In this document: piece by piece, positions 1 through 64,000 of the stretch
Layout of the letters: each line of letters begins with the position of its first letter
How positions within the stretch are numbered: the stretch's first letter is position 1
Source of the DNA: Amyelois transitella
Taxonomy: Eukaryota; Arthropoda; Insecta; Lepidoptera; Pyralidae
Direction: 5' to 3'
Length of the DNA stretch: 64,000 nucleotides
Assembly (NCBI RefSeq): GCF_032362555.1
Contig: NC_083506.1
Coordinates: forward strand, 11,641,501 to 11,705,500
Made by a program: the position numbers and the translations under genes
Notes under the pieces: model-generated
What the model saw: the letters and a program-made list of their open reading frames with translations, nothing else
What the model was told of the DNA's origin: nothing
The model's database searches: none

Positions 1-289
1 GCCCCAGTGATGGAAAGTTCGCTAAACGCGAACAAGATATATAATAGTCAGAAATAGAAAGGTAGGTGGGCGGTAAAACCCGATTTCCATTTAATAAATA
101 AAAAGTTATTATACACAAAGTTAATGTGGCACTGGGCAGTTTAATTACGTACATTTAATCCAGTCAGGCCGAGTTCGTACGACAAAGTCTTACGAAATTG
201 ACAGCACGATACACGAGCCCTAACGAAAGTGTGATACTTATACAGGTATACAGGTTGACTGGTAAATTGCGTCGCATATTGAAAGGGAA
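1..289. other. Unassigned sequence
   Basis: I see no exon, RNA gene or recognisable repeat here. If the candidate exon at 671-705 is real, this is the 5' part of its following intron, and the gene continues beyond the left edge. Confidence 0.4.
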
Positions 290-475
290 AACATACATAC
301 ATATGGTCACGTCTATATCCCTTATGGGGTAGACAGAGCCAACAGTCTTGAAAAGACTGATAGGCCACGTTCGGCTATTTGGCTTAATGATAGAATTGAG
401 ATTGGGAAACATCCATGGGAATGATATGAAGTGGTTATATCCTAGAGTGCCGAAATCTACACGGCACTAGTGATA
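290..475 (-). repeat. RTE-tailed SINE, internally deleted
   Basis: Starts with the ACATACATAC tail and GGTCACGTCTATATCCCTTA and ends near CACGGCACT, so the element reads on the minus strand. The middle third is missing compared with the copy at 3180-3445. Confidence 0.75.
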
Positions 476-670
476 TGTAGTTTTTATATTTTATAAAATT
501 ATGATTTCCTTCAAGGATATAAATTCTTTCCAATCAGTCTCCATATAAATTCTTTTTAAATTATGTAATTTTGGAATAAGCAAAATTTTAACTAGGTCCT
601 TAAATATGAACCGCGATTTACCAGTCATCCTGTTTAAACATATATACGAACAAACATGAAAAGCACTTAC

Positions 671-705
671 CTGTATTTACACTGCTCAGCAGCATTATCT
701 TCCAT
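671..705 (-). CDS. Candidate first coding exon (12 residues) of a minus-strand transcript
   Basis: On the minus strand an ATG at 705 opens MEDNAAEQCKY and reaches a strong donor, AG|GTAAGTGC, at 670. A plausible leader without further ATG precedes it (about 706-790). The exon has 35 coding bases, so it ends after two bases of a codon, exactly as ORP1 exon 13 (27376-27556) does. I infer that it may be an alternative first exon for a short ORP1 isoform whose lipid-binding exons lie left of the window. Vertebrate ORP1 is known to have such an internal-promoter short form. It could equally begin an unrelated gene. Confidence 0.45.
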
Positions 706-849
706 CTTACAGTAGCACAATCAGTCAGTTTCGGCCGTCGACGTGACCGAACAGACACACAAACAGTCAGTGACACTTGTATATTATTTTATATCCATTG
801 TCTTATGAGGGGCGTGCTGTGTGAATGATTGGATTGTGAAGGTTATGTT

Positions 850-1000
850 AGGCTTAGTTTATTTATTTTTTATTTGTTTATTTAAACTTTATGCACGTAA
901 AATGTACAGCAGGTGGACTTAATGCCACAAGGCATTCTCTGCCAGTCGAACCTTCGGACCAAACTGAGATGGATGTACGGGTGGTGCAATGACTTTAAAA
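850..1000 (-). repeat. LINE 3'-end remnant (CR1/Jockey-like tail)
   Basis: Contains the pattern TGGACTTAATGCCACAAGGC with an A/T-rich tail, which recurs at 2685-2830, 5465-5590 and 39420-39500. Read on the minus strand it looks like a non-LTR 3' UTR. Family assignment is by general resemblance only. Confidence 0.45.
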
Positions 1001-1004
1001 AAAA

Positions 1005-1670
1005 TTAATAGACTGATAGGCCACGTTCAGCTATTTGGCTTAACATTAAATTATTACATATAACTAGTTTAATTCTTAAAGGTCTTCAATCATAGGTCAT
1101 AAATGTCTTGGTTAGGTCTCCGTTAAGGATAATTTTCACACACGCTGTAGGTATGTATGAAGAAAAAAATATTTTACAAAGGAATTTATTGAGGTTTTAT
1201 GATGAAGGCTCTACTCATGCCTAAGGGCTACCTAGGTGGTAACGTGAATTCCCTTTGAAGATTAAATCTAAAAAGTCTAGAAACCAAGGGTAAGAAACAT
1301 AATAATTTAAACTAAGCCTAGCATAAAAGTGTCTGAACTTTGGAGTGGAAATACAAACAATGTGGAGATGTTGTGATGTGAACAATGTGTGATGATAGTT
1401 ATGTGTATTGACAAATAATTAAAATAATTTGATGAAGTTACCTGGTAAGTACAATAAAGTGTACGCAAGTGTAATATATAAATTATAGGGGGTGAAAAGT
1501 AGCCTGAATTGCTTCGAGAAAAGGATGGTACGGCCGTGCCGCTTTTTTTTGCTCGACTTGGCGGGGGCACTGCCGTGTCCCCAGATACTTAAGTTTATAA
1601 TATTTCTTAGAATTTTATACAAAGTCCTGAGAGTGTTGAACATACATGTATGTATGTTTTATCTTATCAA
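1005..1670. other. Non-coding stretch with one SINE scrap
   Basis: Holds a 40-bp piece of the RTE-tailed SINE at about 1008-1045. The rest is unassigned. The short ORFs on both strands at 1300-1750 have no exon signals or family motifs. Confidence 0.4.
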
Positions 1671-1855
1671 AATCATGCCATTTTCCCGGAGGGGTAGGCA
1701 GAGACTACATCTTTCCACTTGCCACGATCTCTGCATACTTTATTAGCTTTCGTATCTTGATCAAATTAAGCACGTCCTGGCAAATAGTCAGGTCAAGAGT
1801 TCCCGAAACCGCCGAGCTTGCATGAAGAGAGTTATGAATGTGGATGAAGCGAAGA
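1670..1855. mobile_element. RTE-type LINE 3' end with 5' inversion
   Basis: Bases 1673 to about 1757 are the minus-strand terminal piece of the LINE at 32266-35367 (CGGAGGGGTAGGCAGAGACT). Bases about 1758-1850 are the adjoining upstream piece in the opposite orientation (CTTGATCAAATTAAG through GAATGTGGATGAAGCGAAG). Two neighbouring LINE segments joined head to head are the known result of twin priming. Confidence 0.7.
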
Positions 1856-1859
1856 TAAA

Positions 1860-2680
1860 ACATAACAAAACAAAACAGAAACTCAATTATAACAAGTTTG
1901 CGTTTGCGGCTCCGCCCGTGTGAAAAGTACCCTATATCCTTCTCCATACACAACACAACCTTTATATATAACCTAACTTAATTTCACCAAGATCAGCATT
2001 AGTTTTGACGTGAAAAACAGACAAACAAACCACTTTCACATTTTTTATATTACAATGGGTTCACATCCGTTCACCGCAGCCGGTGGTCGTCTATGCTCTG
2101 TGTTTAAATTCAATCAAAACTCGTACACCCTTGCCTAACTAAATAATTAATCAACTTGAAACTAATTAATTGTGTAGATGAAGGGGTGAGGTTTGGGCGT
2201 CGTATGAACAAGATGAGAGAGAAACTGATTTAAATGTGTACAGTCATTGGCAGAGAAACGAAATTCGATAGTTTTGTTTGTATGACAGGGGATTATTTCC
2301 CAAAATTCCCGCGAAAACGACAATTAACAGGATTTACGAGTACGGCAGTTGTAGATAATCTAGTTGTGAGAAAACATGATTTAATCAGAGTGACTATAAA
2401 GTTTTAAGTTCCAACCACTGAACTTATAAGAAAATTAGTTTGGTCATATACAAGTCTTCGCTCACGGACAATTTAAATAAAGGCTTAGTGACAGGGCCGA
2501 AAGATCTAATTTTGTTTGCGAAGGAGACGCCAGGGTCAGATACGACCAAGGACGGTACGAGACCGTGAATAAAGAATCAGCCAGGGGTAAAATGGTTTTT
2601 CTATAACTCCTTTGTTTTAGAAAGGGCAAGTTTCGGGGTTAATGGAATTAGTAATGCTACTATTAAGATTACGTAGCATT
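1860..2680. other. Unassigned non-coding sequence
   Basis: No exon with matching splice signals and no repeat recognised from elsewhere in the window. Confidence 0.4.
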
Positions 2681-2684
2681 AGAA

Positions 2685-2830
2685 CATACTTAGATAGATA
2701 AAACTCTTTATTGCACCATAAGAGTAAAATATACAAAACAACACAAAGCAGATATAGATGGTAGAAAGGCGGACTTATCGCTAAAGCAATCTCTTCCAGT
2801 CAACCTTTGGGTGGATGGAAACCAAACAGG
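2685..2830 (-). repeat. LINE 3'-end remnant with TAGA tail
   Basis: Begins AGATAGATAAAACTCTTTAT and continues with GCGATAA-type motifs around CGGACTTATCGCTAAAGC. Read on the minus strand it ends in a (TCTA)n tail, as a 5'-truncated non-LTR element would. A shorter relative is at 60710-60775. Confidence 0.55.
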
Positions 2831-3179
2831 AGATCCGCGTTACTTACTTAGTTACGCTTTCCTCAACATTTTTAAAATACTTATCAGAAGCTTATAATCG
2901 ATTTTAGCTTTTCTAAATATCATCGCGGTCCTTAATTTGACAAAAGAACTTTTATAAGGAGTCTAACAAAGCTCGGATAATAGTTCTTGCAAGTAGTCTC
3001 AATCGCTTTAGTCGCATTATTGCATAGGGTAAGATTCCGAATGCTGGTATGAATAAGAAGTTTCCTCAAGATCAAAAGAGTGGAACTTCTGAATATCTCG
3101 CACTGTATTTCTATGATTCTATCCTAAATTTCCTCAAACCCACAGCACATAAATTCTATTAAATACTTATTATGGAAAC
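2831..3179. other. Unassigned non-coding sequence
   Basis: Nothing recognisable on either strand. Confidence 0.4.
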
Positions 3180-3445
3180 AGAGCCGTGTGGTTCCCGGCA
3201 CCAATACAAAAAAGAATAGGACCACTCCATCACTTTCCCATGGATGTCGTAAAGGCGACTAAGGGATAGGCTTACAAAATTGGGATTCTTGTTTTAGGCG
3301 ATGGGCTAGCAACCTGTCACTATTTGAATCTCAATTCTATCGTTAAGCCAAATAGCTGAACGTGGCCATTCAGTATTTTCAAGACTGTTGGCTCTGTCTA
3401 CCCCGCAAGGGATATAGACGTGACCATATGTATGTATGTACTTAT
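3180..3445 (+). repeat. RTE-tailed SINE, near full length
   Basis: Starts GCCGTGTGGTTCCCGGCACC and ends GACGTGACCATATGTATGTA. The copy is about 265 bp. Its first 90 bases match the 5' end and its last 40 the 3' end of the LINE at 32262-35670, so it is best read as a non-autonomous derivative mobilised by that LINE. Confidence 0.85.
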
Positions 3446-3870
3446 TATGTAAACAGGTTGCAACGTTCACTCTGCGGTATGCGGTGCGCTAAATAGCTCA
3501 TATGTACTGCGGAGGCCGCGGATATAATAAGGCTTCTAAACTCACTAATTTAAACTGGCGTTCTACCAAAATATAAACTTATATAAATTATTAGGTAGTC
3601 ATGGCAAGGATGAACCAATAGAGGAGTTTTGTTAATTATTGCTGCTTAAAAGACATAATAATATATAAAAATATTATTATTATAGAATGCACTTAAAAAT
3701 ACCATACTTTGACAATGCGTTTACTCGTTTGTTACTGTCATAAATTGTATAGACGTCAAAAAAATAAAAATTTTGGGATTTCATTATTCGAGAAGTTTAA
3801 GTACCGTTGAAGCCGCAAGTATAACTTTTTATATATTTACTTATTATACCTATCAGAGTGAAACATTCCA
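3446..3870. other. Unassigned non-coding sequence
   Basis: AT-rich, with no exon or repeat recognised. Confidence 0.4.
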
Positions 3871-3879
3871 CGATCAAGT

Positions 3880-4075
3880 CCACGATTTAGATTTAAGAGA
3901 TCTATATTTGTAAATTGACGGCCGATGAAAATGCTGCAGTGTAGTTTGTTCCGCCGCTTCTTCTACACATGCGCTTTGGAAGCGGTAGTAGTTATAATTA
4001 GATTTAAGTGATGTGACGTCAATAAGTGATACCTTGTATCCAATTTTGAAAATAGCTATTCTATTCTAAACCTAA
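3880..4075 (+). repeat. About 200-bp dispersed repeat, copy 1 (LINE 3'-end type)
   Basis: Contains AAAATGCTGCAGTGTAGTTT, CACATGCGCTTTGGAAGCGG and GACGTCAATAAGTGATACCT. Other copies lie at about 35935-36120 (minus) and 56565-56760 (plus). The shared end, TTGTATCCAATTTTGAAAAT plus an A/T tail, suggests the 3' end of a non-LTR element. Confidence 0.6.
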
Positions 4076-4319
4076 AAGTAAAGAGGCAGCCGAAGCCGCA
4101 GGCGAGAGTTAGCATGAAATATTAATAAAAAGCACAAGTTACAAAATTTCTGCATTTTCAACCATGCATTTCCCTCTTAAGTTTTCCACTCACGTTTATT
4201 GCGCTCCCTGACCTAGCTTTTACGACAAGTAGCTCTATTACTATTCAGATCCCGAAGGACTCAAGTAGTGCCACTGATAAACCGCTTTAGAATTGTAAGG
4301 AGCTCGGGAATGTGGGGCG

Positions 4320-4700
4320 AAGAACCCGTGCCTTATTCTTGGCCTTGGATGTTTATCTACATCTTTTTGTTATAAAATATATCTATTGTCGTTATCTTAA
4401 TATTCCATTGCATAAATTTCGGGCTTACTTTGGGACTAGCTCAATTTTATGAAAAACATTAATCAGTAAGTTTGGGCTTACTTAAGGACTAGTTAGCTTA
4501 ATTTTGTATAAAATCATTAACTCAGTAACCCATAAATTGTGGGCTTACTTTGGGACTACTTAGTACTTAGCTCAATTTTATATAAAATCATATAACTTAG
4601 TAACCTATAAGTTTTGGGCTTAGTTTGGGACTAGCTCAATTTTATATAAAATCTTTAACATTTAACCTATAAATTTTGTTCTTACTTTGGAACTCAATTT
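4320..4700 (+). repeat. Degenerate tRNA-SINE with a tandemly repeated tail
   Basis: After a worn SINE body (CTTGGATGTTTATCTACATC), a unit of about 65-85 bp built on GGGCTTACTTTGGGACTAGC and TCAATTTTATATAAAATC is repeated about five times. The unit corresponds to the 3' domain of the tRNA-derived SINE seen intact at 27982-28225. Confidence 0.6.
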
Positions 4701-5464
4701 TATAAAAAAAAATATACAAAGATGTCTTGTAGAACCGGAGCCTTCCGCTAAGTCTTTTTAAATTATAATAGCGCAAAGGCAAAGCTTTCTTTTCATTTTC
4801 TCTTAGAGTTTGACTGATAGACACTTTTAAGTTTTATTTTATACAAATACCAAAATTACAGTAATATAGTATATATATGCCTGGGGGAGGGGGCTATGTT
4901 CAGCAGAAACCCCAAAAACCGAAAACCGATAATGCGTACAAAATACATCTCCATTTCACAGGTACCTACAGTCAACAAAATAAGTACAGGTTGTGGTTTG
5001 TATAAGTATTAAATTTACCAAACTAATGTTAATAAATACACAAAAAGCCCATCCTTTAAATGTATTTCCAAGGGAATTATAGTAGAAATTTAATTTTTAT
5101 TTCCTCAAATTTCATTTTTTTAACCGCAGTTCGTATCCTTTGCGCCGTTATTAAATTTTTCCCGTGTATACTTATTTAATATGTTGACTGTACCTTTACT
5201 AGGTGACACTTATAGAGAGCGAAATCTCCTAAAGCTCAGCTTAAAGTTCAGTGCAAGGTTATAAAGCTCTCGCCAAATAGTGGCGAGCTTCCAAATCCCT
5301 AGACAAATCGATAGCCGTCCCCTGTTGCCAATAGATACCGTCTATCCCACTAGATCGATAACCTGTTATTTATATTTATATTAGGTATTATAGCTTTTAC
5401 AGCTATCGGAAAATTATTTCAAGAAACAAAAAACATAAGAATATCAATAATAAAAACTTTCAGA
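4701..5464. other. Unassigned non-coding sequence
   Basis: AT-rich, with no coding exon or family repeat recognised. It lies directly downstream, in transcription sense, of the cassette array, so a short acceptor exon could be hidden here, but I find none with convincing signals. Confidence 0.35.
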
Positions 5465-5590
5465 ATGAAATTTATTTATTCTTAATTGTAACAATTACAA
5501 TTCGTAAAGTAGAATAGGCGGACTTAATGCTAATAGCATTATCCAACAGTCTGCCATTGGGTTAAGCGGAGCACCTTTGTGTGGGCGATA
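5465..5590 (-). repeat. LINE 3'-end remnant
   Basis: GGCGGACTTAATGCTAATAG within an A/T-rich tail resembles the remnants at 850-1000 and 39420-39500. Confidence 0.4.
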
Positions 5591-6466
5591 ATAATAATGT
5601 AAAATAAACATACTTTCTATACCATTATACTATTAACCTATACTTAATATATAAAATACAATCAAAATCCACTATCACACAACACCGCGCACAAAAACTA
5701 GTCAGTTACCGTTTCCCCGCCCAAAATGTCCCGGCGAATACAGGTATTGATTTATGAGAGCATTTTCCAGGAATTATCGCACACAACCTCAGACCGATGC
5801 ACCGATAACGAGTATGTATGCAGATAGTATTATCACTTGCACTCGCTCAGCGAGCGAGCGAGAGATGGTCGTATCTAGTCGTCGCTATGTCTGTGACGGC
5901 GTACATCCACACAGATATGAAACTCGCATTATGATTGGTTATTGAATAGCTCCGTCTCGCTCTAGGCAAACTAAAATGAACGTGTGTGTGCAAAAATGTG
6001 CTGTTTTTCAAATTTCGATGTTTTCCTGTGTAATGAAAGCAAAAGATAGATACGGTGGCACATACCCTGGAGGGAATGAATCTAGTCGTCATTACATCTG
6101 TGACTCTTTTTAATTGTCTAATAAAATTATTACTCCTCCCCCAATTTGTTTTAATTGATAATCGGACGAAAGTCCCAACTATAATAATAATAAAAAAATA
6201 CATTTGCGTAAACACGCTCTTCGCTATGGCTTGATTTATGTGGAAAAAAAGAAAAATCCATTCGTCGCAAATGCCTTGAATTGTGCTTAAGCATTCTTAA
6301 TATCAAACAGCTAAGACCATTAAATTTAAGAAGTCAGTGCTATATATTTGGCGCAATGATCTGCTTATAGTAACAAAGGGCATCCCGGAAATATATCATT
6401 TTATTACATTAAATACCTAGATCTAGTAACTATTACCACATTCAATACAATAATTTCACTACTTAC

Positions 6467-6553
6467 AACCAGGTTTGTGACTTCAAACTCATCTTGATTG
6501 TCTTCATAGAATTTTGTCACATTAATTTCAAATTTTGATGTTACCGAGGGCAT
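6467..6553 (-). CDS. Cassette first exon, type A (29 codons)
   Basis: Opens MPSVTSKFEINV, continues through KFYEDNQDEFE and ends TNLV before GTAAGTAG. The exon is 87 bases and ends in phase 0. This is the last intact cassette before the left end of the array. Asn replaces the Lys found at residue 11 in other A copies. Confidence 0.65.
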
Positions 6554-6608
6554 ATTTTAGTAACAGTTTAAAAAATATTATTCAATATTAACAGAGTAAT
6601 CGGCAACA

Positions 6609-6730
6609 GGTTCGATCACTAAGAACCGCGCTTCAACACTGGCCAGCTACAGCCTCCTCGCCCGGATAGCCCCGGCGGCTGCAGGTATTGATTTATGAGA
6701 GCATTTCCTAGGAATTATCGCACACAACCT
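6609..6730 (-). promoter_or_regulatory. GC-rich cassette block (representative copy)
   Basis: This block carries GGTTCGATCACTAAGAACC, CTGGCCAG and a GGCCG-rich core followed by TATTGATTTATGAGAGC. It sits 56 bases upstream of the type A ATG. It contains a short GGTTC/GAACC inverted repeat and has almost the same sequence in every cassette whichever exon type follows. It is probably core promoter and/or 5' UTR. The transcription start is not known. Confidence 0.55.
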
Positions 6731-6780
6731 CAGACAGATGCACCGATAGCGGTGATGTATCCAAGTACTGTTATCTCTTG

Positions 6781-6801
6781 CACTCGCTCAGTGAGCGAGT
6801 G
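6781..6801. promoter_or_regulatory. Perfect dyad element (representative copy)
   Basis: Two 10-base arms, CACTCGCTCA and TGAGCGAGTG, flank a single G. The same dyad, perfect or with one to three changes, recurs in nearly every cassette (for example 8790-8809, 13281-13301, 18151-18171), always upstream of the GC block in minus-strand sense. It is likely a binding site for a dimeric factor. Confidence 0.5.
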
Positions 6802-6869
6802 AGATATGGTCATATCTAGTCATCGCTATATCTGTGGCGGCGTTCTTTGAACAGACGAGCGATATGCGT

Positions 6870-6882
6870 TTTGATTGGTTAT
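6870..6882 (-). promoter_or_regulatory. Inverted CCAAT box (representative copy)
   Basis: GATTGGTTAT on plus reads ATAACCAATC on the transcribed strand. One or two such boxes precede each dyad in the array, spaced about 70-100 bases away. Confidence 0.4.
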
Positions 6883-7326
6883 AAAAATATGCGTTATCTC
6901 CGTCTCATACCTTATATACTACAAAACGCTAAAAATGTAGATAATGAATATTCCTGAAGGAACTTTCTTAGACAAATTCTATCTATCCTGCACAATTTTA
7001 ATGAAACAAAGAGATTGGCGTAATTAGTCTTCGCTATATCGGTAACGACCTACATCGAAACGGACGGGGGACATATGTTTTTATTGGTTGCTAAATTATA
7101 GCCCGTTCTCCGTCCGTTTGTGTTGATTTATTCAAAAATGGGTAATTTCCGTTTTATTCAATTAATGACTTAGGTTTAGCTACCTTGCGAAAAACGTCAT
7201 TAAGCAAACGCAAAGCACATATTATTATCACGAGCATTCTTAAGTGGTTCTATATGTCAATTTATTTATAAAGCAATGGAAGTCGATGAAGCTATCTAAT
7301 AGAAAAATAATAATGTAGCTACTTAC

Positions 7327-7410
7327 AAATGAGTTTGTGATTTCATAATATTCTTGATTTTCGTCCAAGATATTAGTAACTTCTACTTCATATTTCGTTA
7401 ACAAAGGCAT
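7327..7410 (-). CDS. Cassette first exon, type B (28 codons)
   Basis: MPLLTKYEVEVT, then NILDENQEYYE, ending ITNSF before GTAAGTAGC. It has 84 bases in phase 0. Relative to type A it lacks one codon after residue 5. Confidence 0.65.
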
Positions 7411-8279
7411 GTTTAACTACAAAATGTATACTGAAGTCTAATTAGAATATAGTCAACCACTAAAAAACTAATCGGCAACAGGTTCGATCACTAAGAACCG
7501 CGCTTCAACACTGGCCAGCTACAGCCTCCTCGCCCGGACAGCCCCGGCCGCTGCAGGTATTGATTTATGAGAGCATTTCCCAGAAATTATCGCACACAAC
7601 CTCAGACAGATGCACCGATAGGGGGATGTATGCAGATAGTGTTATCACTTGCACTCGCTCAATGAGCGAGCGAGAGGTGGACGTATCTAGTCGTCGCTAT
7701 ATCTATGACGGCGTACATCCACACAGATATGAAACTCGCATTATGATTGGTTATTGAATAGCTCCGTCTCGCTCTACGCAAACTAAAACGAACGTGTGTG
7801 TACAAAAATGTACTGTTTTTCAAATGTCGCTCTTGTTTTCATGTGTAATGAAAGCAAAAGATAGATACGGTGGCACATACCCTGGAGGGGATGAATCTAG
7901 TCGTCATTACATCTGTGACACTTTTTAATTGGCTAATAAAATTATTACTCCTCCCCCAGTTTGTTTTAATTGATTATCGGAAGAAAGTCCCAACTATAAT
8001 AATAATAAAAATACTTTTGCGTAAACACGCCCTTCGTTATGCCTTGATTTATGTGGAAAAAAATAAAAATTCATTCGTCGCAAATGCCTTGATTTGTGCT
8101 TAAGCATTCTTAATATCAAACAGCTAAGACAATTTAATTTAAGTAGACAGTGCAATATATTTGGCGCAATGATCTGCTTATAGTAACAAAGGGCATCCCG
8201 GAAATATATCAGTTTATTACATAAAATTCCTAGATCTAGTAAGTATTACCAGATTCAATACAATAAATTCACTACTTAC

Positions 8280-8366
8280 AACCAGGTTTGTGACTTCAAA
8301 CCCATCTTGATTGTCTTCATAGAATTTAGTCACTTTAATTTCAAATTTTGATGTTACCGAAGGCAT
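8280..8366 (-). CDS. Cassette first exon, type A
   Basis: As the copy at 6467 but with Lys at residue 11 and Gly in place of Glu at residue 22 (DNQDGFE). It is in frame with the donor intact. Confidence 0.65.
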
Positions 8367-9342
8367 ATTTTAGTAACAGTTTAAAAAATATTATTCAATA
8401 TGAACAGAGTAATCGGCAACAGGTTCGATCACTAAGAACCGCGCTTCAACACTGGCCAGCTACAGCCTCCTCGCCCGGACAGCCCCGGCCGCTGCAGGTA
8501 TTGATTTATGAGAGCATTTCCCAGAAATTATCGCACACGACCTCAGACAGATGCACCGATAGGGGGGATGTATGCAGATAGTGTTATCACTTGCACGCGC
8601 TCAATGAGCGAGCGAGAGGTGGACGTATCTAGGATGTCGCTATATCTGTGAGGGCGTACTCCGTACAGACGCGAGTTATGCGTTTTGATTGGTTATTGAA
8701 ATATGAGTTATCTCCGTCTCCCTCATACCGTATTTCCTAAAAAAAAAACACCGATAGCGGTGATGTGTGCAAGTACTGTTATCTCTTGCACTCGCTCAGT
8801 GAGCGAGTGAGATATGGTCATATCTAGTCATCGCTATATCTGTGGCGGCGTTCTTTAAACAGACGAGCGATATGCGTTTTGATTGGATATTAAAATATGG
8901 TGTTATCTCCGTCTCGCTCATACCTTATATTCTAAAAAACGCTAAAAATGTCGATAAAGAATATTCCTGAAGGAACTTTCTTAGACAAATTCTATCTATT
9001 CTGCACACTTTTAATGAAACAAAGAGATTGGCGTAATAAGTCTTCGCTATATCGGTAACGACCTATGTAACTACATCAAAACGGACGGGAGACGTATGTT
9101 TTAAGTGGTTGCTAAATTATAGCCCGTTCTCCGTTCGTTTGTGTTGATTTATTAAAAAATAGGTCATTTTTATTTTATTCAATTAATGACTTAGATTTAG
9201 CTCCCTTGAGAAAAAACGTCATAAAGCATACGCATAGCTCATATTATTATCACGAGCATTCTTAAGTGTATGTTAATTTATTTATAAAGCAATAGATGTC
9301 GACGAAGCTATTTAATACAATAATAATAATGTAGCTACTTAC

Positions 9343-9426
9343 AAATGAGTTTGTGATTTCATAATACTCTTGATTTTCGTCCAAGATATTAGTAACTTCT
9401 ATTTCATATTTCGTTAACAAAGGCAT
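9343..9426 (-). CDS. Cassette first exon, type B
   Basis: MPLLTKYEIEVT and NILDENQEYYE, ending NSF. It is in frame, with the donor GTAAGTAGC intact. Confidence 0.65.
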
Positions 9427-10180
9427 TTTTACCCACAAAATGTATACTAAAGTCTTATTAGAAAATAGTCAACCACTAAAAAACAAATCGGCAACAGGTT
9501 CGATCACTAAGAACCGCGCTTCAACACTGGCCAGCTACAGCCTCCTCGCCCGGACAGACCCGGCCGCTGCAGGTATTGATTTATGAGAGCATTTTCCAGA
9601 AATTATCGCACACAGCCTCGGACAGATGCACCGATAGCGGTGATGTAAGCAAATAATGTTATCTCTTGCACTCGCTAAGTGAGCGAGTGAGAAATGGACG
9701 TATCTAGATGACGCTATATCTGTGACGGCGTACTTCGCACAGACGCGAGTATGCGTTTTAATTGGTTATTAAAATATGTGTTATCTCCGTATCATGCCTT
9801 ATATTCTAAAAAAACGCTAAAAATAATTAATATTTCTGAAAGAACTTTTCTACGCAATTTCTATCTATTCTGCGCACATTTAATGAAACAAAGAGATTGG
9901 CGTATTATTCTTCGCTATATCGTTGACGACCGGCGTAACTACATCAAAACAGACGAGAGACATATGTATTGATTGGTTGCAAAATTATAACCCGTTCTCC
10001 GTCCGTTTAAATTGATTTATGAATAATAAAAATGGAAATTTTCGGTGTTTATTCAATAAATAATTTAGGTTTAGCTCCCTTGATAAAAAACGTCATAAGT
10101 GGTTCTATATGTTAATTTATTTATAAAGCAGCGGATGTCGATGAAGCTATTTTTACAATAACAATAATGTAGCTACTTAC

Positions 10181-10264
10181 AAAAGTGTTTGTGATTTCAT
10201 AATATTCTTGACTTTCGTCCAAGATATTAGTAACTTCTACTTCATATTTCGTTAACAAAGGCAT
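10181..10264 (-). CDS. Cassette first exon, type B (Ser variant)
   Basis: Has LDESQEYYE where most B copies have LDENQEYYE, and ends NTF. The same variant is at 12197 and 15247, which marks these three as recent duplicates. Confidence 0.65.
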
Positions 10265-11133
10265 TTTACCCACAAAATGTATACAAAAGTCTTATTTGAA
10301 AATAGTCAACCACTAAAAACTAATCGGCAACAGGTTCGATCACTAAGAACCGCGCTTCAACACTGGCCAGCTACAGCCTCCTCGCCCGGACAGACCCGGC
10401 CGCTGCAGGTATTGATTTATGAGAGCATTTCCCAGAAATTATCGCACACAGCCTCAGACAGATGCACCGATAGAAGGGATGTATGCAGATAGTGTTATCA
10501 CTTGCACTCGTTCAATGAGCGAGCGAGAGGTAGCCGTATCTAGGATGTCGCTATATCTGTGAGGGCGTACATCCACACAGATATGAAACTCGCATTATGA
10601 TTGGTTATTGAGTAGCTCCATCTCGCTCTACGCAAACTAAAACGAACGTGTGTGTGCAAAAATGTACTGTTTTTCAAATGTCGCTCTTGTTTTCATGTGT
10701 AATGAAAGCAAAAGATAGATACGGTGGCACATACCCTGGAGGGGATGAATCTAGTCGTCATTACATCTGTGACACTTTTTCATTTGCTAATGAAATTATT
10801 ACTCCTCCCCCTGTTAGTTTTAATTGATAATCGGAAGAAAGTCCCAACTATAATAATAATAAAATACTTTTGCGTAAACAAGCTCTTCGCTATGCCTTGA
10901 TTTATGTGGAAAAAAAATAAAAATCCATTCGTCGCAAATGCCTTGATTTGTGCTTAAGCATTCTTAATATCAAACAGCTAAGACCATTTAATTTAAGTAT
11001 TCAGTGCAATATATTTGGCCCAATGATCTGCTTATAGTAACAAAGGGCAACCCGGAAATATATAATTTTATTACATAAAATACCTAGATCTAGTAATTAT
11101 TACCAGATTCAATACAATAAATTCACTACTTAC

Positions 11134-11220
11134 AACCAGGTTTGTGACTTCAAACTCATCTTGATTGTCTTCATAGAATTTAGTCACTTTAATTTCAAAT
11201 TTTGATGTTACCGAAGGCAT
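11134..11220 (-). CDS. Cassette first exon, type A
   Basis: The canonical A form, MPSVTSKFEIKV with DNQDEFE and TNLV, is in frame with an intact donor. Confidence 0.65.
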
Positions 11221-11579
11221 ATTTTAGTAACAGTTTAAAAAATATTATTCAATATTAACAGAGTAATCGGCAACAGGTTCGATCACTAAGAACCGCGCTT
11301 CAACACTGGCCAGCTACAGCCTCCTCGCCCGGACAGCCCCGGCGGCTGCAGGTATTGATTTATGAGAGCATTTCCCAGAAATTATCACACACAACTCCCA
11401 TATAGATGCACTGATAGTGGGGATGAAAGCAAATAATGTTATCTCTTGCACTCGCTCAGTGAGCGAGTGAGAAATGGACGTATCTAGACGACGCTATATC
11501 TGTGACGGCGTACTTCACACAGACGCGAGTATGCGTTTTAATTGGTTATTAAAATATGTGTTATCTCCGTATCATGCCT

Positions 11580-11830
11580 TTTTTTTATTTAATTTAAGTA
11601 ACAGTTTAAAAAATATTATTCAATATTAACAGAGTAATGAGCAACAGGTTCGATCACTAAGAACCGCGCTTCAACACTGGCCAGCTACAGCCTCCTCGCC
11701 CGGACAGACGCGGCCGCTGTAGGTATTGTTTATGAGAGCATTTCCTAGAAATTTACGCACACGACATCAGACAGATGCACCGATAGAGGGGATGTATGCA
11801 AATACTGTTATCTCTTACTCTCTAAAAAAC
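11580..11830 (-). pseudogene. Cassette lacking its exon
   Basis: The A-type leader (AACAGTTTAAAAAATATTAT) and GC block (from 11647) are present. Just before the ATG position, at about 11580-11600, the sequence switches to a T-rich junction and another sub-repeat, so the exon and donor are gone. The dyad is also truncated. Confidence 0.6.
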
Positions 11831-12196
11831 GCTTAAAATAATTAATATTTCTAAAAGAACTTTTCTATGCAATTTCTATCCATTCTGCGCACATTTAATG
11901 AAACAAAGAGATTGGCGTATTATTCTTCGCTATATCGTTGACGACCGGCGTAACTACATCAAAACAGACGAGAGACATATGTATTGATTGGTTGCAAAAT
12001 TATAACCCGTTTTCCGTCCGTTTAAATTGATTTATGAATAATAAAAATGGGAATTTTTGGTGTTTATTCAATAAATAATTTAGGTTTAGCTCCCTTGATA
12101 AAAAAACGTCATAAGTGGTTCTATATGTTAATTTATTTATAAAGCAGCGGATGTCGATGAAGCTATTTTTACAATAACAATAATGTAGCTACTTAC

Positions 12197-12280
12197 AAAA
12201 GTGTTTGTGATTTCATAATATTCTTGACTTTCGTCCAAGATATTAGTAACTTCTACTTCATATTTCGTTAACAAAGGCAT
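12197..12280 (-). CDS. Cassette first exon, type B (Ser variant)
   Basis: Same protein as the copy at 10181. The surrounding 600 bases are also nearly identical to that unit. Confidence 0.65.
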
Positions 12281-12966
12281 TTTACCCACAAAATGTATAC
12301 AAAAGTCTTATTTGAAAATAGTCAACCACTAAAAACTAATCGGCAACAGGTTCGATCACTAAGAACCGCGCTTCAACACTGGCCAGCTACAGCCTCCTCG
12401 CCCGGACAGACCCGGCCGCTGCAGGTATTGATTTATGAGAGCATTTCCCAGAAATTATCGCACACAGCCTCGGACAGATGCACCGATAGCGGGGATGTAT
12501 GCAGATAGTGTTATCACTTGCACTCGCTCAATGAGCGAGCGAGAGGTGGACGTATCTAGTCATCGCTATGTCTGCGGCGACCGGCGTACATCGAAACAGA
12601 CGGGAGGCATGCGTAATGATTGGTTAATAAAATGTTTGTTAGCTCCGTCTCTCTCTTTGTATCCAAAAGGCTTGAAAATGGGATATTGAATATATAATGA
12701 AGTAACTTTCTTCGATATAAACAGCAAATTTAATTAAACCAAGAGATGGACTTAATTATAACCGGTGCCACTAATTGTATTGATTCATCGTAAAAAAAGA
12801 TAAAGTAAATACTTATATGTTCCTTTACTTAGATTTTAGCTCCCCTAAGGAAAAAGATTTGAAAAACTTCAATAACAAAATGCAGAACTTATAAACTATT
12901 AAAAGGATAAGTAGCTCTTTGTATTAATAATATTTAGTTCGTAAAGATAATGAAGTTGCTACTTAC

Positions 12967-13034
12967 AAATGATATTCACGATTTTCGTCCAATTCATGAG
13001 TAACGTCAATTTCATATTTCGTTACAAAAGGCAT
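12967..13034 (-). pseudogene. Cassette first exon, type C, 16-bp deletion
   Basis: Opens MPFVTKYEIDVTHELDENRE, but 16 bases before the donor are missing compared with 16020-16103. The exon is 68 bases and ends in phase 2 instead of 0. The donor itself is kept. Confidence 0.6.
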
Positions 13035-13439
13035 TTTTAATCACCGATGTATACGGAATAATATCTTATCGATAAATTAATCAATCACTAATGAACTAAT
13101 CGACAGAAGGTTCGATCACTAAGAACCGCGCTTCAACACTGGCCAGCTACAGCCTCCTCGCCCGGACAGGCCCGGCCGCTGCAGGTATTGATTTATGAGA
13201 GCATTTCCTAGAAATTTACGCACACGACCTCAGACAGATGCACCGATAGCGGGAATGTATGCAAATACTATTATCTCTTGCACTCGCTCAGTGAGCGAGT
13301 GAGATATGGTCATATCTAGTCGTCTCTATATCTGTGGCGGCGTACTTTGAACAGACGCGGGACATGCGTTTTGAGCTGTGTATGAGCTCTGTCACCCTCA
13401 TACCTTATATTAAAAAAAACGCAAAAAGTTTCTACTTAC

Positions 13440-13523
13440 AAATGAGTTTGTGATTTCATAATATTCTTGATTTTCGTCCAAGATATTAGTAACTTCTATT
13501 TCATATTTCGTTAACAAAGGCAT
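13440..13523 (-). CDS. Cassette first exon, type B
   Basis: MPLLTKYEIEVT with ENQEYYE, ending NSF. It is in frame. The spacer downstream of its donor is very short (about 40 bases) before the next sub-repeat, unlike other B units. Confidence 0.62.
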
Positions 13524-14210
13524 TTTTACCCACAAAATGTATACAAAAGTCTTATTTGAAAATAGTCAACCACTAAAAACTAATCGGCAACAGGTTCGAT
13601 CACTAAGAACCGCGCTTCAACACTGGCCAGCTACAGCCTCCTCGCCCGGACAGACCCGGCCGCTACAGGTATTGATTTATGAGAGCATTTCCCAGAAATT
13701 ATCGCACACAGCCTCGGACAGATGCACCGATAGCGGGGATGTATGCAGATAGTGTTATCACTTGCACTCGCTCAATGAGCGAGCGAGAGGTGGACGTATC
13801 TAGTCATCGCTATGTCTGCGGCGACCGGCGTACATCGAAACAGACGGGAGGCATGCGTAATGATTGGTTAATAAAATGTTTGTTAGCTCCGTCTCTCTCT
13901 TTGTATCCAAAACGCTTGAAAATGGTATATTGAATATATAATGAAGTAACTTTCTTCGATATAAACAGCAAATTTAATTAAACCAAGAGATGGACTTAAT
14001 TATAACCGGTGCCACTAATTGTATTGATTCATCTTAAAAAAAGATAAAGTAAATACTTATATGTTCCTTAACTTAGATTTTAGCTCCGGTAAGAAAAAAT
14101 ATTTGAATAACTTCATTAACAGAATGCAGAACTTATAAACTATTAAAAGGATAAGAAGCTCTTTGTATTAATAATATTTAGTTCGTAAAGATAATGAAGT
14201 TGCTACTTAC

Positions 14211-14234
14211 AAATGATATTCACGATTTTCGTCC
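14211..14234 (-). pseudogene. Cassette first exon, type C, 3' fragment only
   Basis: The donor and the last 24 exon bases of a C copy, carrying the same 16-bp deletion as 12967, are fused at CGTCC to a spacer sub-repeat (GTTTAAATTGATTTATG). The ATG half is absent. Confidence 0.6.
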
Positions 14235-14410
14235 GTTTAAATTGATTTATGAATAATAAAAATGGGAATTTTCGGTGTTTATTCAATAAATAATTTAGGT
14301 TTAGCTCCCTTGATAAAAAACGTCATAAGTGGTTCTATATGTTAATTTATTTATAAAGCAGCGGATGTCGATGAAGCTATTTTTACAATAACAATAATGT
14401 AGCTACTTAC

Positions 14411-14494
14411 AAAAGTGTTTGTGATTTCATAATATTCTTGATTTTCGTCCAAGATATTAGTAACTTCTATTTCATATTTCGTTAACAAAGGCAT
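14411..14494 (-). CDS. Cassette first exon, type B
   Basis: MPLLTKYEIEVT with DENQEYYE, ending NTF. It is in frame with an intact donor. Confidence 0.65.
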
Positions 14495-15246
14495 TTTACC
14501 CACAAAATGTATACTAAAGTCTTATTAGGAAATAGTCAACCACTAAAAAACAAATCGGCAACAGGTTCGATCACTAAGAACCGCGCTTCAACACTGGCCA
14601 GCTACAGCCTCCTCGCCCGGACAGACCCGGCCGCTGCAGGTATTGATTTATGAGAGCATTTTCCAGAAATTATCGCACACAGCCTCGGACAGATGCACCG
14701 ATAGTGGGGATGAAAGCAAATAATGTTTTCTCTTGCACTCGCTCAGTGAGCGAGTGAGAAATGGACGTTTCTAGACGACGCTATATCTGTGACGGCGTAC
14801 TTCACACAGACGCGAGTATGCGTTTTAATTGGTTATTAAAATATGTGTTATCTCCGTATCATGCCTTATATTCTAAAAAACGCTAAAAATAATAAATATT
14901 TCTGAAAGAACTTTTCTACGCAATTTCTATCTATTCTGCGCACATTTAATGAAACAAAGAGATTGGCGTATTATTCTTCGCTATATCGTTGACGACCGGC
15001 GTAACTACATCAAAACAGACGAGAGACATATGTATTGGTTGGTTGCAAAATTATAACCCGTTCTCCGTCCGTTTAAATTGATTTATGAATAATAAAAATG
15101 GGAATTTTCGGTGTTTATTCAATAAATAATTTAGGTTTAGCTCCCTTGATTAAAAACGTCATAAGTGGTTCTATATGTTAATTTATTTATAAAGCAGCGG
15201 ATGTCGATGAAGCTATTTTTACAATAACAATAATGTAGCTACTTAC

Positions 15247-15330
15247 AAAAGTGTTTGTGATTTCATAATATTCTTGACTTTCGTCCAAGATATTAGTAAC
15301 TTCTACTTCATATTTCGTTAACAAAGGCAT
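15247..15330 (-). CDS. Cassette first exon, type B (Ser variant)
   Basis: Carries LDESQEYYE and ends NTF, as at 10181 and 12197. Confidence 0.65.
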
Positions 15331-16019
15331 TTTACCCACAAAATGTATACAAAAGTCTTATTTGAAAATAGTCAACCACTAAAAACTAATCGGCAACAGG
15401 TTCGATCACTAAGAACCGCGCTTCAACACTGGCCAGCTACAGCCTCCTCGCCCGGACAGACCCGGCCGCTACAGGTATTGATTTATGAGAGCATTTCCCA
15501 GAAATTATCGCACACAGCCTCAGACAGATGCACCGATAGCGGGGATGTATGCAGATAGTGTTATCACTTGCACTCGCTCAATGAGCGAGCGAGAGGTGGA
15601 CGTATCTAGTCATCGCTATGTCAGCGGCGACCGGCGTACATCGAATCAGACGGGAGGCATGCGTAATGATTGGTTGATAAAATGTTTGTTAGCTCTGTCT
15701 CTCTCTTTGTATCCAAAACGCTTGAAAATGGGATATCGAATATGTTATGAAATATTTTAATACGAAATAAACAGCAAATTTAATTAAACCAAGAGATGGA
15801 CTTAATTATAACCGGTGCCACTATTTGTATTGATTCATCGTAAAAAAGATAAAGTAAATACTTATATGTTCCTTAACTTAAATTTTAGCTCCCCTAAGAA
15901 AAAAGATTTGAAAAACTTCATTAACAGAATGCAGAACTTATTACCTATGAAATGGATAAATAAGTAGCTCTTTGTATTAATAATATTTAGTTAGTAAAGA
16001 TAATGAAGTTGCTACTTAC

Positions 16020-16103
16020 AAACGTGTTTATTACTTCATGATATTCACGATTTTCGTCCAAGTCACGAGTAACGTCAATTTCATATTTCGTTACAAAAGG
16101 CAT
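16020..16103 (-). CDS. Cassette first exon, type C (28 codons)
   Basis: MPFVTKYEIDVT, then RDLDENREYHE, ending VINTF before GTAAGTAG. It is in frame. With 19479 it is one of only two intact C copies. Confidence 0.65.
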
Positions 16104-16924
16104 TTTTAATCACTGATGTATACGGAATAATGTCTTATCGATAAATTAATCAATCACTAATGAACTAATCGACATAAGGTACGATCACTAAGAACCGCGC
16201 TTCAACACTGGCCAGCTACAGCCTCCTCGCCCGGACAGACCCGGCCGCTGCAGGTACTGATTTATGAGAGCATTTCCCAGAAATTATCGCACACAACCCC
16301 CAGACAGACGCACTGATAGTGGGGATGTGTGCTCATACTGTTATCACTTACACTCGCTCAATGAGCGAGCGAGAGGTAGCCGTATCTAGATGTCGCTATA
16401 TCTGTGACGGCGTAGGTACTCCGTACAGACGCGAGATATGCGTTTTGATTGGTTATTGAAATATGAGTTTTCTCCGTCTCCCTCATACCCAAATTTTCCT
16501 AAAAAAAAAACGCTAAAAATGTCGAAACTGAATATTTCTGAAGGAACTTTCCTAGACAAACTCTATCTCTTCTGCGCACATTTAATGAAACAAAGAGATT
16601 GACGTATTATTCTTCGCTATATAGTTGACGACCGGCGTAACTACATCAAAACACGACGAGAGACATATGTATTGATTGCCTGATAAAATATAACCCGTTC
16701 TCCGTCCGTTTAAATTTATTTGTTAATAATAAAAATGAGCAATTCGGTGTTAATTCAATAAATGACTTAGGTTTAGCTCCCTTGAGAATAAACGTCATAA
16801 AGCATACGCACAGCTCATATTATTATCACGAGCATTCTTAAGTGGTTCTATATGTTAATTTATTTATAAAGCAATGGATGTCGATGAAGCTATTTAATAC
16901 GATAATAATAATGTAGCTACTTAC

Positions 16925-17008
16925 AAATGTGTTTGTGATTTCATAATATTCTTGATTTTCGTCCAAGATATTAGTAACTTCTACTTCATATTTCGTTAAC
17001 AAAGGCAT
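16925..17008 (-). CDS. Cassette first exon, type B
   Basis: MPLLTKYEVEVT with DENQEYYE, ending NTF. It is in frame. Confidence 0.65.
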
Positions 17009-17837
17009 GTTTAACTACAAATTGTATACTAAAGTCTTATTAGAAAATAGTCAACCACTAAAAAACTAATCAGCAACAGGTTCGATCACTAAGAACCGCG
17101 CTTCAACACTGGCCAGCTACAGCCTCCTCGCCCGGACAGCCCCGGCCGCTGCAGGTATTGATTTATGAGAGCATTTCCCAGAAATTATCGCACACAACCT
17201 CAGACAGATGCACCGATAGCGGGGATGTATGCAGATAGTGTTATCACTTGCACTCGCTCAATGAGCGAGCGAGAGGTGGACTTATCTAGTCATCGCTATA
17301 TCTGTGACGGCGTACATTCACACAGATATGAAACTCGCATTATGATTGGTTATTGAATAGCTCCGTCTCGCTCTACGCAAACTAAAACGAACGTGTGTGT
17401 GCAAAAATGTACTGTTTTTCAAATGTCGCTCTTGTTTTCATGTGTAATGAAAGCAAAAGATAGATACGGTGGCACATACCCTGGAGGGGATGATCTAGTC
17501 GTCATTACATCTGTGACACTTTTTAATTGGCTAATAAAATTATAACTCCTCCCGTTGGTGTTTGTTTTAATTGATAATCGGAAGAAAGTCCCAACTATAA
17601 TAATAATAATAAAATATTTTTGCGTACACACGCTCTTCGCTATGCCTTGATTTATGTGGAAACAAAGAAAAATCCATTCGTAGCAAATGCCTTGATTTGT
17701 GCTTAAGCATTCTTAATGCATGCGCAATGATCTGCTTACAGTAACAAAGGGCATCCCGGAAATATATAATTTTATTACATAAAATACCTAGATCTAGTAA
17801 TTATTACCAGATTCAATACAATAAATTCACTACTTAC

Positions 17838-17924
17838 AACCAGGTTTGTGACTTCAAAATCATCTTGATTGTCTTCATAGAATTTAGTCACTTTAATTTC
17901 AAATTTTGATGTTACCGAGGGCAT
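17838..17924 (-). CDS. Cassette first exon, type A
   Basis: A-type exon with Asp at residue 22 (DNQDDFE). It is in frame with the donor intact. Confidence 0.65.
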
Positions 17925-18693
17925 ATTTTAGTTACAGTTTAAAAAATATTATTCAATATGAACAGAGTAATCGGCAACAGGTTCGATCACTAAGAACCGC
18001 GCTTCAACACTGGCCAGCTACAGCCTCCTCGCCCGGACAGACCCGGCCGCTGCAGGTATTGATTTATGAGAGCATTTCCTAGGAATTATCGCACACAGCC
18101 TCAGGCAGATGCACCGACAGCAGTGATGTATGCAAGTACTGTTATCTCTTGCACTCGCTCAGTGAGCGAGTGAGATATGGTCATATCTAGTCGTCGCTAT
18201 ATCTGTGGCGGCGTACTTTGAACAGACGCGGGATATGCGTTTTGAGCTGTGTGTGAGCTCTGTCTCCCTCATACCTTATATTCTAAAACCAAAACGCTAA
18301 AAATGTCAATATTGAATAATTCTGAAGGAACTTTCAGACAAATTCTATCTATTCTGCGCACATTTAATGAAACGAGTTTGGCGTATTAACTCGTCGCTTC
18401 ATGGGTGACGACTAGCGTATCTACATCGAAACAGACGGGAGACATTTGTTCTGAATGGGGCTGGATTATTATCCGTCCCCCTATTTTTATTGATTTATTT
18501 TGATAGATAATTAAGGTTTATATTCAATTAATGACTTAGGTTTTACTACCTTGAAGAAAAACTTCATAAAGCAAACGCATAGCACATATTATTATCACAA
18601 ACATTCATAAGTGGTTCTATATGTTAATTTATTTATAAAGCAATGGATGTCGATGAAGCTATTTAATACGATAATAATAATGTAGCTACTTAC

Positions 18694-18777
18694 AAATGTG
18701 TTTGTGATTTCATAATATTCTTGATTTTCGTCCAAGATATTAGTAACCTCTACTTCATATTTCGTTAACAAAGGCAT
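18694..18777 (-). CDS. Cassette first exon, type B
   Basis: MPLLTKYEVEVT with DENQEYYE, ending NTF. It is in frame. Confidence 0.65.
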
Positions 18778-19478
18778 GTTTAACTACAAAATGTATACTT
18801 ATTACAAAATGTCTTATTAGAAAACAGTCAACCACTAAAAAACAAATCGGCAACAGGTTCGATCACAAAGAACCGCGCTTCAACACTGGCCAGCTACAGC
18901 CTCCTCGCCCGGACAGACCCGGCCGCTGCAGGTATTGATTTATGAGAGCATTTCCCAGAAATTATCGCACACAACCTCAGACAGATGCACCGATAGGGGG
19001 GATGTATGCAGATAGTGTTATCACTTGCACTCACTCAATGAGCGAGCGAGAGGTGGACGTATCTAGTCATCGCTATGTCTGCGGCGACAGGCGTACATCG
19101 AAACAGACGGGAGGCATGCGTAATTATTGGTTAATAAAATGTTTGTTAGCTCCGTCTCTCTCTTTGTATCCAAAACGCTTGAAAATGGGATATTGAATAT
19201 ATAATGAAGTAACTTTCTTCGATATAAACAGCAAATTTAATTAAACCAAGAGATGGACTTAATTATAACCGGTGCCACTATTTGTATTGATTCATCGTAA
19301 CAAAAGATAAAGTAAATACTTATTATGTTCCTTAATTTAGATTTTAGCTCCCCTAAGAAAAAAGATTTGAAAAGCTTCATTAACAGAATGCAGAACTTAT
19401 AACCTATGAAATGGATAAATAAGTAGCTTATTGTATTAATAATATTTAGTTAGTAAAGATAATGAAGTTGCTACTTAC

Positions 19479-19562
19479 AAACGTGTTTATTACTTCATGA
19501 TAATCACGATTTTCGTCCAATTCATGAGTAACGTCAATTTCATATTTCGTTACAAAAGGCAT
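19479..19562 (-). CDS. Cassette first exon, type C
   Basis: MPFVTKYEIDVT, then HELDENRDYHE, ending VINTF. It is in frame. His-Glu here versus Arg-Asp at 16020 shows that the two intact C copies differ in protein. Confidence 0.65.
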
Positions 19563-20229
19563 TTTTAATCACCGATGTATACGGAATAATGTCTTATCGA
19601 TAGATTAATCAATCACTAATGAACTAATCGACAAAAGGTACGATCACTAAGAACCGCGCTTCAACACTGGCCAGCTACAGCCTCCTCGCCCGGACAGACG
19701 CGGCCGCTACAGGTATTGATTAATGAGAGCATTTCCCAGAAATTATCGCACACAACCCCCAGACAGATGCACTGATAGCGGGGATGTATGCAGATACTGT
19801 TATCACTTACACTCGCTCAATGAGCGAGCGAGCCAGAGATGGACGTATCTAGTCGTCACTATATCTGTGACGGCGTACATCTAACAGACGCAAGACTTGC
19901 GTTTAGATACATCTGTCTCTTTCATACATTAATTTTTAAGAACGTTTGAAATATGTATCATGAGCAAATATGTCCACCTCTTCTGAGCTTATTAATTAAC
20001 ATGTAGAATTGGTAAAAAATATAACATATTCGTAATAACTGTTATTCAGGTCTTGGCTTTAGTAGTAAATAAGAAAAATTAATTTGCGTCAAATGCTTAG
20101 ATTAGGTATACCTAATAAAAAATTCTATAAGTTAATTGTCGCTCATTTCATTATACTTAGTAACTGTTTGGGATAATATTTTAACATAAAATATAATAAA
20201 AAAATTGGAAAAAATATTTCGATACTTAC

Positions 20230-20316
20230 AAACATGTTCTTGAATTCAACGTAATCTTGATTATCTTCGTAGAAATTAGTTACTTTAATTTCAAATTTAG
20301 ATCTCGCCGAGGGCAT
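20230..20316 (-). CDS. Cassette first exon, divergent type A'
   Basis: MPSARSKFEIKV, then TNFYEDNQDYVE, ending FKNMF before GTAAGTAT. It has the 29-codon length of type A but the terminal Phe of B and C, and its GC block (about 20384) is the most changed. It may be the oldest unit. It lies first in transcriptional order. Confidence 0.62.
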
Positions 20317-20649
20317 ACTTAGTAACCGATGTTTATATGTCCTCAATAAATATATTCAAGCACTAAATAACCAATAGGCAACAGGTACGAACGCGAAGCT
20401 CCGCGCACTAGCACTGGGAGACCTGCTACAGCCTCCTCGCCCGGACGCGGCGAGTACAGGTATTGATTTATGGGAGAATTTCCCAGAAATTATCGCACAC
20501 AGCCCCAGAGACATAGCTCAGACAGATGCATTGATAGCGGAGGTGTATGCAACTACTGTTATCTCTACCACTTGCTCAGTGTGCGCTCGAGAGACAGATA
20601 TACTGTCAACCGCGTATCAAGTTGCCCTATAGAACTCTTTAACACTGTA

Positions 20650-21384
20650 ATAGAGGCGAATTTGCGGTGAATGACAACCGACCTAAGTTGATATGCTGGT
20701 GACTGTACTTATCTGTACATAGACGTGTTTACAAGCACACCTGTGTATGTTTACAAACTATGAAACTCTGTGTTTGATTGGTTAAAATGTGTAACCCCGT
20801 CTCCCTCGAACCTTGATGTCTAAAAACGAAAAACGATAGTTGTTTTTCCAAATATGTCTATCTCTTGTACGCATGTTTAATGAAAGCGAGGGATGGCGTA
20901 TCTAGTCATCGCTATATCTATGTGGACCGGCGTACATCGCAACGAGCATTTTAATTGGTTAATAAATGTCTGGTACTATTATGGAATAGAAAGAAATGAC
21001 TTATAACATACCGAAGAACGTAGCTGGGACACTAGAAGTGTCCTTTGCTAAGGCGAGCGTTCGGCATTCTGTTTAAATCATTGTCCATTTAAAAATGTGT
21101 CCAAAGTGGAGCTGTAAGATTAGTTATGTCATGCGATCCCATAATGCCCACAAAATGGCCGTCCGTAAAAAGGATTTCTCATTCTAAAAAGACAAAAAGT
21201 AAACTAAGGTTTGTCGGACGAAAAAGAACATTGTACCATGAGAATGGTTAAATAATGACGAAATAATATTGATTACTTCGATTCCTATAAGCTTACTGCT
21301 ACTGAATGTAAACTTCCCATTACTTATAATTATGAATTCTACCAAAGTGCAGATTTTTTTAAATTAGTTCAATTTAATTTTAAT
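20650..21384. other. Array border and unassigned sequence
   Basis: Worn pieces of the cassette spacer (ATTGGTTAA boxes, GCGTATCTAGTCATCGCTAT) continue to about 20970. Beyond this no gene is supported. A 57-base open stretch at 21012-21068 has splice-like borders but does not match the phase of any neighbouring exon. Confidence 0.4.
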
Positions 21385-21648
21385 ATATACATACCTACAT
21401 ATAATCACGTCTATATCCCTTGCGGGTTAGACAGTTAACAGTCTTAAAAATACAGATAGGCTACGTTCAGCTATTTGGCTTAATGAAAGAATTGAGATTC
21501 AAATAGTAACAGGTTGCTAGTCCATCGCCTAAAAAAAAGAATCTCAAGTTTGTTAGCCTATCCCTTAGTCGCCTCTTACGACATCCATGGGAAAGTAATG
21601 GAGTGGTCCTATTCTTTTTTGTATTGGTGCCGGGTACCACACGGCACT
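21385..21648 (-). repeat. RTE-tailed SINE, near full length
   Basis: Runs from ATACCTACATATAATCACGT to GGTGCCGGGTACCACACGGC. It is minus-oriented, with small changes throughout. Confidence 0.8.
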
Positions 21649-21649
21649 T

Positions 21650-22490
21650 AATTTTAATATAGATCTCACTTTTAATTCGTTTCAGCAGTTAAAACTAACA
21701 TTATATTACAATTTTCTTATTCAATCATAGCCCAAGTAAATTTGCAAACTATGTAATGGCAAAATTTATTCGAAATCGACTATCGCAATAAAAGCGAAAC
21801 TTCGTTTTATAAAAAGTAAGTCTTGCGCAACTCAAGAGACCCTTAAACTTGGCCTTAACCCTGACCGTAAAAATAGGAACTTATACCTGTTTTCTAAGTA
21901 GAAAAAAACGAGCAAGCCATGCAGAACGTATAGGGGACGGCTACTCCCGCGCCCTCTTTAAATCGATAAAATGTATCTATGGACAATGGATACAGGTTAA
22001 ACTGACCATAAAAGTAATTAGGACTAAATCTGACAAAGTCAGATAATGAGCTATTCAGAGGTTCAAACGCCAGTTTATACAATACCAACTATTTAAACAT
22101 CCCAATCATAAGTATACCAACAAAATTAAGTTTTGAACTTAGAAAAAGGACATAAACTACTTTTTGATCATTCTTATAGGAATGGCGAAAACGGGTATTT
22201 TAGTTGAACGCGGGAGAAGCTACGAGCGAAAGCTAGTGAAGAATAAAATTACGTTCTGTTTGTCTTTTACGAACCAACGGTTTCATCGGTGAACCCGTTT
22301 CAGAATAAAATCCATCGAATCGAGGTACCATTCTATCGAAACAAAAACGGACTCTCAAGTGATGTTGAAAATTGAAAAACGAATATATGAATAAAGTTCA
22401 ATTTTAGCAGAAAAAAAAATTCACAATATTAGGCACCACTATTAAAACTATATAATTCATTTTAAATCTATACTTCAGGAAAAGGCACGA
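21650..22490. other. Unassigned non-coding sequence
   Basis: No exon or repeat identified. Short ORFs at 21849-22088 overlap on both strands and have no splice or family support. Confidence 0.4.
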
Positions 22491-22502
22491 AGCGCTTTGA
22501 CA

Positions 22503-22612
22503 TTTCGTAGCATCTTTAACATTCTTCGTAGTACCTCTACGAATTATCGTAGCACTCCTACGGTTCATCGTAGCACCTCTACGAATGATCGTAGTACCTC
22601 TACGCTCGTAGC
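22503..22612. repeat. Tandem hairpin repeat built on CGTAG/CTACG
   Basis: Four to five imperfect units of about 24 bases, each of the form CGTAG-N5-CTACG, follow one another. Each unit is a small palindrome. Scattered CGTAG motifs also occur at 51860-51930. Confidence 0.6.
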
Positions 22613-23200
22613 AACTGTATTTTTTTTATCAATTCTTAATAATTTCTTCTTGTTTTCCTCTCTGTGTAAAGAACTTACATAACACAGTTATCAAACATAA
22701 CACTATAACTGGATGCAAAATATAAAAATTATGATTTATTTTTCCTAAAAATTACCTATTAAAAACCATAACCCATGCAAATTTTCTTTATGAAAACGGC
22801 TAAGATGGGTATATTTTATATGAAAGTGAATGAGTGACGTCATCGGTATAAGGATAAATCTTCAGTAAATACTTCATAATACGTTGAACGTGATTAAGAG
22901 ATGCGGTGGCCTGAGACGGTTTTGACAGATCAGGTACTACGCCGTAACCTTGAACTTGCAAAGTTAAATTTAATTAAACAATAAGCTAACCAAAAACTGT
23001 CCAATAAACTGAAAGTACTCAAATTGGCAATATAAGTAACAAAATTAACTGATACAAGCAACATGTTGTCTGTAATGTGAATGAGGAAAGACCTTGCATA
23101 CAAACCTATTCAGTTTGATTGCAACGTCTCTCATATTGTGATTGTTCAGGTCATAACTGTACATGTATTACAGTACAGTAATTATGTAACGTGTATCACT
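22613..23200. other. Unassigned non-coding sequence
   Basis: AT-rich, no supported feature. Confidence 0.4.
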
Positions 23201-23203
23201 CAC

Positions 23204-23418
23204 GTATATACCGGACCTTGAATCATGTGTGGGAGTGAAACGCGGGCGCAACGCGGACGTGTTACCTTTACGGCCGCCGCGGCGCAACTGACTCTTCGAA
23301 GAACACTCGGAGACTGGGTGTTGACACCCCCCACCCCTTTCCCCCTTCGCCGTTGACTATAATGTGCTCTGGACTTCTTGTTAGCCATGTTAAATTGAGC
23401 CCTATTGATTTGCGCCAT
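23204..23418 (-). CDS. Candidate basic first exon (71 codons plus 2 bases)
   Basis: On the minus strand CCAAAATGGCG opens MAQINRAQFNMANKKSRAHY and continues through a very basic, Arg/Lys-rich stretch to a donor AC|GTGAGTGAT. The in-frame stop falls inside the donor, as expected for a genuine exon end. The region is locally GC- and CpG-rich, unlike its surroundings, as promoters often are. The exon ends in phase 2, matching ORP1 exon 13 and the exon at 671-705, so it may start an ORP1 isoform lacking ankyrin and PH domains. An alternative donor (AAG|GTAACA, phase 0) exists about 60 bases earlier. No domain is recognised. Confidence 0.42.
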
Positions 23419-23534
23419 TTTGGAGCTGATATTGCCGGCAACTATGGCAAGTTAATCAGCTTCTTTTTATTGTGAATTTTGGAACATACACTTATTTCAT
23501 CAAACAGGAAAATGTATCAATATTTCGATTCGAA

Positions 23535-23700
23535 TCTGGAAGGGCATGATGAGAAAATAACTTTTTCTGATTGGCCTGGGGCTTGGATGTTTCTCTATAT
23601 AAGTATTTATTGTAAAATATAGTATCGTTAAGTTAGTATCTAACTAACGAGGCTAACTCAATCTTTGCAATTTGTCCCGTATATATTTATTTATTTATGT
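23535..23700 (+). repeat. tRNA-derived SINE, 5'-truncated
   Basis: Begins inside the SINE at GGGCATGATGAGAAAATAAC and ends at the TATATTTATTTATTTATG tail. The tRNA-like head is missing. Confidence 0.7.
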
Positions 23701-23839
23701 AATAAAAAAAACATTTCTCCATTCAAACGGCCCATGCACACAACACGGCGTGGAGTTGCATCTAATCATCAATTTTAGCACCCAGTACACTCCGTGGAGA
23801 GTTTCTCTAAGTGCACCCCTAGACTTCATACGAAACCTA

Positions 23840-24060
23840 CATTATAAATCAAATAAATGTTTTGATCCAGTAGTTTTGACTGTGCTTTTGAATGTCAGTC
23901 AATATATCAGACTGTCAGTGTCCTCTTTTATATGTATAGATATTTTAGTCCAGCGTACTTATATTAAACATGTCTGTGCCCCGCGCCGTCGCATAAATGT
24001 ATGCTGGCGCCCAACGTGGGGCTACCGGTCAATCCCTATTCCAATGTTTGGGGATTACAT
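23840..24060 (+). mobile_element. LTR-element remnant with tRNA-Lys primer-binding site
   Basis: Bases 24005-24022 read TGGCGCCCAACGTGGGGC, the 18-base primer-binding site complementary to the 3' end of tRNA-Lys(1,2) used by several retroviruses and Ty3/gypsy-type elements. An AATAAA lies upstream at about 23851, as in an LTR. No second LTR and no gag or pol is visible, so this is a remnant at most. Confidence 0.4.
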
Positions 24061-24700
24061 TCGTGTGTTTCAAATGAGTTTGAATATAGAATGGAAGTTG
24101 TAATTGGTTATGTCAATTTTTAACTCGTATGTGATCGCGAAAGGTATTTTTATTACAGATTGATTTGGAGGGGTTTGGAACTGAAATAAAAAAATTGAGT
24201 TTGTTCTTCTTAACTATTACTCTTGTCGATTGAGTTAAGTGGATGGAGTTATTTTGGTTTATGTTGGTATATTTATACGTTTACTTTTTCTTTAATTTGA
24301 TAAAAATACTTAATTGTTGGTCTTTCTCTTCACCCCTGTCCATTGATTACGAGTTTTGTCCAACTATTGAAATCTCTCTTTACTTTTTTATTTAGGTCTA
24401 ATTATGACTTCTTTTCATTTGAAATAAACTTTAGTATAGCTTTATGTAATGCATAAAAAAATATCTTTACTTGCCAATAGAACACAGTTTACAATAAAAG
24501 TAACAAACATTATTGGTATTTACTGAGGTCTGGGAGATTAAGCGATCCATGCCTACATGACAGGACATCTCCGAACTACGTAAAAAAAAAACTAAGTAAA
24601 AAGTCATAGCAAAGAAAGAGCATCACTTTATCAAACGTTAAAAACTCCTTTCACCTTAATGTTACTTGTTAGACAGTTATTTCTGAAATTTACGAGAATT
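24061..24700. other. Unassigned non-coding sequence
   Basis: No feature recognised. Confidence 0.4.
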
Positions 24701-24707
24701 CACCACT

Positions 24708-24912
24708 AGACTACCCATAGATGTCATAAATGGCGACTAAAGTATACGGTTATTAAGTTGGGATTCTTTTTTTAGGCGGTGGACTAGCAACCTGTCACTA
24801 TTTAGATCTCAATTCTATCGTTAAGCCAAACAGCTGAACTTGACCTATTCTTTTCAAGACTGTTGGCTCTGTCTACCCCGCAATAGATATAGACGTGATT
24901 ATATATAATATG
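24708..24912 (+). repeat. RTE-tailed SINE, 5'-truncated
   Basis: Enters the element at CCATAGATGTCATAAATGGC and ends GACGTGATTATATATAATAT. Confidence 0.75.
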
Positions 24913-26095
24913 TATTGATTTAATTAAATAATGGGTTTCACAAAAATGTATACGTCATATTCTGTTTATACCTAGAGGCGAAAAACGTTTTTATACACGA
25001 AGATTAAACTTTTTTGTAGGTTCATATTTTAAAAAGATCGAGTAATTAACAGTAGGCATAATACTTTTCATTATACTCAAAATAGTTTATACAGCACAGT
25101 CAAAACTATATTACGATGAAGACATCGGCTAAGGAAATTTTTGGAAGTAGATTCAGTCAAACAATAACTCAGATTCTGTGATAATTGTAGAAAAAAAAAG
25201 AAACATAAATAAACTAAGGATGTATAAATAAAACAAAAAACTATGAAATGAAAATAATATAATATCGATACAATATGATATTTATACAATTACAATTCAA
25301 CTTAACAATATAATTGTTATCACATTACGCTCTTCTCGCGTTTCAGGTACATTTCAAAATAAATGTAGTTTTGGAATTATAAAATTAATAATTAGAATAT
25401 GTATAATTACATGTCAGGGTGTTATTCACGTCATTGGATTATATTAAAACTGATAATTAGTACATTAAAGATGACTAAAAACTAAATGAGAAATAAAGCA
25501 ATTAAAAAATAAAAAACATTTTAAGGTAAACACAAAGTAAGATGACTTATTATTCACATTATTCTTTGCAAAAGAACACAGTAAATTTAATCATAGTTTG
25601 CATAAATTGTGTATTGTATTAAACTTTAAATTAAACGATGAATCTGTAACTGATTTTGAAACAATAAAAAAAAAATTAATAATAAATGCAGCGTAATCAA
25701 TCGTTGCGTATTTAACAATAATAATGTATAATATAATTATATAAATAAAGCACGGCCTTTGTTTCTATATGAAATTGTATTCGATATGTAGTTGGTAAAG
25801 GTGTATTCAGATGATAGACTTTAAATAAAACCTATTTGTTTAGAATATTATGCAACACCTGTATTTAGACAATCGAACTACATCGGTTCGTTCTTTTGCG
25901 GTAAAATAACGTGACACTTTGGAATACCGCGTAAAGCGAAATTAGTCTTGCGAACGCAACATTAGAGTTCCAAAACTTATTCATTTCTTGTTCCATACGA
26001 AATCTATTAAAGAGATTATTTCACATTTTCTTTAGTTTTTACATTCTTTCATATTGGTAAAGCTAATGATAATATTTTTTTCTTCATAACGCTAA
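24913..26095. other. Unassigned AT-rich sequence
   Basis: A minus-strand open stretch at about 25872-26012 has no start and no family match. No ORD-type exon of ORP1 is visible here. Confidence 0.35.
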
Positions 26096-26312
26096 AACAT
26101 TGTCTGAAGCCACAAAGGGAAGATCTTCCTAGGCTAGGTGTTATGCCTGGGGAACCGCGGCTCCGACGATGTTGAGTCGGAGGTGGTATTTATGCTCCAA
26201 TCCGTGAAATCTTTGTTTGCGCGATTTAGACCCTTCGCTGATATTGGCTGAGCGCGTCATTCTCTTCGCTATTGACAGTTGGTGTGTGACATAAGTGATG
26301 TTGCCACACTGT
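26096..26312 (-). mobile_element. Degenerate solo LTR related to the TRIM at 43881-44863
   Basis: On the minus strand it reads TGTGGCAACATC, then GACGCGCTCAGCCAATA, CACGGATTGGAGC and GGTTCCCCAGGCATAACACC, matching the 256-bp LTR in order with many substitutions. No internal region adjoins. Confidence 0.65.
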
Positions 26313-26699
26313 CTGTTATTTTTGTAAAACTCAGGTCAAATCAAAGTTTCTAGGTTAGGTTAAAGTCTATCATGTGAATATGCACAAACTTACATACATA
26401 TAATGTGCCTACAGTGACACTATTCTATAATATGTGCGCTACTTTGTGCTCGATTTTTATATTTCAACCACATTTTGTGTTTTTAAGTACTAACCCTAGA
26501 TTACTAGAGGGACCATTCTGAACTGAAACAAAAATAAAATTAAAATTAAAAAGGAACTAATATGTAAAAAAAGAAACAAAATTTAATGAGTAAATTGTAA
26601 AGGTTTAATGTATTATTTCTTTTCACTTAAACGAGTTTAAGTTTTATGATAGGCTGTAATTAACAAGCGCTATTTAGTTATCGATGTGAGCCATCTTCA

Positions 26700-27040
26700 T
26701 AAACGGTCTGGTTTTTCTATACATACATTTTCTCCCGTAAGATACGAGAACTTCCTAGTATCAATTGTTACGTTCCGTAAGACTTTGCTTGCGAGTTTTA
26801 ACTTTACAATAGCGCCATCTAGTAACAAAATTGTAATGACAATTGTTACTTTAGGTTGGTAGTCCTTCGAGAGTAGGATAGACTAATTGGGTTTGGAGAC
26901 TTCCAAAAATTGTGCTTGCGAGTTTTAACTTTACATTACTGACATCTGGTTACAAATTATTTAAACAATCTATACCTGTTTACCTCCTTGCGATACTAGC
27001 GTCCTGCGGGAACTGGGCAGGCTATTGTCCTCTACATTGT
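26700..27040 (-). repeat. Two worn tandem copies of the ORP1 exon 13 donor region
   Basis: TTGCTTGCGAGTTTTAACTT recurs at about 26783 and 26914 and as ACTTGCGAGTTTCAATTTTA at about 27312. The middle copy also carries CCTTGCGATACTAGCGTCC, which is exon 13 coding sequence. They lie immediately downstream of exon 13 in transcription sense. Confidence 0.55.
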
Positions 27041-27042
27041 TC

Positions 27043-27290
27043 ATACATACACATGGTCACGTCTATATCCCTTGCGGGGTAGACAGAGCTAACAGTCTTG
27101 AAAAGACTGAATGGCCACGTTCAGTTATTTGGCCTAATGATAGAATTGAAATTCAAATAGTGACAGGTTGCTAGCCCATCGCCCAAAAAAGAATCCCAAG
27201 TTTGCAAGCGTATCCCTAGTCGCCTTTTACGACGTCCATGGGAAAAACATGAAGTGTTCCTATCCTTTTTTGTATTCTTTTTTCTACATT
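27043..27290 (-). repeat. RTE-tailed SINE
   Basis: Minus-oriented, from CATACATACACATGGTCACG to a 5' end that is lost near TTTTTGTATTC. It is inserted between the worn exon 13 copies. Confidence 0.75.
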
Positions 27291-27375
27291 GTAGTTTGAG
27301 AAAAAACTTTACTTGCGAGTTTCAATTTTAAGAACAGCGCCATCTAGTTCCGAATTAATTAAACAATCATCATTA

Positions 27376-30300
27376 CCTGAGGTTTGTAGTCTTCTTATAC
27401 GGTCTCGCGTTTCTGTACACGTTCCCCCCTTGCGATACTAGCGTCCCTCGGGAACTGGCCGGGCTGATGGCCGTGTGGAGTGACTGAGGTGACCCGGACG
27501 AGCCGGATAACCGCCGGATACGGGATTCTACCTCCTCGTTAGTGGGGGTTTCGTCACCTAAACAAAGTTATGATTGATTTATTCCACACAAACATACAAA
27601 AATACAAATCTTTCCTCTTTATTATTAGTGTGGATGTAACGGTTTGCATATGAATTTTCAGCGGTTGACACTTCATACTCTTACTCTGTATCATTGACTA
27701 CCTACGTTACTTGTATGACGTGACTCTTAATAGTTAAAAAAATTAAGACGGTTTCTGTCCTAAACAAGATTATCTATAGCTTATCTTATAAATGAAAAGA
27801 TACATTCAATTAAAGATTCCGCTACGCCTCTTCTTACTAGTCAAAAGCCTGGGAGCAGTGTATACTATCCAGACTGCAGATTTTGTTCACTGATAGAGTA
27901 ATATTTAAATAATTATGAATTTAAAATGGAGTTTCCCATCACATTTCAAATGAATAAAAAACATTTATGGCGTCAAGTTTGACGGCTTCTGTTGTGCAGC
28001 GGTAGTGCGCTTGTCTGTGACACCGGTGGTCCCAGGTTCGAATCTCGGCCAGGGCAGGATGAGAAACGAACATTCTCTAATTAGCCTGGGTAGTAAATGT
28101 ATATCTATATAAGTTTTTATTACAAAATATCGTATCGTTGAGTTAGTTTCTTGTAATACATGTCTCGAACTTTCTTCGAGGTTAACTCAATCTGTGTAAT
28201 CTGTCCCTTATGTATATTTGCCTATGTCTGACATGTGCCGTGTAGTTCTGGCACCAATATAAATAGGATCACTCCATCTCTTTCCTATGGATTTCGTAAA
28301 AGGCGACTAAGGGATAGGCTTATAAACTTGGCATTCTTCTTTTAGGCAATAGGCTAGCAACCTGCAATGAATCTCAATTCTAACATCAAGCCAAACAGCT
28401 GAACGTGGCCTGTCAGTTTCTCACGGCTGCTGTCTCTGTCCACCCCGCATGAGAAATAGACGTGATTGTATACGCATGAACGAGTTACCATTTCGACTGC
28501 CGACGGGCGTCCGCCTGGTGAGATCCGGCGAGCTTTGTTAGTTAAGCCAAACAGCTGAACGTGGCCTGTCAGTTTCTCAAGGCTGCTGTCTCCGTTCACC
28601 CCGCATGAGAAATAGACGTGATCATATACGTATGAACGAGTTACCATCTCGACTGCCGACGGGCGTCCGCCTGGTGAGATCCGGCGAGCTTCCCCAGGGG
28701 CTCAGCGCGCCCAAAGGACTCGACAGGCCCGCCGTCACCAACGTATCATCCTCGTCTTCAGACTCTGAAATAAATTAAAAGAATTCTCACTAATACTGCC
28801 CTGGTATAACTAAAATGCCGTCATCTGCCAAATACTTGTTTTAAGTAAAACGTCAAAAACTGCGGTAAAAATTTAAACTGATGCCATTCATCAATGAGAA
28901 CTATTGCCTATTTATGACTTAAAGTTACCAAAAAGTCGTATATACAGATCGAAAGAGATTTTTTTTTTATTTTACGACGACGTTTACGACGACGACGAAA
29001 GAGATGGAGTGGTCCCATTCTTTTTTGTATTGGTGCCGGGAACCACACGGACATGCCGGGAACCACACAGACAGTAATATTAATTAATATTACAATTTAA
29101 CAAATTAGACTAATATTACAAGTGCGAAACAAAGTTAATTTGTTTGTTATTCATGCCGTACCCGGCACCAATATAAAATACGGCATCTCTTTCACATGGA
29201 TGTCGTAAAATGCTACTAAGGGATATACTATAAACTTAGGATTCATCTTGTATGGCATAACTAATTAATAAAAGATATATCGTTGTCTTAGAAAAATAAA
29301 AATGCATACCATTGTAAACATCAAAGAAGTTTTCTTTCGACTCATTATGCGACGATTTCTTCTTTCGCTTGCTCTGAAACAATAAGACGGAAATAATACC
29401 TGAAATATTTTTGTTATTTTTCTACCTAACTATATAAGTCGAAAAATGACGAAATTTTCTACATATTTTTCATTTGGCAATCCTTTCTCGGATTTGTCAC
29501 ATGAATGGCGAGAAACCAGTTTGTAAATTAAAATTATAAAATTCAGTACTAATTCCTCATTTAGTTTGTAAATTAAAATTATAAAATTCGGTACTAATTA
29601 CTAATTTCTCATTTGTCACTCAAAGATTTCTCGGAATTCTTACTGGTATGCGAGAAACCCGTTTGTACATTAAAATATTTTAATTTGTTCTAATTAAGTG
29701 ATTTACAATTGAAAGTATGGTTATAACTTTCTCGCTTTAAACTTTTAGACATACAAGTATTTAATCCCAAAATTGTGTTAACATTATTATTAGCTGTTGC
29801 TCGCAACTTCGTCCGTCTTGAAGCTCTATAAATTTTAACTTAATGTAATTCCATAGACCAAGAAACGTTACCGAAAAGTTTCTTGAAAATCCGTTACGTA
29901 GTTTTTGCAAGAAAGACTAACAAACACACATCCTAACAAACTTTCGCTTTATATATTAATAGGATAAGTAGAAACTAGGATTGACTATAATTATTACTAA
30001 CCTTAGTGAGTTCTTCAGCTACGGACATCTCTAATGCGTGATGCGTCCGCGCAAGCGCTGCCAACGCCTCTTCCAGTACACGATTTCTCTCTACCTGCGA
30101 ATTTTAAAACTTGTGTTTATTGCATTTAAAATAACACCTATCACTTAAAAGTTAGGATACAAATTTCTATTTTGAGCAGATCAAATTATTATTGTGTAAA
30201 CATCTATATCTTTTGCAACTCTTCCCATTGGGATTCTTTTTTAGGCGATGCTAACTATCAACCTGTCACTATTTTAATCTAAATTCCATACAGCTGAACA

Positions 30301-33300
30301 TGGCCTTTCAGCGTTTTCAAGACTGCTGTCTCTGTCTACCCTGCAAGTGAAATAGACGTGTTATATGTATGTACTAGCAGTGCCCGCAACTTCGTCCGCG
30401 TGGAATAGTTATTATTGAAGCCCTCAAGGATGAATGATTTTCCCCGTTTTTTTTCACATTTTCCATTACCCCTTCGTTCCTAATAGTTGCAGCGTGATGT
30501 TATATAGCCTAAAGCGTTCCTCGATAAATGGTCTATTCAACGCAAAAATTATTTTTCAATTCGAACCAGTAGTTCCTGAGATGAGCGCGTTCGAACAAAC
30601 AAACAAACAAACTATTCAGCTTTATAATATAAGTATATATATTTATAGCCTAAAGCCTTCCTCGATAAATGGTCTATTCAACACAAAAATAATTTTTCAA
30701 TTCGAACCAGTAGTTCCTGAGATTAGCGCGTTCTAACAAACAAAGAAACAAAATGTTCAGCTTTATGCCGTGTGGTTCCCGGCACAATACAAAAAAGAAT
30801 AGGACCACTTCATCTCTTTCCCATGGATGTCGTAAAAGGCGACTAGGCGGTAGGCTTATAAACTTGGGATTCTTATTTTAGGCGATGGGCTAGCAACCTG
30901 TCACTATTTGAATCTCAATCCTATCTTTAAAGCCAAACAGCTGAACGTGGCCTACAGTCTTTCCAAGACTGTAGGCTCTGTCTACCCCGCAAGGAAAATA
31001 GACGTGACTATATGTATGTATGTACGTGTACCTCTTTGGCGAGCCTGGCGGCGTCGCGGTCGCGCGCCTGCGCCACGAGCGCGGCGCAGTGCCGCAGCGC
31101 CGCCAGCGCGCCCGCGCCCGAGCCGCACGCGTGCTGGAAACGCTGCGGATACTCATTTTATTATTAATAATTAATAAATAAATATAAACGGGACCAATTA
31201 CACATATTGAGTTAGCCTCGAAGTAAGTTCGAAACTTGTGTTACGAGATACTAACTCAACGGTACTATATTTTATAATAAATACTTATAAAGATAAACAT
31301 CCAAGACCCCGGCCAATCAGAGAAAGTTCGTTTCTCATCATGCCCTGGCCGGGATTCGAACCCTGGACCTCCGGTGTCACAGACAAGCGCACTACCGCTG
31401 CGCCACAGAGGCCGCCGAATAGGCTATTTGACAAAGTTCTAAAAACTATCTTAGGGTATTTATTTGTTTATAAGGAGCCCTACAAAAATACTTTTCTGCC
31501 TTTATGACAGCTATTTTATTAAAAAATCGAAAAAGAAAATGAAATATTCAAATATGCCGCCAAAACGCGACTTTTAGCAATATGGCGGCCATAGCATGCA
31601 GTGACGTAAATTTCGTGTAAATATCATACAAAGCTTTTGATTTTCTCTTGTTTTATTTAACTTGTGCCACGTCATATGTGTGAAAATTATTAAAATGAGT
31701 TCCTATAAATGTTGTGCAGTGCCTCAATGCACTAATACAACAATAAAATCTCCTACGAAACTGTTTTTTTCTATGCCGATGGATTTGAATATTCGCAAGA
31801 AGTGGTTTCAGATATGATCTAAGATCTTTCACATTCCTCAGTTCGGCAGCATAGAAATCTGGATTGTCTTTAAAGAAGACAATCCAGATATCTTCTTCCA
31901 ACCATTATTGCATCCACTTTTGGTAGGTTTCGACTGTCAGCTTTTGCGGAATTGGTTTCCATTATTAAATACCTATGTTATCTGAGTATCTAATCCCGAG
32001 CGATCAAACACTTATAAAATCTTGAAAAATAATAGCGAACACTGAGGAACGGTACGATCGACAGTCTGTTTATGGATAATTGACGTCATAATAGAAATAG
32101 CCAATCACGTTCGTTTTTAGTCACGTGACAGCTGCATATAAAAACCTAATTTTCTGAGACGGATTTTGTTTAAATAATGCAATATTTTTATCTCGCGTTA
32201 TTACAAATCGCTCCAAAAAAATAATATTAAGACTGATGACATAAAAGAAATGTATATTTTTAACATCACGCCTCTTTCCCGGAGGGGTAGGCAGAGACTA
32301 CCTCTTTCCACTTGCCACGATCTCTGCATACTTCTTTCGCTTCGTCCACATTCATAACTCTCTTCATACAAGCTCGGCGGTTTCGGGTACTTTTGACCTG
32401 ACCCTTTACCAGGACGTCCTTAATTTGATCAAGATACGTTCGTCTAGGTCTTCCCACTCCGACCTTTCCCTCCACACTCTCCTTGTATATCTGCTTAGTC
32501 AACCTGCTTTCATTCATCCTCTCCACATGACCGAACCATCTTAACATACCCTTTTCTATTCCTGTAACTACATCTTCTTTCACATCACAACATTCCCTTA
32601 TCACGCTGTTCCTTATCCTGTCACTCAATTTCACACCCATCATACTCCTTAACGCTCTCATTTCCACTGCATTTATTCTGCTTTCATGCTTCTTTTGCCA
32701 TACCCAACTTTCACTCCCATACATTAATGTCGGGACCAACACGCCCCTGTGCACAGCCAGTCGAGCCTTTTTGGATAGTTTCTGACTGCTCATAAAGGCA
32801 TGCAAAGCTCCATTCACCATGTTCCCCGCGTTCACTCTCCTTTCAATATCACTATCATACTTGCCATCTGATGTAAACTTTGATCCTAGATATACGAACT
32901 CTTTCACTTGCTCCACTTTTTCTCCTCCAATCAAAATATTACATGCTGTCATTTCTTTCTCCATTTCAAAAACCAGTGTTTTAGTTTTACTTACGTTCAC
33001 TTTCATTCCTTTCTCTTTTAAAGCTTCATGCATACAGTTTACCATCTCCTGTAACTCCTCCGCTGATGACGCCAGTATAACCTGATCGTCGGCATAGAGC
33101 AGACATTTGACGAGTAACTCATTCATCCTTAATCCACTTTTAGACTCTTTCAAATCTGTCAAACAGCTATCCATAAATAGGTTGAACAGCCACGGTGACG
33201 CAACACATCCTTGCCTAACGCCTTTCTCAATCTTAAACCACTCAGTGTGCGCTCCGTTTATCCTGACACAAGCACTCGAATCCTCATATAAGGATTTCAG

Positions 33301-36300
33301 TGCTCGTATTAAGAGACTGCTCACCCCATGCAAAGAAAGTGCTGACCACAATTCATTCCTCTCAACTCTGTCATAGGCCTTTTCCAGATCTACGAATGTG
33401 CAATAGACTTTTTGACTCTTGGCCAAAAACTTTTCGGCTATGCACCGCAAGGAAAAGACCTGATCAGTACATCCCATTCCCTTTCGAAATCCCGCTTGAG
33501 CATCCCATATTTTGTCATCAGTTTCATTCCTGACTCTATTAATCAATACCTTAGCATACAATTTGCCGACGACGCTAAGCAGGCTTATACCACGATAATT
33601 TTTGCAGTCCAGCTGTGACCCTTTTCCTTTGTAAAGTGGCACGATAACAGCCTTACACCAATCTTTTGGTACTCGGCCGCTTCTCCAACACAAATTGAAA
33701 AGGCAGTACAACTGACTAGCTACTACGCCTTTTCCTGCTTTAAGCATCTCGACCGACACTCTATCACACCCAGCAGCCTTTCCCGCTTTCATACTCTTAA
33801 GTGCTTCCACAATTTCGAACATTTCAATTTCGCCTTCCATCTCATTCTCTTTTTCTTCGCTATAGCAGAAATCTTTCTTATTTCCTTCCTTTTTTTCAAA
33901 TAAACTTTCAAAATAGTCCTTCCATATCTTTAGTACACATTCTTCTCCTTTCACAACGCTACCATCCTGGCATCTGATCCTAGTCAGCTCTTTGGTTATA
34001 GTATTTCCTCGGGCTGACCTTACGGATTTCCAGAATACTTTCAGATTTGACTGAAAGTCTTCTAATAGCCTTTTATCAAAATCCTCTTTATACTCTTCTT
34101 TCTTTCTAATCACAGCTTTCTTAACCAAATCTTTCATTTTCTTATATTCCTTACGTGCTTCATTCACATTTTCATCTATAACCTCTTGCATTCTTAAGTT
34201 AGCTTTTGCTGCTAACAAATCCAGCCATGCTTTCTTCTTTAATCGCACAAGTTCTTGCACATCTTTACTCATCCACGCATTTTTGTGATTTTTTCCTTTC
34301 CTTCTTCTACTTACACCACACACTTCAACAGCTACTTTCACAATTCTTTCTTTAAATTCCTTCCATCCATCTTCAATATCGCTCATTTCCTCTAAATCTT
34401 CAAATTCATCCTTCAGTCTATTAATATACTTCTTCCCTACATCCATATCTTGCAAATTTTCTACTTTTACTCTTTCCAAAGCGCTGGTTTGCTCCCTTAC
34501 CCTGTGCCGCCAGCGATTGAAGATACCCCTTATCCGGGATATCACCAGTAAATGGTCCGAGTCAATGCCAGCACCGCGATATGCACGGGTATCCAGCACT
34601 TTGTTCTTCAATCTTTCATCTACAATCACAAAGTCTATCATACTTTTTAAAATACCTTCCACTCTTGTGTAGGTGTGGATCTCTTTATGTTGAAACATTG
34701 AGTTCGACACAAAAAGATCCCACTCTAGACAAATTTCTAATACACTTCTTCCATTATCATTCACCTTTTCGTCACCAAACGCACCAAGCACCTTTTCATA
34801 TCCATCACGCTTTACACCCACCCATCCATTAAAATCACCTAACATAATAATCTTCTCATTTGGCTTGGTAACTTTCAATACTTCTCTTACACTATTCCAG
34901 AACTCCTCGTTTTCGCTTTTTCCTGATGTTGTACCCCTCGAACCCACATCCCAAGGTGCATAAACACCTAGAACGAAGATCCGAGTGATTCCAACTTTCA
35001 GCCTAATCCATAGAAGACGAGGGCTGACACACTCATACTCATTCACGCACTCAGCCATTCGTGCAGAAAGAATTAGACCGACCCCTTGACAGCCTCGGCT
35101 GGTACTGGAAATTCCAGACCAATACGCCGTGTAAGGGCCGTGCTGCGTCGCGTCGCATCCTTTCCGCTTCGTTTCATTCACGCACAACACATCCAAACGT
35201 CTTTCATCCATCATCTGGCATACTTCCTCAATCTTATCCTTCATTCCTCCTCTTACATTCATCGTCGCAAAGCGGCTTTCAGCAGACCGCATACCGCTCC
35301 CGCCGGGAACGAGACGTGATGGGGTGCGGACACCATCGCCGCCATTTATATGCTTTTTAAGGTTCATAATGCGATTCCCACGAGACGCTAGGGAAAAATT
35401 TTGTCCGCCCCAGCAGAGCCCCGCATGCCAGGGTAAGGCTAGCCATTACCTGGGGGTCGCCCAACCCCATGGCGGAAGTGGCACGCTCGAGACTAGGCTC
35501 GCCCCTAGCCATGCATCCATCGGCGCGGCAGACCTTAGATTGGCAGGGATTTACATTAAAGAGGAATCCCAAGTCTATCCCTTAGTCGGCTCTTACGACA
35601 TCCGTGGGAAAGAGATGGAGTGGTCCTATTCTTTTGTAATGGTGCCGGGAACCACACGGCTTTACATGTATGTATGTATGTATATTTTTAATACAGTCAA
35701 ATAGCCTATTATTATATACATGTAGAAAAAAAGACGGACGATGTGTGGCTTGAAAATAAAGTGAAGCATGTGAATGACAGAAAACTTGCCAATTGGTGAG
35801 ATAATCTATGTCGCATCTATGACATAATTGCTGTCACGCTATTGGTAAGAGTGTGTGCTTGCGGTATGTGTATACATAGTGCGCCCGCATACTATTGGTG
35901 ATTAATTTTGCCGTATAGTAAAACTCCCTCTGCCTTTACTTTCTACATCTATGATAGAATATAATAGATTCATTTTCAAAATTGGATACAAGGTATCATT
36001 TTGACGTCAACATAACTTAAATTTAATTATATCGACTAGCGCTCCTAAAGCGCATGTGTAGAAATAGCGACGGAACAAACTACACTGCAGCATTTTCACC
36101 GGACGTCAATTTGCAAATATTGATCGTACGTATGGGAGTCCTCCTTCAATAATAACTTTATTGTTATTTAATAACGGTCATATAAAGATCCTTAAAAATA
36201 TATGGATTTTTTTGCAAGAACGTTACATACCATATAAGCGGAGTGATGCAAAGAGTTCCCCACGTTCACACTCTTGTCCAAAGCCGCAACAATGGCGGAA

Positions 36301-39300
36301 CATTCACGCAGCTGAGTGTCCAACAACGCTAGGCTGTTCGTAGCCGCTGTCAGCGCGTCTTGCATGGATCCTATTTAAAAAAAAAAATATTCTAAACTTA
36401 ATTAACATAAATATGATATGTGCCGTATGGTTCGAAATAAAAAAAAGGATTAGGGCCACTCCATCTCTTTTCCATGGATATCGTTTAAAGGCGACTAAGG
36501 GATAGGCTTATAAACTTGGGATACCTACTTCTTAAAGGCGATGGGCTAACAACATGTTACTATTTGAATCTCAATTCTATTATATAGTCAAACAGCTGAA
36601 CGTCACCTGTCAGTCTTTCAAGACTTCTTGCTCTGTCTACCCCGCAAGGGATATAGACGTGATGTATGTGACGTATGTATGAACATTTTCGAAGACGCGT
36701 GTCAACATACATACATACATAAAATCACGCCTCACTTTCCCGGAGGGGTAGGCAGAGACTACCTCTTTCCAATGTTACGCGTGTCAACAACGCATTATTA
36801 TGACGTGAAACGGGACGGCGATATAGTCTTTCGTTATACAAAAATGGCGTCGAGTGTGACATTTAAAAATTTATCACGTTACATTGGTGCCGGGAACCAC
36901 ACCGTCATAAATAAACACATGTTTTTCTTTAAGGAGTAAAAGACCAATATTGGAACTAATGACTGAACCTAAAGGTTTGTTAAAGATCAATATTGGAACT
37001 AATGACTGAACCTAAAGGTTTGTTAAAGATCAATATTGGAACTGATGACTGAACCTAAAGGTTTGTAAAAGACCAATATTGAAACTAATGACTGAACCTA
37101 AAGGTTTGTTAAAGATCAATATTGGAACTGATGACTGACCTAATGGTTTGTTAAAGATCAATATTGGAACTAATGACTGAACCTAAAGGTTTGTTAAAGA
37201 TCAATATTGGAACTAATGACTGAACCTAAAGGTTTGTAAAAGACCAATATTGGAACTGACCTAAAGGTTTGCACTCATCGTCGAGGTCTTCCGTGGCCTC
37301 CCTCGCCGTGTCCGGGGAAGCCCCGGCCCAGAGATAGTGGCCGGAGTACGCTATATGCTCATTCAGGGCAGTTATCCAGCTCTGAAACACAATTGTCTTT
37401 TTTAATCTATACTTACTAATATTATAAAGCTGAAGAGTTTGTTTGTCTGTTTGTTTGAAAGCGCTAATCTCAGAAACTGCTGGTTTTAATTGAAAAATTC
37501 TTTTTGCGTTGAATAGACCATTTATAGAGGAAGGCTTAAGGCTATATAACATCACGCTGAAACTATTAGGAGCGAAGAAATAATGAAAAATGTGAAAAAA
37601 AAAACGGGGAAAATTATTCATACTTGAGGGCTTCAATGATGCCCAAAATAACTATTCCACCCCTGACCTGGATTCGAACTGCAAACGCAACTGTCTTCTG
37701 CCTACCCGACGTTTAGTTGTAGCAAGGTGATTTTTTAATATAGGAAAGTCTTTTGCAGTACCTACTTAAAAGAAATAGACTTTATGCGTTCATTATAGCT
37801 AGATGAAACATGAGCTACTTCTAGAAATTCCCATAAGAACAAGTATAGCGGCAATAAATCTATATCTGTGCCGTGCGGTTTCCGACTCAGAATAGAACCA
37901 ATCCAAATCTTTCCCATGGATGTCGCAAAAGCCGACTAAGGTATAGGCTTATAAACTTGGGATTCATCTTTTAGACTTGCGACCTATTTGAATCTCAATA
38001 CCATATTTGAGCTATGCAGCTGAAAGTGGCCATTTAGGCTTTATGAGACTGTTGGATCTATTTACCCCGTAAGGAATACAGACGTGATTTTATGCATATG
38101 TGAGGAACAGCCAATCTTTGGGAATCCCCGTCATTGAAACCGATCATAATCAAAGCAGGCGCAGTATCGAGCACGGTGGCGCCATCTAGGTAACTTCACG
38201 ACTTAATTGACGAAGTGGTTGTATTTTTGCCTCTAAACCACGGGTTCTGGGTTCGAACTGTGGGCAGGTCATGATCCAAAACGATCTTTTACTGATTGGC
38301 ATACTATAATTAGTTCTTACATGGTATAGTTGAGTTAGTGGCCCATAACCTAAATCTCGAACTTACTTTGGGGCTAGTTCATTTTGTGTACTTTTTTCTG
38401 TGCAAAACTTATAAAAAAAATAATATTTATCACTGACCTGTCTACAGCCCACCACATCGTTCTCCGTGTGAGGAACGGCCAGTCTATGAGAATCCCCGTC
38501 ACTGAAGCCGATAACGATCAATGCTGGTTCTGTATCGGGCGCGGTGACAGTGGCGCCATCTAGGTAACTTCACGATTTGTTTTGCCTAAGTGGTTACGTT
38601 TTATATCACTATATTACTGATCCTTGATACGTCTCACTGTCAGATCATGATGGAAAACGATCTTTTACTGATTGGCATACAAGTACTTACATGCTTTAGT
38701 TGAGTTAGTGATCCATAACCTAAATCTCGAACTTACTTTGAGGCCTGTTCAATCTCTGTATTTTTTTTCTGTGCAAAACTTATAAAAAAAAATATTTATC
38801 ACTGACCTGTCTACAAGCTACCACATCGTTCTCCGTGTGAGGAACGGCCAGTCTATGGGAATCCCCGTCACTGAAGGCGATCACGATCAACGCCGGCTCT
38901 GTGTCGGGCGCGGCGACAGTGGCGCCATCTAGGTAGCTGCGGGCGCGCCACCGTCCGCCCACGCGGGCGGCCTCCGCACGGGAACCGTAGTACAGAAGCA
39001 CCCCCCTTTGGAGGACTGCCTGGAATTAATTTTGTGGTTTGACTTTATAAAATTTGAAGTGACTGGCAGTATAGACAACTCAATTTGATGACACTTTCTC
39101 ATAGATAATTATTATTTTTTTAAAGAAATTTACAGTCATGGATACAAGTCTTTCAATGCCCCTCTTGAATTTTTATTTATTTATTACTATCTGTTGCCCA
39201 GAATTTTGTTATCTGTAAAAGTTCATATAAAAGCTGCCCCTTAGGAGGGTAGGGATGAAGAAATTTTTGTAAACCAGTTTTTAAGTTGGACCTAACTAAT

Positions 39301-42300
39301 AGCAATAGTTTTCGCATGATACGAGTAAACGTACAGTCAGACAGAAATTATAAAAATCACATTTTTGGCTTTCAAATTCAGACATCGGTCAGTTACTATT
39401 TTATCATACGTATAGACAGATATAGATTAATATAAACTTAAACGTAAAATGTACAATAGGTGGACTTAATGCCATAAAGAATTATAAGTCGAACCTTTAA
39501 CATTTCATTTGTAATGTAACAATTGACCACGCATCATATAATTTAGTTGTGAATACTTCCCACCTTAGACTTAATAACTATTGTCTCATGCAACAAACAC
39601 ATTATAAATAACTCACCCAAACAGGTCTCCATCCCAAAAAGCGGGACCTCTTCAGCAGTGGTCCTTCGAACCTCGAAGCGGTCCTCTGCAACCTTTGTAC
39701 GGGCCTAACGCTCAACACTTCACGCATCTCGTTGTCTTTCGCTAAATCTATTGCGAACTGGCCTAGAAAAGAAACATGTTTTGACATGTGACTGTGCTAC
39801 TTCGAAGAAAAAACTATTTATTTACATAGAGAGAGAGACACAGCCGTACTTATGGCTTGGAGAATGTGAGAAAGTTTGATAGAGCAATCATAGTGTTAAG
39901 TTTATATTCATTCAAATGGTGTAATCGATTGTAACCTATTTTGTATATGTTCATACATACATAATACATATAGTCACGCCTATATCCCTTGCGGGGTAGA
40001 CAGAGCCAACAGTTTTGAAGAGACTAATAGGCAATGATCAGTTGTTTGGGTGTATGATAGAAGTGAGATTTAAATAGTGACAGGTTGCTAGCCCATCGCC
40101 CAAAAAGAACCCCAAGTTTGTTAGCCTATCCCTTAGTCGCCTTTTACGACATCCATGGGAAAGAGATGGAGTGGTCCTTCCTATTTATTTTTGTACTGGT
40201 GCCGGGAACCACACGGCACTAGTAGTAAGATCTTAGATACCTACTTTTTATAATATTATTAGTTACCGTCGCCGCTCACCGTTATTGTTTTTCAGTGTAG
40301 TGTCCACCCCGTTCTGCAGTAACAACACCGCTAGTCTTGCGTGACCCCTGTAAGCGGCGCAGTGCAGACATGTGTTGCCCTGTGCGTCCGCGCAGTTTAT
40401 GTTCGGCGGGTTGGGACTGCTTAGCTGTAATAACAGTTAAAAATTAATAAAGCCCCAATAAATACATACATACAACCGCCGAGCTTGTATGAAGAGAGTT
40501 ATGAATGTGGATGAAGCGAAGGAAGTATGCAGAGATCGTGGCAAGTGGAAAGAGGTAGTCTCTGCCTACCCCTCCGGGAAAGAGGCGTGATTTTATATAT
40601 GTATGTATACATACATACATACATATGGTCACGTCTAAATCCCTTGCGGGGTAGACAGAGCCAACAGTCTTGAAAAGACTGAATGGCCACCTTCAGCTAT
40701 TTGGCTTAATGATAGTATTGAGATTCAAATAGTGACAGGTTGCTAGCCCATCGCCTAAGAGAAGAATCCCAAGTTTATTAGCCCATCCCTTAGTCGCCTT
40801 TTACAACGTCCATGAGAACGAGATGGATTGGTCCTATTCTATTTTTTATTGGTGCCGGGAACCACACACACACAATAAACACATGATATCAAAATAATGG
40901 ATTAATTGAATAGATTAATTTTAATGAAATCTAACATTAAAAAATCCACTTAAAGACACACTTTCTTGATTTGGATAAACAAATTAGTCTATTTTACTTT
41001 TAGGGATAACAAAAACAGTTGAGCAAATCTAAAATTCAATTCTCAAATTTGTAACAAGACCATTATCATTTTTATTAAGACTTACCAACTCCTGTATTTC
41101 GTCAACCTTCCCCTCCTTGGCAGCAGTCAACAATCTCCTCTCCCTCTCTTGTCGTTCCACTCTCTGTGCCGCTTCCAGCAATCTTTGCACATCTCTTGTC
41201 TTGCACACGTCACCAGCTGTCTTCCCTTCTCCGTTCATTATGTTCACGTCCGCATTGTTTTTGAGAAGTAGGATCACTAACTCCTGCAATTAATTTTACT
41301 ATATGTTATTAGGGGATAGGTTTATGAACTTGGGATTCCTCTGGTAACCAATGGGCTGTAACCTTTCACTATTTGGATCTCAATTCCAACTTATAGCCAT
41401 ACAGCTTTTCAAGACTGTTGACTTTGTCTACCCCATAGGGAATATGGACGTGACTATACGTATACATATTATCAACAGACAAGCTTATGAATGTAGATGA
41501 AGTGAAAGAAGTATGCAGAGATCGTGGCAAATAGTAAGATGTAGTCTCTGTCTACTCCCACACCTGGACGGAAAAGAGGCATCATTTTAGGGATGAATCA
41601 TCAGCGGGGTTAGCATGCACGCGCGCAACGCTACTGACGCTCGATAAACTATCGCTGTTTCGTTTTTTATAATGACGTGAAATGGGACAGCGATAGTTTA
41701 TCGCGCGATTAAACAAAGTCGCGGGTGCCATGCGCCCGCAGACCGCAAAAAAAATTATTGATTGATAATTGAAAGGAAACATCCATTAAGTTATCACTAA
41801 AAAGGTCAAGGGTCGCTATACAATGTACATACATTGTATCAGCTGCCCACAATACACATAAAATATAATTCTCTGAAACACTGGCAATGTTATCAATGCT
41901 GTCCTTTATATTTGCTTTTTAAAAAGAGGTTTTTATACTGCAGGAATGAACATTGAATGCCCACATGATTCGAGACTACTTAGAGAAATAGAGCAAAACA
42001 GTCACAGAGTGGTACCACAAAGAAAGAAAACGCAGCAAAGTAGTTGGGAAGATGACATAAAGCTCATATCGGGGGCTCTGGAGTGGCACGAGACAGAATC
42101 AAGTGTTACTGTTTAAAGGAGGCCTACACCACAAGGCACTCTGAATTGCGAGACATACTGTAACACCAACCTATTGTTTAACCTCTGTTCCTCTGGGAAC
42201 ATCAGGAAATCCTCTTGTGGTACTCACACTACCTTGAGAACCTACAATAACTGACAAGTTCCAGGTATCTAGGCCCATTAGTTACAGCTGTACATTATCT

Positions 42301-43496
42301 GTCAGTCAGTCAGTAACTCGGTAAAGCAATAATTTTTATATACTTATTCATTGATTACCTCATTCCCAACAAAAGATGCTTTATGCAACGCTGTGTCGCC
42401 AGTGTCATTGACCTCGTCTATATTCGCTCCGGCCTCCAAGAGCGCCTCTACAACATCCACATGACCAAAGTATGAAGCTAGATGCAGAGGAGTCCATCCT
42501 AAGTTGCTTTTTGATTTGCCTGAAAAATATTAGTTTTTGATTTTTTTTTAAGTTGATTTAAAGAACAAAAAGGATAAAAAAAACATATTGCATGCCAGCA
42601 CTTCTCTTTCTGTGTACATTGTAGAAGTCAATTAGGAGGAAGTTGAGATGCTTCTTTCAGGTGATGGTCTAGCAACCTGTCACTATTTGAATCTCAATTC
42701 AGTCATTATAAGTTAATTATGTGGGGATTATAGCTTTTTCAGGAGTAGTATTGAAGGTACATACATTTGAAAGAGAATGAGTCATAATTCGGGGCCTCTC
42801 TTTTTTATTTCAAGTTTTATTTTATTTTTGGAAGCCCTTATAACTTCTTACTATTTTTTTATCAATACTGGATTATGCATTTGTCTTCCACCTGATGGTA
42901 AGTGACGGTGAAAACAAAGACTTTTTTTGTTAAGGTAGCCTATCTATTTTCCTTTTATTTTGTACAACAGTCAAAACAACTGATTAAATAACTATTCCAA
43001 ATATGTTGGTTAGTTTTATTCTGTAGTTACTAACATGTGAAAATGAAATTCTAGGTCAAACATTGTTAGCATCTGTTAAAGAATGCTGCTAAATTAATTG
43101 AACTTTTTAGCAATTAATATATAAGATTTCAAAGGTAACTAATTATAAAACAAAAAAGATTTTCAAGTCATACACTAACTTGTAGAATTAACAATTGTTA
43201 ATAAAATTATTTCTTTCTTTCTTCCAAAGTATGTCCAGATAAGCATCAAGGTGAAATATTTTTGTATACTTTCGTCACAGTCTTATTACTGCAGAGAATC
43301 ATCAGACCACGTAATAATTTTTAATGCCTAACTTTTAGCAGTTGAACTTACCCTTGCAATTTATATCCAATGTCAACCTCCCTTGAGCCTTGGCTTCTAG
43401 AAGGGCTTTCACAACCGAAAGTTCCCCGTGCCTTGAAGAATACAGCAAGGAGTCCTGTGCCTCCAAGGCAGGGCTGTCTGAATCTTCCCGAGACAT
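27376..43496 (-). CDS. OSBP-related protein 1, long form, N-terminal 612 codons (3' part off window)
   Basis: Thirteen exons with consistent phases: 43496-43352, 42519-42359, 41283-41086, 40424-40280, 39762-39617, 39019-38807, 37381-37261, 36370-36231, 31142-31032, 30094-30002, 29373-29310, 28764-28645, 27556-27376. Exons 1-5 encode ankyrin repeats (LTLDINCKGKSKSNLGWTPL, NTCLHCAAYRGH) in the order of vertebrate OSBPL1A. Exons 5-7 encode a PH domain (FEGPLLKRSRFLGWRPVW, then AVLQRGVLLYYG, then SWITALNEHIAYS). Exons 8-10 are helical. Exon 11 has ENFFDVYN, an FFAT-like motif for binding ER VAP proteins. ORP1L is known to act at late endosome/ER contacts in sterol sensing and transport. The ORD domain is absent from the window. 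Exon 13 ends AACCTCAG|GTAATG in phase 2, so the gene must continue leftwards. Introns hold a complete LINE and many SINEs. Confidence 0.9.
27982..28225 (+). repeat. tRNA-derived SINE, full length
   Basis: The head has a pol III A box (GTGCAGCGGTAGTG) and a B box (GGTTCGAATCTC). It is followed by CATTCTCTAATTAGCCTGGG and the ACTCAATCTGTGTAATCTGT tail. Confidence 0.85.
28230..28470 (+). repeat. RTE-tailed SINE
   Basis: Starts GTGCCGTGTAGTTCTGGCAC and ends AATAGACGTGATTGTATACG. Its 3' end is part of the tandem duplication at 28380-28692. Confidence 0.75.
28380..28692 (-). repeat. 156-bp tandem duplication spanning ORP1 exon 12 donor
   Basis: Two copies of a unit joining SINE 3' sequence to the last ~50 exon 12 bases and the donor. 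The true donor follows 28645 and the copy's equivalent base is 28489. The copy keeps GAAATG|GTAACT but lacks the upstream part of the exon. Confidence 0.75.
28985..29265. repeat. Two partial RTE-tailed SINEs
   Basis: A 5' piece in minus orientation at about 29000-29060 (ATTGGTGCCGGGAACCACAC) and a plus-oriented piece at about 29155-29260 (GTACCCGGCACCAATATAAA). Confidence 0.6.
29790..29968 (-). mobile_element. Non-autonomous Helitron remnant
   Basis: On the minus strand it ends GACGAAGTTGCGAGCAACAG followed by CTAA, a CTRR-type Helitron terminus. The 5' part reads TATATAAAGCGAAAGTTTG. No coding capacity. Confidence 0.6.
30225..30375 (+). repeat. RTE-tailed SINE, 5'-truncated
   Basis: TTGGGATTCTTTTTTAGGCG through GAAATAGACGTGTTATATGT. 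Confidence 0.7.
30373..30764 (-). mobile_element. Non-autonomous Helitron (LEP1-like) with internal duplication
   Basis: The 3' end on minus is GACGAAGTTGCGGGCACTGC followed by CTAG. The ACAAACAAACAAACAAAC tract marks the 5' end. The block GCCTAAAGC..TTCCTCGATAAATGG occurs twice (30508 and 30649), so about 140 bp of the 5' part is duplicated. Confidence 0.7.
30765..31024 (+). repeat. RTE-tailed SINE, full length
   Basis: GCCGTGTGGTTCCCGGCACA to GTGACTATATGTATGTATGT, ending 8 bases from ORP1 exon 9. Confidence 0.85.
31160..31417 (-). repeat. tRNA-derived SINE, full length
   Basis: Minus-oriented. The B box (GGGATTCGAACCC on plus) and A-box region lie at 31350-31410, and the tail is AATAAATAAATATAAACGGG. 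Confidence 0.85.
31430..32260. other. ORP1 intron sequence, unassigned
   Basis: Contains an inverted pair around 31856-31893 (TGGATTGTCTTTAAAG/GAAGACAATCCAGA). No gene is supported. The short minus ORF at 31653-31901 lacks family features. Confidence 0.4.
32262..35670 (-). mobile_element. Full-length RTE-type non-LTR retrotransposon
   Basis: The element runs on the minus strand from CCGTGTGGTTCCCGGCACCA (near 35665) to the end of its ORF at 32266, with almost no 3' UTR, as is typical of the RTE clade. About 300 bases of 5' leader precede the ATG. An ATGT repeat flanks the 5' side. It lies in the same orientation as ORP1, inside the 5.1-kb intron between exons 8 and 9. A clear target-site duplication was not found. 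Confidence 0.85.
32266..35367 (-). CDS. LINE endonuclease-reverse transcriptase, 1033 codons, intact
   Basis: A single uninterrupted ORF. The N-terminal 280 residues form an APE-type endonuclease: TMNVRGG, the catalytic-Glu motif NETKRKG, YAPWD, GDFNGWVG and SDHLLV. The central reverse transcriptase shows LYKGKGSQLDCKNYRGISLL, AGFRKGMGCTDQ, DLEKAYDR (motif A), GVRQGCVASPWLFNLFMD (motif B) and LLYADDQV (motif C). The C-terminal part has the VYLGSKFTSDG block and WFGHVERMNESRL, which are common to RTE-like elements. The enzyme nicks target DNA and copies its own RNA by target-primed reverse transcription. All catalytic motifs are present, so the copy may be active or very recent. Many plus-strand ORFs opposite it are shadows. 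Confidence 0.92.
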   Translation of the reverse strand: MNLKKHINGGDGVRTPSRLVPGGSGMRSAESRFATMNVRGGMKDKIEEVCQMMDERRLDVLCVNETKRKGCDATQHGPYTAYWSGISSTSRGCQGVGLILSARMAECVNEYECVSPRLLWIRLKVGITRIFVLGVYAPWDVGSRGTTSGKSENEEFWNSVREVLKVTKPNEKIIMLGDFNGWVGVKRDGYEKVLGAFGDEKVNDNGRSVLEICLEWDLFVSNSMFQHKEIHTYTRVEGILKSMIDFVIVDERLKNKVLDTRAYRGAGIDSDHLLVISRIRGIFNRWRHRVREQTSALERVKVENLQDMDVGKKYINRLKDEFEDLEEMSDIEDGWKEFKERIVKVAVEVCGVSRRRKGKNHKNAWMSKDVQELVRLKKKAWLDLLAAKANLRMQEVIDENVNEARKEYKKMKDLVKKAVIRKKEEYKEDFDKRLLEDFQSNLKVFWKSVRSARGNTITKELTRIRCQDGSVVKGEECVLKIWKDYFESLFEKKEGNKKDFCYSEEKENEMEGEIEMFEIVEALKSMKAGKAAGCDRVSVEMLKAGKGVVASQLYCLFNLCWRSGRVPKDWCKAVIVPLYKGKGSQLDCKNYRGISLLSVVGKLYAKVLINRVRNETDDKIWDAQAGFRKGMGCTDQVFSLRCIAEKFLAKSQKVYCTFVDLEKAYDRVERNELWSALSLHGVSSLLIRALKSLYEDSSACVRINGAHTEWFKIEKGVRQGCVASPWLFNLFMDSCLTDLKESKSGLRMNELLVKCLLYADDQVILASSAEELQEMVNCMHEALKEKGMKVNVSKTKTLVFEMEKEMTACNILIGGEKVEQVKEFVYLGSKFTSDGKYDSDIERRVNAGNMVNGALHAFMSSQKLSKKARLAVHRGVLVPTLMYGSESWVWQKKHESRINAVEMRALRSMMGVKLSDRIRNSVIRECCDVKEDVVTGIEKGMLRWFGHVERMNESRLTKQIYKESVEGKVGVGRPRRTYLDQIKDVLVKGQVKSTRNRRACMKRVMNVDEAKEVCRDRGKWKEVVSAYPSGKEA
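35715..35930. other. ORP1 intron sequence, unassigned
   Basis: No feature recognised. Confidence 0.4.
35935..36120 (-). repeat. About 200-bp dispersed repeat, copy 2
   Basis: Reverse-oriented match to 3880-4075: ATTGGATACAAGGTATCATT, GCGCATGTGTAGAAATAGCG and ACTACACTGCAGCATTTTCA. Confidence 0.6.
36415..36682 (+). repeat. RTE-tailed SINE
   Basis: Starts GTGCCGTATGGTTCGAAATA and ends AGACGTGATGTATGTGACGT. Confidence 0.75.
36705..36775 (-). mobile_element. RTE-type LINE 3' end, strongly truncated
   Basis: CATACATACATACATAAAAT followed by TTTCCCGGAGGGGTAGGCAG. Only about 60 bases of the LINE terminus remain. Confidence 0.7.
36940..37262 (-). repeat. 43-bp minisatellite derived from the ORP1 exon 7 donor
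   Basis: About seven to eight units (AAAGATCAATATTGGAACTA with TGACTGAACCTAAAGGTTTG) abut exon 7 directly. On the gene strand each unit contains AAACCTTTAG|GTTCAG, which matches the exon 7 end CAAACCTTTAG|GTCAGTTCC. The repeat therefore multiplies the splice-donor neighbourhood. Confidence 0.85.
37406..37665 (+). mobile_element. LEP1-like Helitron, 3' end missing
   Basis: 5' TCTATACTTACTAATATTAT and GTTTGTTTGTCTGTTTG. The 3' part stops at AATAACTATTCCACC without the CTAG terminus. Confidence 0.65.
37865..38100 (+). repeat. RTE-tailed SINE, diverged
   Basis: GTGCCGTGCGGTTTCCGACT to CAGACGTGATTTTATGCATA. It abuts the outermost PH-exon copy. Confidence 0.7.
38101..38806 (-). repeat. Two partial tandem copies of ORP1 exon 6 (PH domain) with SINE relics
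   Basis: Exon-like pieces at 38438-38566 and 38101-38195 repeat the 3' half of exon 6 (GATGGCGCCACTG to the donor) at a spacing of 369 bases. The nearer copy is still open (GFSDGDSHRLAVPHTENDVV) with donor CAG|GTCAGT. The further copy lacks a donor. Worn tRNA-SINE bodies separate them (38205-38400 and 38590-38790). Confidence 0.8.
39420..39500 (-). repeat. LINE 3'-end remnant
   Basis: TAAACGTAAAATGTACAATA and GGTGGACTTAATGCCATAAA match the remnant at 850-1000. Confidence 0.45.
39950..40222 (-). repeat. RTE-tailed SINE, full length
   Basis: ATACATACATAATACATATA to GGTGCCGGGAACCACACGGC. Confidence 0.85.
40470..40608 (+). mobile_element. RTE-type LINE 3' end, 5'-truncated
   Basis: ACCGCCGAGCTTGTATGAAG through GAGGCGTGATTTTATATATG. 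It covers the last ~40 codons of the LINE ORF plus tail and is joined tail to tail with the SINE at 40605-40870. Confidence 0.8.
40605..40872 (-). repeat. RTE-tailed SINE, full length
   Basis: ATACATACATACATACATAT to ATTGGTGCCGGGAACCACAC. Confidence 0.85.
41310..41470 (+). repeat. RTE-tailed SINE, 5'-truncated
   Basis: AGGGGATAGGTTTATGAACT to ATGGACGTGACTATACGTAT. Confidence 0.65.
41480..41590 (+). mobile_element. RTE-type LINE 3' fragment, diverged
   Basis: AGCTTATGAATGTAGATGAA through AAGAGGCATCATTTTAGGGA. Confidence 0.65.
41940..42290 (+). pseudogene. Relic of a non-LTR reverse transcriptase C-terminus
   Basis: SWEDDIKLISGALEWHE, interrupted by a stop, resembles the WEDDI..W..A.R block near the end of other LINE polyproteins. 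The reading frame is broken and no other domain is visible. Confidence 0.4.
42540..43345. other. ORP1 intron 1, mostly unassigned
   Basis: Contains an RTE-tailed SINE scrap at 42655-42745 (GGTGATGGTCTAGCAACCTG). Nothing else is recognised. Confidence 0.45.
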
Positions 43497-43880
43497 TGTG
43501 ATATTGCGAAGTTTATTTATTCTCTGTTTGGGCGTCGCCGATTACTTGGGTTGGATATTTAATATCACTTGTCGTATTAAATTAATTCTGCTTGGTCGAC
43601 TGCGCGATGAACCGGTTCATCGTTCATTTATTTTATATACATCGCTTGCCGATTAATACAGTCTAATGTCAGTGTAAAAAGCAAATTTATAGCAAAACAA
43701 AATCTTGTGCTGTCAAAAGTTCAAAACTGTCAAGCAAGTAGTGTGTGTAGCTATAGTGGTGTGGTGATAGCTCTATCGATAGCTTGAGGAAAAACAGTGT
43801 TGATGGTAAACATATATATGTGTCTGCATTTATATTCTACCTTTTTTTAAATTATACTTTTAAAACATTCAAAATAGATC

Positions 43881-44863
43881 TGTGGCGACATCTCTACGCC
43901 ACTCGCCACAAACATCAAATCAAACAACTACTGTCAATCATCGCGAAGAAAATGACGCGCTCAACCAATAGCAGCGAAGAATCTAAGACGCGATTTCGGC
44001 GATTTCACGGATTGGAGCTATATATACAACCTCCGACACAACACCGTCGGAGCCGCGGTTCCCCAGGCATAACACCTAGCCTGGCGGAAGATCTTCCCTT
44101 TGGTGGCGGTCGAGCCGAATCATCGCTCCCGCTACATTGGTGACCCCGACGTGATTGGAAGCAACCTTCTTCATCAACTCCAATCCGTACCATCATCACT
44201 CCTCTCACTCTGCAAGCAGTCTCACAGCAAGCCAGCAACTGGGTATCGCAGCAGGTCCATCGCAGCCGACTCACCGAGCTTCCTGGTCCTGTCTCCACCC
44301 GCACTCACTCTCTTCGACTTCAGCGACCAACGTATCTACCGCAGCCCACACCTGGATCTCTTCGACGGCCGCTCTACTCTCCAGCGTGGCAGCTCTGCAC
44401 GATATCTACCGGCGCCAACAAGTCGACTTCGCTCTCTACTGTCTCGACTCACCGCAGACTACGAGCAACGCTACGGCTCACTCCTGACTCACTAGGACTT
44501 CGAGCAACTTCCGACTCACTGGAAGACAACTGGCACTTGCAAGCTACCGAAGCACAGATTGCACAGCAAGATCAAGACTTCAGACCTCCGGTCTTGGGGG
44601 GGAGTACTGTGGCGACATCTCTACGCCACTCGCCACAAACATCAAATCAAACAACTACTGTCAATCATCGCGAAGAAAATGACGCGCTCAACCAATAGCA
44701 GCGAAGAATCTAAGACGCGATTTCAGCGATTTCACGGATTGGAGCTATATATACAACCTCCGACACAACACCGTCGGAGCCGCGGTTCCCCAGGCATAAC
44801 ACCTAGCCTGGCGGAAGATCTTCCCTTTGGTGGCGGTCGAGCCGAATCATCGCTCCCGCTACA
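43881..44863 (+). mobile_element. Complete TRIM-like LTR retroelement with 4-bp target duplication
   Basis: Two 256-bp LTRs (43881-44136 and 44608-44863) begin TGTGGCGACATC and end CTCCCGCTACA. I find one difference between them (TTTCGGCG versus TTTCAGCG). GATC flanks both sides (43877-43880 and 44864-44867). A TTGGTGACCCCGACGTGATT primer-site candidate follows the left LTR. A polypurine tract, GGGGGGGAGTAC, precedes the right LTR. The LTR has a TATATATA box near 44020. The 471-bp interior has no gag or pol, so the element depends on an autonomous partner, likely Ty3/gypsy-like given the 4-bp duplication. Orientation is set by the primer site and purine tract. Confidence 0.9.
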
Positions 44864-44979
44864 GATCTTTATTTATTGCAATACAATATACAAACCTTAT
44901 TAGAGGTATGAAACTCTGTCCATTGTAAATAAGCAGAATTTTGAACATTTGAAAACAAAGTCTGGTTCATTCATTCATT

Positions 44980-45237
44980 CATACATATAATCATATCCCT
45001 TGCGGCTTAGACAGAGCCAACAGTCTTGAAAGACTGACAAGCCACGTTCAGCTGTTAGTCTTAATGATTGAATTGAGATTTAAGTAGTGACAGGTTGTTG
45101 GCCCATTCCCCTATAGGAAGAGTCCCAAGTTGTAAGCCTATTCCTTAGTCACCTTGTTCGACATCCACGGGAAAGAGATGGAGTGTTCCTATTATTTTTT
45201 AAGTTGGTGCTGGGAACCACAAGGTCTGGTAACGAAG
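44980..45237 (-). repeat. RTE-tailed SINE
   Basis: TCATACATATAATCATATCC to TTGGTGCTGGGAACCACAAG. Moderately diverged. Confidence 0.75.
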
Positions 45238-45679
45238 AAAAACAAAGTGTGTGCTAGCTTATCTGCTCTGTTTTTGTTTCGAGATTAAAAGATAGTACCT
45301 ATGCATTTTATCCATAATTTTGATTCAACATTGCTGACGATATTATAAAATGATTTTCAAGGGTAAGCTATCGATAGTCTACTATCGATAGTCTGGCAAC
45401 ACTACAGTGAAGTTGTCAAAACGGTCAATTAAAAAAAGTCAAAAATATCAAAACCAATAATTTCTTACCACTACGGTATTGAATACAAAATCGATTGTTT
45501 TTCGACGAAAACTGTCATCAAGGGAATAACCAGTCCTGTCACTCAGTGTCAAACAAGTTGCAAAAGTTTTCGCCGGTTGACTTGTTTGTTGTTTTTCTTA
45601 TTTGAATGTTGTTCTTTTACATAAAATCACGCCTCTTTCCTCTTTGTTGTTCTTTTAATTTACAAATACTTGAAACACA
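45238..45679 (+). other. Upstream region of the ZAD zinc-finger gene
   Basis: Contains GCTATCGATAGTCTACTATC repeats (TATCGATA, a DREF-type DRE core) near 45368-45395 and a 25-base scrap of the LINE tail near 45620-45645. Probably holds promoter and 5' UTR, but no start site can be fixed. Confidence 0.4.
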
Positions 45680-47596
45680 ATGTGTGACGATGTTCATAAC
45701 TGTTGCCGAATTTGCTTAGACGTGGAATCAGATCACGTTAATATTCTTGGAGACCCCACTATACACCTTCACCTGAAATCATGCCTTGCAATTTCGATTA
45801 CTCCAGACGATGAGTTACCCAAAGTAATTTGCTCAGCCTGTGTATCCAAACTAAGTGATTTCTACAATTTCCAACTCAATGCTAGATGTTCTCAAGACTG
45901 GCTGGAGTCTACGATCGAAGAAAAGACTAAAAAACCCTCAGAGAAAACTCCGATTCAACCATTACCAGATTCAGAGTACAATTCAGATTCGTTACTTGAA
46001 TTTTTAAATAACACTGCAAATATAGAAGAATATTTAAATAATTTAGGCAAAGAAGATATACCGTCTATAGTGAATTTGTTAGACAGGAACGAGAACGCAT
46101 TGGAATCTAAGTCGAAAGTTTCCAAGCCAGTAACACCTAAGAAAAAAGAGTCTTGCAAGCTGGAAAAGCATATCAACATGGAAATAGACGTATTAGATTC
46201 TGAAGCAGACGTTGTTAATGAGATTTTGATGAAGGAAACAGAACCGAAAATTAAACTAAAGAACGTTGAAAAGCTAGTTTGTTTTGCTTGTGCTATGAAG
46301 TTTGATAGTGTTCATAAACTGTCGCAGCATGTGAGTTCCTGTGATAATGCTTCTAGAACTTGTACAAACTGTCATATTCTATTTGATTCGAGGCAGCAAA
46401 TGCTTCAACACAGTGTGGTTCATAACACATCTTTAACCTGTAATTGTGGTAAGCAATTTACATGTATAGAGAAATACGTGCAGCATCAAAGGACATGTGT
46501 CGTTGACTGTGGGCCCGCAATGGGCTGTGTATATCGATGTAAGCAATGCGGTGGGTTGTATAAACAAAGGTTAGAACTTTATAGGCACGCTAAACAACAC
46601 GTAACAAAGGCTGAAGAGAGGATGTGTGATGTATGTGGTCATACATTCAGGGGTGACAACGCTTTGTCTGAGCATAGGAAGAAACATGACCAGACAAAAG
46701 ATGTCATGTATAGGTAAGAAATATTCGCAATGTAATTTAATTTAATTTTGTCTTTCATTGAATATCTTTTAAGTTAAATCATGAAATGTAGTGAGTGGAT
46801 TATAAATTTTTATGATCTAATAAAAACATTGTCTAACCATTATTTTAATTTCTGATTTATCTTATCAATGCAATTTCTTATGACAAAAGATTAAACATAT
46901 TATCAATTTTAAATTTTTTGTCTGAAATATTAAAATTTTCAATCATATAAATAATTCATCTTTAAGTTTGCTACTTTTACTATTAAATTTAAGCATGTTG
47001 GTTGCATAAGTAGATATTGGTTAAAGTTTATTAAGAGTAAAGGTTACAAAAGAGTATTCAATTTAATGTACATAATTGATAACAAAAATTGTCATTTGCA
47101 ACATGCTTCAGTTGGGGTTTGTACTTGTGGCTCTATATGAATCATGCATTTTAATTGGGCACCTTACCAATTCGATTCAACCACTGATGCTCTTAATCTT
47201 AAAGGTGTCACTCTATTTATACATGATGTACCTGTGCGAAGCCAAGTTAATAGTTCTATAAAATATACATGTTCTCTTTTCAGATGCAAAGTATGCAAGT
47301 TCACGTCTGCTGATCATAATGAGATGTACCGCCATGTTAAAGGTCATACTTCAATGCCGGAACCAACAAAACACCTTTGCGAATCTTGTGGCCGCTGTTT
47401 TGCAACCCACGCATCACTTATAAGACATATGAGTCAGCATGAAACTAAGACTTATAAGTGTTGTATCTGTAGTAGAAATTTTAATAATTCCAAAGCTTTA
47501 GATAACCATATGACTGATCATAATGATATAACTATATGTGATAGATGTGGCTGCAGTTATAGCAGTCTTGACTTGATAAAACATAAATGCTTTTAA
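45680..47596 (+). CDS. ZAD C2H2 zinc-finger protein, 448 residues, two exons
   Basis: Exons 45680-46713 and 47284-47596 are joined AG|GTAAGA ... CAG|A in phase 2. The N-terminus has a zinc-finger-associated domain (C9-x2-C12 ... C51-x2-C54), the insect dimerisation module. An acidic linker follows (residues ~75-185). Then come about nine C2H2-like fingers, for example CFACAMKFDSVHKLSQHVSSC, CKQCGGLYKQRLELYRHAKQ and CDVCGHTFRGDNALSEHRKK. The intron splits a finger between YR and CKVC. The protein is presumably a nuclear DNA-binding regulator. Its targets cannot be inferred, because ZAD-ZNF families are large and fast-evolving. It starts at ACAATGTGTG. The stop lies 113 bases from the stop of the convergent SDR gene. 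Confidence 0.88.
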
Positions 47597-47709
47597 TTAA
47601 AAATAGTTTTTGTTTTAATTAGTTTATTCCAACAACACCTAAACAATAAGCCTTCATTTATATAGTTAAACATAAGCATAAAAATACAAATTAATCTAAG
47701 AAACATCAT

Positions 47710-50700
47710 TTAACAGTAACAAAACCAGCCTCTGTGACTGAAGTTGAAGAAATCGGTGAAAATGATCCTTATGCGGTACGGGAGAAGGTTCAAAAAGTCC
47801 ATGAGAAATTTCATGAACCAAGGTATACAGATTGTTTTGTGGTTCTTGCGGATTCCTGTAAAAGAATAAATAAAATTAAAACAGGTGAATTAAGAAAGCG
47901 CGGCAGACTTAAATGGACAACAAAAATTATATAAATTTCTTTCTAGTGACGTCATTCGGGCGAATTATCAACTACTCCTGCCTCTCCTTTTCGTCTCTCT
48001 CGGACATTAAGCTTAGGTTAGGTATCCGTTATCAAGGTTGGGGTTAATAAATACTTAATCGACACGGTACTGCAACAGTATCTTCAGACTTCCTAGTGTA
48101 TAAACTAAAGGGACACTTAAGTGGTTTACTCATTTGGACTGTTGAAGGCTTAAGATTTTGCAGGGGTCAAGAAAGGGTGCTTTTAGTTTCTTTCATAGTC
48201 ACGCTGCAAATTTTTTTATAGTCCTAAAAACATCTTACCATCTATAATAATCTTAGCTGCTTCTTGGGCCGTCACCTCCTTGTGCCAGGACGTGAACCGG
48301 TGTGTGGTGGGGCAGATCCCCGTGGACACCGCGGACATGTATACCGACGTCGTGTTAATGTTCTTAGTCCACGTATCCAGGCGCAGTTCCTCGCTGATAG
48401 ATTCCATTAAGCCTGGAAACATAAATAGGTGTGAATTTAGTTAATTTATCCTGCAATGGTTGCAGATGTAAAAGCTTCACGTAAAAATCGCACCTCTAAA
48501 GGTGAGGATGTAACCGATACGCCAGGAGTAAAAGCCTCGGTTTGGCAACTTTTATCAGTGAAATATGGAGCCATTTTTGAGTAGGTAAAAAATTTAAAAA
48601 AACACGCGTCGCACAATTCCATCGTTGCAATGGAATACGCGGAAAAGTGACGGAGATGTTGAGCAGCATAGTCGTCGAAGCTTCGATTGTTCTGCAACGC
48701 GGTGACGGGTAGCCACATGTTAAGCTCAGTTACAGCAGCTCGTTCACGTTTAAAAGTGGTCAAGAATTAAAAGCAGTTACAAAAGTACTTGTTAGCACAC
48801 ATATGCTCAAAGAAAGTTCGAGAGTGGTGTTTGCAAGGTCTCTGCTTTTATCTCGAATAAAATTTTGTCCCCGTGGAATTTTCCATAATTCATTACTACG
48901 CTAGCGATGGCGTATAAGTCATTATCGTATTAATTCTTACCTCTTAGTCCATATTTAGCAGCGCTGTACGGTATCATATCAGCGCATGGTATCAACCCCG
49001 CACTGGAGTTTATGGCCACTATGTGTCCATGTCTCCTCTCCACCATGCTTGGGAGGAATGCTTGGATCAGCTGTAAGTAAAAAAAGATTATTATAATATT
49101 CCGGGCATTATCCTAGTTGCAATCTCGGGCAAGGAGCCCAGGGTCGACCTATCACCACGATTGGAGAAAATGAGTACCTTCTTACTCTCGTAAACGAATT
49201 TGCCGTTACGGACAAGACAAGCAGGACGCCCGTTATGCGTACAAAGTCGTCCAAAAAGGTCTTCTAGACTTTGTGAGACGGGCAGCAAGAAAAAGAGAGA
49301 GAATCTGTGTCGAAGTGGCTATATTAAAATTTTAAGATATAAGAAGATAGATAATAGAAGAACTTACCCAAAAATGTGCAAGCAAGTTGATCTCGACCAA
49401 CTTCACGATAGACTCCGGCTTGAGGCTCATCAGCGGGGCGCACTTGAGGGCCCCGGCGTTGGATATGAGCATGGTGACGTCGGTGACTCTCCTGCGCATG
49501 GCGGCCGCCATAGCGCAGACTTGCTCCCTAGCCGTCACGTCTACCGTGTAGCCAAGGCACTGAGTAAACAATCCCAAAATTTTATGAAATTGTTGCAACC
49601 GTACCGAAATTGAAAGGAAAGGATCTATACAAGACCAACAGAAGCCAAAAATGTGATCTTTAGAATTTCTATCTGTACCTTCTCGCATCACGCGAAAACT
49701 TGCCGCGATTTAGATGCGGCTTTCTCGGATTCGGCTTGGTCCGACTTAAAAACTGGTAAGTATAAAAAAAATCCTTCACACACCCATTTAAATGGGGTCA
49801 GCTTCTAGTAGGTACCTATGTATGAAAATTGTTAGTGAATTTATATAGTGAACGGAGTCCCGGGCAACATAGTTAGTCCATTATATTGTTTTACAGGGCA
49901 GACCCAAATATAATTATTGTAATTAACTATAATATAATAAGTAAGTAAATAAAGTTTTATTGTGGTTTTGATATTTATGATGAATTTTAATGGGCTAGTG
50001 AAATGATGGTAGTAATTGTATGATTCGTTCGAAACATTACAATCAGCGTAGCTTGCAATCGAGACTCGTACCTTTTGTAGCTCCAGCTTAGCTAGCTCGT
50101 AGTTTTGCTTTCACCACATGTAGCATTATTCGCTCAAGTGCAGCTCACTCGTATCCTAGCTTCGCGAACTTTTAACGATATCGTAAAACTTTTTCGTCGT
50201 GTTTTTGTATCGTTTTTAGCAATCTAGTAAGTAGAATCAAAACAATTACCTCTCCATCTTTCCTTCTGATCTCGTCCATGACAGCGTTGTTCCGCCTCGA
50301 GTCGCTGTCCCAGCAGATCACGGTAGCGCCGAGCTCGGCTAACTGAATCGCCAGCTCCCGACCGATACCATTGCCTGCACCAGTTATCTGTTAAACAGGT
50401 CAGATATCACACATCTTTGTTATAAAGGTTTAATGCCTCTCATACCTGCTTTTGTTTGTCTTACTTTGAACCACTGTGTAGGAGACACAGCAATATTATT
50501 TGTGTTATTATGACTAGGAGAACACCTTGGAAGGCTGAAATTCGGTGAATTCCGTCATTCCCCGAAATTCCCAAAGGAACGGAATAACACTGCACCTACA
50601 CTTATTTACTAGAAATCGTGTTCTTAATGCGAGGACAGATTTACTACCTAGTTACCTTAATTTTAATCTAACCGAAGATAAGCGTAGCGTCGTAAGTATC

Positions 50701-50993
50701 ACGACCACTTTTTCGTAAAATTTTTACTTAACGGACATAGAAAATTGTACAGTACTTACTAAAATAGTTTCTCCATAAAGGCTCTTCTTAACAGGCGGGA
50801 TCACTACCCTTATAACCGCCACAGCACACGTGGAAATCAACTTGGCCACCAATACCAAAGTATCCAAAGCCCAAAGGGGTACATTGGCCAACCCCCCACT
50901 ACCCCACCAGGGCAGTATCCACACCTCCTGCGCAGCCCTAAATCTCCTAGCCAAGTTCCCTATGGAACGAGTAAAAATGCTTTTTACAGGCAT
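47710..50993 (-). CDS. Short-chain dehydrogenase, SDR16C/retinol dehydrogenase type, 337 residues
   Basis: Six exons: 50993-50760, 50387-50250, 49559-49368, 49070-48941, 48412-48239, 47855-47710, with phases 0,0,0,1,1. An N-terminal hydrophobic segment (TLVLVAKLISTCAVAVIRVV, residues ~55-75) suggests ER or lipid-droplet anchoring. The Rossmann motif is TGAGNGIG (80-87), the NAG motif is at 158-160, and the catalytic Ser is at 210/211 with Tyr223 and Lys227 in YSAAK. The family oxidises or reduces retinoids, steroids or related lipids with NAD(P). The substrate here is unknown. The start at 50993 is the first in-frame ATG. Reading from the rightward side as an ORF uses GTG and is not needed. 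It is divergent from ARMC3, with 273 bases between the start codons. The tail (IPWFMKFLMDFLNLLPYRIR) is typical of the family. Confidence 0.9.
48413..48940. other. SDR intron 4 with an unexplained open frame
   Basis: A minus-strand ORF at 48446-48763 (105 codons) reads across most of this intron. It has no recognised domain and no homologue I can name. It may be a worn transposon piece. Confidence 0.3.
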
Positions 50994-51266
50994 AAAGATA
51001 AAATTATCATAAAAACGCACGCATAGTTTGAAATGTCACTGGCAAATGCAGTGCAAATTGACAAATGAGTATTTTGAATTTCCCCGAGAATTCAATGAGG
51101 TTTGCATTGTCATAGATAACAAAGTCTTGTTTTATTATAGCAAAATTAAGTTTAAATTCAAAGTGTCATTTTGTCAAAGTATCAAAAACATTGATAGAAT
51201 AGAACTTAAATAAATATTGTAGATTTTATACGTTTATCCAGTATTAACTCATAATACGATACAATA
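50994..51266. promoter_or_regulatory. Shared head-to-head promoter region of SDR and ARMC3
   Basis: Only 273 bases separate the two start codons and no repeat interrupts them, so both promoters must lie here or overlap the other gene's 5' end. No TATA box is placed where it would clearly serve either gene. Confidence 0.5.
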
Positions 51267-54200
51267 ATGGCAAAACCACTGCAAAAAGAGAGAGAGAACC
51301 GGTCAGCCGAGAAGAAAGACTTCACTTTCCATCCTTACACCATCACTCCGGAGAGTGCTCACACTTCAGTACTTCTTTTAGAGTCAACAGAACCTGAAAT
51401 ACTATGTCAGGTATTACTTTTTTTTTTGTTTATGTATGTAGGTAATAAGAATAGATAATGCTTCTAGCATTAAGTCCGACAATAATAAATAAATAATAAA
51501 TATATACAGGACAAATTACACAGATTGAGTTAGACTCGAAGTAAGTTCGAGACTTGTGGTACGAGATACTAACTCAACGATAGGTACTATATTTTATAAT
51601 AAATACTTATATAGATAAACATCCAAGACCCAGGCCAATCAGAAAAAGTTCTTTTCTTATCATGCCCTGACCGGGATTCGAACCCGGGGACCTTCGGTGT
51701 CACAGACAAGCGTACTACTGATGCGCCACAGAGGCCGTTAATGTGCTATACATTTGTATTTTGTGCAATGAAGTTTAAATAAATAATAAGCGATTGGTAA
51801 AAAATTATCAACTAAGTAACTAGGTACCTACTTCAAATTCGTTTGTAGGTGCAGATAGGCATTTCGTAGTTTGTATGAATTTCGTAGCACGAGCATCGTA
51901 GCAAGTTCGTTGACGTAGCATATGGCGTAGTTAACTTTTTAACTTAGGTATCAATACTGCTCGTTAAGGTTTAGTTTCGATTTTTAGTCCGTTTACGTCC
52001 GATCGTTAGGTGCGTCAATCCAATCTTGAGTGAGACCGTTATGTTTAATCCATTATCTTGGTATTGAATAGACATAGAGAGAGGAAAAGGCTTATAGCAT
52101 ATTTTTCTATTTTGTTTATTCCAGACACTTCGGGCAATAACGAAATTCTCTGCGCAAGATACGCAAAACCGCTTCGTATTATTCAACTTGAATGCAATCG
52201 GGTTCATCCTTCCCCATGTGGAGCATAACGAGTTGAATATAAAGAGGTTTGCTCTGAAGGCCTTAGCTCAGCTGTGCCAGTTGCCGAGAGGGCCAGAACA
52301 GGTCTTGAAGAACCCTCAGAATTTGAGGAAGATTGCTTTTATGATGGCCAAGGTACTAATCGATTAAAATAACATTGTAAGAGGTAAAGCTCACGTAGGT
52401 GGGTCAACTTTGTTACGGCTTCTTTTAAAGGTTTCGATTTAATATCTGACAGATACAGATACTTTTCTTCAAGGTTAAAAGACGTTTGATATAAATTAGA
52501 TTAAATTATTTATGCACGCTCATCGTCATGCCCTAAAAACGGAATATTATCTTCCACAGATTTCAAATTATTTCCGAATTCAATTTTATCTAATTCCCTT
52601 AAGTTTCTTTAGTAGGTGCTTTTGTTCATTATCTTAGCCGTAAGCAGTCGCTGGATTTAGACCGCAATTGACCTAATAATTATTGTTACTTACTACATAA
52701 ATAGTAGGAAGTATGACTGATCTCATTTTCAGATGGAAGATGTGTTCGTTTTGGAATTCTCATCCCTGGTCTTAGCAGAGCTGACGAGAGAACCACTGGG
52801 ATGTGAGCAGTTGGTCTCTGCTAATGTCCTGGCTGCTCTGTTCGGCAGAATGAAGAACCACGATCCGGACGTCCAAAGGAATTGCTTACAAGTTAGTGGA
52901 CTTAGTTCTTTATTAGTTTGTAATTCAAATTCTTCTTGTCATATTCTCATGACCGAAATTCGAGACCTAGGATCTGTTTTATACTGTACCGTGTACATAA
53001 GTTAAGTAACAGTTTTTTTTTGTGATATGGTCCCGAGTAAAGGTTTCCCTTATCATCAATGCGTGATTTGAGATTATATTCTCCTTAGTTAGCTTCAAAG
53101 TATAGCTGGACTCATAAAGACAGTATCAGAGGTATCCACAATTGGCGAGGTATTCCCGACAATCTTACTTAGAAGTAAATCTTACTTATCACAGATACTT
53201 AGCAATCTGTTGAACGACCCAGTCTGCGCCGCTGAAGTGACTAAAAACCAGCAGTTCACCTGGCCGCCACTGCTTAAGTTGATGCGAAGTAAATACTTGG
53301 CTATTCAGCAGTCGGCCCTCAGAACGGTGGACCAGCTGATCTGCCGCTATAAAGACAATGCAGTGCAACAAACCTTTAGATTGTCTACGGGGGTGCTGGA
53401 TCTTTGTGATGTGTTGGAGGTGAGAATTGGTACTCTGTCTCTTTTGCCTCTGTTCATTATGTTTCTGTTATTTATACCGGCTTTGCACTCTCTATCTTTC
53501 AGAGAGTCATATCATCATGTTCTAAAGGCCTGCATTTAACGCGACTGACTCTATGTCACAACCGACATATAGTCCGTCATGTTGGAACTCGTGTAACCTG
53601 CATGATCCTGTTAAAGGGAAAATTTCAATTTAGTTGATGTTTATTTCCACTTTGACGCCGCTAACGACATTCAAAGAAAACAAATAGGTGTACTGGTAGA
53701 TATGTTAGTGGTTTAGTATAGTACTATTTTACAGTACCGATTAAACACGGGGCTGGCACTAAACTTTGTCTGTCACAGATTCACGCTAACATCATATATC
53801 AAAGATAGATATTAGGCATTGTATACATGCCGATATGCCAATTCTCCACTTACCATTAGGTATTCCTTTCTTCTAGACATATGACTTCCGCGACGTTCAC
53901 GCCCAAGTTCTCAGCGTTCTAAGGAATTACGCTGAAACAGAAGAGAATTCGGCACATCTGTACCAGTCTGGGTGTATTCTCAGATTGTTGGCTTATCTGG
54001 ATTCTGCTGTGCCTACCATGAAGCCTAACTGTTTTGCTGTCCTTACGAAAATGTCTTTTACATCTAACGGGAGAGACGTGAGTACTTGTGGTAGAAACTA
54101 AATAATTTAGCAAATTAAAAGGAAAATGATGTTGTTCAAGTGTTTAATTTTTCTTTAGGATATGTTGGGTAAAGTGTTTAACATACAATTGCAGAGGTAA

Positions 54201-57200
54201 AATTAGAGCAAAGTAATCAAGTCATGCTTCTAAACGTGTCCTGAATCTATTGGAAACTTGAAGGCAGTAAACTCTTTTTAATTCAAATATAGGTATTCTT
54301 TTCCACATTTTTGCTTGGAGTAGGTACAGTTGAATTTTCACAAGAATCGGTACTGGAAACTTTAGCTTTTTAATTGCTATTCCTCAACCTGTCCACTTTA
54401 AACCATCCTTCAGGCCTTGCATCAAACGAACACAGACTTGGTCTTCTGCAATCAACTGATGGGCAACAACTTGGATCTGATAGCCGATGCTGCTCTGGGT
54501 GTCGCCAATATGACCAAGTTGTTTACATCTGCCAATAGAATAGCTGAAACCAATGTGATCGACTCTCTTTCAGGTAACTCTTCTGGGGAGTTCTCTCTTC
54601 TTCTCTTCTTCATATCAGTCTTTTGAAAACTGTTGCCCCTGTTTACCCCGCAAGGGATATAGGCGTGATTATTTATATGTATGTGTGTACCACTAAGGGA
54701 CTAAGTACTTTCATACAAAAAATACCACAACTATGATCCAATCCATATTTAGTTCTCCAAGTAAGAGCGCTAGACTTGTGTAACTTCGTGTAATTACATA
54801 GTCAATAGTCAATTTGTACACAAAAATAAGCATTTATATACTCAAATAAAAGATACACATACATACAGTGTTGCCAACCCTAATTTTAGAAAATTAGTAG
54901 AATATGTGCCGAAAACCGGTAGAAGTTGGTTGAATCCAAGATTAAAAATAGGTAGATCTACCACCTTAATTTAATACATACATAAAATCACGCCTCTTAA
55001 TTTAATAGGTTTTTTAATTAAAAACACATAAATAATAATAATTTTATATAATACATCTTCCACCAGCGCATTTAAGATCACACTTGCATGCTTTACAATA
55101 AAAATATTCATCCCCCTTCCTACTACCTTGTGGCCAACCTGCATATTCCTTTTTTTCCCTGATGACTTGATATATACATAAAATCACGCCTCTTTCCCGG
55201 AGGGGTAGGCAGAGACTACCTCTTTCCACTTGCCACGATCTCTGCATATTTCATTCGCTTCATCCACATTCATAACTCTCTTCATGCAAGCTCGGCGGTT
55301 TCGGGTACTTTTAAACTGACCCTTTACCAAGACGTCCTTAATTTGATCAAGATACGTTCGTCTAGGTCTTCCCACTCCGACCTTTCCCTCCACACTCTCC
55401 TTGTATATCTCTACTTGATATATTTTTGATCATAGTGCCTTTTTCTGGCCTTTCGTGGTGGAGGGTCTGACCTTTGACTCCGTACACCTTCTCCCCCACT
55501 ATCATGGGCATCGCTGCTATTAGAATCCATTACTCTTTGAGATAGACTCTAGGTTGCTAGATTCAGAAGTAGATAACAACAACTCACTCACAACTCTGTA
55601 GTAACTAACAAAATTAGACAAAAACAAACAATATCACAATTACTACATCAAATTCAACTCAATATTTTGATTTGATGTAATGCTAACAAACAGCTTGAAT
55701 GCTTCAAACGCGGTTTACGCGGTATTGTTGTATCAATGTCAACTGTCAATCGTAAGGTGCGGCCTCATGCTCGTTCTCAGCGACAAATTGAGACACGTGA
55801 CAATATTTTAAATTTCCCGCGGCTTTAAAATATCTCTAAAATAGCTTGAAAAATAGGTAGATTTGAGGCTTAGGTTGGTAGACAGGTAGACTGAGGGCAA
55901 AGTTGGTAGATCTACCTAAAAGTTGGTAGATATGGCAACAGTGCATACATATCACACAAGAAATAAAAATAACTTATGCATTCAACCTGCAAGAATAAAA
56001 ATGCTCCACCAAAGCCCATTTCATATGGGAATAAAAATTTATAATAAACTACCAAATTCTATAAAAAATGAAAATAAATTAACTCACTTTAATAAAAAAA
56101 TTTAGTCTATGCTTCTTCAAAACAATTTTTATTCTATAGATGAGTACCTTAATTTAAATAAGTAGTAGGATTATAATATTTTTACATTGTAAACTTGAAA
56201 ACATTAGAACATTATAAATATTTACAATAATAATAAATAAGCACCTATTAACAGATAAATATAAATTGTGCAATACTAGGTTTAAACAATTCTAATTAGA
56301 TTTAAAATTATAATGTGATACTAAGTATGTATAAGTTTGTATGTCTACTAATACATAAAAATGTTTGCAACACCCGAAAGGGTAAATATGAAGATCTGTT
56401 ATACATAATATTTAAGACCTTGTTGTACTCATATTATGCAAATAAAAGTTTGAATTTGAATTTGAATTTGAATTAGTGTTATGAATATTATAAATGATAT
56501 ATTAGGACATCATCTTCATTCTGTCTACATTCATTCATGTTTTTTAATGTAGACAATGTGCATTCGTCCGCGATTTAGATTTAAGAGATCCATATTTGTA
56601 AATTGACGTCCGATGAAAATGCTGCAGTGTAGTTTGTTCCGCCGCTTCTTCTACACATGCGCTTTGGAAGCGGTATTAGTTATAATTAGAATTAAGTTAT
56701 GTGACGTCAATAAGTGATACCTTGTATCCAATTTTGAAAATAAATCGATTCTATTCATTAACAGCTATCCTAAGCGACGAAAACATGCCTTGGTTCTACG
56801 TCCGCCTGAACGCTTTGAAAGCGCTGTGTGCACTATGCAGTCCTACAAACGGTAGCGTTCCGAAGGCCGCATTCGCGTTGGTAGAGCCCAAGACGTTCGC
56901 AACTTTGAGGAACATCAACAAGAAAGGTGAGTCATTAATTTTCATCTTTCTGATAGCTTACGTGAAACCTATACCTACTCTTACTGATAGGCCAAGTTCA
57001 ACTTTTTGGCTTGATGATACAATTGAGATTCAAATAGTGACAGGTTGCTAGCCCATCGCCTAAAAGAAGTATCACATGTTTATAAGCCTATCACTTAGCC
57101 GCCTTTTCTGACATCCATGGGAAAGAAATGGAATGGTCCTATTCTTTTTTATATTAGTGCCGGGAACCAAACACACAGCAAACAAACATTTCCATGGATT

Positions 57201-60200
57201 TCGTAAAAGGCGACTTAGGGAATAAGCACATTTATCTAGTACAACTTTTACCATGATTCAATATTTGTTAGGTGCAAACGTTGCGGAAGTCAGATGAGAT
57301 AATATTGGTTCTCAAAAGAGCGAATCCCAATAGATACTAACACACAAACATATATACGTCACGTCACGTCTATATCCATTGCGGGGTAGACAGAGCCTAT
57401 AGTGTTAAAAAGACTGAAAGGCCACGTTCAGCTGTATGGCTTCATGATAGAGATTCAAATAGTACCTAACACACAAGTATGTTGTTCTTAATGATAGAAT
57501 TTAGAGTCAAATAATGGCAGGTTTCTAACCCGTCGCCTGAAACAGGAATCCCAAGTTTATAAGCCTATCCCTTAGTCGCCTTTTACAACATCCATATATG
57601 GTGTGGTTCTTTTCAAACACTATATTTTCTACTGAACAGCTAAAGATGTGCCCGTGGAGGCCCAGCGCATGGCGGTACAATGTTACATCAACCTTCAGAG
57701 CTATGAACATACAATCAGTGCGATGCTCACCATGGATTTTATTCAGGAGTTGATCAATATACTTTTGGTTAGTACTTGAGAGTCGTTTTACCAAGATAAG
57801 TTGCGATGTCTTGCCGCTTCGGTGTCTCCTGCGCACCTTTTCACAGCCCGGGAGCCGCAATATCTATACTAATATTATAAAGCTGAAAAGTTTGTTTGTT
57901 TATTTGTTTGAACGCGCTAATCTCAGGAACTACTGGTTCGAATTGAAAATTATTTTTGTGTTGAATCGACCATTTATCGAGGAAGGTTTTAGGCTATATA
58001 ACATCACGCTGCAACTATTAAGAGCGAAGAAATAATGGAAAATGTGAAAAAAAAACGGGGTAAATTATTCACCCTTGAGGGCGTCCAGTATAACTATTCC
58101 ACGCGGACGAAGTCGCGGGCACAGCTAGTATATAATAAACGGGCCCACGCGCCCCGGGACTTCCCCTTTGGACTACTACAGCGCTCACCAAGTTAAGTAG
58201 CTCGCTATCCTCTGTCGGCTACTTGCTGGGTGTCGTGTCTATAGCTAAACCCACGACCTCTTATATATTGTTTAACTAGTCCGATTATAAAGGTTGTAGT
58301 TATTGTATGGATCTTTAAATCTCGTCTCTCATCTTCGAAGTTTTACCTAAACGCCTCATTATTATTTCTGTCAAGTCGGAGTCTCCTTACGGTGATAGGA
58401 GAAAAAAGTCGAGATATTGGTTGTGACGTTTAAGTAAACGTTACAGGTAAGAGAGACGACGAGAGATAATGAAAAAAGCCCATAGAACAACTACAGCCTT
58501 AATTAAGACTTTAAGAGGCAAAAGTCCAAAGGCCGTATAGGGTTCCCGGGGTGTGCAGGGGAGACCGTACGAAGTCCTATAACCAAGTGTATACCCATAC
58601 ATGCCCTTTCGGGATCTAGTTGAGATGGTGATAATGAACTACCATGATATGAGAAGCAATTAATTTATTCAAATTTAATTTTTTGAGATTTTCGCCAGTA
58701 TATCTTTTATTAAACATTTCATTCTTGATCAAATTAAGGACGTCCTGGCAAAGGGTCAGGTCAAGAATACCCGAAACCGCTGAGCTTGCATGAAGAGAGT
58801 TATGAATGTGGATGAAGCGAAGGAAGTATGCAGAGATCATGGCAAGTGGAAAGATGTAGTCTCTGCCTGCCCCTCCGGGAAAGAGGCGTGATTTTATGTA
58901 TGTATGTTAAACATTTATTTTCAGCGCACTGACGTGTTTCTAAAGATGATGACGTGTACAGTTCTTTGTGGTCTTATGCGTGAGGATGTGGCCCGGGAAC
59001 TCTTCACTTTGAAGAACGGGGAAGAGATAAGTATTGCTTTATACCGTCTTTTATTTATTTCTTTACGCTGATTACCCACAATCTTAAGACAAAAAGTTAA
59101 AATTAATGCTAATTGTCTACCAGTTAACCTTTTTGTTCTTGGTCTGTTCGCATATTTACGGTTCAAATTATGGGCCAATTTATCAGTTTTCTTGGCGTTC
59201 TTGTAAGCTGGGAATTACTTTGTTGAATTGATAGGAACAGTTCAATTTACAGGTCGTGTCAAATAATCTTAGAACAGAACACATAGGCTTTCGGACGGCT
59301 CTCTGCACTTTGATAATTTGCAGCGTGAACGATGAAGGAGCCGAGGTCTATTTGGAGTTAGGCACCGTCCAATAGTAAGTATACAGTGGGCCACAAAGAA
59401 AATACTACCTCCAATACATACTAGGTAGACTCTACGAAGGTGGTAGATTAATTTTAAGAAACAGCCGCGGAAATTCAGCAGAATAGATACCTATATTATA
59501 TCGGTAATTTTGTTTGAATAGGTACAAGTAAATACTTATCTGTGTAGGATCAAGTTTTATAAATTCTTCCCAATAATCGGGATTCACTTTCTCTTTTCGG
59601 GAACTTTATCTGATTGTCCTGGGTCTTGGATATTTGTTTATATAAGAAGGTAGGATTTTTTTTTTTATATAATATATCGTATCCTTGGGTTAGTATCGCG
59701 TAACACAAGTTTTGAACTTGCTTCGAGGCTAACACAATCTGTGTTATCTGTTCCGTATACCTATATTTATTTATTTATTTATTGAAACGGGACCTTATTC
59801 AGTGTATGACTAATTCCATCATGAAACCTACAGCTGAACTTGGCCTTGGTCCTTTCAAGATTGTTGACTCTATATACCCAGAAGAAATAAATACGTGATC
59901 TTTTTATGTCAATATTTAGATTTAGATTTTGACTTTTTTTTACTAAATTTGCTCAATTGCAGTATGGTGGAGAATAAACAAGCGCGATACTGCGTAAGCG
60001 CATGGGAGCCGGCACTAGAGGCTATCTTTCGTCACCACGCCTCAGCGAAATTCGCTTTTTGTGGAAAACTCGACATCAATGATTTCACACAGGTTCGTTT
60101 TTATAGATTTTTAATTGTGGTTGTGTAAATATAAATGACTGGTTATTAAAATCACTATTTTCCTCACCAAACCAAAATTGATTATGTAATCTTATATATA

Positions 60201-63200
60201 AAATTCTCGTGTCACAATGTTCGTTCCCGTACTCCTCTGAAACGCCTTCCGACCGATTCTCATGAAATTTTGTGAGTAGGTCTGAGAATCGGCCAACATC
60301 TATTTTTCATGCGCCTCAGTGATAAGCCGGGTTGTCAACCCTTAACATTTTTTTTAACTAGAAATTACAAGAGCTATACGTTTGCCGGGACAGCTAGTAC
60401 CTATAAATTGAGTTGCGTTGCAGTTTTTATGAAGATTTCTAGACTGAAGAGGCCTAATTGAGCATCATCAATATAATTTAAACCTTACTATATCTAATAG
60501 GATGGGTTCTACGTGCCGAAACGTCTGAGTGGTACGTTCCCGACCCTTCAAAATCTGATGAGCCATATAGTTCATCCCCATGATCCCGTCTTCATCTGCG
60601 TTTTTCAAAAACCTGAGGAAATTGCGTCCAGTACAGAAGTTACCTCCGCTTGTGAGTTTAATTTCTTTGTAAATGTTTGAACGCTGCATCTCGAGAAGCA
60701 GAAGATAGATAGATGGATAATAAATTATTTATTGCAACATAAGAGTAAAACATACAAAACAACACTATGACTCAGTTTTGTGTTTGTTCAAAATTATTAT
60801 AAAAATAAAAAAAGCCTTGAAGTCTGTTAGAATTTTGATCTCAAAATTTATGTGCAATTTGAGTTTATATGAAAGTAATCTTATGAAAATGTTTCTAGAA
60901 TCTCCTTTTGAAGTTTAGTTATTTAAAACCTAAGTTATTTAAGGGTTTAAATAGGTATCTACCTAATCGTAAATTACCTAAGATGGCTTTTTACGACTCT
61001 TTAACCAGATCCCCAATCAGAATCAAAGATGGTTGGGTCCAGTGAGAATCTGCGGCCAGCGGTATTACCTGATGATTACAACCTACGTTCTTACGTAGAT
61101 AAAGTGCGCAGTTGGTTCCCGGATCTGTAAGTGTTTTTAAATTTTTGATCTCAATGATCCATAGTGTAAATAATACCGTTATTTTCTTCAAGGTTCAATT
61201 TAAATACTAGGTAACCTTTGCCCATTAGTTTGATAACTGACCCATGCTCTAATGGTGAGGGAAAGCCTGGAGAGGAAACCTGCACATTTAGGCAACTGGA
61301 TTTGTAACTATAATCGGTCTAATACCTACGGGTTAGGTTCTCCTGCAAAGGGAATCGCTTCGTGTAAAAACCTGACTCACCGAATCCAGGATCCATGGTC
61401 AAGGGCTTACCCCGGGCTCCTCTCCAGAGTGATGAGGATGCAAGCGTGACTAAAAGCCAGGAGGAACAAGAGGAATGGAAACCTTTGGCCCGGCCCAGAA
61501 AAATGAATCTATATAACTTATACACAGGCCATTGGTAATTTTTTAATCGTGCAAATGGCCTGAGGGTTAATTGAGAATTTATTCGTTGTGATACGTTGAG
61601 TAAATTAAGGATTTGTATAGAATTGCATTAGTGCCAACGCGTAACCACTAGATGGCGCTGATTAAATCACACACAAATTCGCGTTTACCTGCTCGACTCT
61701 TTTGATCAAGTAAAATTCGCACTGCTAGGCAATGAGTTGGAAGAAAAAACATTATATATAAAAACCTATATAAAATCTATACTAATATTATAAAGCTGAA
61801 GAGTTTGTTTTGTTTGTTTGTTTGTTTGTTTGTTTGTTTGTTTGTTTAAACGCGCTAATCTCAGAAACTACTGAACCGATTTGAATAATTCTTTCACTGT
61901 TAGATAGTCTATTTATCGAGGAAGGCTATAGGCTACATTTTATCCCGGATTTCCTACGGGAAACGTCGAAAATGCAGGTGAAAGTTGAATGAGTCGGCCA
62001 TCTGCGAGCTTTCCACGCGAACGCTGCGCAAACCAACAAAGATATAGTAAAACAATGTACTAAAGATGTGAAGTACTCATTTTTTGCTTTTGCTCTTAAG
62101 GTTTACTTACAATAACCACTTTTATGTTCATTTTTTAAGATTATTTTTTCATTATAAACATGAGTTATTTTGAAACCAATTTTCTTTAATTCAGTATTAA
62201 TCCTTATCCAAATAAATATGTTTATTACTTTCGGCTTTTCATGTAGACTAAAATTGCCATTTACAGTATATAAATCAGACGAATAGGTTTTGAGATATAG
62301 TCGTTATAAGCAATTTGCAGCGAAACATTTAATACGGCGAACCAGCGTTCTTTCTAATACGCGTGACCGCCTGACCTTTTATTTATTAAAATCGGACCAG
62401 TAGTTTTGGAGATATATGCTAACATTGGTTTGCACAAACAAACACACAAACGCACAACCTCTCACCCTAAACGCATATATACGGTCTCCGTTCGGTCGCG
62501 GGTTATGATGTGGGCCAAGTCGTCGCCAAGTCGCATAACAATTAGCAGCTATAATTGATAAAGCCGAGGAGGATGTTTGCAAAAATAAATATGATGCCCA
62601 AAATAACTATTCCACGCGGACGAAGTCGCGGGCACAGCTAGTACTATATATATTTTTTTCACCAGATCTAAGGACACGCGAGCTGGGATATTTGAAAATA
62701 GGTATTTTATAACATTTTTTTTTTATTTCGTCCTTTATTAATACCTTTGATTACTAGCAAACCCCTTTGACTTATATCTATCGTCAAAATAATTTGAAGC
62801 TGTTTGGCATGTTTTCCACAAACTTATTACTGGTTATTAGTAATTAAGCCGAGAGAACTTCAAACAAGTGTCGTCTTTATTAAGAGGAAATCCCATTTGT
62901 TGTTTTTAAACAGATGAGCTGATTTGATAACATACCTTTTCTCCCGTGCGACGTTTAAGGAACAGTCTTCTCGTTCCATCTTCAAAGGGCTTCACTGCTA
63001 ACGCCCTAATTTTAATATTGCGCGAAAAACTATGGCTATCCTCTTTCCTGTCATAATAAAAAGCGAAACAGCGATATAGTTTACGCGCTACGGTGGCATG
63101 GCATTACAAGTCTTTAACAATTATATCGTAGACGTCGAGAGAGAATTAAGCAAGTCTCGTCATTGCTCAAGAAGAAAGCCCAGTTGTTAGCGGCGTTTGT

Positions 63201-63279
63201 GGCGGAACAGATGTCTGGCCTGACCGTAGAGAGGGACTGCAGCAAGCCTACAGTCACTATGCATCTGACGGAGCTGATG
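51267..63279 (+). CDS. ARMC3: Armadillo repeat-containing protein 3, first 726 codons (3' end off window)
   Basis: Fourteen exons: 51267-51410, 52125-52352, 52733-52891, 53195-53419, 53877-54077, 54414-54573, 56765-56926, 57640-57767, 58925-59026, 59253-59374, 59963-60092, 60501-60651, 61009-61126, 63132-63279. The N-terminus (HPYTITPESAHTSVLLLEST) and the Arm repeats up to exon 10 follow the order of human ARMC3. Exon 14 (IKQVSSLLKKKAQLLAAFVA, then EQMSGLTVERD) matches the start of its C-terminal EDR1-like domain. Mammalian ARMC3 is tied to sperm flagellum and cilia. A similar testis or ciliary role here is inference. All phases agree except that intron 9 would have to start with AT: exon 9 ends GGGGAAGAG|ATAAGT (59026/59027) rather than GT. 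Introns are full of SINEs, Helitrons and LINE tails. Confidence 0.88.
51480..51738 (-). repeat. tRNA-derived SINE, full length, in ARMC3 intron 1
   Basis: Tail AATAAATATATACAGGACAA. The B-box region GGGATTCGAACCC and the A-box end near GCGCCACAGAGGCC lie at 51670-51735. Confidence 0.85.
54620..54692 (+). repeat. RTE-tailed SINE 3' fragment
   Basis: AAAACTGTTGCCCCTGTTTA to GGCGTGATTATTTATATGTA. Confidence 0.65.
54869..55945 (-). mobile_element. hAT-like DNA transposon, internally deleted, with nested LINE
   Basis: Ends CAGTGTTGCCA and TGGCAACAGTG form an imperfect terminal inverted repeat (one mismatch). CATACATA flanks both sides as an 8-bp target duplication, the hAT signature. On the minus strand the interior encodes the N-terminal part of a transposase-like protein: a start near MDSNSSDAHDSGGEG, then DEYFYCKACKCDLKCAGG, a Cys pair of BED-finger type. 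A stop follows, and the catalytic domain is missing. The coding part is broken by the LINE piece at 55180-55412. TGGTAGAT motifs cluster near both ends. Confidence 0.75.
55180..55412 (-). mobile_element. RTE-type LINE, 5'-truncated, nested in the hAT-like element
   Basis: Covers the last ~70 codons of the LINE ORF (ending at the TGA near 55187) and is flanked by ACTTGATATAT on both sides (about 55165 and 55414), an 11-bp target-site duplication. Confidence 0.8.
55925..56480 (+). mobile_element. LINE 3' end with (TTTGAA)n tail
   Basis: HTYHTRNKNNLCIQP, then IKIYNKLPNSIKN, then after one stop FYSIDEYLN, is the conserved C-terminus of many CR1/Jockey-group reverse transcriptases. It is followed by a 3' UTR ending AATAAAAGTTTGAATTTGAA. 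5'-truncated and dead. Confidence 0.7.
56565..56762 (+). repeat. About 200-bp dispersed repeat, copy 3, abutting ARMC3 exon 7
   Basis: Same order of motifs as 3880-4075 with few changes. Its tail (TTTGAAAATAAATCGATTCT) merges directly into the acceptor ATTCATTAACAG used by exon 7. Confidence 0.7.
56975..57182 (-). repeat. RTE-tailed SINE, 3' end truncated
   Basis: TACTGATAGGCCAAGTTCAA to ATTAGTGCCGGGAACCAAAC. Confidence 0.7.
57345..57615 (-). repeat. RTE-tailed SINE with internal rearrangement
   Basis: ATACGTCACGTCACGTCTAT to CATCCATATATGGTGTGG. The segment around GATAGA..TTCAAATAGT occurs twice (about 57447 and 57495). Confidence 0.65.
57863..58128 (+). mobile_element. LEP1-like non-autonomous Helitron, complete
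   Basis: Begins TCTATACTAATATTATAAAG after an A and ends CGAAGTCGCGGGCACAG followed by CTAG before a T, the AT-insertion pattern of Helitrons. A GTTTGTTTGTTTATTTG tract lies near the 5' end. It is 266 bp with no coding capacity. Confidence 0.85.
58135..58620. other. ARMC3 intron sequence, unassigned
   Basis: More GC-rich than its surroundings in parts (GGGCCCACGCGCCCCGGGAC). It looks like transposon debris but matches nothing else in the window. Confidence 0.35.
58729..58912 (+). mobile_element. RTE-type LINE 3' end, 5'-truncated
   Basis: CTTGATCAAATTAAGGACGT to GGCGTGATTTTATGTATGTA. It ends 13 bases before the acceptor of ARMC3 exon 9. Confidence 0.85.
59027..59252 (+). other. ARMC3 intron 9 with non-canonical AT...AG borders
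   Basis: To keep the frame between NGEE at the end of exon 9 and VVSNNLRTEH in exon 10, the intron must run from ATAAGT (59027) to TTTACAG (59252). The +3 to +6 bases fit a normal donor and only +1 is A instead of G. No in-frame GT alternative is visible. Confidence 0.6.
59575..59785 (+). repeat. tRNA-derived SINE, 5'-truncated
   Basis: GGGATTCACTTTCTCTTTTC to ATATTTATTTATTTATTTAT. The tRNA head is absent. Confidence 0.65.
59790..59910 (+). repeat. RTE-tailed SINE, 3' fragment
   Basis: CTACAGCTGAACTTGGCCTT to AATAAATACGTGATCTTTTT. Confidence 0.6.
60190..60397 (+). mobile_element. Non-autonomous Helitron, second family, complete
   Basis: Starts TCTTATATATAAAATTCTCG after A and ends GTTTGCCGGGACAG followed by CTAG before T. 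208 bp. Confidence 0.8.
60710..60775 (-). repeat. LINE 3'-end remnant with TAGA tail
   Basis: GATAGATAGATGGATAATAA and ATTGCAACATAAGAGTAAAA match the remnant at 2685-2830. Confidence 0.5.
61240..61500 (+). repeat. Dispersed repeat (GTGTAAAAACCTGACTC type), copy 1
   Basis: Shares TTCGTGTAAAAA.CGAC-like, CAGGATCCATGGTCA and CCAGGAGGAA motifs with the pieces at 63560-63660 and 63780-63895. It probably comes from a LINE or SINE 3' region. Confidence 0.5.
61776..62641 (+). mobile_element. LEP1-like Helitron, longer member, complete
   Basis: TCTATACTAATATTATAAAG at the start, then GTTTG repeated about eight times, and GACGAAGTCGCGGGCACAG with CTAG at the end before T. The ends match those of the 266-bp copy at 57863-58128, but the interior (about 600 bp) is different sequence. 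Confidence 0.8.
62642..63131. other. ARMC3 intron 13, remaining part
   Basis: No repeat or gene recognised. Confidence 0.4.
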
Positions 63280-63559
63280 GTAGGTATTCCTGATAACTCT
63301 TTTTCATCATTATCCTAGCGTTAGTTACGGTTCCGTCTTCTAGAAAGAATCCCTTCGCGCTTCTCTCTTCGCCGATAGGTACAAATAATTTGGGGATTTT
63401 CGAGGCAAAGTAAATAGGCACTAAGTATTTGATATCGCGTGCACCACCTTTGCCCTCATTTTGCTTATAACCAGCCAGATTGAGGTCAACCAAGCGCACA
63501 CAAATTTATTATGAAAAAAAAAATCACTTGTACCAACGTAAGAAATTGTGGATATACCA

Positions 63560-63895
63560 TAGAGTTGCGAAGGTCAGATGGGAGTAAGTTCGTGTAAAAA
63601 ACGACTCATCAAATCCTGGATCATGGTCAAAAAGGCGCCCTGCTCAGATAAGTGAGGTATGTAAAAAATTGTGGATATACCACTTTTTTTTTTAATATGC
63701 TTAAGCATTATGTTGGCAATATTTTTCCAAGATTGGGTTTTCAAGATTTGTTGTAAGCACAAGTTGCGCCGCTGCTGGGCACCTGCTGGTCAGATGGGAG
63801 TTAGTTCGTGTAAAAATCGACCCACCCAATTCTGGATCATGGTCAAAGAGGCGTCCTGTTCAGATAGGTGAGGATAGAACGGGACTAACGCCAGG
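63560..63895 (+). repeat. Dispersed repeat (GTGTAAAAA type), two tandem-like copies
   Basis: GGTCAGATGGGAGTAAGTTC at 63572 and GGTCAGATGGGAGTTAGTTC at 63790 each start a copy. The second ends GCCAGGAGGAAGAAG. Confidence 0.55.
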
Positions 63896-63929
63896 AGGAA
63901 GAAGACAAATTATGGATAACACACGGAAC

Positions 63930-64000
63930 CACATACATACATAAAATCACGCCTCTTTCCCGGAGGGGTAGGCAGAGACTACAAACTTTCCACTTGCCAC
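63930..64000 (-). mobile_element. RTE-type LINE 3' end, cut by window edge
   Basis: ACATACATACATAAAATCAC followed by TTTCCCGGAGGGGTAGGCAG. It continues beyond the window. Confidence 0.75.

Follow-up and report, generated by a model that had tools for sequence, protein, structure and literature searches.

The window analysed here, a stretch of 64,000 nt from Amyelois transitella, harbors an array of 17 exons on the minus strand, each with an ATG and a GTAAGT donor. It spans positions 6467-20316 and occupies part of a single 33-kb intron of an ORP1 (OSBPL1A-type) gene, in sense orientation. The array is real, and its location in the ORP1 intron is new here. In our judgement, the chances are even that it consists of locus-specific short coding first exons, each driven by its own promoter and nested within this intron. 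Each conserved block would be a putative promoter that starts transcription about 70-90 nt ahead of the ATG. Translation would begin at the cassette ATG, splicing would then occur at GTAAGT, and the transcript of each unit would encode an N-terminus of 28-29 residues, either near-identical or type-specific. The splice partner may be an unrecognised phase-0 exon in the same intron or an acceptor about 100-145 nt downstream in the spacer of the unit itself, and we give these two options about equal weight. With the latter, each unit would represent a two-exon micropeptide gene.

In detail, the array comprises the following features, given in window positions.

5684..5899, minus strand: terminal degenerate promoter block without exon, followed by a dispersed element (5498-5596)
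6467..6553, minus strand: cassette exon B1, 87 nt, phase 0; MPSVTSKFEINVTKFYEDNQDEFEVTNLV
7327..7410, minus strand: cassette exon A1, 84 nt, phase 0
8280..8366, minus strand: cassette exon B2, 87 nt, phase 0
9343..9426, minus strand: cassette exon A2, 84 nt, phase 0
10181..10264, minus strand: cassette exon A3, 84 nt, phase 0
11134..11220, minus strand: cassette exon B3, 87 nt, phase 0
11627..11822, minus strand: orphan promoter block lacking a downstream exon
12197..12280, minus strand: cassette exon A4, 84 nt, phase 0
12967..13034, minus strand: cassette exon Cx, 68 nt, 16-nt deletion, phase 2; the sole copy in ORP1 phase
13440..13523, minus strand: cassette exon A5, 84 nt, phase 0; chimera, its intron turns C-type shortly past the donor
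14411..14494, minus strand: cassette exon A6, 84 nt, phase 0
15247..15330, minus strand: cassette exon A7, 84 nt, phase 0
16020..16103, minus strand: cassette exon C1, 84 nt, phase 0; extra ATG 72 nt upstream of its own
16925..17008, minus strand: cassette exon A8, 84 nt, phase 0; MPLLTKYEVEVTNILDENQEYYEITNTF
17009..17310, minus strand: conserved promoter-like block and leader, example copy of A8, with CTCGCTCATTGAGCGAG dyad and GTCCGGGCGAGGAGGCTGTAGC core
17838..17924, minus strand: cassette exon B4, 87 nt, phase 0
18694..18777, minus strand: cassette exon A9, 84 nt, phase 0
19479..19562, minus strand: cassette exon C2, 84 nt, phase 0
20230..20316, minus strand: cassette exon D, 87 nt, phase 0; diverges most among the units and lies farthest upstream in the array

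All 17 exons begin with the codons for MP and have their 3′ end at GTAAGT. Their sizes are 84 nt (n = 11), 87 nt (n = 5) and 68 nt (n = 1), and they fall into four sequence types, A (n = 9, near-identical), B (n = 4), C (n = 3, one of them broken) and D (n = 1). The initial annotation had described promoter-like blocks, ATG exons and donors in tandem with reading frame and donor maintained, and this holds, with phase 0 and an open frame in 16 of the 17 exons and the strong donor GTAAGTA in all of them. Its number of about 18 cassettes has to be lowered to 17 and, likewise, the 16 phase-0 copies stand out of 17 and not out of 18. The additional candidate, a 70-nt row at 19811-19880 without the MP start, was dropped as a chance ATG...GTAAGT within a promoter block. 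The A8 block has a TTAGT-like start, and CCAAT is located immediately upstream of 17009..17310.

The array was found at a single place in the 327-Mb genome. A search with the block returned at least 20 matches, every one at the array locus. The core 22-mer of the block, of which the array holds 18 copies, gave 18 matches at up to three mismatches (17 exact, one with one mismatch), all at the same locus, and the reversed 22-mer used as control gave none. The possibility that each unit occurs as a transposon dispersed elsewhere, named in the initial annotation, is answered by the genome matches found, which include no copies elsewhere; the array is not a dispersed transposon. More generally, a dispersed or endogenous mobile element is a very improbable source: the units are tandem and near-identical and a dispersed element adjoins the terminal copy, but block, 22-mer, a 44-mer and the peptides were matched at the array locus only, and the exact 22-mer is absent from the viral contigs searched.

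Conservation in the array is selection-like and stops at the donor. Between types, with A8, B4, C1 and D as representatives and five of the six pairs compared, identity amounts to 0.71-0.87 in the promoter-like block, 0.57-0.78 in the leader, 0.67-0.82 in the exon and 0.88-1.00 in the donor octamer, and to 0.40-0.47, i.e. background, in the approximately 80 nt of intron past the donor. Within type A (eight copies, chimera A5 excluded), 6 of 84 columns are variable in the exon versus 23 of 78 in the leader and 20 of 78 in the intron (p = 1e-4). The B copies are unlike A in that their exon is no less variable than its flanks (5/87 versus 2/55 in the leader and 8/82 in the intron, p = 0.79). Exon indels in the alignment comprise the 16-nt loss in Cx and one of 3 nt. 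Over the six type pairs, 41, 34 and 65 differences fall on codon positions 1, 2 and 3, respectively, an excess at the third position. Open frames alone are weak evidence, because all four types stay open in 16-33% of the runs of a rough simulation of neutral change. The dN/dS ratio is about 0.7-0.8 for A-C, 0.9 for A-B and 1.0 for C-B; only the pairs with D are clearly under 1 (0.18-0.5); C1 and C2 differ by three amino-acid changes and no silent one.

These patterns also bear on the possible, though rather unlikely, explanation that unequal crossing-over has multiplied blocks of regulatory DNA, be it enhancer, boundary or promoter, with the ATG exon as a passenger without protein function. 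Segments longer than one unit are indeed duplicated at high identity (e.g. 1342 nt at 95.8%), block copies without exon occur, and dN/dS among A, B and C is not clearly below 1. The searches for a homologous protein, which had no hit, point in the same direction: no homologue of the peptides was found at E ≤ 10 among 121 candidate proteins of about 264-840 aa or among 12 candidates of 63-200 aa, the database being clustered at 90%, which may mask isoforms differing solely at the N-terminus. Against a passenger exon stand the conservation of exon and donor but not of the adjacent intron between types, the low variability of exon 1, the least variable segment within A, and the reading frame, which is undamaged in all copies but one of the 17. 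As a structured RNA gene, the block is negative by folding (one copy, no better than shuffled, z = 0.40) and by Rfam (a single match, below threshold).

Several features of the start region are consistent with the preferred reading as coding first exons. In 16 of 17 copies, no other ATG lies between the assumed transcription start and that of the cassette, with C1 as the exception, and an A is found at -3 in 17/17. A search with the FFAT motif pattern gave no match. Peptides from unspliced transcripts were rejected, as the A-type frames read on past the donor with lengths and readings that diverge among the copies.

The host gene was reconstructed by hand splicing and shows ankyrin repeats, PH domain and oxysterol-binding domain (ORD) in order on one strand.

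671..705, minus strand: ORP1-short first exon, MEDNAAEQCKY(R), phase-2 donor
27377..27557, minus strand: ORP1-long linker exon, DETPTNEEVESR...PYKKTTNLR, phase-2 donor
38783..39025, minus strand: open frame containing the ORP1-long PH-domain exon
39617..39762, minus strand: ORP1-long exon, ankyrin end to PH start
40280..40424, minus strand: ORP1-long ankyrin-repeat exon

The ORD matches Pfam with E 4.1e-131 and the human ORP1 ORD structure with E 2.7e-130, and identity to moth and butterfly proteins is, for example, 92% in Dendrolimus and 87% in Plodia, each across 93% of the query. The host intron extends from the linker exon (27377-27557) to the ORD exon, which lies at window position -5819, and the array occupies the part between the linker exon and the ORP1-short exon (671-705). 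The ORP1-short exon is in frame with the ORD exon and resembles the N-terminus of Heliothis P0001; Danaus P0005 is less similar.

The initial annotation had supposed that the array offers many N-termini to one shared downstream body, in the manner of clustered protocadherins. This was not borne out: ORP1 is the sole body found, and since its ORD acceptor is phase 2 and the donors of the intact cassettes are phase 0, it is not an in-frame partner. The four intact types tested (A8, B4, C2 and D) lose the frame on splicing to ORP1 and meet a stop codon in the second ORD exon, at a length of 138-139 aa. Through this mismatch the concept of many N-termini for one body lost its natural body. Protocadherins are also more diverse, whereas here near-identical A types make up 9 of the 17 copies. 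By eye, no other downstream body was recognised among minus-strand frames of at least 80 aa down to -60 kb, a scan in which a small exon may have escaped recognition. Downstream frames of 1450, 208, 170 and 138 aa on this strand resemble pieces of mobile elements by eye.

Cassettes acting as alternative ORP1-short N-termini in a protocadherin-like fashion, perhaps joined to the ORP1 body via the 35-nt ORP1-short exon as an internal exon, have to overcome the phase problem, and we consider this improbable. The array and the ORP1-short exon do share a strand, with the array 5-20 kb upstream, the ORD exon acceptor (score 5.5) is at the 99.7th percentile of AGs, and with the 35-nt exon taken from its ATG and joined to A8, the ORP1 frame would be regained. 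Direct splicing was rejected for its phase, however: the four intact types tested do not keep the frame, the other intact copies share their phase, and only the broken Cx fits. Use of the ORP1-short exon as an internal exon fits the frame and was rejected for its very weak acceptor (-2.8, compared with 1.3 to 6.1 for ten ORP1 acceptors scored). Moreover, the moth protein P0007 extends upstream of MENN with residues resembling the leader sequence in the window, which we read as one uninterrupted exon. Splicing to ORD exon 3, skipping two exons, would be in frame but delete the domain start and is disfavoured.

The same mismatch would acquire a function if the array were a decoy similar to long undecoded transcript isoforms (LUTI), in which transcription from as many as 17 promoters upstream runs through that of ORP1-short and silences it; judged from sequence, this is a quite remote prospect. 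Transcripts would join the strong ORP1 acceptor out of frame, with a product of 138-139 aa for each of the four intact types tested, the cassette ATG would capture ribosomes, and copy number would set the strength of repression. If this were true, the ORP1-wrong frame would have been kept in 16 of 17 copies because of the decoy function.

For the first exons of the preferred reading, candidate partners were sought with acceptor scores whose weights were set by hand from general knowledge and not by a trained model. Among 650 AGs scored between 6400 and -5700, five reach at least 5 and two, at 6066 and -679, exceed the 5.5 of the ORD exon. The phase-0 frames behind the five best AGs comprise 31, 21, 13, 5 and 1 codons. 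The AG at -679, with 21 codons and AATAAA or ATTAAA 63 nt further on, would be the first choice to look at for a distant phase-0 exon. A search of the same interval for exons by GC content and splice signs gave no candidate.

Closer to the cassettes, in A2, A3, A4, A6, A7 and A9, the best-scoring AG 50-330 nt past the donor falls at +101 to +143; in D it lies at +117, and in each of the three C copies at +121-125. The common A acceptor ranks second in A1 and A8, which makes 8 of 9 A copies, and is missing in A5; the B copies have only a weak one at +105. Tandem two-exon micropeptide genes, in which each unit would have its own acceptor about 100-145 nt past the donor, followed by a second exon of very small size, are a possibility, albeit a doubtful one. 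The putative second exon would read GAKPKLFIE-stop in A3, A4, A6 and A7 and GS-stop in C. Several A copies have AATAAA next to this stop, and the tail is free of indels in the eight aligned A copies. The acceptor segments of A2-C1 and A2-C2 score above 300 of 300 shuffles, and 2 of 300 shuffles reach the score of A3-C2. On the other hand, A2-D, C1-D and C2-D are not significant (13 pairs tested), and B1-A2 is (1/300) but at +41 in B, too close to the donor. The candidate second exon in A also varies more than the intron (0.133 versus 0.074), the common stop is lost in A8 and A9, and the tails are unrelated among the four types.

If expressed, the locus would be a large insect promoter and first-exon array, amplified at a single site within a conserved lipid-transfer gene. 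It could serve as a natural system for promoter competition or choice in tandem, and it raises the questions of whether tiny coding exons can arise and persist without an obvious partner and whether upstream copy number tunes the short isoform of the host. No report of such an array was found in the titles and abstracts surveyed.

Human OSBPL1A/ORP1 has long (ORP1L) and short (ORP1S) isoforms. The host gene likewise has a long form with ankyrin, PH and ORD parts and a short one with the ORD, which starts from a separate first exon, and the cassettes do not match the ORP1 phase. LUTI has been described for single upstream promoters, whereas the array would provide up to 17. Excerpts of PMC8153250 and PMC6469420 portray an upstream start on the same strand and a transcript whose upstream ORF would block the downstream ORF; the array shares such starts, as far as they can be predicted, and ORFs that would block downstream reading. 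Clusters of multiple variable first exons carry these exons in tandem, each with its own promoter (PMC1885805; UGT1 layout in PMC3325998, both in excerpt). In common with the protocadherin and UGT1 type, the array has tandem related first exons, each behind its own block (here promoter-like), a common end phase (16/17) and intact donors. In contrast, its exons have just 28-29 codons, are mostly near-identical and lie inside the intron of another gene, and no in-phase constant exons were found downstream. In Drosophila Gr39a, according to the abstract of PMC2204066, alternative exons of large size are joined by splicing to conserved small ones, and exons have undergone duplication, pseudogenisation and loss; there, four to five large receptor exons contrast with the 17 tiny ones of the array. 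Nested insect genes such as 2mit, in the excerpted account of PMC3786989 a single gene in opposite orientation to its host, resemble the array as gene-like units in a host intron, which in the present case number 17 and lie on the sense strand.

Between 6467 and 20316, the minus strand carries 17 exon-like units that start with ATG and end at GTAAGT, with a conserved promoter-like segment (the block) behind every unit. Eleven exons measure 84 nt, five 87 nt and one, which has a 16-nt deletion, 68 nt; nine belong to cassette type A, four to B, three to C and one to D. The minus-strand array described in the initial annotation is therefore present, but its count of about 18 cassettes comes down to 17 exons, since the eighteenth ATG...GTAAGT row (19811-19880) is a chance match within a block and was left out. 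Across the 327-Mb genome, the block gave at least 20 matches, its 22-mer core (up to three mismatches) at least 18 (reversed control: 0) and a 44-mer likewise at least 18. All of these fall at the array locus, the only place where A-type and B-type peptides matched as well. Because of this, the possibility that the units are a dispersed transposon found elsewhere in the genome was discarded. We conclude that this is one genuine array, confined to a single locus inside the gene for ORP1 (OSBPL1A-type) and made up of promoter-like blocks and putative short coding exons.

Flanking sequence beyond the window start (negative positions) was included down to window -60 kb, and the exons of the host gene were joined by hand-splicing. 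Exons downstream of the array encode the oxysterol-binding domain (ORD; Pfam PF01237, E 4.1e-131), which among solved structures is closest to human ORP1 (E 2.7e-130), and ankyrin and PH exons lie upstream of the array on the same strand. The features of the region are as follows.

Features of the host gene and of the window
27377-27557, minus strand: linker exon of the long form (ORP1-long), whose in-frame junction with the first ORD exon reads ...PYKKTTNLRTSLPVAQF...
671-705, minus strand: first exon of the short isoform (ORP1-short), MEDNAAEQCKY, which reads into the ORD exon in frame
window -5819 to -6039 (L001:3960-4180), minus strand: first ORD exon, hand-spliced
32269-35445, minus strand: LINE-type open frame of 1059 aa with reverse transcriptase and endonuclease, inside the ORP1-long region
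45674-46714, plus strand: zf-AD zinc-finger gene; its C2H2 match is weak
49335-49709, minus strand: short-chain dehydrogenase exon

From the positions of the linker, ORD and short-form exons it follows that a single intron of the long form, about 33 kb in length, contains the entire array, and that the array precedes the short-form exon. This exon is similar to the N-terminal end of a Heliothis protein and, to a lesser degree, of a Danaus protein. Past the first ORD exon, the adjoining intron harbors degenerate partial copies of that exon in tandem (L001 minus strand, window -6098 to -6215 and -6296 to -6399; 73-74% identity), about nine tandem copies of a repeat of about 170 bp (window -6553 to -8022, L001) and an additional partial copy of this repeat near window -8390 to -8482.

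ORP1 is the natural candidate for the one shared downstream body that had been proposed for the cassettes. Its ORD exon requires two bases from the preceding exon, which are supplied by the linker and short-form exons and not by intact cassettes. When spliced to ORP1, copies A8, B4, C2 and D run into a stop codon of the second ORD exon, having coded for 138-139 aa, and the frame continues only from Cx, the frame-broken C copy at 12967-13034. The frame would be restored if the 35-nt short-form exon were included internally. By the same home-made weights, however, the acceptor of this exon reaches only -2.8, whereas ten ORP1 acceptors range over 1.3-6.1. Owing to the phase mismatch and this weak acceptor, ORP1 is lost as the shared body, and we conclude that the array is not a bank of ORP1 N-termini. 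It may instead, though with low probability, be a bank of decoy promoters whose out-of-frame transcripts would silence ORP1-short.

Other splice partners were considered. Five AGs in the stretch from the array to the ORD exon reach at least 5, two of them exceeding the 5.5 of the ORD exon, and the phase-0 frames behind all five span at most 31 codons. One high-scoring acceptor (C2:11640821, contig coordinate; window -679) is a possible distant partner of the cassettes; a phase-0 frame of 21 codons comes after it, as does a poly(A)-like hexamer. Candidate acceptors also occur within the spacers: CAAG|G at +101-143 in eight of nine A units (second-ranked in A1 and A8), CTTAG|GGGAGCTAAA at +121-125 in C, one at +117 in D and a weak one at +105 in B. 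In 13 pairwise comparisons, each against 300 shuffled pairs, the acceptor segments of A2-C1 and A2-C2 beat all 300 shuffles, A3-C2 all but two and B1-A2 all but one, though at +41 in B; A2-D, C1-D and C2-D were not significant. The candidate A second exon reads [GV][AV]K[PS]K[SL][LF]IE in eight aligned copies and is more variable than the intron (0.133 vs 0.074, five A sequences). Given shared acceptor segments but a variable second exon, a two-exon micro-gene per unit is possible.

Conservation beyond chance was examined, with A8, B4, C1 and D as type representatives for the comparison between types. In five of the six pairs, the block agrees at 0.71-0.87 identity, the leader at 0.57-0.78 and the exon at 0.67-0.82; the value drops from 0.88-1.00 in the donor octamer to 0.40-0.47 over the following ~80 nt of intron, a break that a selected exon would give. 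Among eight A copies (chimeric A5 left out), variable columns number 6 of 84 in the exon, 23 of 78 in the leader and 20 of 78 in the intron (p = 1e-4, for related and hence non-independent copies), while in the B copies the exon is not less variable than its flanks (p = 0.79). Measured from the assumed TTAGTGATCG start, leaders are 68-91 nt long and ATG-free in 16 of 17 copies (that of C1 carries one ATG), all 17 cassette ATGs have A at -3, and differences at codon positions 1/2/3 number 41/34/65 over the six type pairs. Against coding stand a rough neutral simulation, in which the open frames of all four types survive in 16-33% of runs, and dN/dS values of ~0.7-0.8 for A-C, 0.9 for A-B and 1.0 for C-B; lower values occur only in pairs with D (0.38, 0.50, 0.18). 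The cassette peptides had no match at E <= 10 in a protein database in which N-terminal isoforms of long proteins may be hidden because of its clustering at 90%.

Segments exceeding one unit were copied within the array (e.g. 1342 nt at 95.8%), shorter duplications are more recent (e.g. 803 nt at 97.8%), and some copies lost the exon. We infer turnover by unequal exchange, with exon and donor retained. Copy A5 (13440-13523 and spacer) is a chimera that switches from an A-type exon to a C-like intron soon past the donor, and exchange near the donor is therefore indicated. At 8700-8848, the B2 block has an extra partial block as its tandem neighbor (195-bp tandem repeat). A dispersed-element fragment at 5498-5596 adjoins the terminal block; of 836 candidates, 150 were scored, and every one of them, this site included, matched.

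The array is probably transcribed. One block copy, when folded, was not structured (z = 0.40), and Rfam returned one sub-threshold match. The promoter-like blocks, for example at 17240-17280, contain the dyad CTCGCTCATTGAGCGAG with GAGC repeats as well as the half-palindrome TTCTGGGAA, motifs that may resemble known binding sites.
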